Assembly: GCA_950106755.1 (NCBI GenBank)
Contig: OX467091.1
Location: forward strand, 26,677,538-26,741,537
Origin: Climacium dendroides
Taxonomy: Eukaryota; Streptophyta; Bryopsida; Hypnales; Climaciaceae
Length of the DNA: 64,000 nt
Direction: 5' to 3'
Each line of letters starts with the position of its first letter. The first letter of the stretch is position 1. Made by a program: the position numbers and the translations under genes. Shown piece by piece: positions 1-64,000 of the stretch. Under the pieces are notes generated by a model, which saw nothing but the letters and a program-made list of their open reading frames with translations, was not told the origin of the DNA and did no database searches.

Positions 1-441
1 TTTTTCTACATTGTACTTCAACATCTATGAATATGGATTGAAAATTGGATATGAAAATTGGAACAATAAAGGACAAATATGAATTTCAAAAATGTCTTCT
101 ATGTTAAGGATTTCACATTTAGAAGATAAATAAAAATATGAGAAAGTTACAATCTATCATACATAGATATACATTGTCAATTGTAAATGAATTTATAGAA
201 AGTTTGTTAACAAAGTAGTTTTCTATTTTAAACCTTTGTAGTTGCCTTCTTTAGAGGAGAAGAAGGAAGGAAGCCAAAACCCTAATAGACACTTCATTCT
301 TATTTGAACACTTGCACTTGTGGTCTTAGACGTTTGGAGTTGTAGGGAGAGTCCCTCCAAACACTTAGAGGATTCTTTTCATGAACTCTAGTGCTACTTC
401 TTAAAGATTGTAGAGAAAGGATTCCTTTCAAGAGTTGAGGA
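1..441. other. AT-rich leader, no gene seen
   Basis: This stretch holds no supported gene. It becomes purine-rich around 250-290 and runs into the tandem array upstream of the first transposase gene, so it may be that gene's promoter or 5' leader. The left end of the transposon may lie here or outside the window; I could not recognise a terminal repeat. Confidence 0.5.
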
Positions 442-660
442 GTGCTTGTTTAGGGTACTCTTCTTGTTTAGGATCTCTATTGCTAAGTGTTTAGGATACT
501 CTTCTTGTTTAGAATCTCCATTGCTAAGTGTTTAGGGTACTCTTCTTGTTTAGGATCTCCATTACTAAGTGTTTAGGACACTTGGATTGTTTAGAATCTC
601 CATTGCTAAGTGTTTAGAGTACTTTGCTTGTGTAGGATCCCCATTGCTAAGTGTTTGGGG
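442..660 (+). repeat. 41-bp tandem array, five copies, in front of the MULE transposase
   Basis: The string CTAAGTGTTT recurs at 483, 524, 565, 606 and 647, an exact 41-bp spacing. The unit reads roughly CTAAGTGTTTAGG, then TACTCTTCTTG, then TTTAGGATCTCCATTG. It lies just upstream of the transposase start, so it may be a 5' leader or a promoter/transposase-binding array. A long open frame runs through the last copies, but its translation there is just the repeat, so the coding start was placed downstream at 722. Confidence 0.9.
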
Positions 661-721
661 CATTTTCTTTTTCATTCTAAGAGATTACCCACTAAGATTT
701 CCAAGTTATGCTTGGTTCATT

Positions 722-3700
722 ATGGAGGAAGATATTGAGTTTAGGGAGGATGAGTGTTACTATCCTTCTGATTTCGAAGATGATTTAGAGTATGTTTTAG
801 GGGTAGAAGACATACTTCTTGGAGCTTGTAGAAGTGAAGGAGACTTTTCTTCTTCAACCTTTGAGGATGCCTACTTTCACTTGTCAGATTTTGAATCTGA
901 CTCTGGTGGCGATGAGGATATGGAGAAGACGCTTCAAGAGGATGGTGGATGCGACTCGCACTTCACGACTACAGACTTATCATACTCCATAGATGAGCCA
1001 CTGAAACCTTCTTTTGATCATGTTCCCACAGAAGTTTTGTCAAAGTTTGTTCAATTTACACTTGGTAGTATGAATCTTATGATTGAGTGTCTACAAAAGG
1101 AGAGGTACCCTACTTACTATGAGATTCGTGAAGTAGATAAGAACTTCCGTCCGCTTCTAACAAATCATAGAAGAACTATAGATGTCAATGACATGATGCA
1201 CATTCAAGAAAGATGGGAAAAACTTCAAAAGACTTTGAAGTTAGTGGAAGACAATCATAAAATTGGTCTTTCACCTTTAGGTGATACTAAACAACGACAA
1301 GTTGTTCCCATTGAAAATTGGTCATCTGTAGTGTCCAACTCCCATGTTACTCCTAGTGGTAAACATTTATCACTAAATGCTACTACTACTTCTATATGGA
1401 CTAAGTGGAGTACCGATCAAAGGGTAGGAGGCATTTCTCAATCTTATATTGAGAATTGCATCAAATCTTGCCCAAGTTGTCAAGAAGCACAACTATGGGA
1501 TGAAGTTCACAAAATTCCTTGTGAACTTCTCAATGACACTCTTAAAGAGATTTGCAAGAATCATATAGTTGTACGCCGCGTGTCAAAAACAATGGTCATC
1601 AAGGATTACAAGATCACATATTATCATTGTCATAGAGGGGGACAAAAAAAATCTCGGAAGAGGAAAAAAGAAGAGTGTATTTCCATTTCAACATCAAGAA
1701 GAGAGAGGAAGTCTATGAAATGTAGTTGCGAGTTCAAAATCAAAGTTATGGTGCCTCTTGAAAAGGATGAGTGCTCCAACAAATCTAATCTCTCCACAGA
1801 AGCAATTGTATGTGTACATACAAAACATAGTGGACATATCCCAGATAGTGAAGTTGACAAAATGTTTCTATCCGTACATCCGTTGGTTATTTCCTTTGCA
1901 ATTGAGAATTTGAAGAACATGATTTCTACATCTAGTATTGCCTTGGCATCCGTTCGAGAAGAAACAAAAATACGAGCTATGGTTGAGGACTTTGAGCAAG
2001 CAATATATCGATTCTTTCTTATTCCGAAGGAAGTTGAGGAGCTTTCATACTTCATCAGATTGAATGGTAATTTTTTTCTTTCTTATTCTTTTCTAATATA
2101 TAATTTGACATGTATTTATTTCTTAAACCTTGACTTTTGGTGTTTTGTATTTCTTTCATAGATGCATTGCGAATTGACGATTGGGATGCCGCCAATGTCG
2201 AAGTTCTAAGGCTTCAGAAAGAAGGGAAGGTTATTTTTTATCAAGAATATTGCCCCACACATGAAGATGTAAGGCAAAGACCATTTGTTGTTGTTATACA
2301 AAATGATTTTATGAAAGAAAATGCAAAGCGATTTTCAAAGGGACAAGCATGGGCATTTGATTCGACTTTCAAAACAAATCAATATGATTTACCCTTGTAT
2401 GCTGCGGTTGTTCCCAATCAAGATGGTAAGGCCATGCCTATCTTTTATATGTTGTGTACCAAAGACAAAGATGGAGGTCATGAAGGAATAGCAATAGAAC
2501 ATGCTTTGACAAGTGTCTTTTCCAACATAGGTGACATAAGACCGTCAACATTTATTATAGATAAATGTAAAACATCTTTGAATGCAATTAACCATGTTGT
2601 CAACAATGACATTCATTGTTGGAAACATAGAAGACTTGGCGAAGAGCAAGTTGCAGGATGAGTTCTATTGTGTTGGTTTCACGCTATGAAGTCTTGGAGT
2701 GAGAACCTTCTGACTCGCATACCTATATCAGAGAAAGACAAAGTTTGGCAAAGCTTGCATATTCTATTAAATTGTCCACGGGAAGATCACTTTGAGGAGA
2801 ATTTGAGAAAATTTTATGTAGACTTTGAGCATATACTTGGGGTAGAAGAATACATGAGATGCGGATGGACAGGTGATGCCGTGCCTTGGAGAACAATGTG
2901 GCCAAAATTTGGAAGGCTTTTTTCATATGGCGGCATGGACACTACCAATCATGTATAAAGGCATTGGGAGTGGATCAAGTATACTCTTCTTCAAGGGAAA
3001 GTGAATCGATCAATTCGAGATTTGATCGTAGCTATAATTGGAAGTGCAGCGGATGGAAGTCGTACTGGAGGTCCTACTTTAGTAGACCATTTTCAACAAG
3101 TTCAACTTATAAGTACGTGTTTCTACTATCATAATTTTTTATTTTATTGAATTTCAAATGTCATATTATATGATTATATATTATTATGAAATAAGAAAAA
3201 ATTAGCCTTCACAAAATTACATGTTATTTACATTTTACTTGTGCAAAGTATAGGTGATTCGGGGAGATTTGCAAAACGTGCTAATGATAAAGCTCATCAA
3301 CGTCGTCTAGCAAGTGCCGAGAGACTATTCCGGAAGTATGAAACTCACTTAGAAGATGTATTTGAAGTATTGGATGGGGAACAAAAGCTATTCCGTATTT
3401 TAAGTGAGACTTCTTTGAATACAACTTCAATGTCTCCCTAAGCACTCACTTTTGTGATTGTCCTTCTTCTATATCAACTTGTAAACATATTCTTGCAATT
3501 CAATTGATTATCAAAAAACATTATGCGTCCTTGTATGAAGAAGAAGCTTCAAGAGAAGCTCCAAGGCCAATCCCATCTTCAAGTATAGGAATTGAATCTT
3601 CATCTCTTCCTACATTTGAAGAAGTTGACCATGAAGGATTTGTGAGTTCAAATATATCAAATGATGGAGAAAAGAAGGAGTTCTTACAAGTGATTTATGA

Positions 3701-4160
3701 TTTGGAGGATGTACTTGTAAAGTTGAAGTCAAATGTTGGAGAATTGGAGGACAATGAAATGAAGTACAAGATGGATCTTATGAAGAAATGTATAAGTTCA
3801 ATGTCAGAGCCTTTTACATTTGCAAGACCTTTGCCTATTACACTTCCATCAAGAGGTTCAATCTTTTCGATTCAAGAGAATGTACAACGCACAAGAATGG
3901 GACACGGGAGGACTTCAAAAACCAAAGTGACAATAGAAGAAGGCACAACTTCTCTTTCAACACAAGTTCGACCTACATTGACACCTCCACCTCACAAGTT
4001 AGTCTCTACTTCAAAATGAAAGAGGACTATTTTTCCAAGAATTCCTAAGGTACATTGTAGTGCATGTTTTACAAAAACTATGATTGAGAAAGGCGACATA
4101 GTGGTATCTTGCCGTAATTGTGATAGGCCATTGACATGTACTTCAAACAAGAAGGCGTAG
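722..4160 (+). pseudogene. MULE (Mutator-like) transposase with SWIM finger, decayed
   Basis: This is a mudrA/FAR1-type transposase. Exon 1 is 722-2066, the intron 2067-2161 (GT-AG, phase 1), and exon 2 starts at 2162. A second intron probably lies near 3110-3250. The N-terminal half has an acidic region, then a Cys/His cluster ending in HSGHIP. The MULE catalytic core follows: WAFDSTFKTN carries the first Asp (about 2345-2375), STFIIDKC the second Asp, then LLCWFHAMKSW. The SWIM finger FCDCP...TCKHILAIQ lies at about 3447-3500. A C-terminal CxxC...CxxC zinc ribbon lies at about 4050-4140. The gene is broken by in-frame stops at 2659-2661, at about 2954-2956 (where the family's catalytic Glu is expected) and at 4017-4019, and by a frameshift near 3410 just before SWIM. 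The start at 722 avoids the tandem array. The family call is firm; the exact exon ends after 3100 are not. Confidence 0.88.
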
Positions 4161-4380
4161 TTAATAGAATGCAATGTTATTTAGTATTGATATATGAAAG
4201 TCATTCCACAATTGTTTAAAACTTGGTGTCAACTCTTCCTATCAATGTAAATAGTACATGTGAATGAAATAATCACATAGAAGATAGAAATCAAATTCTA
4301 AACACTCAATACAAAACCATAATGAACATCAAATATTAAAAAACACCTCTACCATATACCTAATAATTCAAGAGAGCATC

Positions 4381-5349
4381 CTACTTCTTGCCCTTGCCTT
4401 TAGCCTTGCCTTTGCCCTTGCCCTTGCCCTTGCCTTGAGACTTGAATTTAGGCTTAGGTTTAGCCTTTCCAATGCCTCTACTTGTAGTTGAGCTCGGACC
4501 TCCTTCTTCCATAGTTGAAGTTCTTTCATCTTTACCACTTATGCTTTGAAAGGCTCTTTTTTTAAGGCGATCTTGCATCTCTTTTGTTCTCAAAGGATGG
4601 AGAAGTTTCCACTTCCCCATCCGTTTGGTCTTCCAATCTTCTTTCCACAAGCCCTCATTCTCCCACAATAGGTGGTCGTAGTGGAAATCATTAGCTTGAA
4701 GTAGATTGAGGAGATGAGATGCTCTAAAATATTCGTAGTCTTCCCAATATTCATCTACAAAAATTCAATTTGAAACAATGAAGCATTCAAAATCTTAAGC
4801 ATATGGGATATATGTAAAATATATAAGCAATCAAGACAAAAAATAAAAAAGAACAACGAAATACATTACATTAGTCAAACTCAAGCACACAATTGACAAT
4901 TGATGCATAAAACAAGATAAAAAAGGTAATGAACTCTTACCTCCAAAATAGCTTAGTACTCTCTCCACTTTTTCTCTTTCTAGAGAATCATCTTCAATAG
5001 AATTGAAGTACTCTTGTAAGCCACGCTTGATGTAAGAAACATACAAGTTGGATGAATCCATAAGGATTGGAACAAAAAATTTGTGATCCTTCATACGAAA
5101 CATTCTCAAATCATTGAGAAATCCCACCTCCATTGCCCTCACCAAAGGACAAGATTCCACTTCCTCGGACATGTCAATAGGAGGATCAATCGTTGCCCTC
5201 TCTCTCTCAAATTTTGCGTGGACACTTTCTTCTATCCGTGTCTTAGCATTTGCTTCTGCATTCCTCTCATTTTCTTTATCTTTTCTATCCCTCCTTGCTT
5301 TTTTAGCACTCTCATCTCGTTTCCAAACCCTCTTTCTCTTAGGGGCCAT
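4381..5349 (-). CDS. Open two-exon MULE accessory gene, very basic protein
   Basis: Exon 1 is 5349-4941 and exon 2 is 4754-4381. The donor is G|GTAAGAG and the acceptor TTTGTAG|ATG, and the split codon becomes Asp, giving an uninterrupted 260-residue protein. I do not recognise the family. The N-terminus is strongly basic (MAPKRKRVWKR..., a plausible nuclear signal) and followed by a Lys/Arg/Glu helix. The middle is mixed and acidic, with aromatic patches (EYWEDYEYF). The C-terminus is a Gly-Lys tract (KGKGKGKGKAKGKGKK). The gene converges on the MULE transposase, with about 220 bp between the two stop codons, the same arrangement as mudrA and mudrB in MuDR. An accessory role in integration or nuclear targeting is inferred from position only. 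Its frame is intact while the transposase beside it is dead. Confidence 0.75.
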
Positions 5350-5539
5350 AATTACTTGAATCTAACCTCACGTGTAACATGCAATATCCAAAATTTGAAG
5401 CTAAAATTCAAAACTCAAAATTCAAAACCTACAAATATATTAATAAATGTTTTCACAATACAATGCCTCCAAAAACCTAAACCTCAAGATCACAAATTCA
5501 ATAAAACCAAACACTTAAAATTCACACAAACACAAACCT

Positions 5540-5755
5540 TAAACCTCAAATCTCAAAGCCTCAAACTTCAACTTGCACCCTCCAACCTCAAAGCTTCAAA
5601 CTTCAACCTCAAACCTCCAACTTCAAAGCCTCAAACTTTAACCTCCACCCTCAAACCTCAAACCTCAAACTTCAAAGCCTCAAACTTCAACCTCCAACCA
5701 CAAAGCTTCAAACTTCAACCTCCAACCTCCAACCTCCAACCTCCAAATTTCGTGC
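5540..5755. repeat. Pyrimidine/adenine minisatellite (CTTCAAACCTC-type units)
   Basis: Short units such as CCTCAAACTTCAA and CCTCCAACCTCCAA repeat irregularly for about 200 bp. The open frame across them is a product of the repeat and not a gene. The array lies about 190 bp upstream of the accessory gene start, so it falls in that gene's promoter region. Confidence 0.8.
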
Positions 5756-5827
5756 CAAAACAAAATAATAAAACGCAAGACAATAAACTCTAAAACCTAC
5801 GTCTTCGATATAACAAAGTTTCTTCAA

Positions 5828-5926
5828 GTCTCCGCCTGTGGCCATATACTGTCTCCGAAATGTGTATGGCCCTGTCTGCCAAGGCCATACACATTTCGGA
5901 GATAGTGTATGGCCACAGGCGGAGAC
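5828..5926. repeat. Near-perfect 44-bp inverted repeat (hairpin)
   Basis: The left arm 5828-5871 begins GTCTCCGCCTGTGGCC and the right arm 5883-5926 is its reverse complement. The two differences both become G-U pairs in RNA, and the loop is 11 nt. The stem would be fully paired as RNA. It could be a foldback element, a transposon end, or a small-RNA precursor; the sequence does not decide. Confidence 0.9.
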
Positions 5927-6857
5927 TCTGCGACAAAGGCACGCGACGAAGGCACTCGACGATTTTTCTCTCCGGGCGGGAGGGTAAAAAATTTTCCCAG
6001 CCAGCCCGGGAGGCGGAAACCCCAGTCTGGCTGGGACTTCGTGCCGAGGCGAGCCCAGCAGAAAGCGCCCTACGGGCGCGTTCCCTAGCGTTAAAGCAGG
6101 TTCGCACACATAATTGGCAGCGTTCCCTTCGGAATTGGCTTCTTCAGCAGATTCTATCTGCCCCTGCGGATTCTACAAACTAAACGAGCTTCGAAACGCT
6201 CAGACCTGATCTTAACGGAAGTAGCAAAAACAGTCAGTAAGTGTTTAGGTTTTTAATTTGGGGTTTGGTTCGCCATTGTTATCGTTCGGCTTCTCATAAG
6301 AATGAGCAATGGTTCGACTTATCATTTGTAAATTGTAGATTGGATCCTAATACTTGTTAGATGAGTAATGGCAGAGATTTATATAACCACTAAATGCCTA
6401 TGGCACCATTTTGGGCACCAAATATTGGTGTCGACAATACTTTGAAGTCAAATAAAATTTAACCAAGTTGCTAATTTTAGTAGTTTGTGTTTTAAAAAAA
6501 TTCTTTTTGAAATCTAGTTTTAACATCCCAAATCCAATTTTGAAATTGATGGATTATGATTTTTCTATCCTGGGTGTCTTTTGCAATCTTGATTTTCCGC
6601 AATGTTGAGGGCTCTTGGAGAAAAAATTACATGTTAGCGGAATAAGTATGGTGGGATGTTGAACTTATGGATTATGCAAATTGTAAAACTTTAATTGGTG
6701 ATATGTTCACCAATTTGGATTAATATAAAAATCTTCACAACGGAATTGGTCTCTTTGTGATGTGTATGGATGTCTGTGATTGTAAAAATTGATTGAAATT
6801 GTGAAGGAATGATTTGTGAGCCTAATTGGAGGTTATGTGTGTGAGTTGATTGTGTAA
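5927..6857. other. GC-rich patch then plain intergenic DNA
   Basis: From 5940 to about 6110 the DNA is unusually GC-rich for the window and contains short inverted segments (GGCTGGG/CCCAGCC). The rest, to 6857, is AT-rich and carries no supported gene. Open frames across the GC patch occur on both strands and look accidental. Confidence 0.6.
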
Positions 6858-7359
6858 CACTACAACAATGGCAGTGTTTTATGACTGCAGAATTATGACT
6901 GAGGATGACTGGCGACTGCTTGTAGTTATATTTTTGAAGGTAAAAAAAATATGACTGCGAGTCACATTTTAGCCTGATACATCATGGCCATATAGTATAT
7001 AGCCATTGAGAACACCAAAATACCTCATAAAGAATGGTAGGGAACATATTTAGATAACGCCTAGTCATATTTTCTAGTCATATTTTTTCTTTTGTCATAT
7101 TTTGCAATCACATCTCCATAATAGTAAGATTTTTTTTAGAGTAGCCCAAAAACAATTTGGATAGGGAATATGTTTAGAAAGTACCTAGTCATATTTTTCC
7201 ACGTAGGATTTTTTGTAGTCATATGTTTTGAAAGTCATTTTTTGTAGTTGCCACTAATTTAGGGTTTTGAAATCCTAGCTGCCACAAATTAGGATTTTGA
7301 AACCCTAGCTGCCACTAAATTAAGGTTTTAAAACCCTAGCCACCAATTTTTGTAGCCAC

Positions 7360-8020
7360 TCCTCTTCTTGCCCCTTCTTCTTTCTTTTTTGCTCTTTCTT
7401 TTTTGTTTTTGTTGCTTCTTAAGTTTTGTTTCTTGTTGTTTCTTAGGTTTTTCTTCTTCTTGCTTCTTCTTACTTCTTCTTACTTCTTCTTGCTTCTTCT
7501 TTCTACTTAACTTTTGCTTCTTCTTTATTTTTTGTTCCTTCTTCTTTGTTTTTGTTGCTTCTTAAATTTTGTTTATTGTTGCCTCTTAGGTTTTTCTTCC
7601 TCTTACTTCTTCTTGCTCTTTCTTACTTCTTGCTTCTTAGGTTTTGCTTCTTCTTCTTACTTAGGTTTTGCTTCTTCTTCTTTCTAAGTTTTAGCTTCTT
7701 CTTGCTTTTTAACTTTTATTTTTTTCCTTCTTAAGTTTTTCTTCTTCTTGCTTCTTAAGTTTTGCTTCTTAGGTTTTGCTTCTTCTTCCTTCTTAGATTT
7801 CTCTTTTTCCTCCTTCTTAAGTTTTACTTCTTCTTCCTTCTTAGATTTTGTTTCTTCTTCTTTTTTAAGTTTTGCTCCTTCTTCCTTCTTAGATTTTGCT
7901 TCTTCTTGCTTCCTAACTTTTGTTTCTTCTTTCATCTTAGATTTCGCTTCTTCTTGCCTTTTAACTTTTGTTTTTTCTTCCATTTTAAGTTTTTCTGCTT
8001 CTTGCCTCCTAGTCATATTT
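7360..8020. repeat. CTT-rich low-complexity tract inside the CACTA element
   Basis: About 650 bp are built from CTTCTTCTTGCTTCTTAGG-like words. Long open frames exist here on both strands (Phe/Leu/Ser-rich on +, Lys/Glu-rich on -), but they are translations of the repeat and show no domain. Confidence 0.9.
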
Positions 8021-8232
8021 TGCAATCATATTTAACAGTCATATTTTGCAATCATATTTACAATTATATTTTGTAATCATAATGCCACTTAGTTTTTGTT
8101 TTTGTTTTTTGCTACTTTTTGCTTCTTAGTCCCTCTATCATCATTGTTATTTTTTTTTAGTTATTTATAATTTTTGAATATATAATGATTATAATTTTTA
8201 AATCTTAAACATGTCTACATATTTTGTAATGC

Positions 8233-9087
8233 TTTAACCCCTAAAGGACCAAGGCCTTATTTTTGCCAAAAAACACTCAAAACTGCCATTTCTGTAGCAA
8301 AGAGTAAAAAAATTTGAAAATTATTTTTTTTGCACATCCAACCATAGGATCTTATACCTTACTAGTATGGAAATGTGTGGAAAAAATTTCAGAAATTTTG
8401 ACCACATAGATTAAAAGATATTTGCGTTTAAAGTGAAAAAAATAATTTTCAGCACCTTGCGGGACTGGATTATTTGAGTTGAGAGTCTAGGGAAAAAAAA
8501 AATTTTAAGAAAAAATTTAATTTTCATGCTTAAAAAAATTGTTAAGTAGAAATAGGTATGAGAATGAAGGAAAATCTAAATTATTAATATCTTTAAGATG
8601 GAATTAAAATGGACTAATCCCAATGGTGAGATTGTTCTAGCAAGCAAAAACAATCATGTAAAAGTTTTTTTTCAGAAAAATTGTAAAAATTGCATTCAGA
8701 AATGAATTCTATAAGTTATTTTTTCAGGAAGATGCTCTAGCTGCCCAATAAACAAAATTGTCCATAACTTTCTCATAATAAGTCCAAATGGAATGAATCA
8801 AAGCTTCCCATGCAGACAAAAATATAATCTACAAGAAAAAAAATCCAAAAAAGAAAAATTCAAAATTTTGCTGCCCGGACTGCCCCCCATCCCCTACTTT
8901 GATCTTATTTGGGCATAACTTTTGTTTCCAGGCACCAAATGTGAAAAAATTTATATTCCCACAAAGCTCATCAGTTTTTCTATCTTCAAAAAAAGTTTCA
9001 AAAAATCATGACAAAATTTCAGCCCGTAGGTACCTGCCCAAAATCCAATTTGTCCCCCGAAGGGACAATGGTGCTTTAGGGGATAAA
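8233..9087. mobile_element. Possible nested element with CCCCTAAAG ends
   Basis: TAACCCCTAAAGGACCA at the left is matched, inverted, by TGGTGCTTTAGGGGATA at the right (15 of 17 positions). The enclosed DNA contains no recognisable gene. No clean target duplication was found, so the boundaries and the call are tentative. Confidence 0.35.
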
Positions 9088-9424
9088 TCTTTGAAGTTTG
9101 AGTTATATTGTTCATTTATTGAAAACTAACTTTTTTATTTATACATGTAGGCATTGGAGGTTGAAATGAAGTTATTGAAGGCTACTTGCAATACAAAAGA
9201 GGTAACATCTTTATATTTTTGTTGGAATATAGGTTCTACAAGTATGTGAAAATATACATATATAAAGAGCCATTGTGATATATTTTGTGTTAGTAACTAA
9301 TAAATGTTATTGAAAAAAATCACATTTTTTCTTGTATTTGACTTTCTAATGTGATTAATTTTTGTCCATTTAAGAAATCATATGTATTTATTTTTAATTA
9401 AATGAATTTTCTTACTTAACTACT

Positions 9425-10172
9425 AAATTATGTTGATGTATGACTACACATAGTCGTTTTGCAAATCATCAAAAAGTATGACTGAAAAGAATTTTATTAT
9501 ACATCATTCAAAAATATGACTAGGAAAAGTTATATTTCACATTATTAAAAAATATGACTCATTGTAGTCATATTCCTCATCAACCAAACATATGACTCAT
9601 TGTAGTTGTATTTCATGTCATTCAAAAATAGGACTCACCGTAGTCACATTTCATGTCATAAAAAAAATGACTTACCGCAGTTATATTCTACATCACTACA
9701 AAATATGACTTAAAAGAGTCATATTTCATATCACTGCAAAATATGACTCACCGCAGTCATATTCCACATCATTACAAAATATGACTCACTACAGTTATAT
9801 TTTACATCATTGTAAAATATGACTCACCACAGTCATATTCCACATCACTGCAAAATATGACTCACTACAGTCATATTCCATGTCATCAAAAAATATGACT
9901 CATCATAGTCATATTCCACATAAGATTTTTTTGTTTGCCTGGGCAACTCAAGAAAAAGTCAAAAAACCCCTATAATAGTCAAAATATATGCCATGTTGGC
10001 ATACTATAGCTAAATATGGGTATTTATACCCTTCAATCCATATGACTGCCAATATGACTGATGTTTGAAGTGACTACTTCTAAACTACTGGAGTCAATCA
10101 TATTCCAAGTCATCTACAATGATTTTTGCGTGAGTCATATTTTTTAATTTTACGACTCACTGTAGTTATATT
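9425..10172. repeat. Subterminal repeats of the CACTA element
   Basis: At least ten copies of AAATATGACTCACNGYAGTCATATT-like units, each close to palindromic, follow one another with a spacing of about 50 bp between roughly 9,440 and 9,920, and further ones lie at 10,040-10,170. Their core pairs TATGACT with AGTCATA. Confidence 0.88.
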
Positions 10173-10205
10173 TTGCAATCATAAAACACTGCTTTTGCTG
10201 TAGTG

Positions 10206-11379
10206 TAGGTCTTAATGTGATGAGTAAGTGCAAATTTTAGTTCTAGTGTATGAATGCAATGTCCTTGTAGTAATGTTTTTGACTACGAAATTCCAAATTG
10301 GGTTATTGAATTTAAGTCAAGGTATTTCAATTTTAGAGATTGAACCTATTAGCATAGATTCCCTACTTGACAGTCTCCCTTGGAACGAATTTATTATATT
10401 AAAAAAATAATTTCCGAACAGGTCATTATTTTCCTTCAGCATATTTCAAATTGCACCCAAACTAAGCAGTGATTGAAAATTATTGACCTCACAATCAATA
10501 ATCCAATTACAACAACTATGACCTCATTTGGAAATTAAAAAACATTGCATTACCTCAAGGATGAGCATGTGTTGAAGTGCTCCAAAGAAAGCCTCAAAGT
10601 ATGCCAAAGTTTGGAAGACATGGTGACAACAACGACAAGCTCAAAAGCAATGTTGAGTTAAGAACTAGGCTGGAGTGAGTAGATCTATTGTTGAGTTGGA
10701 GGGCTTCTTCATATGGATAGTAGGTGGATCCTAGTGTTTTGAAGAAATCGTCATGGACTTAGTACCAAGTTTTATCTAGAGTCTTTAAAGGTCAAAGTTG
10801 AAGCTTCAATCCATTTATCGAAAGAAGGGGCCTTATTCCCTTACTAGACTAATTCTCAAAATGAGTATCTAAATTGTCCTTTTGACTCGTTTAGGAATCA
10901 AGGTTTTTTCCGAATCCTCAATCTCCAGTCCAAATGCATTGACAAATCAAAGTTTTGTTTGGAGGTCATAGTTATATTTCCATAAAGTCAATTGAGAAGG
11001 ACAAGTACACATATTAGATATTAGTCCAAATTTGTTGTTTGCAAATCATCTTTTGTACATATTACAACAATTTTTCTAAAAAATATATTTTAAATCTCCT
11101 ACATAGCTATCAATTTTTAGATTTATTACATCCATTTTCATGACCAAAAATCCTAAAATTTTCATGTTTAGGCCCCTCTACCTTTATACATTTGGATGAG
11201 AAATTGAAGGCACTACTAAAAAAATAGTCATTTATCTCTCAAGCAAATTCTACTTCAAAATTATTTTTTTTGGCCTTCATTTATCTTGTGATTCAAATTA
11301 CAATGAGACAAAAAGATGCAAAAAACTATCATGTCCTCCTCCCCTCCAATGCCGTTGATCTTAAAACATACAAAATATA
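10206..11379. other. AT-rich intergenic DNA
   Basis: No gene, RNA gene or clear repeat is supported here. Short open frames are at the level expected by chance in AT-rich DNA. Confidence 0.6.
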
Positions 11380-11399
11380 GATATGATATACAAATAAAA

Positions 11400-11590
11400 A
11401 TATGAGATATGGATTATAGGATATGGATACAATATACAAATATAGATATGAGATATGGATTATGGGATATGGATACAATATACAAATACAAATACAAGAT
11501 ATGGATTATGGGATATGGATACAATATACAAATACAAATACGAGATATGGATTATGGGATATGGATATGATATACAAATATGGACCTGGA
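11400..11590. repeat. 46-bp minisatellite
   Basis: GGATTAT recurs at 11,411, 11,457, 11,503 and 11,549, an exact 46-bp period. The unit is GATATGGATTATGGGATATGG followed by ATACAATATACAAATA with small variations. A Tyr/Ile-rich open frame over it is a product of the repeat. Confidence 0.9.
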
Positions 11591-11639
11591 GTTCTATATG
11601 GATATGGATATGGATTAGGATATGACCCTCATGATATAT

Positions 11640-14600
11640 CCTATATTGATTGGCCCCTCCACCTTCACCTGGAAACTACAAAGGGGTGAGATGGAAGGAT
11701 AATGAAATTTTTTATTTTAAATTGTTCTTTATGAGCTCAACGAGGGGTGTATAAAATTTTTATTTAAATTATTTTCTTGAGTTCACAAGAGGTTATAAAA
11801 AAATTTAATTTAAATTATTTTTTTGAACTCACTAGGAGGGTTGTAATGAAATCAATTTGATTTTTTTAAGCTCATTGTGACAACTTGTTACAATGAGCTC
11901 AAAAGATGCAATTTATTGCATTAACATGATTACAATGATTACAATGATTGAATAATCTAGACTTCTAATTTATTGTACCAAAATTTTCCTCCACACTTTC
12001 TTTTGTCATACCTTGGTAAATGCCTTCCCATCAAGTATTGCAAAAAAAGATCCCTCCTCGTCAAGTTGTAACTTCCTCCACAAGTTTTATTTGTACAATT
12101 TTCCCACAATGTAGTATTTCAATATTAATACCTCCCCCCCCCCTCACTTAGCCCCTTAGGACTAAAAAAAATCTTGACTTTCAAAATTGTAAGGATATAT
12201 TAAAATGTACAACTTTAGAATAATATTTTGATAATGGCTTTGAAACAAAATTTATAAATTATGTTCCATAGATCATATTGATATTGTTAAATATAGTATT
12301 ATATTAATAATAGTTTGCAACTGAAAATTGAAAATTCCTTCTTAAGCCAATCATAGATTGAATGTGTGGAATATTCTCAAGAATAATTTTCTCTATGTTT
12401 TAGATGTTAAGTTAATTATCATAACTTTTGAAGAATGTTTTTCTTAAATTATTTAAATTCAACTTTATCTTGGTGGATCATTTTTTGAACTAAAAAAGTA
12501 ATTTTTTTGCAGTCAAACCTATCCACCATGGCTTGAATTATAGAATATTTGTAAAGAAAAGTTCCAAAAATTTATATCCTACAAATGTAAAAGAACCAAA
12601 AAATAAATCCACAACATTTAGAAGGATGAAAGAAACAAGACTTGTTGTACTTGAGACATGTTTGCTAGGTACATTTACAACACATGGAGCCAAAGTAGCC
12701 TATAATAAGGATGTTTTTGAGCCCTCAAGTACAAAAATCTTTATACCATGAAGGTTTGACAAAAAAAATCTTCTTAATTTATAAATTTATTTGCCTATTG
12801 AACAATGATCACACCCATATATTAGTCTCTTTTAGAATACCAAAAATCACTAAAATTTATTGAAATTTTGGTATATGATATTTTGTCATATAATATATGC
12901 TATAGTTAATTTATGTTGCATTCTCATTTCAATTGATGACAAAATTGATGACAAAATTGATGAGTACATCATGATAATTTAAAAAATCAAGCTCTAATTT
13001 ACCTCTAAATGATTAGGGAGGGAGCTAAAGCATAGTTCTTATTTTCTAAACTAGCTCTTGTAACAAGTATAATTCTTCATTTGTATGGAATAACTTTGAC
13101 AATTGCCACCATTGAAATGAAACGAGACTTATGTAGCTTTTGTAAGGAAAAAAATTGAAAAAATTGCACAATATTTGACCATTGACAAGATTGATGAAAG
13201 ATTGATGACAACATTAGGTTGTACTTTGTACATATACTAAAATTGAATGCTAATTTTGGAATGTTCAAAAGCACTCTAAAAACTCTAATTTTTTAACTAC
13301 AAGTGCATATCACTATAGTTTTAATGTATAATTTTTTCAAATCACCCAATCAATCATTTCTTAATTTGATTGCATCAACAAGATTTAGTAGAAAAATTGT
13401 CTTGGGGCTCTTTGTTGATCACAAACTATTAGTGAGATTCACATATTGAATTTTTAGCAAATGTAGTTGTCGAAGCCAAGCCACATGGTGGCCTTGTGGA
13501 CTTTTTATTAGGGATTAACTTTAAAATGACTTTTTACACTTTCAATGCACCTTGCATTCATCCATTGTTAGTCAAATCTAAACATTAGGTCTTATAGGAA
13601 TTAACATTCAAACATCCACAAGCCCAAGGTGCATGTTCCATAGATGTCTTTGTAGAGTCCATTAGGATTGTTCTTGTTAACTTGTTAAATTGCTTTTTGA
13701 AAGTTACACATACAAATTTGTAGGAGATGGTATTGGAAATCCCCCTAACATGGTATTATTCTAGAGACAAAGATACTTAAACCTTAAATGTTGCAAGCTA
13801 GCACTTGGTTTGACTTTTAGTGCATTTTGGCAACTTCTAGCTTATCACTCTTGATTTTGATTGTAGGTTAAAATATTGATTTCTTTATTTTAAGTCCAAT
13901 TCATGAAATGAAGTTCATTAAGCATACAATAGTTTCTTTTCTAATTCAAAATTTTGAAAAATTATATAATTGAATAATTTATTACAATTTTTATTTTGAG
14001 ACCATATTCATGATTTAATCATTTAAAGTCATAGAAAGTTGATTTAGACAATGATGTTCTACATTGTAATATATGCATGTGGTATACATTTTGAATTTTT
14101 AAGTATACTTGAATTGGATATGACATTTTTGTAATTTTTCATAACAAAAGTTCACTCTAATTTTATATTTTAATCACCATCATTTGAATAGTTTACGACT
14201 CCTACAAGATGTAAGAATTTATCTTTGAAAACTAAATATTAAAATTTCATGCACATGTAGTTGCAAAATAGGAGGTTGCAAAATGGGAGAAAACAAAGTG
14301 AAGGTTTTTGAAAATCAAATTTGTGATCCTTGTCTCACATTTTGTAGGTCAATTAATTGGACACTCTTGTATACAAATTCCAAAAGTTTAATAAAATCCA
14401 ATTTCTAAGCCCCATTTGGTCATTGTAACAAAAAGTATTTTGTTTGTTATATTTTTCAAAGTAAACCATATCCCTTCTTTAGTTCATAGAATTTCCATAT
14501 CTTTGTGTGGAAATTCAAAATTATCATTATTGATCTTAAAAAAGAAAGTGAAGAAAATCCATATGAAATAGTAAATGACCATTTTCATAAAATTGTTAGA

Positions 14601-15999
14601 AAATGAAAATGAAAATGAAAATAAAAAATCACACAATCTTGTATAATTTAGATTCTAACACATAGAGCTTAGAATTGCAATCATTCATTGAATGTTTAGA
14701 AAGACTCATAGAGTTTTATCATCCAAAATAAACCAATCACAAATTCCAATGCTCAACAAAAAAAAATCCTTAGGATTGAATTCAAATTACATCCATGAAC
14801 CTACATGAGTTTGTTGTTCTTACTCCAATAGATAAGAGAAAAGTCCCATCGAAATATTTTCATAAAGAACTTTGTGACCCTAAGTTCAATCCTCAATCAA
14901 AAGTGACTATTAGTTCTTATAATTTATATTAATTAAAAAATAAAATTTAAAGTAAAAGATTACTCAGAAAGGGTTTTTTGAGTGCCACCTCCTCCTACAA
15001 CGTCTTTTTTTGTGTGTCCAAGATTTTAGGCAATGGATGTTAGTCCTCACTCAAAACGCCAATCAAAAAGCTTCAATTTCAAAGTTTTACTTAAGATGTA
15101 AAATGATTAAAAATCAAATCTACTTCATATTCTTATCCTTAAGTGCCTCAAGGTAAGTTTAGTTTACCATTTGTAGCCAAAATTGAGCCCAATAAGCAAA
15201 CACATTTGAATTTCTTTAGTTGTTATAAGATTTTGCAACTTAATTTGGAAAGTGCCCTCAAAATGAAATGTTGTTACATGAAGATTATCAAAAGCTTCTC
15301 CCTATATAATCCAAAAATTTGGGTTATAAGAAGAGTTATTGCCCCCTAAGTTGAAGGGGGTGAGTCTAAAATTTTGAAATGGCCATGGAATAGGAATTTT
15401 CAAGCTTGATAAATTATGTTTCTATAGGTTTTGCATACAAAATTTGTAGTTGGCCATACCACTTTAAAATCTCTAATTATTTTCAAGGCATGCCCAAGGA
15501 TAATGGTATTTCTACATTTCTTCAAAAATTCTATAGAAAAAATTAGGTCCTTATTCAAATAACCAAACACTAGTTATAGTATTGTAAAGATGGTTCTCCA
15601 TTAGCCACAAAATATTCATTTCATTACCAAATAACTTTCAAATTTGGTTTCATTTAGTTATTGGAGTATGCAACTAGACACTTTTTATTAAATAAAAATT
15701 AAGGATACTTGTGAGCATTTTTTTACCCACCCATGGTAAACTAGCGTTGCACAACCAGGTTCTTAGTATTGTTTTGTAAGTTTTGTCTTAAGGGTGCCTA
15801 GCGTCAATTCATTGTGCCTTCCAAGCAATGGATCTTTTCTAACTCCTACATGTGAAAAATAAACAAAACAACAAGAAATTCTAAATAACTATAAGTTTTA
15901 CCCTTTTATCTCAACTAACTAAGTCAATGTGTTTTTTATTCAAAATGAATTCAGTCTAGATTTATCATTTTTAAGTGATAGAACATGTTATGCCATTTC
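11640..15999. other. AT-rich intergenic DNA, no gene seen
   Basis: More than 4 kb have only short chance frames on both strands. There are homopolymer runs, including a C tract near 12,133. I could not assign any piece to a known element. Confidence 0.6.
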
Positions 16000-18900
16000 T
16001 AAAAATATAAAACTCGTCCTCATCCGAGCTTTCTAACAATAGTTATGGAAGGATGAAGTTTGACCGCTAATTGGTTCATCAAACTTCATCCATTGATTTC
16101 TACTAATCTACCTTATAATTTTACTTGAGATTTGACTTTTGGTCTCTAAATTATATTTACTATTTGAATTTATAATATGGTTGACTTTGGATGATTTATC
16201 TAACTTTCATTCATTTTGACCCCTAAACTTCATCCGTCTCTATCTTTCTCATTTTTTGTTGAATTTCTAAGTGTGAGACATTTTTGGAAACCTCTAAACT
16301 AAAGGTATCACAATCTGAATCTAAAACTTGGAGAAAATCTAGTTTTAATATTCTGACTTGAAAGGTTAGTTCAGCTAAGGTATTTAAAACCATCTACTTT
16401 GCAATTTGATAGTAATTTGGGTATTTAGAATCTTACCTCACTTTGTGAATCGTCTTGGACGTTGTAGATGAGTCTTCCAGGATCTCTATTTTCCTCTATG
16501 GTTCCGTCGCTCGGTAATTTATGCTCACCGCTTGAAAGTAGACTTTTAATACAAATTTGCAACTAAATTCTAGCTCCTCCTCCTTTCTTCTATTTGGGAT
16601 TTTATACTATATTTTTCTAATGGTTGGCTTAGAAAGCTCTTGACCTCTTAACCACTACTTTTCCATTTTTAGCTTGCCTAATGACACCTTGCGACATTTC
16701 ACATGGTCCACCCTTCGTGTTTCAATCCTATTGGTTGTTCTAGATACTTGAGATTTCTCCTTCTTCAACTTCAACTATAACAATCTAACAATTTGGTTTT
16801 CAATTCACAACTATCATTCCTATTGAGTTTTTGAACTCAAACTTAGTCTAAGCTAGAAGAGTTGAAAGAGTGGTGAGATAGAACTTTGTTTTGCATTCTT
16901 CCTTGCTAACCACACCTCCCTAATCTATCCTTTTTCCCTTCTAATCTATTTTCTAATTTCCTTATCAAATGCTTTAGCTCTTAGTTTGACTTTTGACTGC
17001 TTACTATTTTTAGACTTCTAATATATTTTCCTTGTAGAAGCTAAAACTAGCTTTCTAAGTTGATGTGGAACTTGCAAATCGGACTTTTCTAGTAGAAGTT
17101 ATGCATGGATGAAGTTTTGAGTCCTAATTAGTGTTTGAAACTTCATCCGCTTATATCTTATTCATTTTAGCTCGGATTTCTTTGTATTCTATGTTTCTGG
17201 AAAGCTCTTGACCTCTACTATAAGATTTTGAACTTCAATTTGTATTGACCCTTCTTCTTAGCGGCCTAACTACACCCTTGGTCTCGGCCCTAAAGAAAAA
17301 CTAATATTAAAAAAGACAACTTGACCAAACTAAGGTCGAAAGGCCTAACTACATAGAAATGATCAAAAGAAAGGAGAGGTTTAAAGCTTTGCTATCAAAA
17401 TGAAAATAACTAAGAGTTCAAATCCCACGAAGTCAAAGCTTCGCCGTGATTTTGAAATACACCTAAATTCTAAGACTGAGAGCTATAGCTTTGCCGTATT
17501 TTTTCTAACACCCAAAATTCTAAACATAAAAAACTATAGCTTCACCATATGTTTTGAGAATACTATAGAACTCTCCTAACTTCTAAACAACCAAAGTCAA
17601 AGCTTCGTCGTGATACAAGAAACAAGAAGAATACGGACAACCACAAGGGAAATGATTTGTTAGTAAACAATAAGCTACCAAATGTTAGTGCTAAAATAAC
17701 TTAAACGACGCTAGAGACTTTTCCCAAGCGGCATCGCCAGTCATAGGGGAAGGAGACTCTAGGATTAGTACAAAGTTAGTTCAAAACACCTACAAAACGT
17801 CAACAAAATACAAGAACTCCACAAAACATCACCCAAGCTTTAAATAACCCACAAAAAATGCCACAAGAAGATAGCTAAACTTGAAGGGACCCCAAGTCCT
17901 TCAAGAGAGCTCCAAAAACAACAACAAAGGAGCTTGAAATGCTCCAAAAACAAAGAAATTTGGCAACGTGGCCTAAATGACCAAAATTCAACTAAATGAA
18001 TCCAAATGAAAACAAGGCGGTTCAAAATGAACCTAAGGGGTGTTTTGAGAGGAGAATGGGTGCCCTTATATACTCTCCCAAGGGCACCCCCTCCTCTCTT
18101 TTCCTACAAGGTAATCTTATCAATTAAGATTTTCATCTAATTTGCCCAATTTTCACTTCTACACTGGTCCAAATTCCTAACTTTTGGAGAAATGCTCCAA
18201 ATCACAAACGGATTGCGCCATTGGCTTCAGAAGGCCGTTTTTAGTCTAAGGGAGCCCTCTCCCCTTTTTCCTACGTCAAAATCACAAAGATTTCTAGCGC
18301 TAACTAAACCAAAATTGGATAAAAATCCAACTTTTGAAGATCAACTTTTCTAAGAAAAGTAACTAGCCAAGGCTCTTAAGTAGGTGTAAGGGAGTAAGAA
18401 AAGACCCTGCTTCGACCTTAATCCGATTCTGTATGCTCCCCATACGCCGGTCAACTCCACGATTAATCTTTAAATTTGCCAATTTTGGAGGATCTTGATG
18501 GTTTTGCATCTTTTGACTATTGGAATGCCATGAAACTTATTGGAGCTTGTTATTAACATAAAAAAATCTATCCTAATTTTTAGTGAGATTTTACCACTGC
18601 CTGGATAATTTCTAGGAATTTCCCATCATTACTTCCAGCGGTTGACTACCCGGAAAAAGATCTTTTGAAGATAAAAAAAACCCGAGAATTTTCATGGAAC
18701 CTCTCATGGAGTTCCGCAAGGGATGTGCAAACTCATATTCCCGTTTTGCACATCTAAGGAAGGAGAATCAAATCCTGCTATCTCCTTTAACTTCTGGTAA
18801 AAAAGGAATCTTCCAAATAGAAGGGAATCTTGGTGAGCCGATTGCTCCGTTGGACTTCTGACATGATTTCCACTTCGAACTACCGTACTTAAGTTGTAGA
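16000..18900. other. Old degenerate repeat, family not identified
   Basis: This block is less AT-rich than its surroundings and contains diverged internal copies. GGATGAAGTTT...AAACTTCATCC pairs occur near 16,050-16,095 and again near 17,110-17,150. AAAGCTCTTGACCTCT occurs near 16,632 and 17,206. AAGCTTCGCCGTGAT-like words recur between 17,440 and 17,615. It may be the remains of a retroelement, but no protein domain survives. Confidence 0.45.
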
Positions 18901-21536
18901 TGCCCTCCTATGATTCGTCTTGAGTTTTCTTCATCTGCAGATTAACAATTGGAGTTTCTACTATTTTGCCAATGAAATGAGAAAACTGAAACCTCTTCTT
19001 TGGGAATCTATACTATGGTTTTTACATAGTTCCCTTGAAGCAATTTGGTTAGGATCTGTCACTAAAAGGCAAGGATAGACAAGTTGGGCAATTTCTACTA
19101 AACATGGTTATTTTGTACAATTTCTGGGTTTCTACCCTATCTACATGCAGGATTTGGTTACAAATAACAAGAAATGCTTCAATTAGGACCAATGGTCATA
19201 TTGGTATGTGCCATCTCCGTTTTGGTTATTTACTCTTTTTTGAGCTTTTTGTATATAAAACTACACTCAAAACTTTATAAAATCCAAAAAAAACAATTCC
19301 GAATCATGAGTGACCAAATGGACACTCACAATACTCTAACAATACAAAAATCAAATAGAAAAAAACTCTAAGACTTAGGGGGTGCACTTAGTTCTACTAC
19401 AACAAATCATGTGCAAACAAGTGGTTTCTAATAAACCATAATTTTAACTTCAAATTTTGAGCATTGTTTACTAATGACTATAGGATTCTACTCCCAAAAT
19501 TTCAAACTCAAATAAAATATGAAATGATTTCTAGAAGAGGTTAAAAATGCACTAAAATAGCATGTTTTTTTAACTCAAATATTTTTAGAGAACACATTTA
19601 GATGACCATTGCATCAATATTCAACTCAAAATGAGCTTTCAATAGAAAGCTATTTTTAAAAAAATTTAGTTCAATTTTTAGACAATTTTTTCTTATATAA
19701 TATAGAGGTGTGAAAGTTATTTTTCAGTTCTACAATGTATCTTTTTTTTACTTTAAAAATTTGTAACTAATTATTAACAAATAAAAATATCAATAATTCA
19801 AAACATAAACTTTCAAAGTAGAAAAATCTATTCATATTTTTTTCATTTAATTTTATGTAAAATTCAAAAAGTATATAGGGGGTTCAAAGTTTTATTCATA
19901 CATGGTTTTTAATGGACACTCTAAGTGACCCCCCCAACTCTAAGATCAAGAAGAAGATGTAACTTTATAAAACATATATGTAATATAAGAAATTTTAACA
20001 TAACATTACTATCAAATACTAAAGGGAGGTATTTGATTCTCTATTGTAGAAGGTTGTCAATCAAAAATTCAGTAACTACTATTCTTCTATTATGTCAAAA
20101 AAACTATTATTGGTTGGTTTTGAAGGAGTTTATCAAGTATTAGCTATATTGAAATACATTTGATTTTTTTGTATACAACAAAGGATGTGCTAAACAAGTA
20201 TTGTTAGTTCCTCAAATGGATCTATCCATTTAGGTATGTGATGGCTTTCAATTACTAAAGAAGCCTTGTCAAAGTTATATGTAAATTAGTTATCATTGTT
20301 GTAAATATCAATGTCCAAAAATCATTAGACATCAATGTATGTTTAAGTACACGAAAAATCCATGATAGTGATCTCATTGCTCTTTGTATTGTAATACCTC
20401 TTATTAAAGGGTGCAATTATTAAGAAATAAATTGAAATTGATTTGATGGTATATTAATTAGGTTCTTGTTTTTTTATAAATTGAGCTAATATATTCATTG
20501 TTATAGCTTCAAAATGAACTACAAAAACAATGAACATGATCATTGACTTTGTACTATAGGTGTGAATCCTATAGACCAAAATCTTTGCATTCACTATAAG
20601 AAATTTGTGTTTTTTTATATCTAAAATTTGCATGTGGATTGTGAGAGTGACATCTATTGATGTAAATATCAATGTCCAAAAAATCTTTTTAAGATTGATA
20701 GGATAGAAACATCCCTTATGACACCATAACTAATTATACACCATATAGGCAAAGAGAGCCACGTGAGTTTTTTTCCATCTAGACTATCCATGATGTGGCA
20801 CATGACATAGTAGCAGAAAAAGTGACCTAGCAATCAACGAGGATGATGTGGCATGCCTAGTCAATATACTTTTACGTTGTCTTAGAATTTTTATATTGCT
20901 TTTTGAGATGTAAACTTAGACATCTAGACATTTTATAAGATATAAATTAGTGTATATTGTACCCATAGGTAAGCTCAACAAAAAATAATATTTAAAAAAT
21001 ATTTAAGCAAGATAAATTATCAAAATCAGCAAGAGTTTAAGAAAATTTACCATCTATCATCAAGAGAATTTTTGATGGTAAAATAAAGGAATTACCTCAT
21101 TAATATTTAGTAAAAATGGAGGGTGGAGGGGACATATTTATAGTCATGGTCTATCCATAGTCATACAAAAGATATGAAATAATAAGATTGATTGTTGAGC
21201 ATCTAGATGTTATTTCAAATATGTAGATGTTGTTTCAGACATTCTACTTTAACTACAATTCTTGTTTTACATATCCCATATAGGTTGTTTTACTTTCTAC
21301 CCCCCCACTATGACCAAATAAATGCATTCATAACTATAAACAATGCACTCTAGTTATGTCAAACAACTTACTACTAATCATCTACAATATATTCTAATGA
21401 ATACAATGAGTGCAAGTACTCAACAAAGAACAATGACACTACATTAAAATATAACAAACAAGCATGGACAAACCTGTCAACATCTCAGTGTATCAAACAA
21501 ACAAAACAAAGTAAACAACCTAACTTAAGGTATGGA
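18901..21536. other. AT-rich intergenic DNA with a short direct repeat
   Basis: No gene is supported. TGTAAATATCAATGTCCAAAAA occurs twice in the same orientation, near 20,301 and 20,661, about 360 bp apart. The rest is featureless. Confidence 0.55.
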
Positions 21537-21726
21537 TAGTAAAAAGGTATAAAAGAACTAGGTGGTCCATCATTATTAAGTATTAGGTGTGTAAGTGCTT
21601 GTTGGTCTTCAAATTTGGGTGAAATTTTTTTAGATTCTAATAAAAATTTCACCTAAATTTAAGAGCACCAAGCTTTTACACAACTAATAATGATAGACTA
21701 CCAAGTTTTTTCATACTTTTCTACTA
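21537..21726. mobile_element. 190-bp foldback MITE-like element
   Basis: The left arm from TAGTAAAAAGGTAT and the right arm ending ATACTTTTCTACTA are inverted copies over about 80 bp. The inner pair is ATTTGGGTGAAATTTT / AAAATTTCACCTAAAT, with a loop of about 15 bp. The arms have diverged, with small gaps. The outermost bases do not give a clear target duplication, so the superfamily is unknown. Confidence 0.75.
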
Positions 21727-21902
21727 ATTGGAATAAACAAATAAGATTATATTAAAGCAAAATTCATGATAGATTCTTCAAATTCTAAGTGACTTCAAAG
21801 GACTTTACAAATAACTCTCAAGGCAACTAGAACCCCTTATCTAAGATTTATGGATAATTTGGGACAAATGATGTATTATTTTTTGTCCATTTCTTCTTTA
21901 AG

Positions 21903-21912
21903 GACATTAAAT
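21903..21912. repeat. Target-site duplication, left, copy 1
   Basis: GACATTAAAT directly precedes the left terminal repeat and is repeated exactly at 38,419-38,428. Confidence 0.92.
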
Positions 21913-22018
21913 CAGGGTTGCTAGCAGGCGAGCTTGTGAGCGTGAGCCCATGAGCCTGTGAGCCTGTGAGCGGGAAATTTTTTTTATTAAAAAAATTTGA
22001 GGGACCTATGACCGTGGA
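21913..22018 (+). repeat. Left terminal inverted repeat region, copy 1
   Basis: It starts CAGGGTTGCTAGCAGGCGAG and continues with three direct GAGC(C/G)TGTGAGC-type words, then a T-rich spacer and GGGACCTATGACCGTGG (22,001-22,017). The right end carries the same modules inverted at 38,219-38,418. Confidence 0.88.
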
Positions 22019-22264
22019 TGTAGGTGTCTTTTAAAAAAAAATATGAGTTCATTATTAAAAAATTTAACTTACTTACAAACTTAAATGAAATAAAAAATTG
22101 CAACAATCAATTGTGATTAATTTTTATAGAAAATATAGAATGCAAAATTGTGAAGGGAAATAAATCATACTAAAGATGTAGCCATAAAACACACAATGAA
22201 ATCAAATCATATTGAAAATGAATACATAACTATTTGACTCATGAGATATGTCAATCTCATGAAT

Positions 22265-25200
22265 CTAAGTTGCAGTGGACTCAGTTGCAGATGCCAAGAT
22301 ACTCTCAGACTCTGAAGTCTCTTTTCCCTCTGATGCTGATCCATCTATGAATTGCAAAACATTAAGAGCATATGTATCTTTTATACGTTTTGGTTCTAAG
22401 CTACCAAAGTTTGCAAACGCTGATGCTAATTGCTCTGCATAAATTGGGAGATTAAAAGACTTTTCCGGACTTAGAACAAGTTTGCGTCTCTTCCTCAATG
22501 CATTAGCGGACATCAGTTTTTGACGCCTGCAAAAAGAACAGATAGAATATTAGAATTACAAAATAGAAGAAGTAGTATGTAAAGGGAGACTCCAAAAATA
22601 TGAAAAACTTACTTACTAGGTTTAGTCTGGCGAGGAAATTTTCGAGGCACTATAGTCATGGCGTCTGGATCTTGTGAAGATGTAATTGGTGGTGGTGGTT
22701 GCGTTTCAGTTATTATCACATCTACTTCAGTGGTTTTCTTCATGGGTCTAAGGACACCATTGAAGACATTATTGTCCTCCTCCAAAGCCACTATATGTCG
22801 TCCCGTACCGTGACATGCTGTAATCGATGCATCTACAATTTACAAAATGCAATTCATGATATGAATGAATCACTATGTCAATAGATATATAAAAGATCAA
22901 TTATTGAAATGAAAACTAACCAGTAGATGCTGTGCAGTCCAAAACCAAGTCTCCTTCTTCAATTGTCCCTTCTATAAGGAATTGGAAGAGCCTACTATCT
23001 TTTTCGCGAGGGCCTCGCCATGGAATTTTGGTTTCTGGATTGATCAACATGGTATCTTCAGTTGTGTAGTTAATTAATGTGTCATCTTTGCGGAGGTCTA
23101 CTTTCGCCTTCTGCATTGCTTGTGACCGCTTTAAAAAGAACTTTGACTTCTCTTTATCACCAAGGTCCTTCACTAGAAGAGTGATTCCAAACTTCAAAGT
23201 CTGGAGTCATAAAAAAAATATATATTAGAATTGAATACAACAATTTTAGAATGCCAATTTCCATTAAAATCATGAAAACATTTGAAAACACTAACCGTTT
23301 CGGAGTCATCCACAGCTGAGGTTAAGTGCATACGATTGATGCCCAACCATTCCTTCTTCTTCACCAATGAAGGATAAGACTCGCACAATCCTGCAATAAT
23401 GCCCTTTGAATCGGCACACCATGACTAAAATACTATCATGCAACCATGGTCTTGTAAGTGCATATCTGCAAAGAGGAAGGCCGATTGAATGGCCTCATAC
23501 TCTAGGTCTGAATTCCATGAAGGTATTGCTTTCTCTGGAGCAGATACCTCTGGAACAGGTAAATTCTCTTGGCAGTCAGAAAAGATGAAGTCCACTAAGG
23601 GTGCTCGGCTCACTTTACCTCCATACATACGGGGCTTCCCTGATGCGAACTGCAGAAACAAATTAATTGAAATAATCAATATTTCATATAGCAATTGAAA
23701 ATTTTAAAAATCCCCCCCAATTAAAAAGATTCAAAGTTTTAGGAAAAAAACAATGCTTACCTTGTTTAGAAAGGTCGCAACTTCACTATAGCATGTAGGT
23801 CCCTCAGACTCCATGTTATCCATAATATCAGCAATAGAGACGTTCAAGATCAATTCCTCTGAAGTAACGTCTGCATCATCACTAACAACTATGACCTGAG
23901 TACCTTGTGTCACCATATCCTCTGTGAAATCTGGAAGTACTGCCTTTCTTTTCATTCCACTTTGCGATCCACTTTGCATGTGCGAGTTTTGATCAACCGT
24001 TGAAGAGGTTGGCACTTGTTTGTTCCCTTCTTCCTTCTTCTTGCCTTTGTTTTTCCCCTTGCCCTCCTCTTTTTCCTTCTCCTTCTCTACCAACTTCGCA
24101 AGACGCTCTGCTTCTTTTTTCTCCTTGTTCTTACGAATCTCCTGTTCTTTGTTTTCTTTCTTCTTGTCAGCAACCATCCTCCTTGCAATTGCTCTCTTCT
24201 TCTGTTGATCAGTGTAGTTGTTGAATTCGGGAACCTCCACATCAATGACGCCGAGACCATCTAATGATTTTCGAAGTTCCACCTCTGATGGATGAGTGAA
24301 TGTCAATGGACAATCTAAATACCATGCACCACCACTAAGATGAACTGTGGTGAATGTCTTCAGTTGGCTGGATGTATACATGCATTCTTCAGAACTCCGA
24401 TCCAACCATGTGGTCAGAAATGGAGGAAGATCCTCCCTAGAGATGGCGTTCTTTTGTAAGAGCTCATACTTGAAGTACCTATGATAAGAACATAAAAAAT
24501 TTAATAATAATGACATATCAAAATTTGAATACTCATTAAAATATCAATGTTTAGGGTTATTTCACACAACTGACCACTTCAACTTCAAAAAACAAATCAG
24601 AAACAGTTGTTCACTACAAAAGTATTCTAGGCATCCAAAGAAGTTCTACTATGCACGACTATTCTATAAAATAATGCTATAGTGAGGGTACAATGAAGGT
24701 TTACGATTCCCCTTGTTGGACCTAATGCAGGTTTGGGGGGGTTTTCATCGTACCGTAGCCTTCAATGTTGTCATTGTATTTTAGAAACTAATTCACTTCA
24801 TTTAAAAAACTCAAACACTCAAAACAAATAACCACATATACTAATCTTCTAAGAAATTGATGAAACATAAAATCCAAATTCACTTAAACATATCGGAAAA
24901 TAACTCTACGAACAGCGTCATTTGAGCCATCAAAATTTAAGAAGGTTTCGGACTTCTTGAAAGGATTCGATCCCTTCAAAGCTGGGCCGAAACCTTGATC
25001 CCAAATCTTCCTCCTCCATCCTTCTATATACTCTGAAAGATACTCCGGTTGAAGAGGGACTGCCATATTGATTGTGAGGCCATCTTTCTTGACCACATTG
25101 TCGAAGTATTCCACTGCGCAATCCTCAATCTACAAGATGTTCTTGTTAAATAATTTTCATTGTTGTCAAACATTAATAAAATGCACCACTTCAAGAAAAT

Positions 25201-26854
25201 GACATTACAGACATAAAGCTATTTCACATGAAAACAATCACTTACCCCTGCCCACCAGACCCATTTATTGAGGAAGGGACCCAACTTCTCTTCGGAAACT
25301 GGCTTTAGAGGGAAGCGTCTAGCATCCTGTGAAGGTACGGATGAGTTCCACCACTTCAACAACTTTATCTTCTGAGTTGCAGAGGTATTGCAAGTGGCTA
25401 TCATCTGGAGCTTTTCCAAAGTCATTTCCGGAACTTCATTTGTGGTTCAATGCTTTTCAACCTTCAAAGTCACATAAGATTTTATCAACATCAAATTAAC
25501 AATTCAAATAAAACATACAACAACAAATTCATGCTTCAAATGCATTCAGCACCTCTTCCAGAAATCCTGGACCATGAGCAGGGTTTGCCACTGCAAGCAA
25601 TTTCCCCATTTTCACGTATAACTTAGCTGCCTTCTCTTTAGCTCCTGTCCTCATGGCATTAGCCACTCCCTCATCGCTTTTATCATCCACTGCTGTCACT
25701 TCATTGTACTTTCGTACTGCAGCATCCGCTCCTTGTGCTATCTCTTGCTACAAAATATCATCAGTATCATTTCAGTTATATCAATTTTGTTAATGCTTTA
25801 GCCCTTGCTATCCAATAATGATAAATACTGAAAGATATATAATATTGTCAGAACATTGAGACTCTCACCCGAAAAACAAATGCTGTGAAGACCTCAATTG
25901 GCATGGAATACCATGTTTTCCTCACTCCTTGCATACCACAACATTTCCTCTCAGAAGGTCTCAACATTTCATTGAACTTTTCAAAAGGCAGAAGTCCATA
26001 TTTTTGAACACGGTACAGAGTGTGAACCAAATTGGTCTTCACATGGGAATCCTCCGTTGACCTACAATTCATACAATACAATAAATATTTTGCTGAGACA
26101 TATACAAATTCAACCTAGGAATTCTGAATGTCAAAGCTCGGAAACAATAAATTAATAAATTATGATGTCATTTTACTTACTTGTTGATGTCATGCATAAT
26201 TTGCATGACCAACTCTATTCTGCTCTTTGTATCCAAAATTATGGTGTCCACCGAAATGTGCCAAGACCGGTCCGCAACATGCAACCTAGAAATATGATTC
26301 ATCCAAGCCAAGCGACGGTGATTTCCATCGCAGATAAAGAACTTGGAGTTCTTTAAGTGACTCAGCTCCGGGACAGAATTAAGAAAATCATTGAAGATTT
26401 CATTTTCTGCCTTCCATATAGGGTCCCAAGCCTCCATGTCAGCTGCTGAGAATTCCGAGGACTCCCCAACCTCATTAGTTGTGGACACATAGAAAACTGC
26501 GGCTCCATCCTGATATCCATGAACAAACTCTTGCTCAAGTTTAACAAGATCACAAGAGAGGGTGGGTCTAACCATTAGCATAGGTACCAATCTACACAAA
26601 GGTATATGCATTCGTGAGTGTTTTTGAGGCCTCATCCTCAAATTCTCAATGGTGGCCACAGAGTTCACCTTCTGCAACCGTCGAAGTTCATCTTCTAGCA
26701 ACTCCTTCTCCTCCTTCTCCTCCTCCTCCTCATTAGCATTCACCTCTGCATTTCTTTCTTCCTGAGTGCCAATTTCTGGCTGACCTCTTTCATTGGTAGG
26801 TGGAGTTGATAGAACTTCCTCTGGCTGTGATAAATTAATTGATGACTCCTCCAT
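22265..26854 (-). pseudogene. ParB/Srx-like + DNA N4/N6-methyltransferase fusion, copy 1
   Basis: Ten exons keep phase throughout: 26854-26181, 26061-25869, 25747-25553, 25452-25246, 25129-24890, 24468-23761, 23649-23296, 23200-22921, 22832-22613 and 22526-22265, about 1,110 codons. Only the 24468 acceptor is uncertain. Exon 1 has an acidic Glu-rich stretch, then a ParB/Srx-type domain (PLCRLVPMLMVRPT... to FFICDGNHRRLAW). Exon 6 has a Lys/Glu coiled coil and a SUMO-interacting-like VIVVSDD. Exon 7 holds the methylase motif IV region (DFIFSDCQENLP, then GCMIVF). Exons 8-9 hold motif I (GDLVLDCTAS...ITACHGTGRHIVALEED). This order fits beta-class N4/N6 methylases, but D-P-P-Y is D-C-Q-E. In-frame stops lie at 25449-25447 (copy 2 has Trp) and 23427-23425. 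The role is inferred: DNA recognition or modification serving the transposon. Confidence 0.85.
24680..24782. repeat. Imperfect hairpin in an intron of the ParB-methyltransferase gene
   Basis: TACAATGAAGGTTTACG near 24,689 is matched, inverted, by CGTAGCCTTCAATGTTGTCATTGTA near 24,754-24,778. It lies in the intron between 24,890 and 24,468 and may be a small foldback insertion. Confidence 0.6.
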
Positions 26855-27074
26855 CTGCAATATCATGTACATTTTTTAAGTCAATCAGGAAGTATGAATA
26901 TGTCTTCATGAAATTACAATTTAAATTTATACAACAAATCTTTACTATGATGGTAAAAAGTGTCTCATTACAAAAAATTGTAAAAGTAATACGTAATGGA
27001 AAGAAATATGATAACACCAATGGTTAAGTAATACAAATGTTGAAGCAATGGAATGGTGTCTACTCCTTCCAAAC

Positions 27075-27527
27075 TCAATCAATTTCTATAGTACCATCTA
27101 AGTCGGAGCTCAAGTGGATGAGGACAATTTCATGCTTGCCCAAACCAGAGCTGCAAGTACAATCTCTAATATCCTCTATTATTGGACTAGAAATTGAGAT
27201 TGACGTTTCAGAATTCGAGCTACTATACTCAATCTCAGAACTCTCAGGAGAAAACACTTGTTGTTTTCGTTTTCGTCTGTTGGGGTCGCTGAACCTACTG
27301 CAATGAGGTTCATCTAATTCATCAGCGGCTCGGTCACAAGCATCAAGAATGTCTCCAAGGCTTACCAAGTCAGTGTCTTTATGAGGCAATGATTGGCTAC
27401 CTATGTTGACAATCTTGTCTTCTGGAGTCCTAAGTTCCGAAGTACGCGCAACATCTACAATATGGGTTGCCACATTGCTTGGCAATGGTAAAGGTGCATA
27501 CTCGTTCAGACTCTCATCTGTATCCAT
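27075..27527 (-). CDS. orfC, short acidic Ser-rich protein, copy 1
   Basis: This open frame of 150 codons starts right after an acceptor-like site (TTGTGCAG|ATGG), so an upstream exon is possible. It ends in the same place as its copy-2 counterpart: both finish ...HLSS-L-G---I-D-stop. That shows the stop is a real C-terminus and that this is not the first exon of the ParB-methyltransferase gene, which begins about 220 bp downstream on the same strand. Conserved blocks are FSPESSEIEYS and EIVLIHLSSDLDG. The second resembles a SUMO-interacting motif: a hydrophobic core followed by Ser and acidic residues. The protein has no fold I recognise. It is a third element-encoded protein and could be a regulator or adaptor. 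Confidence 0.65.
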   Translation of the reverse strand: MDTDESLNEYAPLPLPSNVATHIVDVARTSELRTPEDKIVNIGSQSLPHKDTDLVSLGDILDACDRAADELDEPHCSRFSDPNRRKRKQQVFSPESSEIEYSSSNSETSISISSPIIEDIRDCTCSSGLGKHEIVLIHLSSDLDGTIEID

Positions 27528-27861
27528 CTGCACAAGCATTATAAGAATGAGGTAGGCCAATAACAATCAAAACAAACAAAAAAACTTTTATAACAAATAG
27601 GAAGAAAAACCAAATGACAAATGGGAAGATAAAATAAATATCAAAACGTTGCTATATTATTGTAAATTCTATTGACTTCATAAATGTATACAACTTAAAT
27701 TGAACTCCAAAATTGCTTTGTAGAACTTCCTTTATGCAAGAAAACACTAAAAAAGTGGAAACTCTAAATTACCCCTCTCAATTCCTCCTATTTCTCATGA
27801 CATATTCTTATTCAACACTAAAAATGAGAATATCATAATTCTACAAGTCTTCCTTTGGTTT

Positions 27862-27963
27862 GCAAGACCAGATATGGGGGTACATTAAGATACTCCTAGG
27901 AATGTCGTCGGATCTGACGGCCTTCTTGGGGTTATCTAGCCATACCCCCATTATTGGTCTTGC
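27862..27963. repeat. G-rich hairpin 1 (GCAAGACC...GGTCTTGC)
   Basis: The outer arms GCAAGACCAGATATGGGGGT and ACCCCCATTATTGGTCTTGC pair with few mismatches. An inner, less perfect stem has the apex GTCGGATCTGAC at 27,907-27,918. Confidence 0.85.
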
Positions 27964-28470
27964 TGACAGAACATGACTGTCAATTTGGATTTATTTACAT
28001 TACAATATGAAATTCACATCCCCGTGAAACTCTCACATAGACACAACTAAGACTAACATTAATGTATGAATACAGCAAGATTATAGACAACATAAATATT
28101 TATCTCTTCACATTTCAGCTTCCATGAACAAATAACAGGCATTTATATGATTATTTCAAACATTTTCTTCGAATATATGGTTAAATGAGCAAACACTGTC
28201 ATAGTCAGTCCAAGAGAAAATGTTTTACCAAAACCAAGTGATTGAAATTGGCATCTCCCTCCACGTGGCATGCCACTAACGCTGACAAGGACCATTGATG
28301 TTGAAGTATTAAACTAATTAAAACATTCAACATGGAAAGAGAGAAAACTTAGGACAACTTCAAGGAGGTTTAAAAAGCCCTACAGTCACTTCCACAAGAC
28401 AAAAAAAAATTATTTTCCTAAAAGACGTTGGATTGGTTGGTCGCCTCATCATCCGTACACCTTCTTCCAA

Positions 28471-28512
28471 GACCAAAAATGGGGGTAGCGGGAGCTACCC
28501 CCGTTTCTGGTC
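28471..28512. repeat. G-rich hairpin 2
   Basis: GACCAAAAATGGGGGTAG and CTACCCCCGTTTCTGGTC pair around a loop of about 6 bp. The arms resemble those of hairpin 1, as if an internal part had been lost. Confidence 0.85.
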
Positions 28513-29048
28513 CTCCTGCCCGGTTGACTTGCTGGCCCTTCAAAGATCTTGGAAAAATCTCTAGTTAAATAATTTAAGTAATGTTAATCAACTAAATAAA
28601 AAAAATATTTTATTAAAAAAAATATTTTATTAAAAAAAATATTTTATTAAAAAAAATATTTTATTTTAAAAACACATTACTAGATAATATTCGTACCGAT
28701 AATATCCATTACAGATGTGGTACCCCTCACACTTGCATCTACCTACCGATTAAAGAATCAAAGAACACTAGCATTAGATATTTTACAGAACTTCATCATT
28801 CTCAAATTTTTGGAAAGAGAACATGCGAGAATTTTTATAGGACTATTGCTTTGCCTAGTTGCATTGACGTCTGAGGCAGTGGTAAGATCGAATTGAGGAA
28901 AACACGGGACGAGCTACACTGTTGTTCAGGGTTAAGGGTACGAAGCATCTATTTAAGGGGAGGATCGAAAGAAAATTTAACCCTGCAGGCAACAGTTGGT
29001 TAGGGTAGGAAGCATCTATTCGATTCAAGAGAATCCAATGGGGCCAGC

Positions 29049-29166
29049 AAGTCCAGAAAGGGGGGTAGCGCGAGGTACCCCTGACAACCCCGTCGGGTCC
29101 AATTGGGGTCCCTGGGGTCCGACTGGGGTCCCTGGGGTCCCTAGCGCTACCCCCCTTTCTAGACTT
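29049..29166. repeat. G-rich hairpin 3 with GGGGTCC repeats
   Basis: AAGTCCAGAAAGGGGGGTAGC and GCTACCCCCCTTTCTAGACTT pair. The interior carries tandem TGGGGTCC words (29,103-29,140). The arm motif is shared with hairpins 1 and 2. Confidence 0.85.
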
Positions 29167-29214
29167 GGAAGTCAAACCATTAATCTTCCGAGTATTCCGG
29201 GGAGCGAAGGCGCA

Positions 29215-29875
29215 GGCTTCGGAGATGCACTAGGGTCCTTCCAACTTCGATTGCACCACATTTCCCACGTCGATCTCCGGTACGACCGAAGCAGGGAAAG
29301 ACCCATCGATCAGGGTGTAAGACGGTCCGTTTTTTTTACTATACAAGAAACGATTCCCGCAAATGATAATTCACTGAACTACAATCTGCAATCGGATCTA
29401 CGCTTCAGACTAGTAAGGAGCTGCACCTTCCAAACAGAATTTGACGAACATCCATGATGATCGATGTGCATGGGGAACACAACTGGAAAGCGGACAAATT
29501 GAAAAACTCGGAACTACTACCCCCGTTTGCGGACTTCGAAGATAAAATTATGAACTTACGGTTTTGCGGTTTAGGGGGGTGTAGGCTGCAGATATGTACT
29601 GGAGTCCTCTCAACTCCGACTACTAGATATTTCCCACATCGATCTCTGGTACGACCAAAGCAGGAAGACCAATCGATTAGGCGTTAGGACAGTCCGGGTA
29701 TTTTTAAAATACCCAAAACCTATGTCATTCAACTGTCGGCAAATGCAGAATTACTTAACTGTGTAGAGAATCTGCAATGGAATCTACGATTGAAACTTGG
29801 AAGGAGCTGCACCTTCGAAATAAGATTCGACAAACATCAGGGTGATCAGCAGGACGATGTGCATGGGGACAGAAT
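29215..29875 (+). repeat. Diverged tandem duplication, about 370-bp unit
   Basis: TTTCCCAC(G/A)TCGATCTC-GG(T)ACGACC occurs near 29,261 and 29,631. AAGGAGCTGCACCTTC occurs at 29,415 and 29,801, followed by GATGTGCATGGGGA in both. The unit is about 370-386 bp with small indels. It sits in the likely promoter region. Copy 2 has a different duplicated unit of similar size in the equivalent place. Confidence 0.8.
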
Positions 29876-32800
29876 TTACGTGGTGGAAACGACTACCACA
29901 TGCGTGATCCGGCCTTGATAAGAATGATCGAAATCGAATGGCAGAATGTAAAGGAGTCCTACTGGCTAAACTAGCTTACCGGCTTACACCTAAACATTCC
30001 GACCTGAAAAGCAGTCCGATCCTCTGAACTTGACAAAAGCATCTGGCTATGCGTCCATGGATCTTAACTTGTATGCATTCGGAGTTCAACCGAGGCTTTG
30101 ACTACTTGCCTGATAATTATTCAGGACCAAGAAATCATCTCTAGATGGAACTTCAACAGGAATACCTCAAATACAGAATACTCAGTTCACAAGATTTCTA
30201 AATTCGTGTGTGTCTAGAAATTAATAGCACCTGTAGCCAGTCGCTTCGAGGCCAGCAGGTTTCAAAATTACTTAAGACGAAGATTGGATTTGTACACTAG
30301 CTCAATATCTACAGACTTGAAACAACGAGAATGAGGTCGGCTCTTAATCAAGAACATCATGTACAAGTGCTGTCCATCATGATTGCACCGAGCAAAAGAA
30401 AGTGGCCATCCAGTGTTCATGTGAATGAGCTTAATAAACTAGAAGCGGACAATGAAAGCGATACAGATCCATAGAATGGGCAGGTTTATATACAATGATC
30501 AACCTTTAAGCATCACAGTTGGTGAATTTAACGGGTTCATACATGGAAGTGTGTACTGGAGGTTTACGGTCGATCTCCCTTGAAAAAAAACCATGTATCA
30601 AACGGACTGCATGAAAACAAAAAAAAATATAAGATGAGGTCGGTGATTACCTGCTCCGTGTCTTCGATGCGTGCCACCAACCTTGTTTGCGAATCTTCAC
30701 TTCCCAGTCTTCCACGCCTCCTCGTATTCCTCATTGTGAAGTAACGCTGCTCCTGCTGCCAAATCGTGAATAACAGGAACAGGAACCGAAGTGCTTCAGA
30801 ATTGAAGGCACCACGGAATAGATTGCAAAGACCACCAAATGTGAGAAGACCAATGAGTTCAAGCTGAGATTTATACCACAGGTTGTCATAATCTGAAATT
30901 CAGAAGGACTTCGAGAATTACATATGGACCCTCAACCGCAACCATGTGCAGAGGAGCTTTCATGGACGCCGGCAATCCAGATTCATTCACTGGCGGCTTC
31001 CTATTCCACAATAACCACCCGTTTGTAAAGGCGAGGCGTTCAAATTCTTGAGCGAGGTATTCAAGGGTACTTTGAATCATGATGTGCCCAAAATATAAAG
31101 GGAGATGGTACATGAGTTAAGGCTGGTTCGCACCACGTCTTAAGGGAGCACTGTTACAAGGAATAAAATGCTGTCAAAGCTTGGCGACTCCTTCAATAGG
31201 GAAGTAGGTGGGTTCCTGGATTTGGTCCGGGAATATCGATGAGACATTCTCACTGCGCACTACTGAGAAGATTCTTCTCGCACTACATGGTTTCGGAGAA
31301 GTCCAAGTGAGCCATGGGATGGCCAGGGTGAATTGACCCCCGTCCTTGTCCCTACCTTGCAACCCGTGGAATTTTCTATTTGCAAGGTTTAATTTTTTTT
31401 TTAAATTCTGAATTTATTTTTGCAATCAGAGGCCCCAAATTACCTCGGAGGAGATGCAAGAATTCTCAAAAAAATGGCACAACATAATTTTTTTTTCTGT
31501 CAAACCAAAGTTGACCAGGCCAATGAAGGGGCCAATTCTCCCTGCGCCCATGGGACTGGTCTTATAAGTTGAATATCATGAACGCATGATACTGATTAAA
31601 AATTTGAGCTTGTTTCTTTTACCTTTGCAATCTAAAGAAGCCCAAAGACAATTGAGAACACCTACGAGCAACACTCCAAAGTTTTTTACTTTCAATATAG
31701 CGCACCAAAATACATGCTCAGTTGTGTTGGGATCTTCTTTCGATTACCAACAAGATTCAACAAAATTGAAGTCAGAGTAATAATAGGAACTATGATCAAA
31801 TCCTTAGTAGGGTGCTCATGAATGTACATATCTTACTGCTGGGTAACATTTGTATATCAAATCATAACTCAAGTTAATTCAAACAATGCAAGATACATTT
31901 TTTGCTACATTTTTCTACTAGAAACAATTTTATTTTCAACTATTTAGTGGCTACTTGGATAATAAGGAAGTCTTGTCTTTGCCCTTAAGTCATGAGCATT
32001 CTGGAATTTTTTAAAGGCAAAACACGCAATATAAAATAAAATAAAGCATCTAGCAATTGAATTAACCTCTAAAGTCCCAAGGCATGTTTCGGGAAGAAAT
32101 TGTAAAAAAATGTGACATTTTTGTGTAGTGAGCAAAAAATGAAAGAAAATATTGTTTTTCTTAAAATTCAACTATATAAGTTGGAACTAGAATACTATAG
32201 GAATGTAGGGAAATGAATCATTTCTTGAAAATGAGAAAGGAGGGATTCAATATGGACTCCGCATAGAGGACTTGCCCTCTAGTACAAAGGAAGTGCGAGT
32301 AAACAGCTGGACTTACCAGGTCTTGCCTTTCTGCATTACAACCTTAATACCCACTCAATTCCTCTTGGTTGTGTCTCCATGGTACTACCTACAGCTATGA
32401 TTTAGGAAATAGAATGTTTTCATTGAAGGGGCCCCCTAGATTGTGGAAGAATAATCCAAGCTCAAGTTCATTCCTTTGGTTCTATTTTTGCCTCTGATAA
32501 TAATTATAAGTGAACTCCGAGTAAAAGGCGGATTCTATGCAAATTATTTTATTAATAATGCTTTAAAAAACCAGAAGGAGCATCATGGATTAAGAAAGCA
32601 ACCATGAAATTGGAGAAGACATTGGATTCTGATCTGTAAAGATTTTTATTCTAATTTGGAAAAAGCCATGATGTTAGTGACATTTTGAATTTTGATTCTC
32701 ATTCTTCTAGATAGTATTTGATTCTATAGGCTTCTTGTCGTACACAAAGAATAGGTTATTCTATGGTATTGTACTGTTTTCTTGTCCTATATGAAGAGTT

Positions 32801-33342
32801 GATTTTCCCATACTTAGTTGCATTTAGAGATTTTTTCCCATGAACATTAGAAGTGCATTGCTTCAAACATTGCATTTAGACCATGCATCCAAGTACATCA
32901 ATCATATGGAATACACGTACGAATTTATAGCAAAGGATGTTTCAAACCTATTACACTCTTACAAGACATGTCATGACCAAATGTATTGAAAGAATTTGGA
33001 CTTATGTTTGTCTCAGTAGCTTAGTCTAAGTCATGTCATTTTATTTTGTGTGATTGGCGTGCAAGTACTTCTATTGTGAATGCATTGAATGTGTTGATTA
33101 AAGCCGCCAACAACAATAAATGCTTCACTGTATGGCACTATGATTGGAATTTTTTTAAAGTTATTTTCCAACTGTTATTTTTCCATACACTTCCAGTTTA
33201 CTTAGTAACTTCCATCCTCCTTTATTTTCACTAGTTCCACAGTAACAAATCCATACACTATAAGAAAGCAAATATTCATTGACAAGAGATCAAAGACTGC
33301 TTTCTTTTATCCATATTGTTCTCCAAGAGCAAAGTTTGAATC

Positions 33343-36300
33343 ATGGCTTGTATTCGTGTAGATGGCCATGACATTCCCCTAGTGTTTCCAGTAGATGAAG
33401 GTGGACATGCTAGAGTTCTAAGCCATCTATTGCACGTCCGCTTTAGATTTGTAGAGTCTTCCATCTATGTCGAAGAAGAGAGAATGTCTGAATTAGGAGA
33501 AGTGCAGCAATCAATTCTAATATTGAAGTCTACAGAGGAAGGAAGGAAGTGTTGGTATCTTCCTATTGGAAACTATAGAGCGTATGGATTGCCACTGTCT
33601 ATGGTAGGTACATCAACAGAAATTCGAAGTCGGCAGTCAGATAACTCTTCTGTAGATATGCCATACGTTGCTCATATGGTTTCACCCAGTCCTAGTCGTG
33701 AAGCTCTTCCAGTCCTTCTTGATAATTCTACTCTCCGCCCAGTGAAAATTGAGAAGTTAGATGCCATCATAGAGTTGTCTAGTGAATCAGAAGGAGAGTC
33801 CCCTAACTTAACAGTTCACAAAAATGCGTGCAATATCAAAGTTGCATGGCATGAAAATACTTTGGTGAAGCCACTGTCAAGCACCCCATCAAACAGTGGA
33901 GGTCGAACTCAAGTGTCCCGTCCTCCATTGCATCCAGATGTAGGGAATCGAGTGAGTATAATGGAGTCTTTGAGGGGATTAGGGAAAATGCATCGTTCAC
34001 GGAATGAGTTGTCGATGACGGACTTGAACAGCATGAAGCACCATTGCGTACAGTTTCTTCCACCCGTCTTCAATGGAAATGTCATATTTGAGTTGCCTCC
34101 ATGTCGTTCATCTTCTTCTTCATCAGCGGCCAAGAACTTGGAGGGAATGGACAAGAGATATGATGGACACCTATAGTGCAAGTTGGTGACCACAAACATC
34201 CACAACTCCGATAAGTTGAAGTTCCGTAAGTCATACTGCGCTGGTCATCTTATTTGTCTAAATGTAGAGTGTGGCTATCTGAAGAGGGCTTCAAAGCACA
34301 ACGAAACTGAGTGGAGTGGTTCAACAACCTTCGCTTTCACAGTAGGGGATACTCCTCCCAGAGACTGTACTCTAGTTTGCAAACTTTGTAAAAAAACTCC
34401 TACGTGTCTAAGCACCTGTGATGCTAGGATGTACTACTGCTATAGTGAGAATCCAAAAATGACTAGGGCCGCTATTCATTTCGGAGATCATGCTCACCCT
34501 ATTGCTAAAGGCATGTATAGAGATTCTGCAGAGAAGATTAGTGAATTGATTGCAGAACAAGTGGCCTGAACACCAACGGCCACGAACTCCGCCATTGCTC
34601 TATCGGCAAGCAAAGACTTTCTTACAAACTATCTATTCCACAACGGAAATGGAGAGAAGAAGATGTTGGAAGGGGAGGAATTGGAGGAAGTAATGGATTG
34701 TTTCCAGTATTTGAGTAGTCCCAACATTCGGAATGTGATTTCTTCATTTCGCTCAAACAATAGAGGAGGAGTCATAGACAACATTATGACCATGAAGAGA
34801 GACTCAAAGTTTGAGTACATTCATGATAGCGTTTTTCCTGGACAAGGAAAAGAGAAGGTATACCTTTTCAAGATGCTCACCGAAGGACCTGGTAGTGGAG
34901 TAGACTTGGTGAAGCGCATGCAACCAGGGGGAAATCTGCAGAATGCATGGATGATGTTTGACCACGTGAAGCGTGTGAAGGATTGGACCACAATGGCTTG
35001 CCACGTGTACGATTTTGAGTACAAAAAGGTAATGACCATTGCAACATGTGATATGCAGTCCGAAGATACAGAAATTCAAGTGCAATTCTGGAGGTCATTG
35101 AATGTTGTAATGTCAAGACATGGACTGGATCAACCAAACTTCAAAGGGTTCATGGCAGATAGTGCTATGGCCAATTGGAACGCAGTTCGAATTGTTTATG
35201 GAAGTGGATGTGCCAATGACAAAATGGAGAATCGGGAGAGGACATGCTTATTGCATTGGAGTACTTCTCTCCAAAAACATACTCAGAAATACATAAAGGA
35301 AGCATTTCAACAACAACACAATACACTGTGCAAATAGTATAAAGATGCGAAAACTATAGAAGAGGCAGAGACACGTTACCTAGCAATTCGTTCATGGTGG
35401 TTATCATCAGGTGCTACTACGGAAGATGCGCTTCATCACTTGGAGCATTGGTTGGCATTTTGGCATTTCAGATATCGACAGTGGGGGGGCTTCATGCAAA
35501 TGGTAAGTAAATATTTACTTTTGTGTATGTCAATTTGTGAGCATACAAAGAAGTTGTAGTCATGTTCGACTTGGAAAATGAAAATTGTAATTAACTTTAG
35601 TGATTAATGAATAGCCATGTGTATGCATATTTGTAAGAAAATGAAAATTGTACCTAAAACCCGGATTTGATGGGTGTTTCCATGGTAATTCACGGTACAT
35701 TCAATTTTAGTGACAGAGGTAATTGTAAAGAGGGGTTTGGATACAGGATTCTATTGTCGTTGTGAAATAATTTACTTCTTGACGTACTTGTTTGAATACA
35801 AATAGTATTCTTTTTGTAGTTCATTCACTAGGAATGCCTTTCATCCCATATGAACTATACATGCACATAGTTGATGGTGTTCACAATTTTCTATAGCTTT
35901 AATGAATAAAAGTAATTATGAGAAGTAATTTTGATTATTGGGTGTATGTCTAGGATTTGAATTTGGAGGAAATGGCAGACATGCCTTCATGCAATCTATC
36001 AGAGACGGTTCATAATAAGTGGCTTCAAATGTCTGGCAACCGAGGAAACAATTTGTTTGATGCCACATGTGATGATAGCATCCGTGCATGGATGCAAATG
36101 ACAAACTATCGTGCATATTTGAGAGGCCATGCCTCTAGTTCCGGTCCGTCAAAGGGGGAGTTGAAGTTGAAAGCTGCAAGACGAAGTGGAGACCCTAAAA
36201 AAATGGCCAAAGCGTTGAATTCCTTACCCGGGTTTGAAGGAATTGGAAGTCGTATACCACATTTGGAAGGAGAAGAGATCTTTGGAAGCACAAAGAGGAA

Positions 36301-37342
36301 ATTGGACGTCCCGATTGGTGACGCAAGAGACTCACATCGACCAGACAAAGTGAATTTCTCTCAACCTCGTGTCCGAACAAGGTCCGCTATTCCTCCTACA
36401 AACTCTTTAGAGGGCAAAGGAAAAGAACCAGAGTCAAATAGGTATAACCATGTCACAATTGCATTTGAAAGCGATTGTGACACATCAAAATGGCACATTG
36501 CAAGGATCAACCACAAATCTAATGCTAAGTGTCAAGCTCAGCAGCGAGGGTCAAATATGAAGTGCACTGCTCGAATTGCAAGAGGACAAAAGGGAACACC
36601 AGCTCCAACTTATCGTGGTAGAAAAGAAGATTATGGAACTAAACGAGAAGTATTTGCAGATTTCTGGTTTTGTGCAGATGATATTGAACGATGTGTGAAG
36701 GGTACAAAGTGTAAGTGGGTAATAGATTGGCCAGATGTCCCAGAAATTTGGCCTATTTTGACAAGGACAAACCTCAGTCGAGATGAGACTTTGCTGTTGC
36801 AACATGCTGGCTTTCGGCTACAAGAACAACCGACATTGTCACCACGTCGCTTGTTCAGTATGTCAAAGATTTTTGAAAGTGTTGTGTATAATGAGGTCCC
36901 GCCAACAAATGCAGATGTGTACCCCATAGTGAGGAACAATCGAACCATACGTCGAATAGCAAATGCACCAACTGCAGAACAACGCAATAAGTAGGAGAGT
37001 GCAGGCAATGTTAGAGGTCAAATTCTGGAAGTGACCTTGCTTCCTTTCCCGGGACTAGGTGCAATCATATCTCTGGAGACTGGGATAGATCAGAACACAA
37101 ATGTGTATCAAGTAACAGTGGGTATGTTCCCTTCTTGCATATGCCCAGACTTTGTGAACATGTCTATTTCAGCTATTGGAGGACGTCAACAGTATGTGAA
37201 TTGCAAGCACCTATACTACTTGTATCGATATTTTTGCAAGATGGACATCCATGACGACAAATTCATTCATGCACTGAGTTATAGTTTCAATGAGTTGAAA
37301 CTTCTTTTACTTCGAGCAGGAATGATCACTATGCCAGAATAG
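33343..37342 (+). pseudogene. Large MULE-type transposase with SWIM finger, copy 1
   Basis: Exon 1 is 33343-35502, then a GTAAGT...TAG intron, and exon 2 is 35954-37342. There are 1,182 codons in one frame without indels. Features by codon: IIELSSESEGES, SUMO-interacting-like (about 143-154); Cys/His clusters YCAGHLICLNVEC and CDARMYYC...HFGDHAHP (about 295-385), like the WRKY-GCM1/FLYWCH fingers of MULE proteins; an RNase-H-like core with VYDFEY (Asp557), GFMADSAMANW (Asp606) and CLLHW (Cys635, His638); and a SWIM-type CICPDF...YVNCKHLYYLYRYF from about 1,115. Four stops interrupt it: 34174-34176, 34567-34569, 35335-35337 and 36992-36994. Copy 2 reads Trp, Lys, Gln and Trp at these sites. 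The first, third and fourth are simple C-to-T or G-to-A changes. The catalytic third residue is not assigned. Its divergence from mudrA-type proteins is large, but the 10-bp target duplication supports MULE. Confidence 0.85.
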
Positions 37343-38218
37343 GCATGTAGTAGACTTCATATGTATTTCAGTGGTATTTTATTAATATATTTAAAATACT
37401 ATTTAATTGATGGGAACTTAAAAAAAATGGAAGCTTGAAAATTGCAATTGAAAGCGAGAATGTAGTTATAAAAATATGAACATGAATGACATTTTCTTTT
37501 CCTTCTTTTGTGGGTTTTTTTTTTTTGAATTGTATTTTTCTGGTCTTTCCCCTTTTTTTCCCTTGGTTTTCCATTAGTATTTCATTCTTCTTGAAATTGA
37601 CTTTCTCATGTTCTGTCATGCACTTGTATGTTTTTTAATTTTTTCCGTACCCTAAGTCCATACTAATTTTTTTTCCTCCACTGTTACTTGTAAACCCTTT
37701 TACTTTTCTATTTTCTGTCATTTAGTACCCTCCTTCTTACACTTTACTTCCCTTTTTTTCCTTTCGTTTTTCTTTTCTTTTCCATGTCATTTCTTTTTCT
37801 TGGTTGCTTACCCATTTTCTAGGAAGACGTCTTCTATGCTTTATATTTATTTTTTTCACTTGAACAATCACTCCATTAAGTTGGAGTATATTAGCGAGAG
37901 GTCTATGAGACTGAAATGTGATGGCCCGGGTTCGAATCCCGTGAGGCCCAAAATTATGCCGTTCGGCGCAATCCCTATATTGAACTAAGTCTTAAGAGTG
38001 CTTGTAGCGCAGCTATAGTGGAGGATAGGTAATGTCCATCAAATATTTTTTATAGTATTCTTTGCTGAACTAATTATATTTTTTCCTATAAATGATTGGT
38101 CATTGCATACATAGTTGCATTATAGAGTTGGAAGTACAGGCCTAACTATATACTAATGTTCAAGGAAATTTTCACATTTCAAATGGTCATTATTGAAACA
38201 ACTTGTTTTTAAAAAATT
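37343..38218. other. 3' flank of the transposase, T-rich, with a tRNA-like patch
   Basis: Past the transposase stop the DNA is T-rich (37,490-37,860) and has no gene, apart from a tRNA-like segment described separately. The region leads into the right terminal repeat. Confidence 0.6.
37880..37952 (+). repeat. tRNA-like / SINE-head-like segment
   Basis: TTAGCGAGAGGTC at about 37,891 resembles a pol III A box, and GGGTTCGAATCCC at about 37,928-37,940 is an excellent B box with a T-arm-like stem. The spacing is about 37 bp. A full cloverleaf is not evident, so a tRNA-derived SINE head or tRNA relic is likelier than a working tRNA gene. Confidence 0.5.
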
Positions 38219-38418
38219 CACGGTTATAGGTGGCTTGGTCATAGGTCCCAAATTTTACCAAAAATAGTAAGTACAAGTCTTTTTTTAGAATTTTTTTTTA
38301 AAAAAAATTTGGGAAGTTTTTTTTGTTTTTTTTTCTAATTTTTAGGGCTCCACGCTCGCAAGGCCTACGCTTGCAGCTCACAAGCTCACCGCTCAAGGCT
38401 CGCATGCTAGCGTCGTTG
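38219..38418 (-). repeat. Right terminal inverted repeat region, copy 1
   Basis: It reads CACGGTTATAGG...GGTCATAGGTCCC (38,219-38,248), then an A/T tract, then GCTCGCA/AGCTCACAAGCTC words, ending GCTAGCGTCGTTG. These are the left-end modules in inverted order. Confidence 0.88.
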
Positions 38419-38428
38419 GACATTAAAT
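38419..38428. repeat. Target-site duplication, right, copy 1
   Basis: GACATTAAAT, identical to 21,903-21,912. Confidence 0.92.
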
Positions 38429-39855
38429 ATCCACTCTACAAAATTATTTTTCTCCTCATATTATTTAACCCCTATATTTTTTCTATGTAAAATCTAATAC
38501 ATGGTATTAAACATGACCATATATTAGTTATAATATCATATATGTAACTCTACACACTCTATATTATATATATTATTTAAAAAAATTTAGGTACAATAAA
38601 TATACAATATCATGTCTTAAATCTCATGTGGTTTCTAATAAGCACACTAAGTGACTTTCCTAGGTAATGTGGTTTATATTTTCATCATCATGATGTATAT
38701 GAGAATTATTTGTTTTTTAAAATTTCAATTCTTTCAAATTTTCCTTTGGAAGCTTTTTTTGAATTATAATATCATGATATGATGATTTTATGTCAAGCCT
38801 TTGACATGTGGTGTTTTTATAGACATTAGATGTTAAAGAGTGGTGACCCAAGAACATTGATTTCCATGGATGTTGCAAAGTGCATTGATAAATTACTATT
38901 AAAACATGTTGATGCTATCAATGACGTCTATGTCTTATTCAACATGAACTCAAACATAGTGATGTTTTTTTGGACATCCAAAAAACATAGTACTACTTTG
39001 TCAATAAGCAAATGACAAAGTAGTATTTTGCATTTTGACTGAGGATAAGTCTATAAAAATTATTATAGGTTGTAGTAAAACACTTATCAAATGTAAAAGA
39101 ATTTAAGGGAAGGACAGACACGTGGCATGCTTTGCAAAAAAAAAAAAAGGGATAGTACATTCATTCAAATATATTGTACTTTAGTTTTCAGTAAACATAA
39201 AAAAATGATTTGAATGAGAAAGTACAAAAGAATAAGAAGGAAAAGATAAAAATATTAATAGGAAAAAAATCATAAAACATCTATTAGTTCTAATTTTTAA
39301 ATCTATTATAGGGACCAAAAAATTGAACTTAGAAGTATATTAAAAAATAATATAGGATGCTATAATAAATAGAAATTTAGAATTATTTTTTAAAATAGAA
39401 TAGATTAAATTATAAAATATTAGATAAATAACCCTTCATAAAATATCCTAAAATCTCACATAAATACTAAACCTCTAAGCTAGTGACTCCCCCCAAGCCA
39501 CATTAGTATTGAAAGACAGTTTGACATTTACACCATGTTGTAGTGTAGTTATATTACAACTAAGAGTATCATGCTACATTTTATCCAATAGCTTGTGATA
39601 AAAACGTAGGTAAGGATCAAATCACTATCAAAATTCACAATCTTGAAGTAATTAAACTACCAAACAAAACACTTTTGATTCCAGAATGATGGCTTCAACT
39701 AGCTGCAGATGCTCTCTAATTTGAGCTAGCTCCAATTGATGCTTAAATAGGTTTTTTGTGAGCGTTCAAATTTTTGAATTTTTGACTAATTGTCTATTGT
39801 AGTTAAAATGATAGATGAATACTAATAGAAAGTAGAAAATGAACAAGAATGAATG
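38429..39855. other. AT-rich intergenic DNA
   Basis: No gene, RNA gene or element is recognisable. Open frames are short and unlinked. Confidence 0.6.
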
Positions 39856-41403
39856 TAAAAGACAATTGGTCTAGAGATTTTAAGAGCTTTATCCTTGTTA
39901 GATAAGAAAGGTGATGAATTGTCTTAGTAGCGGTTGATATCAGAAAGTTGCAGCTTTTGCAGTAGCATATAGGCAGACGATTTGTCATCTCTCACTCTCT
40001 CACATTTCAGCTCGTTTTTGCTCTACAATGTTCTGTGAATTTTGCTACATTGTAAATTGTGAACTCCTTCAATACAAATTGTTTTTGAACGAATTGTGGT
40101 GGTTGATCTTATGTGGGTCTTGTTTGGTTGTGGGTGAATCTGTGTGATCACCTATGTGTATTTGTGAGTTGATCCTGTGTGGATATGGTCGTGTGTTTTT
40201 GCATCAATTTTATTATTGGAAAGTGCAATCTTTGGGTTAGTGACAAATTGTGCAGATATTCTTCTTTTGTATGCGTGCACATTGCTGAACTTTAGAAATT
40301 GGATAGAAGAGTTGTATAATTGAAATTCTTTGTGACGAATTGTTATTGTAAAATGATCTGGTGATCTGACTTTCAAATTCAACACTTGTAATTCAATTGT
40401 GATATTAAGGTCTGAGTTTATGATTGTCTGTGTGTGTGCATAATTCTAATTGTCCTTGACCAATTGTCAATCTTAGCAAACACAAATCAAATAACTGGAC
40501 AATTGACTTTGATTGTACCAATTGCATAGACTATTCTTGTCCAGTTGCTATAAGTCTTGAATTGAATATTTAAAGCAAATAGGCTGTGAATATTGCTTGG
40601 ATTTTGTGTGATTTGTTTTAAAAATTAAGAGTAAGTTTAGTTGAGATGATGAGAGTCCATACAAGATATCGCTAATGATGGAGTCTCATGGTGCGAAAGA
40701 CTAATGGTCAAGCGCAAGAACCAGATTGGAGCAAAATCGTAAAGAACAGCAGAAGATTAATCAACACTTGGTAAGTTGAAACTTAACAAATTGTCTTCAT
40801 TGTAAAGATTGATTATAAGTTGTAGGACAAGTCATTTTACTTGATTATTAAGATCCAGTGATTGGATCAATTTTCTTGACGATTTGTCAAGTTGAATTGT
40901 GGACCAGTGATTGATTCCACTAAATTGTGTAGGAAATTATACAAATTGTTGTGAGTCCAGTGATTGGATCTCATTGTGTGGTTGTGCTTAGTTGAATTAG
41001 TTGTAGTTGAAAAATTGTTTATAAAATAAACAATTTGTTAAATTGGTGGCATTGACCCAGTGATTAGGATTGCCTAGTTGAAATTGTGTGTCTACATGTA
41101 AGTGTAGAAAACAAATTGTCTTATTAAATATAGACGCATTTGTAAGTTGTCAGTTTGAAGTAGTGATCTAGAGATTGGATTTGCTTATTGTATGTTGTAG
41201 ACAATTTGTCGTTGTTAACTATATAGACCAGTGATGTTCTAAGTTATATTGGTTTTGATAAGAGCTAAGGACAATTTGTAAATTGTGTAATTCATTAATT
41301 TAATACTTGCATTATAATAAAACTAATTGTCATGCTTGAATTGTGTAGGCTATGTGGTACTATTGAAGACAGTGAAGGACCAGCTGAAAGCAGACAAATT
41401 GTC

Positions 41404-41456
<53 letters not shown>

Positions 41457-42265
41457 AATGGTTTGCTTGTTGTGATTCATCTGTATGGGTGATTGTGTAA
41501 ATCGAATTTATGGTTGTGTGGATTAAATTGTATGACTACAAGCAAGTCAATAATAGTTTATGGTGATCTTTCAATTTGTTAAATAATTTATTTCTTGATT
41601 GGGAAATTTAACAAATTGTCTTTTGATATCTAATTTATAATTATGGGGTAATTAAACAAATTGTCAAAGGACTGATTTCGAAGAGTCAATTTGAACTAGT
41701 GATTAGTTCATATTAGTGAGTGAATTGGGGCGTAAGAAGTGTGTCCTAGTTTGGTGAATATTAAATATGACTATTTGTCTTACCAGTTAGTACAACAATT
41801 GGGTAAATTAGCTGCTGAGTGGAATTAAATTGAGGTTGCCTTGCAATTGTGAGGATAGGTCCAAATGGAGTGATTTCATTTTGGATAAGACAATTAGTTT
41901 GAAAATTAATTTGAAATGGTAAGGTTGGTAGTGAGGTTATGTGCCTTTGGCTGATTCCTATATTTGTATGAATAGTGTACCTTGATAAATTGTTGTGAAT
42001 ATGCAGAGTGTTCTAAGCTTGAGAGTATTGCATAAAACACTCATTCCCATTGCATTAGATAGGGACAAATTGTTGTAGGATCGAGACTGGTTTGTTACTC
42101 ATCTAAACTAATAATTAGTGACTGGACAAATTGTCTTGGTAACGCAAATCACCAATAATTAAGGAATTGTGTACAATTATATAAATATATTATATATTTG
42201 CATTTGTCTAGTATTAGATCATGCGCATGAAAAATTGTGGTCAAACCTGACAAATTGTTGAAAAA
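39856..42265. repeat. Stretch dense in the palindrome GACAAWTTGTC
   Basis: About twenty exact or one-off copies of ACAAATTGTC or its complement GACAATTTGT are scattered over 2.4 kb, for example near 39,975, 40,878, 41,110, 41,202, 41,268, 41,393, 41,607, 41,652, 42,063, 42,125 and 42,251. A second word, CCAGTGATTGGATC, recurs near 40,853, 40,906 and 40,960. I see no coding potential. It may be an internal part of an unrecognised element with a dispersed protein-binding site. Confidence 0.75.
41407..41452. repeat. (TA)n microsatellite
   Basis: An uninterrupted TA dinucleotide run of about 46 bp. Confidence 0.97.
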
Positions 42266-42554
42266 CTCCCCTAGAATACTAGGCAGGACTGGGACTGCAT
42301 TTCACGCGTCCATAGCATTATTTAAAGGACTGGCCACCAAATTATATTAGTGGGAATAAGAGTGAAGGTATAATCCCTTGTTGTTTGTGAAATATTATAG
42401 TAAATCCCCTTCTAATCTTGAAAACAAGTGACTTCTAGCTGCAAAATGATAGACGTTTTGACCATTCCCTTTAGATTTTAAACCCCTATACTTAGTCCTG
42501 GGTTTTGAGGAACTACAAAATCTTAGACTACATTTTTCTATACAAAATTTAGTA

Positions 42555-42564
42555 GATCACAAGG
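42555..42564. repeat. Target-site duplication, left, copy 2
   Basis: GATCACAAGG directly precedes the left end and is repeated at 61,445-61,454. Confidence 0.92.
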
Positions 42565-42693
42565 CAAGGTTGCTAGCATGCAAGCGTAGAAGCATGAGCT
42601 TGTGAGCTTGTGAGCGGGAAAAAATCAATTGAAAAATAAAGTGATGTGCCTATGACCGTGGATGTACCTATGACCGTGTATGAAGGGAATTTG
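42565..42693 (+). repeat. Left terminal inverted repeat region, copy 2
   Basis: CAAGGTTGCTAGCATGCAAG, then AGCTTGTGAGCTTGTGAGCG, then two CCTATGACCGTG words (from about 42,650 and 42,668). The modular build equals copy 1. Confidence 0.88.
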
Positions 42694-43343
42694 AGTTTTG
42701 AAAAATGGCTAGGTCATTGAATTTTCAAATTTTGAACGACTTATGCATGGAAGGGAAAGAAATACACTTTGGTTGGTTAGGAATTGCCCATGCATCACTT
42801 GGTCGTATTTTAGGAATTTGGGGGTAAACACTTATAGTGGAGTATTCATTTGAATTGAGACAATTTATTTTTCGTAATTTTTCCTTTGGTTTGTATGAAA
42901 TGTTTTTATATTGACACCCTCCTTTTTGTCTTGGAAGCTCAGTAGATGGTGTGAATATATTTTCTATTCCATTTTAGAAGGCTTTAGTGATGGTGTGAAA
43001 ATTATTTTCTTTTTCACTCATTTATTGTATGAAATTTATTTTGGGGTTTGGATAATACGTTTTATTTTAGGGTTTAGGGATGTTTAGGATTAGGGTCAGT
43101 GTTTGTTCAGAGTGATCTTCTCATCTCATACACCATCTTCCTATGAAAGACTCTATTTCTGTAGTAATTTCATTCTAGTCTCTCTTTTGTTTGCAAATAC
43201 ATATGAAAAAGCAGTGCATACTATCTACAGTAGTGTCAAAGTAAATTAATTACACAATATGTAGCCATAAAACACACAAATCCAATCATCGTGAAAATCA
43301 AAACATATTAGTTTGAGTATTAAGATACATCGATCTCATGAAT
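42694..43343. other. 3' flank of the ParB-methyltransferase gene, copy 2
   Basis: No gene is supported between the left terminal repeat and the stop codon of the - strand gene. Confidence 0.55.
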
Positions 43344-44077
43344 CTAAATTGCCATAGACTCTGTCGCAGATTCCTTATTGCTGGAAGAATCAAAAGTCTC
43401 TCTACCCTCAAATGCTAATCCGTCCATGAACTGCAAGACATTCCGACAATACGAAGGTTTACGATGTTTAGGGATTGAAGTTCCGAACTCAGTAAATGCC
43501 GACACTAGCTGCTCTGCATAGATTGGAAGCTCAAATGACTTCTCTAGGCTCAAGATAAGTCTTCGTCTCTTCTTCCCAGCACCTGCTGCCATCAATCCCT
43601 TGGTGCTGTACATATAAGTGATTGAATATTAGATTTATGAAACCTTATAAGTACCAATCAGACCAATGATTTGAAAACAAAGAAACTTATTTACTAGGTC
43701 TATCTTGCCGAACAAACTTCCGTGCTTTCATAATCATTGCATTTGGATCTTGTGAAACAATAACTGCAGGCGCTTTTGGAACTGCAACTGTGGCAACAAA
43801 AGGGGCAGGCTTTATCATGGGCTCCAAGATGCCTGCAAAAATCTCCTTGTCTGCCTCCAATGCCACAATGTGGCGCCCTGTTGTACGACATGCCGTTATA
43901 GAGGCACCTGAAAAAGCAGGCATGAAGTGAGAATGTCCATGATTTTGGGTATAACATGAATTCCCGATTGTACACATGGTAGAATGATAACTCACCTGTA
44001 GATGCTGTGTAGTCCAGAACCACGTCTCCTTCATTGGTGGTTCCTTCAATGATGTGTTGTAAGAAGCGGGCGTCTTT

Positions 44078-44228
44078 CACTAGTAGAAAAAGGGGGTATA
44101 AATTACTTGTCTTTATGACTACATCGACAACAATGATTGCAAAATAGTCATTTGAAGTCATTTTGAAGTCATTGTTGTTGATGCAGTCATAAAAGACAAA
44201 TAATTAATAGCCCCTTTTTCTACTAGTG
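44078..44228. mobile_element. 151-bp CACTA-type MITE inside the methyltransferase exon
   Basis: The ends are CACTAGTAGAAAAAGGGG and, inverted, CCCCTTTTTCTACTAGTG. The flank TTT is duplicated (44,075-44,077 and 44,229-44,231), a 3-bp duplication as made by CACTA elements. Removing it leaves CGTCTTTTTCCCGAGG, which matches the uninterrupted reading of copy 1 (ATCTTTTTCGCGAGG). The interior is itself partly inverted-repeat (TGACT...AGTCA words). Confidence 0.93.
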
Positions 44229-45892
44229 TTTTTCCCGAGGCCCTCGCCATGGCCTCTTGACCTTGTTGTTCATCAACATGGAATCTTCGGTGGTTTAGTT
44301 GATCAGCAAGTCATCACGCTTTAGGTCCACTTTGGCCTTTGACATGGTTGTGGAGCGCTTGAACGAGAATTTAGATGTACCTCTTACACCCAGGGCTTTC
44401 ACCAAGAGTGTGATGCCAAACTTCAAAGTCTGCAAACATTAAATGAACATAGACATTCAAAGAGTGAATGAAAACATTAAATGCGTATCTAACAGTCCAT
44501 TGTGAAGGGTTGAAAATTTCATACCGTGCTTGTGTGGTCTATGGCCGAAGCCAATTGCACCCATTTCATGCCTATCCATTCTTGGAACTTCACCATTGCG
44601 GGGTACTCTTCACATAATCCCGCAATGGTGCTTAGAGCGTCTACACTCCACGAATGAAACACTTCAATGCAACCCTGGTTCTGCAAGTGTTTTTCTGCAA
44701 AGAAGAACGCTTCATTGATCATGTTGTAGTCCGAGTCCGAGTTCCAGGAAGGCGTGCTTGTATCTGGAACTGACACCCCCGGCACCGGCAAATTTTCTTG
44801 GCAATCAAAGAGCATGAGGTCGAATCCTGGCCACTGCTTTATCGCTTTATTGTGCACCCTGTCCTTCCCTACCGCCATCTATACATATGAATTGTGAGGT
44901 GAGAAGTCTCCATCATGAGGAATGCATAACTTTATATTTTGAAGGTCTAATTTCTGAATAAGAAATTGTTTACTAACCTTCTTAAGAAAATCCATAACTT
45001 GGGTGTAGCAATTGGAGCCTTTTGTCTTTTTGTTGTCCACGACCTCTTCAACAGAGACGTTGAGTACCAACTCCTCTAAAGTGACGATGTCGTTGTCTCC
45101 AATGTGAATAACTTGCATTCCTTGAGTAACAATATCTTCCGTGAACTTTGGCAGCACAACCTTCCTCTTCATTCCAATGTGAACTCCTCCTTCCATTTGC
45201 GAGGGTTGATTCACGGTCGATGATTCCGGAACCAAGTCTTCATCATCTTGCTTCTTCTTCCCTTTCGCTTTGGCCTTTCCTCTTTCTCTTTCTCCTTCTC
45301 CAACAACTTGGCCACATGCTCTGCTTCCCTCTTCTCTTTTGTTTCCACAGCTAATTGGAGCTGAGCTACTTTCCTCCTATCATTCTTGCCCTTCTTTACA
45401 ATGGCTCTATTCCTCTATGCATCGTCCATACCTGCAAACTCATCAACATCCAAATCAATCACTCCAATGCTTTGCAAAGAGTTCCGAAGTTCCACCTCCG
45501 ATGGATGTGTGTATGAACCTAGGCAATCAATGTACCATCCCCCACCATTGAGGGGAGCTGTGGTTAAGGTCTTCAGTTGGTTCGGCATGTACATGCAATC
45601 TGCAGAACTCCGGTCCAAGAAAGTCGAGAGAAACGGGGGCAAGTCCTTTTTTTGAATTGCCCCTTTTGGCTCTAGCTCGTGCTTACAGTACCTGCCAGAT
45701 TTGACAATGCAAATTCAATTTCTAATCACAAATAATATTCTAAAAAAGTCCAAAATGCCATTTCAATGTCATGCACAAGTACATGAACACAGAGCAAGGA
45801 AAACCCGACACAATATGTTATGCCAAAATTCAAATCCTCCGGGCTTACATGAAACAGAATGGGGTGTGTGTGTGAAGGGTTGACCCTCTCAT

Positions 45893-45914
45893 CCACTGTT
45901 AGATCCGACAGTGG
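45893..45914. repeat. Small hairpin with GATCCGAC apex
   Basis: CCACTGT TAGATCCG ACAGTGG: 7-bp perfect arms in an intron of the copy-2 ParB-methyltransferase gene. Related apices occur at five other sites in the two elements. Confidence 0.6.
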
Positions 45915-48762
45915 TCTTTCCAATAGTTTAGAAACCCTTACCCTTCTTCACCTCCCACCATGTTTTTATCCATTCATGAAATATAAATGCATCCAACAAA
46001 ACTGGAGGCATGGCTAACATTAGAATGATCAAATGTGATGAATACCAATTCGTAAAGGATTTTTGACATACCAAAAAAGCACCCTTTGCATTGCCTGCTT
46101 CCTGTCCTTGTAAGTCATGAAGTTGTCACTTTTCTTGAAGTACTTTGTTCCTCGGAGGTGAGCCATGAAGCCTTGATCCCAGATCTTCCTCCTCCATCCT
46201 TCTAGATAATCCACCAAGGTTTCCAGTTTTAGAGGAGTGTCCATGTTGAAGTTGATATTGTCTTGGTTCACCACGTTCTCAAAGTATTCAACAGCTACGT
46301 CTTCAATCTGCCAAAATGTGGCATTCGTTTATTCCTTGAACCATATGTATTTGGCTACAATAATTTTTAGAATTTCTGTATTCAGTTCCTTTGAACTATT
46401 CGTATTTAAAATTCAAAAACAATTTCACATGCAACGCTTACCCCAGCATACCAAATGCATTTGTTCAAGAAAGGGTCTAGCAACGTTTCCAATACGGGAT
46501 TAGGTGGAAGCTGTCTAGCATCCCGGGATGGCATGGAGGAGTTCCACCACTTGAAGAACTTTGTCTTGTGGAAAGGAGTGGTGTTGCAAGTTGCCACCAT
46601 TTGAAGTTTCTCGAGAGTCATCTCTGGGACCTCATTTGTACTCCAATGTCTCTACCTGTCTCAGAAACATCCCAAACACAATTTAAAATTTGAACTCCAT
46701 TGGATGATATGGCGTCAGGATGGTTACTAGTGTGCTCCTTTCGTTTCTCAAGATTAATAAATAAACCTTTTCATTTCGGAATTCTAATTTCTTATGAAGT
46801 ATTTAGGGTTAGGTACATAAAGGAAGTTCAATGCTCAAAGCTTTACAAGGTCTTCTTATAATGGCCTTTGTACATGCAATGTAATAGTTCTATTTTTTAT
46901 TAAAATGAAGATAATTTTTTACGTTTCTTTAATAAAAAAAATCCATGGCTTTCATATTGTATATGTAAATGCCATGATATTTACACAGGCAGATAGCCAT
47001 TTCGCCGCAGGACCACAACGAATTATGCTATGGAGTTGGAACATCCTATGTGAAAGTTATGAATTCTTCAAAGTGAAACATAATTCCATTTCAATTTTGA
47101 ATTCAAAAACAGTTTGGAATACCATGACCATGTTAGAGAAGTAAATAAACAAAACAAACAACCTCTCTTGAAACATACATGTGTAGATGAATCAAACCTC
47201 TCCCAGGAATTCCAGCTTCAAAGCCAGATTGGCTACTGTGACCAATTTAGTCATCTTGCCATTCAATTTGTCTATTTTTTCTAGAGCTCCAGCTCTCATG
47301 GCATGCGCAAGTCCCATAGGAGTCTTCTCGTCCTCTGCTGTGATTTCATTGTATTTTCTGATGGCGGCATCCATTGCTTGGAATATCTCTTGCTGAACAA
47401 GTACAATGAAAAGGAGTTTATATGACAACCACGCAATAATATGCAATCGAAAACAGGAAGTACACTTCAATGGCAGTCCAAATGGCATACACTAATCATA
47501 TTCAAGTGGAAGCCAAATCAAATGATATGAATTGATTGTAAAGACATTCTCATCCAGAAAAGAAAAGTCGTGAAAACCTCAAGGGGCATGGAGTACCAAG
47601 TCTTTTTAGATTTAGGGGCCCCACACCGCTTGAGCTCCGATGGCCTTAGCATCTCGTTGAATCGCTCAATAGATAGAAGTCCATACTTCTGAATGTGGTA
47701 TAACGTGTGCACTAAGTTTGTTTTCACGTGAGAATCCTCAGTGGACCTGGAATACATGGGAAACATTATTTATAGTATTCAAAAGGCCTCACAGAACAAT
47801 CCCAAGTGACATTAAATGATTACATGTCTCGTTACTGCCATTATAGTGTTGGCAAGAAATACTCACTTGTTGATGTCATGCATGACATGCATGACCAATT
47901 CTGTCTTCCCCTTGGTATCCAAAACAATTGAATCCACAGCATAATGCCAATCCCAGTTTTTCGAGTGTTTTCTGTTGATATAACTTAGCCAAGAGATGAG
48001 CTTGTGATTATCATTACATACGAAGAACTTAAGGTTCTTGAGGAACCTCAACTCTAGCACTGCCTCAACTTCGGTGTTGAATATGTCATTCTTCTTCTTC
48101 CACAACGGATCCCACACTTCCATTTCCTCCGCAGTGAACATTGACGCCTCTCCAGCCTCATTGGTTGTTGTCACATAAAATACTACGGCTTCGTCTCGGT
48201 ATCCTGTGTTGAATTCCTGCTCAAGGAACTTCAAATCACAGGCAAGCGTTGGCTTCACCATAGGCATGGCCACCATGCGACAGAGAGGAATTCGTAGTTG
48301 GAAGAGGTAGTTGAGCTTCATCTGCAGAGACGCAATGGTCTTCACCGAATCCACCTTGTGATATGACCGCAAGTCATCTTTATCCAAGTCTTTGTCTTCT
48401 TCCTCGATGATGTCCATGGCCACTTCCTCTTCTGCACACTCTTCTTCTTCCCCTTCAATGTCAAGCTAAAGGGTATTGTCATTAACTTGGGTCTCTAAAA
48501 TTGTCTCATCTTGTGACATAGCGGAAGGGGATGCATCCATCTAGAAGTACATAAAAAGAGTAAATAAACAATGATAGACGGTAAGCATATTCCTAATGCA
48601 TTGCAGGCATTGAGATCTTCTTCAATTAATCGAGGGCATTCAATGCACTATGATGATAGTATGAAACCATTGTAAACTTGAATATAGTTCAAAAAACAAT
48701 GTGTCTTAGGCATGACAAGGTGTACATCATTATATGCACCAAATGATTTCTATTGACTAGAA

Positions 48763-49191
48763 TCAGTCAATGTCAACATCCCCTTCTAACTTGGAACTAA
48801 GGTGAATCATGACCACTTCTTGCTTACCCTGGATGTCACTACAATGATGATCATAGAAGCCACAGTAAAGGGGACCATCTATGGAGATGGAAACTTGACT
48901 CTCTAAGCTGTACTCAATGTCGGAACTCTCAGGTGACATTAGCCTGAAAACCCCATTCCTCTCCCTAGCCACCTGAATGATCCTAGCCAGATGCTGACGA
49001 CGTCTAAGTGCGCGGGTGTCATTCACTTGACTTAGTACTAAGCTCTCAAAGGCATCTATTGCACGATCAGCAACATCCATGACGTTGTGGAAACTTACCA
49101 TGTCTTCCTTCTCAACGTCATCGTCTTCTAGATGACTAGAAACATCCATGGGGGTATTTATCGGTATAAATGGCTCAGACGGTCCTTCTCC
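48763..49191 (-). CDS. orfC, short acidic Ser-rich protein, copy 2
   Basis: The open frame follows an acceptor-like site (TTGTTTAG|GGAG) at 49,191 in phase 0 with no Met at the junction, which suggests an upstream exon that I could not place; the first Met is at 49,149. It shares LMSPESSDIEYS and EVVMIHLSSKLEG with copy 1 and ends at the same point. The frame is open throughout, although the neighbouring genes in this copy are broken. A short Arg-rich stretch (ALRRRQHLARII) precedes the conserved part. The function is unknown. Confidence 0.62.
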   Translation of the reverse strand, partial: GEGPSEPFIPINTPMDVSSHLEDDDVEKEDMVSFHNVMDVADRAIDAFESLVLSQVNDTRALRRRQHLARIIQVARERNGVFRLMSPESSDIEYSLESQVSISIDGPLYCGFYDHHCSDIQGKQEVVMIHLSSKLEGDVDID

Positions 49192-49638
49192 CTAAACAAG
49201 TGGAAAATCTTGAACCTCCGCTACTAGTATTGAAGTGCTTCTTCTACGTCCTCCCTAATTTCCAACCATCAAATTCAAGAAACTCAATATTGATTAGATT
49301 ATCCCTCTTATACTAGAGCAAAAGAATAGAAGACTGCAAAGTGTAATTTCGAAATATAATTATGATAAATGAAAGCTCATATGTTGTGAGTAGTCTGACA
49401 TTGAGCCTTACATCTTGACTGTGAAAATACTATAAGATAATGACTACTACATGTCCTTGGAAAACACTTAATTGATGAAGCAAGGAAATGATATTGCCAA
49501 CAAAGCACAAAAACACATAATTTGACGAAAAGGAAAAAAAATATATGAAAATCCTTACTCATAAAAAGAAATATAAGTAAATTTCAGCTCATAGCATCCA
49601 AATTAAGGATGCTGGCAATGTGACACATGGCTCCTTTG

Positions 49639-50155
49639 CACTACACTAAAATTGGTAAATAGTGTTGGCAACACTAATTGTCAACACTAACACTAATTGT
49701 GATTTTCAAGGTTAGTGTTAGATGAAAATTACCCCATTCTAACACTATTTTAGCTCTATAGTAAATTACAGTTTTCTAGGAAAGGAACAAATTTTCACGG
49801 CGAAAGGAAAAAATTACAATTTTGCAGAGAAAGGACAAATTTTTACGACGGGAGGCTAAAATTACAGTTTTACAGGGAAGGGATAGATTTTCGTAGTGGG
49901 AGGCAAAAATTACAGTTTTCTTGGAAAGGGATAGATTTTCACGGCGAGAGGCAATAATTACAATTTTATAGGGAAGAGACAGATTTTTACGGCGGGGGGT
50001 AAAAATTACAGTTTTGCAGGGAAGGGACAAATTTTTATGACAGCAATTAAGTGCCCCAACACTATTTACACATAAGTTGAAAAATAGTGTTGGAGGTAAA
50101 AAACAAGGAACAACACTAATTATCACCCAACACTATTTACCAATTTTAGTGTAGT
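49639..50155. mobile_element. 517-bp foldback transposon with CACTACACTAAAATTGG ends
   Basis: The left end CACTACACTAAAATTGG, continuing GTAAATAGTGTTG, is matched inverted by CAACACTATTTACC then AATTTTAGTGTAGT on the right. The outermost right base differs and no clean 3-bp duplication is visible. A CACTA-like MITE is likely. The interior is mostly the 48-bp array. Confidence 0.8.
49765..50045. repeat. 48-bp minisatellite, six copies
   Basis: ATTACA starts at 49,765, 49,813, 49,861, 49,909, 49,957 and 50,005, exactly 48 bp apart. The unit is ATTACAGTTTTGCAGGGAAG followed by GGACAAATTTTTACGGCGGGAGG-type sequence. The open frame on the - strand exists because 48 is a multiple of three. Confidence 0.93.
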
Positions 50156-50394
50156 CGGTACTAGAAATTCGACACCAGAAATTGCCACGTATATTCTAAA
50201 ATGATGATAATCTGAATGGGAATACATAATCTTGTCCACGTCAGCAAACCATAATTGTCGCGCATGAAAGAAGTAATAACCTCCATTTTCTCCCAAGCAC
50301 AAACTGCGAATCCAAGTCCCAAATTGAACAAGGAGTGCCGCAGTGGCAAACACTTCGGCTATTACTTGGGAATCAAGAATCGACTGATCCATTC

Positions 50395-51110
50395 CTGGAT
50401 GCTCACACTCCCGAATGAATGAACCTTGGAAACAAGAGGTCCAGTTGCATCCTGAGAATCCACTGTCGGATTCGATAGTGGATTCTTGGGATGCAACTAG
50501 ACCCCAAAATATTTAGCCATTGGTATACGACGTTCACTCCCTGAATTTGTTGTGCCCTCACTTGATGTGGTTTTTGAAGGGTGTCCAAACAGCATTCGGC
50601 GTCCTCAATCCCGGAATTCGAGGCGCCTTCTACTGACGTGGGAGGAGGATTCAAGAGGGGCTGCACTGGAGCTCATGTTTTGGAGGGGCCCAAATGACTT
50701 GGGCAAGCACTTGAGAATCAGAACCGATTGAACCAAAATTAGATGCACACACTCCCAAATGAAGGCACGTTGATTTTTAGGGTATCCAGCTGCATCCCGA
50801 GAATCCATTATTGGATTCGACAATAGATTTTCGGGATGCAGTTGGACACCAAAACATTTAGACATTGAAATGCAACGTTCACTACCCGAAATCGTCGTGC
50901 CTTCAACTCATGTGGTTTTAGGGTGTGAGAACATTACACGACGCCCTCAGTCTCGGAATCCATGGCGGCTTCAATTGAAGTGGGAAGAGTATTCCGGAGG
51001 GCCTGATCTGTCACTCATGCTTTGGGGGGTCCCGGTGCGCATTGCTAAGAGACTGTCGGATCCGATGGTCACTTGGTGAAGCTCAATCGGACTCCTAATT
51101 TCTAAATGAA
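50395..51110 (+). repeat. Diverged tandem duplication, 345-bp unit, each with a hairpin
   Basis: TGCATCC(T/C)GAGAATCCA occurs at 50,446 and 50,791. Around each is an inverted repeat: 50,440-50,501 with apex GTCGGATTCGAT and 50,785-50,847 with apex TTGGATTCGAC. CGTTCACT-CC-GAA-T-GT follows in both. A third hairpin, GACTGTCGGATCCGATGGTC, lies at 51,051-51,070. The position equals the duplicated module of copy 1. Confidence 0.82.
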
Positions 51111-52493
51111 GAGAGGGATCAAGAGCCCCAGCACTCGAGCAAGAAATGCAATGAAGCCGGACACTGCCAAACTCAATGAATCACGCAAACTGAGTGGATT
51201 TCACACTCGACCGATTGGCGTTCATGTACAAGGAGTTCTCTCTTCACAATGCACACATTCTTTAAGGTGGGAAGTGTTGCAATGCAGTAAGGACGCAACA
51301 ACATCTACAATGCAAGAAATTCATGAATGTAACAAGGGCTTCAGGACGATGAATCCGTAGTGGATTCCAGTGTCACTTGCCACAAAATGAGGTAAGTAAT
51401 CGTAAGTGATCAGAAGTGAGTCAGCATCGATGATCACTAAATGCCTGTGGTGACTTGAATGCGGTACAGGGCTTTGAAATTGCGAATGCAGTGTATGCAT
51501 TACCTTCTCCCGGTGACGCAAATGTGAATCCCTTTCACTAGATTCAAAGTTCAGCTCCTCACGCGCACGGCTCTTGGTGTTCCGAGACATAGCTTCAACT
51601 TGCATTCCAAAAAATTGCGCATGAACCTCCCAAAATTTACAATACAAACGGCAGTACTGAGCTCCCTTCATGTCGCTCGGCAACGACGCTCTCAAAAGGA
51701 GATTCTCCGAGATCACGGCAAGATGTTCACATAGGGCACCGAGTTCAACAGCGAAGTGCGCCATCCAACGGGCTGCTGCCAATCATGTCCCGGGTATGAC
51801 GGGGACAATTAGGTCCGGGCCATCTGGCCCATTCCGTGACGGCCACGGTAGAGTGCCACAATGGAGTGGCTTCCAGCACACCTGATACTTTTAGTATCAA
51901 ACCCTAAACCCTTTAGTAATTGAAGAGTTTTTTTTGCACCTGGATTTGGAATACATACCCTATGATTGACACAAGGATTGCAAATTAAACGCATAATTCA
52001 CTTTTGGGAAGAAATGGCTCATACTGATCTTCTTCATACATCCATTTGCACATGGATTCATTTTCATGCTCTAGGAAGAAGAGTTCCACACTTTTTTTCA
52101 TTTAACAGAACTTCTTCAGCATAATTTGAACTAATTTGTTTTGGACATGAATGAATAATTCTACAAAGCTCTAGAAGTATTCATAAAGATATGTAGATTG
52201 CATTTTTCCCTTTAAAACATGGACTTCATTAAGACTAAGAGAACTTCATGCTTCATAAACCCAAATCTGTGTGAATGAAAGCAACTTCAGTGAGAAAGGT
52301 TTTATTTAAAATCTTCTCACTAAGCAAAGGAGACAACATTACTTTATTTTACACTTAGTGGGTTGCATTGATGTGCTCGATAACCCATTTTATAGAGCTC
52401 TGACTAAGTTAACTTCTTCATAGAAAGTTTTCCTCTAAAATGGAAATGGAAAAGGTTGTACCAAAGGTACGAAAGCACGAGCAAATGTGTAGC

Positions 52494-53080
52494 TTAAAAT
52501 GTGTGACACGAATCATTGCCACTTCCAACAATACTGGAACTAATGACATAAATGTTGCATTCTAAAAAGAAGTAGTCCAAGTCATTACGAGCACCACCAT
52601 AAACCACTTCTACACTAAAAAATAGAAGGCAAGGAAATGCACAAATTAGCAACGCAATTGTTGATGTATCAACAATCCTAACAGTCCCTTCCTCAAATGT
52701 GTCCATAGTGATTATGCTCATGGATAACAGAGAAAGCAATACAAAATCTAGTAGAGACTTATATTTTCCCAAGGTGCTTGCCCTATTGGACAGTGACCGC
52801 TTGTTGTGCCCTGTGACATCTCCAACAGTGGATCCAAGTTCTGCACATTGACGTTGTCCGCCTCACTTGTGCCTCCCACACCAAAGTGTAGTTCTTTGCG
52901 AATATCTTCTTGACTGGAATGGCTGGTCTTTGACATGTGTTTTTTTGCACGAGTCAATCTGGCTCTCCGCAACTCTCTCGACAATGAATAATACAAACGC
53001 CTATGCCTACTCTTTCTCTTCGTCAACAACTTGCTAGGATTAGACGTGACCAAAGGCTCTACAAGCATGAGAAAGAACAC
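52494..53080 (-). other. Open frames coding a possible membrane-protein fragment
   Basis: Two overlapping frames (53,080-52,748 and 52,772-52,494) could form one product. The first is basic and soluble (RKSRHRRLYYSLSRELRRAR). The second has two strongly hydrophobic segments (LLDFVLLSLLSMSII and IALLICAFPCLLFFSVEVV) separated by a short acidic turn. Nothing like it is found in copy 1. It may be a fragment of a host gene captured by the element, as Pack-MULEs do, or a chance frame. I do not recognise the family. Confidence 0.3.
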
Positions 53081-54514
53081 TCCAACAACACAATCACTCT
53101 AAACTGCACTATGTACTACAACTCAATGTGCAAATGAAACTTCTTTGAAGCCTTGCATTGTTCTTATACTATCTCTAGAAGAGAGGTGGAGGTCTTCGAA
53201 GTCTCAATATTAAATGAAGCTCACTGACAATATCGGCCCATAATGGTAGTTGAAATGGCGATAGTAAGAGTCAGCTTCGTGAATTGTACACTTCAATGGT
53301 TCACACAATACGAATCTACTGTGAAGTTTGACGCCTCGGTTTTTGTCCGCTTGTGCCAAACAGGCGACTTCCTTACAATAAATGTTATTTACACACCGGA
53401 TGTTAGAATGGGCAGTGGCAGCGGTGGCGGATAGGGCTATGGCGGAAGCATGCAAAGCAAAGGGTAGGGGTGTTGTACTACATCTGAATGGCAAGGGATA
53501 TTTATGATGACTTGGAAATGACAGCATGTTTCAGCGTCTGAGTATTACTCGGTAAATGCCTATGGAAGTACATTCTGACTTCAAGCGTTCACCCATAATT
53601 GTACTGTGACGGGAACAAGTGGTGGCGTCACTTTATGTATAGTAGAATTTAAAGGCTTCTTTTTTTAACACAAATGGAGATGAGGAGGGGAGAAATAATA
53701 CGCAGGTCTCTTTTTATGTATTTAACAGTGCTGGACTGTTTGAAGATATGGTATTTCTATAGTTCCTTGTACCATGCTCAAGAGTATAGGTAAATATCTG
53801 TATTCAATCATACATGCATGATTTGTGAAAATGGCTTATATTAGAGTCGATGGTCATGAGGTACCGCTTTTGTTTCCAGTGGGAGACAAGGGACAAGCTA
53901 CAGTTCTCAGTCATCTTCTACACGTCCAATTTAGGTTCTTGGAGTCCTTTATCTATGTTGAGGAAGAAACAATGTCTGAGTGCGATGAAGTCAAACAATT
54001 TGTTCCTATCATGAAGTCTTTGAAAGATGGAGAAAAGTGTTGGTACCTTCCCCTAGGAAACTACAGAGCATATGGACTTCCTCTATCTATGGTTGGTGCC
54101 TCCACAGAGATTTTGAGTCGCCAGTTAGATAATTCAACTGTAGAAATTGCCATATACCCTAAATCCTACTCCATGTTCTATAGGTAATTTTGTTTCTCCG
54201 GTTCACCTGAAGCCTTCCGTACGTCATGTTGTGAAGGTAGAAAAGTTAGATCCGATCATAGAACTATCTAGTGAATCGGAAGGAGAGTCTCCCGAATTGA
54301 GTCATAGGATTCCAGAAGGGTCTCGTTGTGACAACTCATATTTTTGATTTTTTTTTGTTTACCTTTTTGAGTGGAACGGAAATTAGAAACAGGTATCTGG
54401 ATCTAGCTAAAGGGAGGGAGATAAATCAAAAATAGTCACAAGAGAACCTTACGGAACTAATCCGGTTCTAGATAGAAGCGGACCGGATTAGATTTCCAAC
54501 CGGAAGGGAATTCC

Positions 54515-56286
54515 AACCGGATTCTCCTTGACCAGATTGGAGAGAACCGGATGACAAGGACCGGACCGGATGTCCGACCTATCATAATGACCAATCCAGG
54601 GCGTCAGGACTATATAAGGCCCGACCCTGCCCATTTTCAGGTCTTTTGTTTTCACGTGTTGTCATTTCCTATCTTAGCACCTCATCATTTCCGTTTACGG
54701 CGGCGAGGAGCTGAGAGTACGAGAGGGTCCGGTAGTGAGTGAGAGGTGTGAGACAAAGAGATCGCCTCCGGGCGCGAGTGGGAGAGAGTTGAGCGCGAGC
54801 GGATACGGAACAGTGAGAGGTTGAGAGTGTGAGTGCGCTAGGAGGTTGGTTTGTAGGTGGAGCGGAAGACCAGAGTGTAAGCGCTCCCTTGTTAGGTCAG
54901 CAGAGAGTGAATCCGGATAGAGCTGCCCTCATGCCGCGGCTGAACCGGAAGAGACCAGGCTCTAGCACCCCACCCCCGAGTAAAGTGAAGCTGAGGAAAG
55001 TGGTTCCGGTCATACCGACCAAGGAACCAGAACAGGAAGAACTCAGGGATGACTTAGCATCCATGGGTTGTCAGGGATTAGCTTTGAAACCTTGGAGTTT
55101 CAAGGATGAGAGGATGATTAGGGAGATTCTGGGTGGCGTATCGAACGAGTTTGATAACACCCTGAGAGGGAATCCCGTTCAATGGACCGAGGATTTGTGG
55201 CGAGCCGTCTACGGATTTCGGACGGGAGGACTCGGACTTGCCAACCGGAAGGATGATTACATCCAGGGCAAGTTCGGGAGTGTCGTGAATCCGAAGGATG
55301 GCTACGCGGTAGAGGACTGTATCGATGACCGGGAGCGTCGCCTGTTGCAGTTCCTTGTTCCGGTCTTGCATCCGGAAAAGCTGACCAGGGTGACCATCAC
55401 CCTGGGTAATACAATCTTCGGAGCGTTGTGTGGAAACCGGAAAGTAGATTGGGGCCGGATCTTCTTCGATCTAGTGTCCCAGCTTACTACAAGAGTGGGG
55501 AAAAGTAGGGCTACCCCACTGTGCCCTTACGTGTACCACCTCTACCAGCAACAGGAACTGTTGACGGAAGTGGAGATGAAGGTTTGGAAGGCCTAGGAGC
55601 GGACCATGAAGTATGGTGAATCCGAGTCCGATCAGGAAGCAGATTCCGGGAACGAAACCAAGGAGGAAGAAGAAGAAGAGGAAGAGGAGGAACCGTAGTT
55701 CACCTCCAAGAGGCAGAAGACCACGCCGACCCGAAATTGAAGAATGCCTCCGATTCAACCCCGGCCGCTTCCGGTTCCTTGGTCGGCATGACCGGAACCA
55801 CTTTCCTCAGCTTCACTTCACTCGGGGGTGGGGTGCTAGAGCCTGGTCTCTTCCGGTTCAGCCGCGGCATGAGGGCAGCTCTACCCGGATTCACTCTTTG
55901 CTGACCTAACAAGGGAGCGCTCACACTTTGGTCTTCCGCTCCACTTACAAACCAACCTCCTAACGCGCTCACACTCTCAGCCTCTCACTGTTCCGTATCC
56001 GCTCACGCTCAAGTCTCTCCCACTCGCGCCCGGAGGCGATCTCTCCGTCTCACACCTCTCACTCACTACCGGACCCTCTCGTACTCTCAGCTCCTCGCCA
56101 CCGTAAACGGAAATGATGAGGTGCTAAGATAGGAAACGACAACATGTGAAAACAAAAGACCTGAAAATGGGCAGGGTCGGGCCTTATATAGTCTTGACGC
56201 CCTAGATTGGTCATTATGACAGGTCGGACATCCGGTCCGGTCCTTGTCATCCGGTTCTCTCCAATCCGGTCAAGGAGAATCCGGTT
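54515..56286. repeat. Large inverted repeat with about 515-bp arms
   Basis: The left arm (about 54,515-55,033) and the right arm (about 55,774-56,286) are nearly identical in inverted orientation. Both contain the TATATA(A/G)-ward promoter, the leader and the first 60 or so codons of the ORF, so the same N-terminus can be read outward from both sides. The central loop holds the rest of the ORF. Confidence 0.9.
54829..55596 (+). CDS. Retroelement-encoded ORF, function unknown
   Basis: This 255-residue open frame starts about 220 bp downstream of a TATA-like box. The N-terminal 60 residues are basic and Pro-rich; the remainder is a globular-looking segment with RGNPVQWTEDLWRAVYGFRTGG and a C-terminal YVYHLYQQQELLTEVEMKVW. 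Beyond the stop, another frame encodes a Lys/Arg/Glu tract. I see no Cys knuckle, protease, reverse transcriptase or integrase motif. It may be an N-terminal piece of a plant retroelement polyprotein, or a captured host segment. The start could be later, at the Met before PRLNRKRPGS, because the first 35 residues lie in the inverted repeat. Confidence 0.5.
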   Translation: MSALGGWFVGGAEDQSVSAPLLGQQRVNPDRAALMPRLNRKRPGSSTPPPSKVKLRKVVPVIPTKEPEQEELRDDLASMGCQGLALKPWSFKDERMIREILGGVSNEFDNTLRGNPVQWTEDLWRAVYGFRTGGLGLANRKDDYIQGKFGSVVNPKDGYAVEDCIDDRERRLLQFLVPVLHPEKLTRVTITLGNTIFGALCGNRKVDWGRIFFDLVSQLTTRVGKSRATPLCPYVYHLYQQQELLTEVEMKVWKA

Positions 56287-56817
56287 TGGTCCTTCACAGC
56301 AATCCGGATGGCAATCCGGATCACATGTCACACAAAGACCTCCCGTATGATTCTCTCATACTACAACGACCTTGATGTTGAATCCGTTCCATACGAAGTT
56401 AGGTGGCTACAAGTGCACCCTTCCGTTCCAACCTCTACCAAGCTCTTCCGTTTACCAACAACGGTGGTAAGACCTTACAGGAGTCAAGATACTCAATCGG
56501 ATTTTCCACCCATATTCCGGGTAAGAAAGCCGTTGATTAGGCTAGGTGGATAGGGAGGGATTCCTTAGCTGCGCTAGAACTCCTGGGTGGAAAATCCGGT
56601 TGAGTATCTTGACTCCTGTGAGGTCTTGCCACCGTTGTTGGTAAACGGAAGAGCTTGATAGAGGTTGGAACGGAAGGGTGCACTTGTAGCCACCTAACTT
56701 CGTACGGAATGGATTCAACATCAAGGTCGTTATAGTATGAGAGAATCATACGGGAGGTCCTTGTGTGACCTGTGATCTGGATTGCCATCTGGATTGTTGT
56801 GAAGAACCAAACCGGAT
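56276..56817. repeat. Second inverted repeat, about 240-bp arms
   Basis: AATCCGGTTTGGTCCTTCAC at 56,276 pairs with GTGAAGAACCAAACCGGATT ending at 56,817. The pairing continues through CATACGAAGTTAGGTGGC and ACTCAATCGGATTTTCCACC around a loop of about 60 bp. It abuts the first inverted repeat, so the whole block is a double foldback. Confidence 0.9.
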
Positions 56818-59177
56818 TTGGGTTAGTTAGGGGATTAGCAGATAGGAGAGTGGGTCTTCAGCCACTATAAGTCACGGAAGGAGTGGTGGGCCTACCACTT
56901 TCAAAAGCAAGCGGCAAACCCTCTGATGGTAAAACAGAGGCAAAACTAAATCGGGTACGAAAAGGTGGACCGGAACAGATCCGCCTAGGAGGACACTTAG
57001 GACCGGAAGTTGCAGGGTCCTAAGTTGGGAAGTTAGTCAATAAACCAGAAAACTAGTGAAACCGGAATTAGGATAAAGTCTGGTCGTAGTCTTCCGGTGG
57101 GTTTTTGGATGTTCCGATTTTCAGAGGTAGAACCAGAAATTAGAATTTAAGGGTTAATTGGGTTTAGCTCCTTGTTAGGGTTAGCTACTTCACAGGATCT
57201 CGTAGGTTCGATCTTCAGGGTCATTTTGTTATACTCTAGAGTGATTTTTGTGAGTATAGTAGGGAAATTGCTTACTCTGTGCTGCGACACTCGTCAAACT
57301 ACAAATGCAAGGAAGGTTGAAATGAACTCACAATATAAATACCCTTCTAATAGACAATTCCAATCTTCAGTGTCCCCTACTGCAACGTTTCCACATCCAT
57401 ACACTAAAAATAGTATATTAGATAGTTTGGCGAAACTAAGCAACATTTGTTGATCTTGAAATGAGCTGTCTACAATGGATCTCATCATCATGAGACACCA
57501 TCATGTTTCAATACCTCCCGGTTGTTTATGATGGAGATGTCATCTTTGAATTGCCACCATGCCGATCTACTTCATCATTGTCAGCGGCGCGAAGCTTGGA
57601 AGGAATGGACAAGCGCTACGATGGACACCCATGGTATCGGCTTGTGACTACAAACATCTTGAACTCCGACAACCTCAAGTTTCGTAAGTCTCTCTGTGCC
57701 AAACATCTTGCTTGTGTCAATCCCAACTGTGATTACTTAAGAAGAGCTTCCAAGAAGAATGAAACGGAATGGACTAACTTTACATCATTTCCTTTTGTAG
57801 TTGGAAATGGTCCTCCTAAAGATTCTACTCTAGTCTATAAGGTGTGCAAGGTTCTACATGCATGTCTCAGCACTTGCAATGCTAGGATGTACTATTGCTT
57901 TGGCGACAATCCAAAAATGAGTAGGGCCGCTATTCACTTTGGAGAGCACAAGCACCCAATGGCAAAGGGGATGTATAGGGATTCCATAGAGGAAATCCTT
58001 GGACTCATAGAAGAACAAGTTTCGAAAACACCGTCTACAATGAACTCAACAATTGCTTTGTCTCCTAGCAAAGATTTTTTAACTAATTATCTATTTCACA
58101 ACGGCAAAGGAGAGAAGAAGATGCTCGGGAGAGAAGAAATGGAAGAGGTTATGGATTGCTTTCAATATCTAAGTAGTCCAAATATTCGGAATGTCATCTC
58201 CTCGTTTCGCTCAAACAATCAAGGAGGGATCATCAACAACATTATGACAATGAAGAAGTCCAAGTTCGAATTCATACACGATAGCATCTTTCCAAGTCAA
58301 GACAAGGAGAAGGTGTACATTTTCAAAATGCTCACTAAGGGACCTGGAAGTGGAGTGGACCTCATGAAGCGCATGCAACCAGGAAGTAATCTATAGAACG
58401 TGTGGTTGATGTTTGATCACATAAAGCGCGTGAAGGATTGAACCACAATGGCCTGCCACGTGTATAATGCAAAGTACAAGAAGGTGATGACTATTGCAAT
58501 GTCCGACATGCAGTCGGAAGATACCGAGGTGCAAGTACAGTTTTGGAAAAACTTGAATGCCGTCATGGAACGATATGGTGTGCCTCATCCAAATTTCAAA
58601 GGATTCATGGTAGACAATGCCATGGCCAATTGGAATGCGGTCCGTATTGTGTACGGTAGTGGCTCTGCAAATGAGGTCATGGAGAACCATGAGAGGACAT
58701 GTTTACTACACTGAAGTACTTCTCTTCATAAACACACCCAGAAATATATAAAAAAGCACTACAACATCAACATATTTCTTTGTGTAAACAGTACAAAAAT
58801 TCCAAAAATATGGACCAAGTAGAGACACGGTACATTGCAATATGATCGTGGTGGCTATCAACTAGAGCTACAAATGAAGAATTGCTTCATCACTTAGACC
58901 ATTGGCTAGCATTCTGGCATTTTCGGTATCGGCAATGGGGAGGCTTCATGGACATGGTGCATGAATTCATTATTTTAATGCTAGTGACTATTCTATTTGT
59001 AGGAGGGATATAGGTGGAATGTACCCTTCCACTGTTCCACTGGCATTGGTGGATGTAATTCTCCGTAATTTACTAAACATGAGGCCTACACCACAAACAA
59101 TTATCTTTAGTATTTCAATAGTTTGTTGATTATTCTTCGTAGGTGTAGAAATGGTGGGGGTTGTGAAGACAATGAGG

Positions 59178-59205
59178 AAGCTACCGTTGGATCCGACGGT
59201 AGTTT
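59178..59205. repeat. Hairpin in the transposase intron, copy 2
   Basis: AAGCTACCGTTGGATCCGAC followed by GGTAGTTT: near-perfect arms around GGATCC, the same apex as hairpins near 27,907, 45,893, 50,460, 50,810 and 51,051. Confidence 0.65.
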
Positions 59206-60753
59206 GTTGGGTGTTTGGTAGACCCCTATGGTTTTCAATCCTTGAACAAGATGTGTAATTATGAGGAGTGTAGGTCCTACATCTTTAACACTTTACGACA
59301 ACATGATTCTTTAAAAGAATAGTCATGGTTTGCTTTTTTGAAGAGTTTGGATATGTATTATATGATTCAATTTCAATATGGTAAAGTATTTCTACATGAC
59401 TTTGTTTGTGATTGTCCATCATGGAATGAGAGGACTCCATCAATGGTCTAGTATGTAGTCTTTCAGTACAAAAGGTACGAGGGTCAAGTCAATATCCGTG
59501 CTTGGATGCAAATGACCAACTATTGGGCATATCTTTGATGTCATGCATGTGGTTCTGGTCCATCCAAAGAAGAGTTGAAGTTGAGGGTTGCGACACGAAC
59601 CAAAAACCCAAAGAAAATTGTAGAGGCACTGAACACATTACCTAGAGTACAAGGGCTTGGAAATCATATACCATATTTGGAAGGAAAAGAATTTTTTGGA
59701 AGTACGAAGAGGAAATTGGATGTACCTGTTGGAGATTCTAGAGACTCACATAGACCAGACAAAGTGAATTTTAGTCAACTACGGGTACGAATAAGGTCTA
59801 CAACTCCTTCAAATGAGATTGTCAAAGACAAAGGAAAAGAGCTTAACAAGAATAGTGCTCCACATGTCAGTCTTGCATGTGAAAGTGATTGTGACAAGTC
59901 TCGGTGACATATTGCAAGGATAAGCCACGAATCGAATACTAAATGTCATGCTCAGCAACGGGGGTCCAATATTAAGTGCACTGCCAAAATCGCAAGGGGT
60001 AAGAAAAGAACACCGACTCCAATATATCGAGGTAGAAAAGTAGAGTATGGAAGTAAGCGAGAGGTAGTGGTTGACTTCTGGTTTTGTTGAGATGACATAT
60101 TACAATGTGTGAAAGACTCAAAACGGAAGTGGATAATTGATTGGTCAGAGGTGCCCGAGGTTTGGCCAGTTCTATCAGGGACACACCTCACCTGGAAGGA
60201 AACTTTGATCTTGCAACATGCAAGATTCCAACTTCAACAACGTCCTATATTGTCGCCTAGACGACTGTTCACCATGTCAAAAAATTTTACGACTGCTTTA
60301 TTTGACCACCCACCACCAAAAAATCCAGATGTCTATCCAATAGTAAGGAACAATCGAACCATTAGAAGAATTGCAAATGCACCCACTATTGAACAACGGA
60401 ATAAATGGGAGAGTGCAAGAAACATTACATGTCAAATTCTAGGAGTAACCTTGATCCCAAGTCCGGGCTTAGGTGCAATAGTGTCGCTAGAGACAGAGGT
60501 AGAGCAGACCAAAAATGTCTACCGAATAACACTAGGCATGTTTCCCACATGCACATGTCCAAACTTTATAAATATGGTCATCTCTACAATTGGAGGTCGA
60601 CAGCAATACGTGAATTGCAAACACCTATACTACTTGTATAGGTACTTCTGCAAGATGGATGTGAACGAAGACAAGTTCATTCACACACCTAGTTATAGCT
60701 TCAATAAATTGAAGGTACTTCTAGTTCGAGCAGGAATTATTACAATTCTTTAG

Positions 60754-61230
60754 TAGGCATAGCCACGCGCTGAAGTGATTTCCATATGTATTGTATTCAC
60801 TTCAATATATTAACATTGGAATGTTTTGAATATGATTATTCTAAAATTCCTAATCCATATTTGAAGTATAGAGAATTGAAAATATGTCTCATTACTGTCA
60901 TCCGTGAGCTTATATGTTTAGAGCTTATCTGTTTAGAAGGACATCTGGCATATTCTAAAGTCCTACCATGTACTCAAGTAACCTTGAAGTGGAGAACCAC
61001 TTTTTCTAATGTAAAAGACATCCCTAGACTTCCGACGTCTTTGCTTATTCTCTTTGTCCATATTGAAACTAAAATCTCGTTTTGCCACTTCTAATGATAG
61101 TATGATCTATTGTACTCAAATTGTTTTACAATTTTTTTTGTTGTAGGGGATGAACCAAGTGCTCAAATGTTGCACAGAAGTTTGACACCTAAACCTATAG
61201 CAAATAAGAATTTGAAGACAATTAAACAAA
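60754..61230. other. 3' flank of the transposase, copy 2
   Basis: AT-rich DNA between the transposase stop and the right terminal repeat. Open frames here have no counterpart in copy 1. Confidence 0.55.
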
Positions 61231-61239
61231 ATTTAATAC

Positions 61240-61444
61240 AGTCCACGGTTATAGGGTACACGGTCATAGGTCACAATAATTATTACAAATACTAAAATTT
61301 CTTTGGATTTTGACAAAATCTGAGCCTCGAAATATTTTTGTAAAAAACAATTTCAAAATATAATGTTTAGGGGCTTCCCGCTCGCAAACTTCCCACTCGC
61401 AGCTTGCAAGCTTGTCACTCCAAGCTCGCACGCTAGCGTTGTTG
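61240..61444 (-). repeat. Right terminal inverted repeat region, copy 2
   Basis: Two CACGGT(T/C)ATAGG words, an A/T spacer, then CCGCTCGCAAACTTCCCACTCGC and AGCTTGCAAGCTTG words, ending GCTAGCGTTGTTG. Same build as copy 1. Confidence 0.88.
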
Positions 61445-61454
61445 GATCACAAGG
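61445..61454. repeat. Target-site duplication, right, copy 2
   Basis: GATCACAAGG, identical to 42,555-42,564. Confidence 0.92.
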
Positions 61455-62089
61455 CAATTTAGATATCAACTACAATCATCCATTAGAAACAAATCATGAC
61501 AATAATGAAGAAATTAGAAGTCAACAATTGATATTTATAGTATTCAATTACTTGTTGAATAATGATCTTCTATTTACAATCTAAACCTTGAAAGGACAAA
61601 ATTATAAATACAACTTCATCCTTTCAAAAGCTCGGTGAATATGTCTACAATTCTTGACTAAATATAATTGGGTTTGTTTTTTCTAAAGAAGCCTATAAAA
61701 TTCCTATTTTAAATTGTATCTTTGTTTTATTTTTTTTAGATGCTAAATATTCCATACACCTCCAATGGACAACATGCATAATTCTTTCCTAACATCAAAG
61801 GCAAATTAATAGACTTCCTTGGATTGACAGCAAATATATAGCTAGCATACCTCTAAATCTTTCTAGTAGTACAGTGTCGTGTTGTGAATTTATACATATT
61901 ATAAATTTACACTGATATATTATTATAATGAGATTTTATGATTCGGGGAGAAGAAACTTATTAATGACGCTTCCAGTAGCTTCAAGGTGACGCTTGTAAC
62001 TAATAGTGAATGATATAAAGAGTTCAACTTTGAATTAGCTTCATTAATTTGAGTTAATCTTCTTGAACTTATAGAGTTTGTGATTCATT
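61455..62089. other. AT-rich intergenic DNA
   Basis: Nothing recognisable. The DNA to the right of the transposon continues the AT-rich flank seen on the left, as expected for a single insertion site. Confidence 0.55.
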
Positions 62090-62557
62090 GTGGAGTTTGA
62101 TTTCCAAATGTCGAACTGGAAGGTTTTTATGGAGTTGCAAGATCCCGAATCTCAACCAGAAGCGGAACTGGAGCTTTCTTTATCTCAACTGCCAGATCAA
62201 CCAATCCAACCAATACTGCGGCAAGTTCGTCCACGAGAGGAAGGTGGACCTTCTCGGCCGTTGAAACAACCTCGTGTGGAGCAACGTTAGCACAACAATC
62301 TTCAAAGAGATGCTCGTGCTTTGGTGATTCTGCTTCAAGTTGGTTATGTTGAACCAGGCACTCAAAATGTAACTTTTGAGAGCAGTTTTAAGGGACTTAA
62401 TGAAGAGCAATACTATTGCATGGTTAAGCCGATTAGAAGAAGTTCTGGCCATCAACGTTGGTTGAAAGGTCCAGTGAATCCTTTAACAAAGGCCGAATGT
62501 GTAGACTATATAGCTGCTACCATCCGACGCATTCTAAAGTTCTTACAAATGGAGTAG
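62090..62557 (+). pseudogene. Small interrupted ORF of unknown family
   Basis: One frame of 156 codons is broken by a single TAG at 62,288-62,290. The N-terminal half is acidic and Gln/Pro/Leu-rich (LELSLSQLPDQPIQPIL) and then basic (RPREEGGPSRPLKQPR). The second half looks globular (ARALVILLQVGYVEPG, NEEQYYCMVKPIRR, CVDYIAATIRRILKFLQME). The coherent composition on both sides of the stop suggests a once-continuous protein, but I recognise no domain. A transposon-derived gene is possible. Confidence 0.45.
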
Positions 62558-63340
62558 TGTTCTTCTTCGACTTCAATTTTTACCTTTTTTTGGCTTTTAT
62601 TTTAGTACATTGATCATTTCATATTTTATAGTTCATCCATATGTCTAAAATCGAAGGATAGAGGTTTGAACAAAATTTACCTACTAAAATTTAACTTTGG
62701 TGGTAGTTTGGATGAACCTTCTAGAAGGTCTTTCCTATGACTAATGAAGGTTTTGAGACCCATGGTGATTGTACATGGGTTGCCCCCCCTTACTCTAAAG
62801 TTTATTTGGTAGGTAGGTCCCATCTTTCCTTTGCGTAGTCAGATTTGTGTATAGGAATGGGGAATAAGATACCCATGACTTTGAGGAGTCATAACTTTTG
62901 GTGTACTTTGAGTTTTGCAATGAAATTTTGAGAGTTTTTTTCTGAAGTTCTTGTGCTTCCAAAAAGACCATTCTTGTGTGATTTAGAGTTGTGAGTAAAA
63001 AGTTATAAGCAAGAGAGTGGAAGAAGGTCTACTGCCACCTAGTTGAAGAGGGGCAAAGATTCGAGCGACCATCGTGACTTGTAGTTTTCACCTTTCTCTT
63101 TGAAATTTGGGAGAATTAGAGTAGTCTTTTTTAGCTTTCTAAAGACTCATTTCTCAAAGTATTTGAAGCATTTTAGAAAAAGATATGAGAGTTTGAGTGA
63201 AGAGAGGTTTAGAACCTTTTTATTTGGAGAGTTTGGGTGAGGTTTGCAAGTGGATGCATTTGCTGCATCCTATTTGCTTTCAATTTCTTGCTTAAGTGTT
63301 GTTTGGAGAAGAGGATCAAGTGTGGATTTCTTGGCTTTTG
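62558..63340. other. Non-coding flank, no gene seen
   Basis: Follows the small ORF. There is a C tract near 62,786 and no supported feature. Confidence 0.5.
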
Positions 63341-63715
63341 TCTTGGTACCTTCCCCCGTGGCAGACTTTGTCCCATTTTGTGTTCGTGGATAGGCGCTTT
63401 CAATTTTTAGTTGTACTGTGGTGGTGAGGTCGGGTTAATGGCCGGCAAACCATTGAGTGTGCACCAAGTGGGCAGTGCTAGTTTCCCCTTGTGGTGAGGC
63501 TAGAGTGATGACCAATAGATCATAAAGTCTTGGTACCTTCCCCCGTGGCAGACTTTGTCCCATTTTGTATTCGTGGATAGGCGCTTTCAATTTTTAGTTG
63601 TACTGTGGTGGTAAGGTTGGGTTAATGGCCGGCAAGACCATTAAGTGTGCACCAAGTGGGCGGTGCTAATTTCCCCTTGTGGTGAGGCTGGAGTGATGAC
63701 CAATAGATCATAAAG
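63341..63715 (+). repeat. 187-bp tandem duplication, two copies
   Basis: TCTTGGTACCTTCCCCCGTG occurs at 63,341 and 63,528, and the whole 187-bp unit is repeated with few changes (CATTTTGTGTTCG / CATTTTGTATTCG; GAGGTCGGG / AAGGTTGGG). The high similarity means the duplication is recent compared with the other repeats here. Confidence 0.93.
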
Positions 63716-64000
63716 TTTGGCGGTGATGCAGATGCAGGTACAGGTTGCCCTTACCCTGTAGATAGTTACAGGTACCCAAGTAGACATCAAAACTACTTGG
63801 AAGTGTTTGTATTTCAGGCTTTGGGCTGGGTGTAGATACCAACGAGGCTTGTAAGCCTAATCGGCGTTAGATACTACAAGATGCCTCGGGTCTTGAGTGC
63901 AAATAGAGTTGTTAGTTAGATCGATCTGTTTGAGAACAAGATTGGATTTAGAATACTTTACTTCTTTCTCCTTCTTCTAATCTCGTCATTTTCAGTTGCA
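63716..64000. other. Non-coding DNA at the window edge
   Basis: Contains GATGCAGATGCAGG and repeated CAGGTAC words. No gene is supported. It may be the start of a feature that continues beyond the window. Confidence 0.4.

Follow-up and report, generated by a model that had tools for sequence, protein, structure and literature searches.

The window analysed here is a 64,000-nt stretch of the genome of the moss Climacium dendroides. It contains two whole elements, copy 1 at 21913-38418 and copy 2 at 42565-61444. Both are bounded by inverted termini and flanked by a 10-bp target duplication of their own, and in each an accessory gene lies divergent from the transposase gene. The 10-bp target duplications of the two copies differ, and copy 2 is a second element inserted independently of copy 1. 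The features, in window coordinates, are these.

21903-21912, no strand: left target-site duplication of copy 1, GACATTAAAT
21913-21933, plus: left terminal inverted repeat of copy 1, core CAGGGTTGCTAGCAGGCGAGC, then TGTGAGC repeats
22005-22016, plus: subterminal motif CCTATGACCGTG at the left end of copy 1
22265-26854, minus: ten-exon accessory gene of copy 1 (spliced model and homologue matches)
26854-26181, 26061-25869, 25747-25553, 25461-25246, 25129-24890, minus: its exons 1 to 5
24468-23761, 23649-23296, 23200-22921, 22832-22613, 22526-22265, minus: its exons 6 to 10
22922-22945, minus: motif I, VLDCTAST, running on in exon 9 to GRHIVALEED
23425-23427, minus: in-frame TAG in exon 7
23563-23577, minus: motif IV position, DCQEN where M1.HpyAVI has DPPYN
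25447-25449, minus: in-frame TGA in exon 4
26303-26329, minus: DGNHRRLAW, resembling ParB box II (sequence reading)
26605-26564, minus: IPLCR...RP (sequence reading)
27075-27527, minus: upstream ORF of 150 aa, with conserved counterparts at 49104-48766 in copy 2 and at locus E
33346-37342, plus: transposase gene of copy 1, exons about 33346-35502 and 35954-37342
38219-38245, minus: two subterminal motifs at the right end of copy 1, CCTATGACCAAG and CCTATAACCGTG, starts 15 bp apart
38398-38418, minus: right terminal inverted repeat of copy 1, CAACGACGCTAGCATGCGAGC on the minus strand
38419-38428, no strand: right target-site duplication of copy 1, GACATTAAAT
42555-42564, no strand: left target-site duplication of copy 2, GATCACAAGG
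43344-48540, minus: accessory gene of copy 2, disrupted by stops, by a frameshift and, in exon 8, by a small insertion
53831-60760, plus: transposase of copy 2, split by a nested insertion (about 54293-57341)
61445-61454, no strand: right target-site duplication of copy 2, GATCACAAGG

The ten phase-consistent exons proposed for the accessory gene in an earlier, sequence-only reading span exactly 22265-26854 on the minus strand, and all nine introns run GT..AG as modelled. The sequence FFICDGNHRRLAW was found at 26341-26303 and the Lys/Glu-rich stretch in exon 6. The predicted protein has an N-terminal DGNHR domain, a middle part, a K/E-rich linker and a methylase-like C-terminal domain. The sequence-only reading overlooked the TGA in exon 4 and the TAG in exon 7. 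The exon 5 splice donor of copy 1 also looks degraded beside its relatives, and its junction is therefore the weakest in the gene model. With two in-frame stops and a degraded donor, the accessory gene of copy 1 is a broken gene. It is nevertheless a gene beyond chance: 84% of the spliced product is matched (E 2.4e-119, 31% identity) by Ceratodon purpureus M758_1G295400, an 1147-aa protein of the same domain order. A second Ceratodon protein, KC19_7G101700 (661 aa), shares only the middle and methylase parts; the C-terminal domain is common to the accessory gene and both moss proteins, which go under the names hypothetical / N-4/N-6 methylase domain proteins. The second accessory-gene copy was matched at 43234-48936 (59-65% nucleotide identity in three pieces). 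Neither window copy is intact. Copy F, elsewhere in the genome, has aligned exons of accessory gene and transposase without stops.

Four elements were read at both ends, the two in the window and two elsewhere in the genome (copies E and F). In all four, the transposase gene lies on one strand with the accessory gene divergent, and the target duplications are 10 bp, three exact and one with a single mismatch (judged by eye from the flanks). The terminal inverted repeats have a short core with GCTAGC at seven of the eight ends; the gene-side end of the inverted termini of copy E has diverged. The window has two occurrences of the 11-mer GGACATTAAAT, one at each end of copy 1. With up to two mismatches allowed, the subterminal motif has seven sites at the four element ends in the window against one elsewhere in it, and its doublet with 15-bp spacing stands at the transposase end of all four elements read. 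In copy F the subterminal sites have diverged, and similar sequences are found off the ends too. The family is large (about 16-19 kb) and multi-copy. The N-terminal exon matched at least 192 loci (merged from 223 locus rows) in the 412.6-Mb genome. The accessory gene lies upstream at 76 of the best 150 transposase loci, at a median of 8.2 kb, and among the matches listed 74 of 77 gene-transposase pairs are divergent, with a median distance of 8.2 kb. In a first list, again among the matches listed, 36 of 73 genes were paired with a transposase, every pair being divergent; a random control for that list, run without the two genes of contigs C29 and C100, gave a mean of 0.46 and a maximum of 4 pairs in 200 trials. 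The divergent layout with this gene recurs across diverged subfamilies. The claim that the gene is borne by a transposon, beside a transposase with a weak SWIM match, is borne out by the termini and duplications of the four elements read and by this layout at many loci.

The class of the element is less plain. The transposase of copy 1 has in-frame stops at 34174, 34567, 35335 and 36992, and the MULE models of Pfam did not match the transposase, stop-free copy included. Pfam SWIM gave E.034 for a piece of copy 2 and.71 for a piece of copy F, both below the cut-off, and CxC...CxH is visible in the sequence. The want of any MULE Pfam match would suit a different DDE superfamily in which SWIM fingers go with rather long duplications, such as KDZ/Zisupton; in Zisupton elements, SWIM fingers occur together with target duplications of about 8 bp. 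Such a membership appears improbable, as no KDZ Pfam model matched the transposase and its layout FMADSAMANW...RTCLLHW resembles that of MULE transposases. The 10-bp duplications also fall within the 8-11 bp that passages of PMC6446971 give for MULEs, and the elements have terminal inverted repeats, a trait not universal in MULEs. On the basis of the termini, the 10-bp duplications and the weak SWIM match, the Mutator-like class is likely.

The N-terminal half had been assigned to ParB/Srx; apart from a resemblance in motifs, family libraries, PDB, tblastn and HMM-HMM comparison gave this no significant support. Pfam ParBc matched none of four N-terminal sequences (unrelated families only, E.027-.57), and PHROGs ParB matched one of the four without significance (E.5). 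No ParB/Srx chain was matched in a PDB profile search whose database included such chains, and tblastn against phages gave no ParB match to the N-terminal part. The HMM-HMM check by hhalign of the family N-terminus against ParB, with two of ten phage loci (L045, L049) left out of the ParB alignment as fragments in the frame read, returned a probability of 1.7%, and one of 200 shuffles scored higher. With no significant library, PDB, tblastn or hhalign match, the ParB identity was rejected as unconfirmed. Structure prediction, which the sequence-only reading had suggested, yielded low-confidence models of both domains (mean pLDDT 44.9 for P0001 and 44.3 for the N-terminal exon). Of the prokaryote-type module said to reside in the transposon, the N6/N4 methylase descent and the transposon setting stand, and the ParB part is unsupported.

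The methylase block runs, as had been proposed, from motif IV in exon 7 to motif I in exons 8-9. Across the whole domain, the family profile matched M1.HpyAVI (the name used here for 5hfj/5hek; E 1e-7) and CcrM (E 4.5e-5). At the C-terminus of each of the two Ceratodon relatives, Pfam N6_N4_Mtase scores better than its curated cut-off (E 4.9e-7 and 1.9e-8). The window methylase piece alone reached E.041, below the cut-off, and the full window product had no N6_N4_Mtase match in Pfam. At E <= 10, a Foldseek search with the P0001 model yielded 431 matches, the best at 0.02 and not one under 0.001; the top rows were beta-class methylases, a result not taken as proof. By its profile matches and motif order, the C-terminal domain derives from the beta class (N6-adenine type) of DNA methylases. 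The catalytic DPPYN is, however, replaced by DC[QP][EK]N in all 13 readable copies of the Climacium dendroides genome, one of which has a stop inside; these come from few subfamilies, seven from one, and L040 was left out since motif IV is outside its coverage. Copy 1 reads SDCQEN, neither DPPY nor SPPY, and the pattern [DNS]PP[YFW] is absent from the 13 readable copies. The catalytic-aromatic position is E or K in 13/13, and a proline before it is confined to two copies of the E type, L033 and L044. For its exchanged catalytic motif, we file the gene as a descendant of beta-class methylases and not as an active member, and methylation of DNA has probably been lost. The rotifer enzyme loses its activity when the catalytic Ser and Tyr in its SPPY motif are replaced (passages of PMC8885841). 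The domain is probably a conserved, non-catalytic methylase.

Between the two gene copies in the window, most differences fall on the third position of codons (334/296/652 of 1137 codons), with pN.28 vs pS.75 (saturated). In the methylase exons, dN/dS is 0.13-0.49 in 28 of 28 within-subfamily pairs, and the exon searched is free of stops at 124 of 150 loci scored. By these substitution patterns, the methylase-derived domain is under purifying selection despite its replaced catalytic motif.

The best overall explanation, to which we give a probability of about one half, is that the gene encodes a methylase-derived, non-catalytic, DNA-binding accessory factor of a Mutator-like family that aids expression or transposition. 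The methylase domain would no longer methylate DNA, its fold being kept as a DNA-binding module, and the N-terminal DGNHR domain and charged linker would steer the protein to the element's own DNA. Candidate targets are the CCTATGACCGTG-type sites that lie in pairs close to the element ends; these sites may equally be transposase-binding sites. Once bound, the protein would help the element's expression or transposition. Our guess is that anti-silencing, as by Arabidopsis VANC, is slightly likelier than a transposition helper like maize mudrB. A mudrB-like helper in place of an anti-silencing factor is a tentative but serious candidate: the gene is frequently in the company of the transposase in a fixed layout, and MULEs can carry accessory ORFs, mudrB and MutB among them (passages of PMC6446971), but the observations fit helper and anti-silencer alike.

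Retained N6-adenine or N4-cytosine methylase activity, with which the protein would mark the element's own DNA, seems unlikely. Domain-wide similarity to M1.HpyAVI and CcrM, the strong constraint on the domain and the Ceratodon motifs DTPF and DQPY, which come near D-x-P-[FY], would agree with activity. The E or K at the catalytic aromatic, the proline confined to L033 and L044, and a motif I of DCTASTGAS in place of the usual DPFxGSGTT argue against it, and the earlier suggestion that the protein marks element DNA is weakened because the catalytic motif is replaced in every readable copy. Least probable is a captured passenger, useless to the element as in Pack-MULEs; host gene fragments are frequent in MULEs (passages of PMC13317346 and PMC6446971) and both window copies are broken, but the recurrent divergent layout, the mostly stop-free exon and the aligned exons of copy F, which lack stops, speak otherwise, and purifying selection and linkage to the transposase led us to set this reading aside. 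Beyond the DNA-binding accessory factor preferred here, a wider and rather doubtful proposal is that plant DNA transposons domesticated a bacterial-type amino-methylase, whose Ceratodon form (D-x-P-[FY]) may still mark DNA with 6mA or 4mC and whose form in the Climacium lineage would have become a pseudo-methylase, conserved and with DC[QP]EN as its new site, that acts sequence-specifically in anti-silencing or transposition.

Few means are known by which plant transposons resist silencing or gain mobility, and their accessory genes are among them. If true, a methylase-derived accessory gene selected while its catalytic motif was exchanged would be a new class, and it would permit a direct test of whether plant transposons have ever borne amino-methylation marks (6mA, 4mC). 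The system is testable, since copies are many and one or more of them is stop-free in both genes.

Titles and abstract openings in the open-licence literature, among the matches listed, held no description of such an element. The scan of viral contigs for relatives gave 13 pattern matches, none confirmed by tblastn; a protein-database profile search had no matches, missed its own member P0001 too and is not counted as absence. The Ceratodon proteins keep D-x-P-[FY] at motif IV (DTPF, DQPY), whereas the readable Climacium copies have DC[QP][EK]. The beta-class enzymes M1.HpyAVI and CcrM share with the accessory protein the motif order IV to I and the domain-wide profile match, but the latter has DC[QP][EK] for DPPY, a large fused N-terminal region and nine introns. 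Arabidopsis VANDAL MULEs with VANC are likewise MULE-type, with an extra gene and short repeated non-coding motifs (passages of PMC5735166). VANC motifs form dense arrays whereas the moss element has one or two motifs per end. An epigenetic-enzyme gene also lies beside the transposase in fungal DNA transposons with TET/JBP dioxygenases, and such a gene is carried by oomycete MuDR and Harbinger elements with SET histone methylases, in both cases from other enzyme families and in other hosts (passages of PMC12730594). The bdelloid rotifer N4CMT is also a bacterial-type amino-methylase established in a eukaryote, but, unlike the accessory gene, it belongs to the host, not to a transposon, and has SPPY together with a chromodomain (passages of PMC8885841).

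The accessory gene of this stretch, a ten-exon minus-strand gene with an N-terminal DGNHR domain, a K/E-rich linker and a methylase-like C-terminal domain, is mobile together with a transposable element. Comparison of the window with itself revealed a second copy of both this gene and the transposase (22149-27251 matches 43234-48936, and 33343-37346 matches 53831-60760). Both copies are whole elements.

Elements in the window and their flanking duplications
21913 to 38418, copy 1 element, flanked on both sides by GACATTAAAT
42565 to 61444, copy 2 element, flanked on both sides by GATCACAAGG

GACATTAAAT is present on the plus strand of the window at three places; the 11-mer GGACATTAAAT and GATCACAAGG are each present at two. 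Because their target duplications differ, copies 1 and 2 are two independent insertions, both of which brought the two genes. Two further elements elsewhere in the genome (copies E and F) have similar termini and 10-bp duplications, one exact (TTCATTGATG) and the other with one mismatch as judged by eye from the flanking sequence. Seven of the eight element ends carry a GCTAGC core, the exception being the diverged gene-side end of copy E. These terminal repeats and 10-bp duplications are consistent with Mutator-like elements, for which target duplications of 8-11 bp are described (PMC6446971). The sequence-only reading had called the element a MULE, and its termini agree with that. The transposase shows a CxC...CxH SWIM pattern that scored weakly in Pfam (E.034 and.71), and none of its copies, a stop-free one included, matched a MULE domain. 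We call the element Mutator-like, a putative assignment by termini and duplications that leaves the transposase lineage aside.

Other insertions and repeats were also observed in the window. The copy 2 transposase is split by a nested insertion (54293-57341) whose inverted repeats of 518 bp lie at 54515-55032 and 56286-55769 and are 95.8% alike; an ORF within it spans 54817-55596. Exon 8 of the copy 2 accessory gene holds a small self-complementary insertion (44078-44228) with ends CACTAGTAGAAAAAGGGG, CACTA-like by its ends. A 190-bp stretch just to the left of copy 1 (21537-21726, 77% self-complementary) is probably a MITE, and two direct copies of a repeat of some 190 bp, 95% alike, lie at 63340-63720.

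The pairing of the two genes extends across the surrounding assembly (412.6 Mb, 123 contigs). Among the matches listed for the copy 1 protein, the N-terminal exon was found in at least 73 places; 36 of these 73 accessory genes have a transposase within 25 kb, always in divergent orientation (36/36); random positions gave 0.46 on average. When the N-terminal exon of another subfamily was the query, 124 of the best 150 loci among 983 candidates had no stop inside the match. Both lists combined hold at least 192 distinct loci, defined by their exon matches; termini were read for four elements. Conversely, 76 of the best 150 transposase loci (150 scored of 1085 candidates) have an accessory gene upstream within 20 kb. 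Divergent orientation was seen in 74 of 77 gene-transposase pairs, with distance quartiles of 7.5, 8.2 and 8.6 kb, and one transposase lies on the other side. As they come from best or listed loci, these linkage counts are lower bounds. The gene does not occur merely as a host gene away from terminal repeats, an outcome that would have refuted the sequence-only reading. The remaining 74 transposase loci, with no accessory gene among the listed matches, may be single-gene relatives, or their accessory gene may simply be unlisted. Two small contigs (C29:1568571-1584304 and C100:3224-18957) contain the same pieces in mirrored order, namely one gene exon and a pair of transposases separated by 7391 bp; this resembles a duplicated part of the assembly.

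The rebuilt spliced model of the copy 1 accessory gene has ten exons in phase, from 26854 to 22265 on the minus strand, and all nine introns are GT..AG as modelled. The exon structure and coordinates first proposed were correct, but the implied intactness was not: this copy is a broken gene, because two stop codons lie inside the model (exons 4 and 7) and the exon 5 donor appears degraded compared with its relatives. Upstream on the same strand lies a 150-aa ORF (27075-27527), conserved in copy 2 (48766-49104) and locus E, whereas tblastn did not recover it from locus F; it may be a third gene, or a 5' portion of the accessory gene that the model misses.

The C-terminal domain is of methylase descent. 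With X at the stops, the spliced product matched a sole protein at E <= 0.001 among 7988 candidates scored, M758_1G295400 of Ceratodon purpureus (1147 aa; E 2.4e-119, 31% identity over 84% of the product). Used as a query, this protein gave one additional relative among 7123 candidates, KC19_7G101700 (661 aa), which is without the N-terminal part. These Ceratodon relatives suggest that the element's host is a moss. Pfam N6_N4_Mtase exceeds the curated cut-off in both Ceratodon proteins; in the window copy, the methylase piece reached only E.041 and the full spliced product had no Pfam match. A profile built from six rows of the methylase part matched six sequences of the PDB set at E <= 1, four of them DNA methylases, including M1.HpyAVI (E 1e-7) and CcrM (E 4.5e-5). 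The match spans motif IV to motif I, the order read from the sequence at the outset.

Motif IV of beta-class methylases is DPPY or SPPY. In this genome the motif has been lost: all 13 readable copies, from few subfamilies, have D-C-x-[EK]-N (DCQEN, DCPEN or DCQKN; one copy has a stop inside the motif), unlike the Ceratodon proteins with DTPF and DQPY. The alignment is steady here: DCQENLPV stands opposite DQPYNSPV in one Ceratodon protein and DPPYNISV in M1.HpyAVI. The accessory genes of copies 1 and 2 differ by 334, 296 and 652 changes at the three codon positions of 1137 codons (pN.28; pS.75, saturated), and all 28 within-subfamily pairs compared over the methylase exons have a dN/dS of 0.13-0.49. 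By these ratios, the domain is constrained despite the replacement of motif IV. Since the replacement is conserved and selection is purifying, a pseudo-enzyme with a retained fold is suggested, in which activity would have been lost. It is also possible that the domain may have changed its chemistry instead. The rotifer enzyme N4CMT loses its activity when SPPY is changed to APPA (PMC8885841).

The N-terminal part had been assigned to ParB, and by eye it is ParB-like (IPLCR..RP, strand, DGNHR.LAW, helix, strand). This assignment is unproven, and none of the comparisons made bears it out. For four N-terminal sequences, Pfam gave no ParBc and unrelated families only (E.027-.57), and PHROGs gave one ParB match (E.5). 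The N-terminal profile retrieved just two proteins from the PDB sequences, one ribosomal (E.22) and the other an RxLR protein (E.63), and no ParB or sulfiredoxin chain although ParB chains were present in the set; tblastn found no phage ParB at E <= 10. Two structure predictions were too poor in quality to inform on the question. HMM-HMM alignment with 12 ParB sequences (hhalign) gave 1.7% (0.4% in global mode). Its score of 18.65 was exceeded by one of 200 column-shuffled controls, and the aligned box was the correct one, which suggests a faint ParB signal. Some phage ParB-like proteins (loci L050 and L053) are interrupted between strand 2 and box II by an insertion, at the position of the plant protein's insert of about 45 residues.

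A short motif, CCTATGACCGTG, lies close to each element end. Within two mismatches, seven sites are at the four element ends in the window versus one elsewhere, and a doublet with starts 15 bp apart is present at the transposase end of all four elements. Copy F has a diverged form of the motif, with similar sequences away from the ends as well. The accessory protein could bind these candidate sites in the way that VANC binds motifs of VANDAL elements (PMC5735166). They could instead be bound by the transposase. We consider a DNA-binding accessory factor the likeliest role of the protein. An active methylase, which the descent of the domain would allow and the loss of motif IV disfavors, comes next, and a passenger, to be set against the selection on the methylase exons, is the least likely. 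For an accessory factor, anti-silencing would be a little ahead of help in transposition.

No such element appeared among the titles and abstract beginnings listed for the open-licence literature searched. The word methyltransferase has no occurrence in PMC6446971 and PMC13317346, nor has ParB in PMC13317346 and PMC12730594. What is already known is that MULEs carry extra genes, namely mudrB, MutB, vanB, vanC, SET and OTU (PMC6446971, PMC12730594), and that TET/JBP genes reside in fungal transposons (PMC12730594); a further paper concerns polyvalent proteins of phages and plasmids with ParB domains (PMC5512222).
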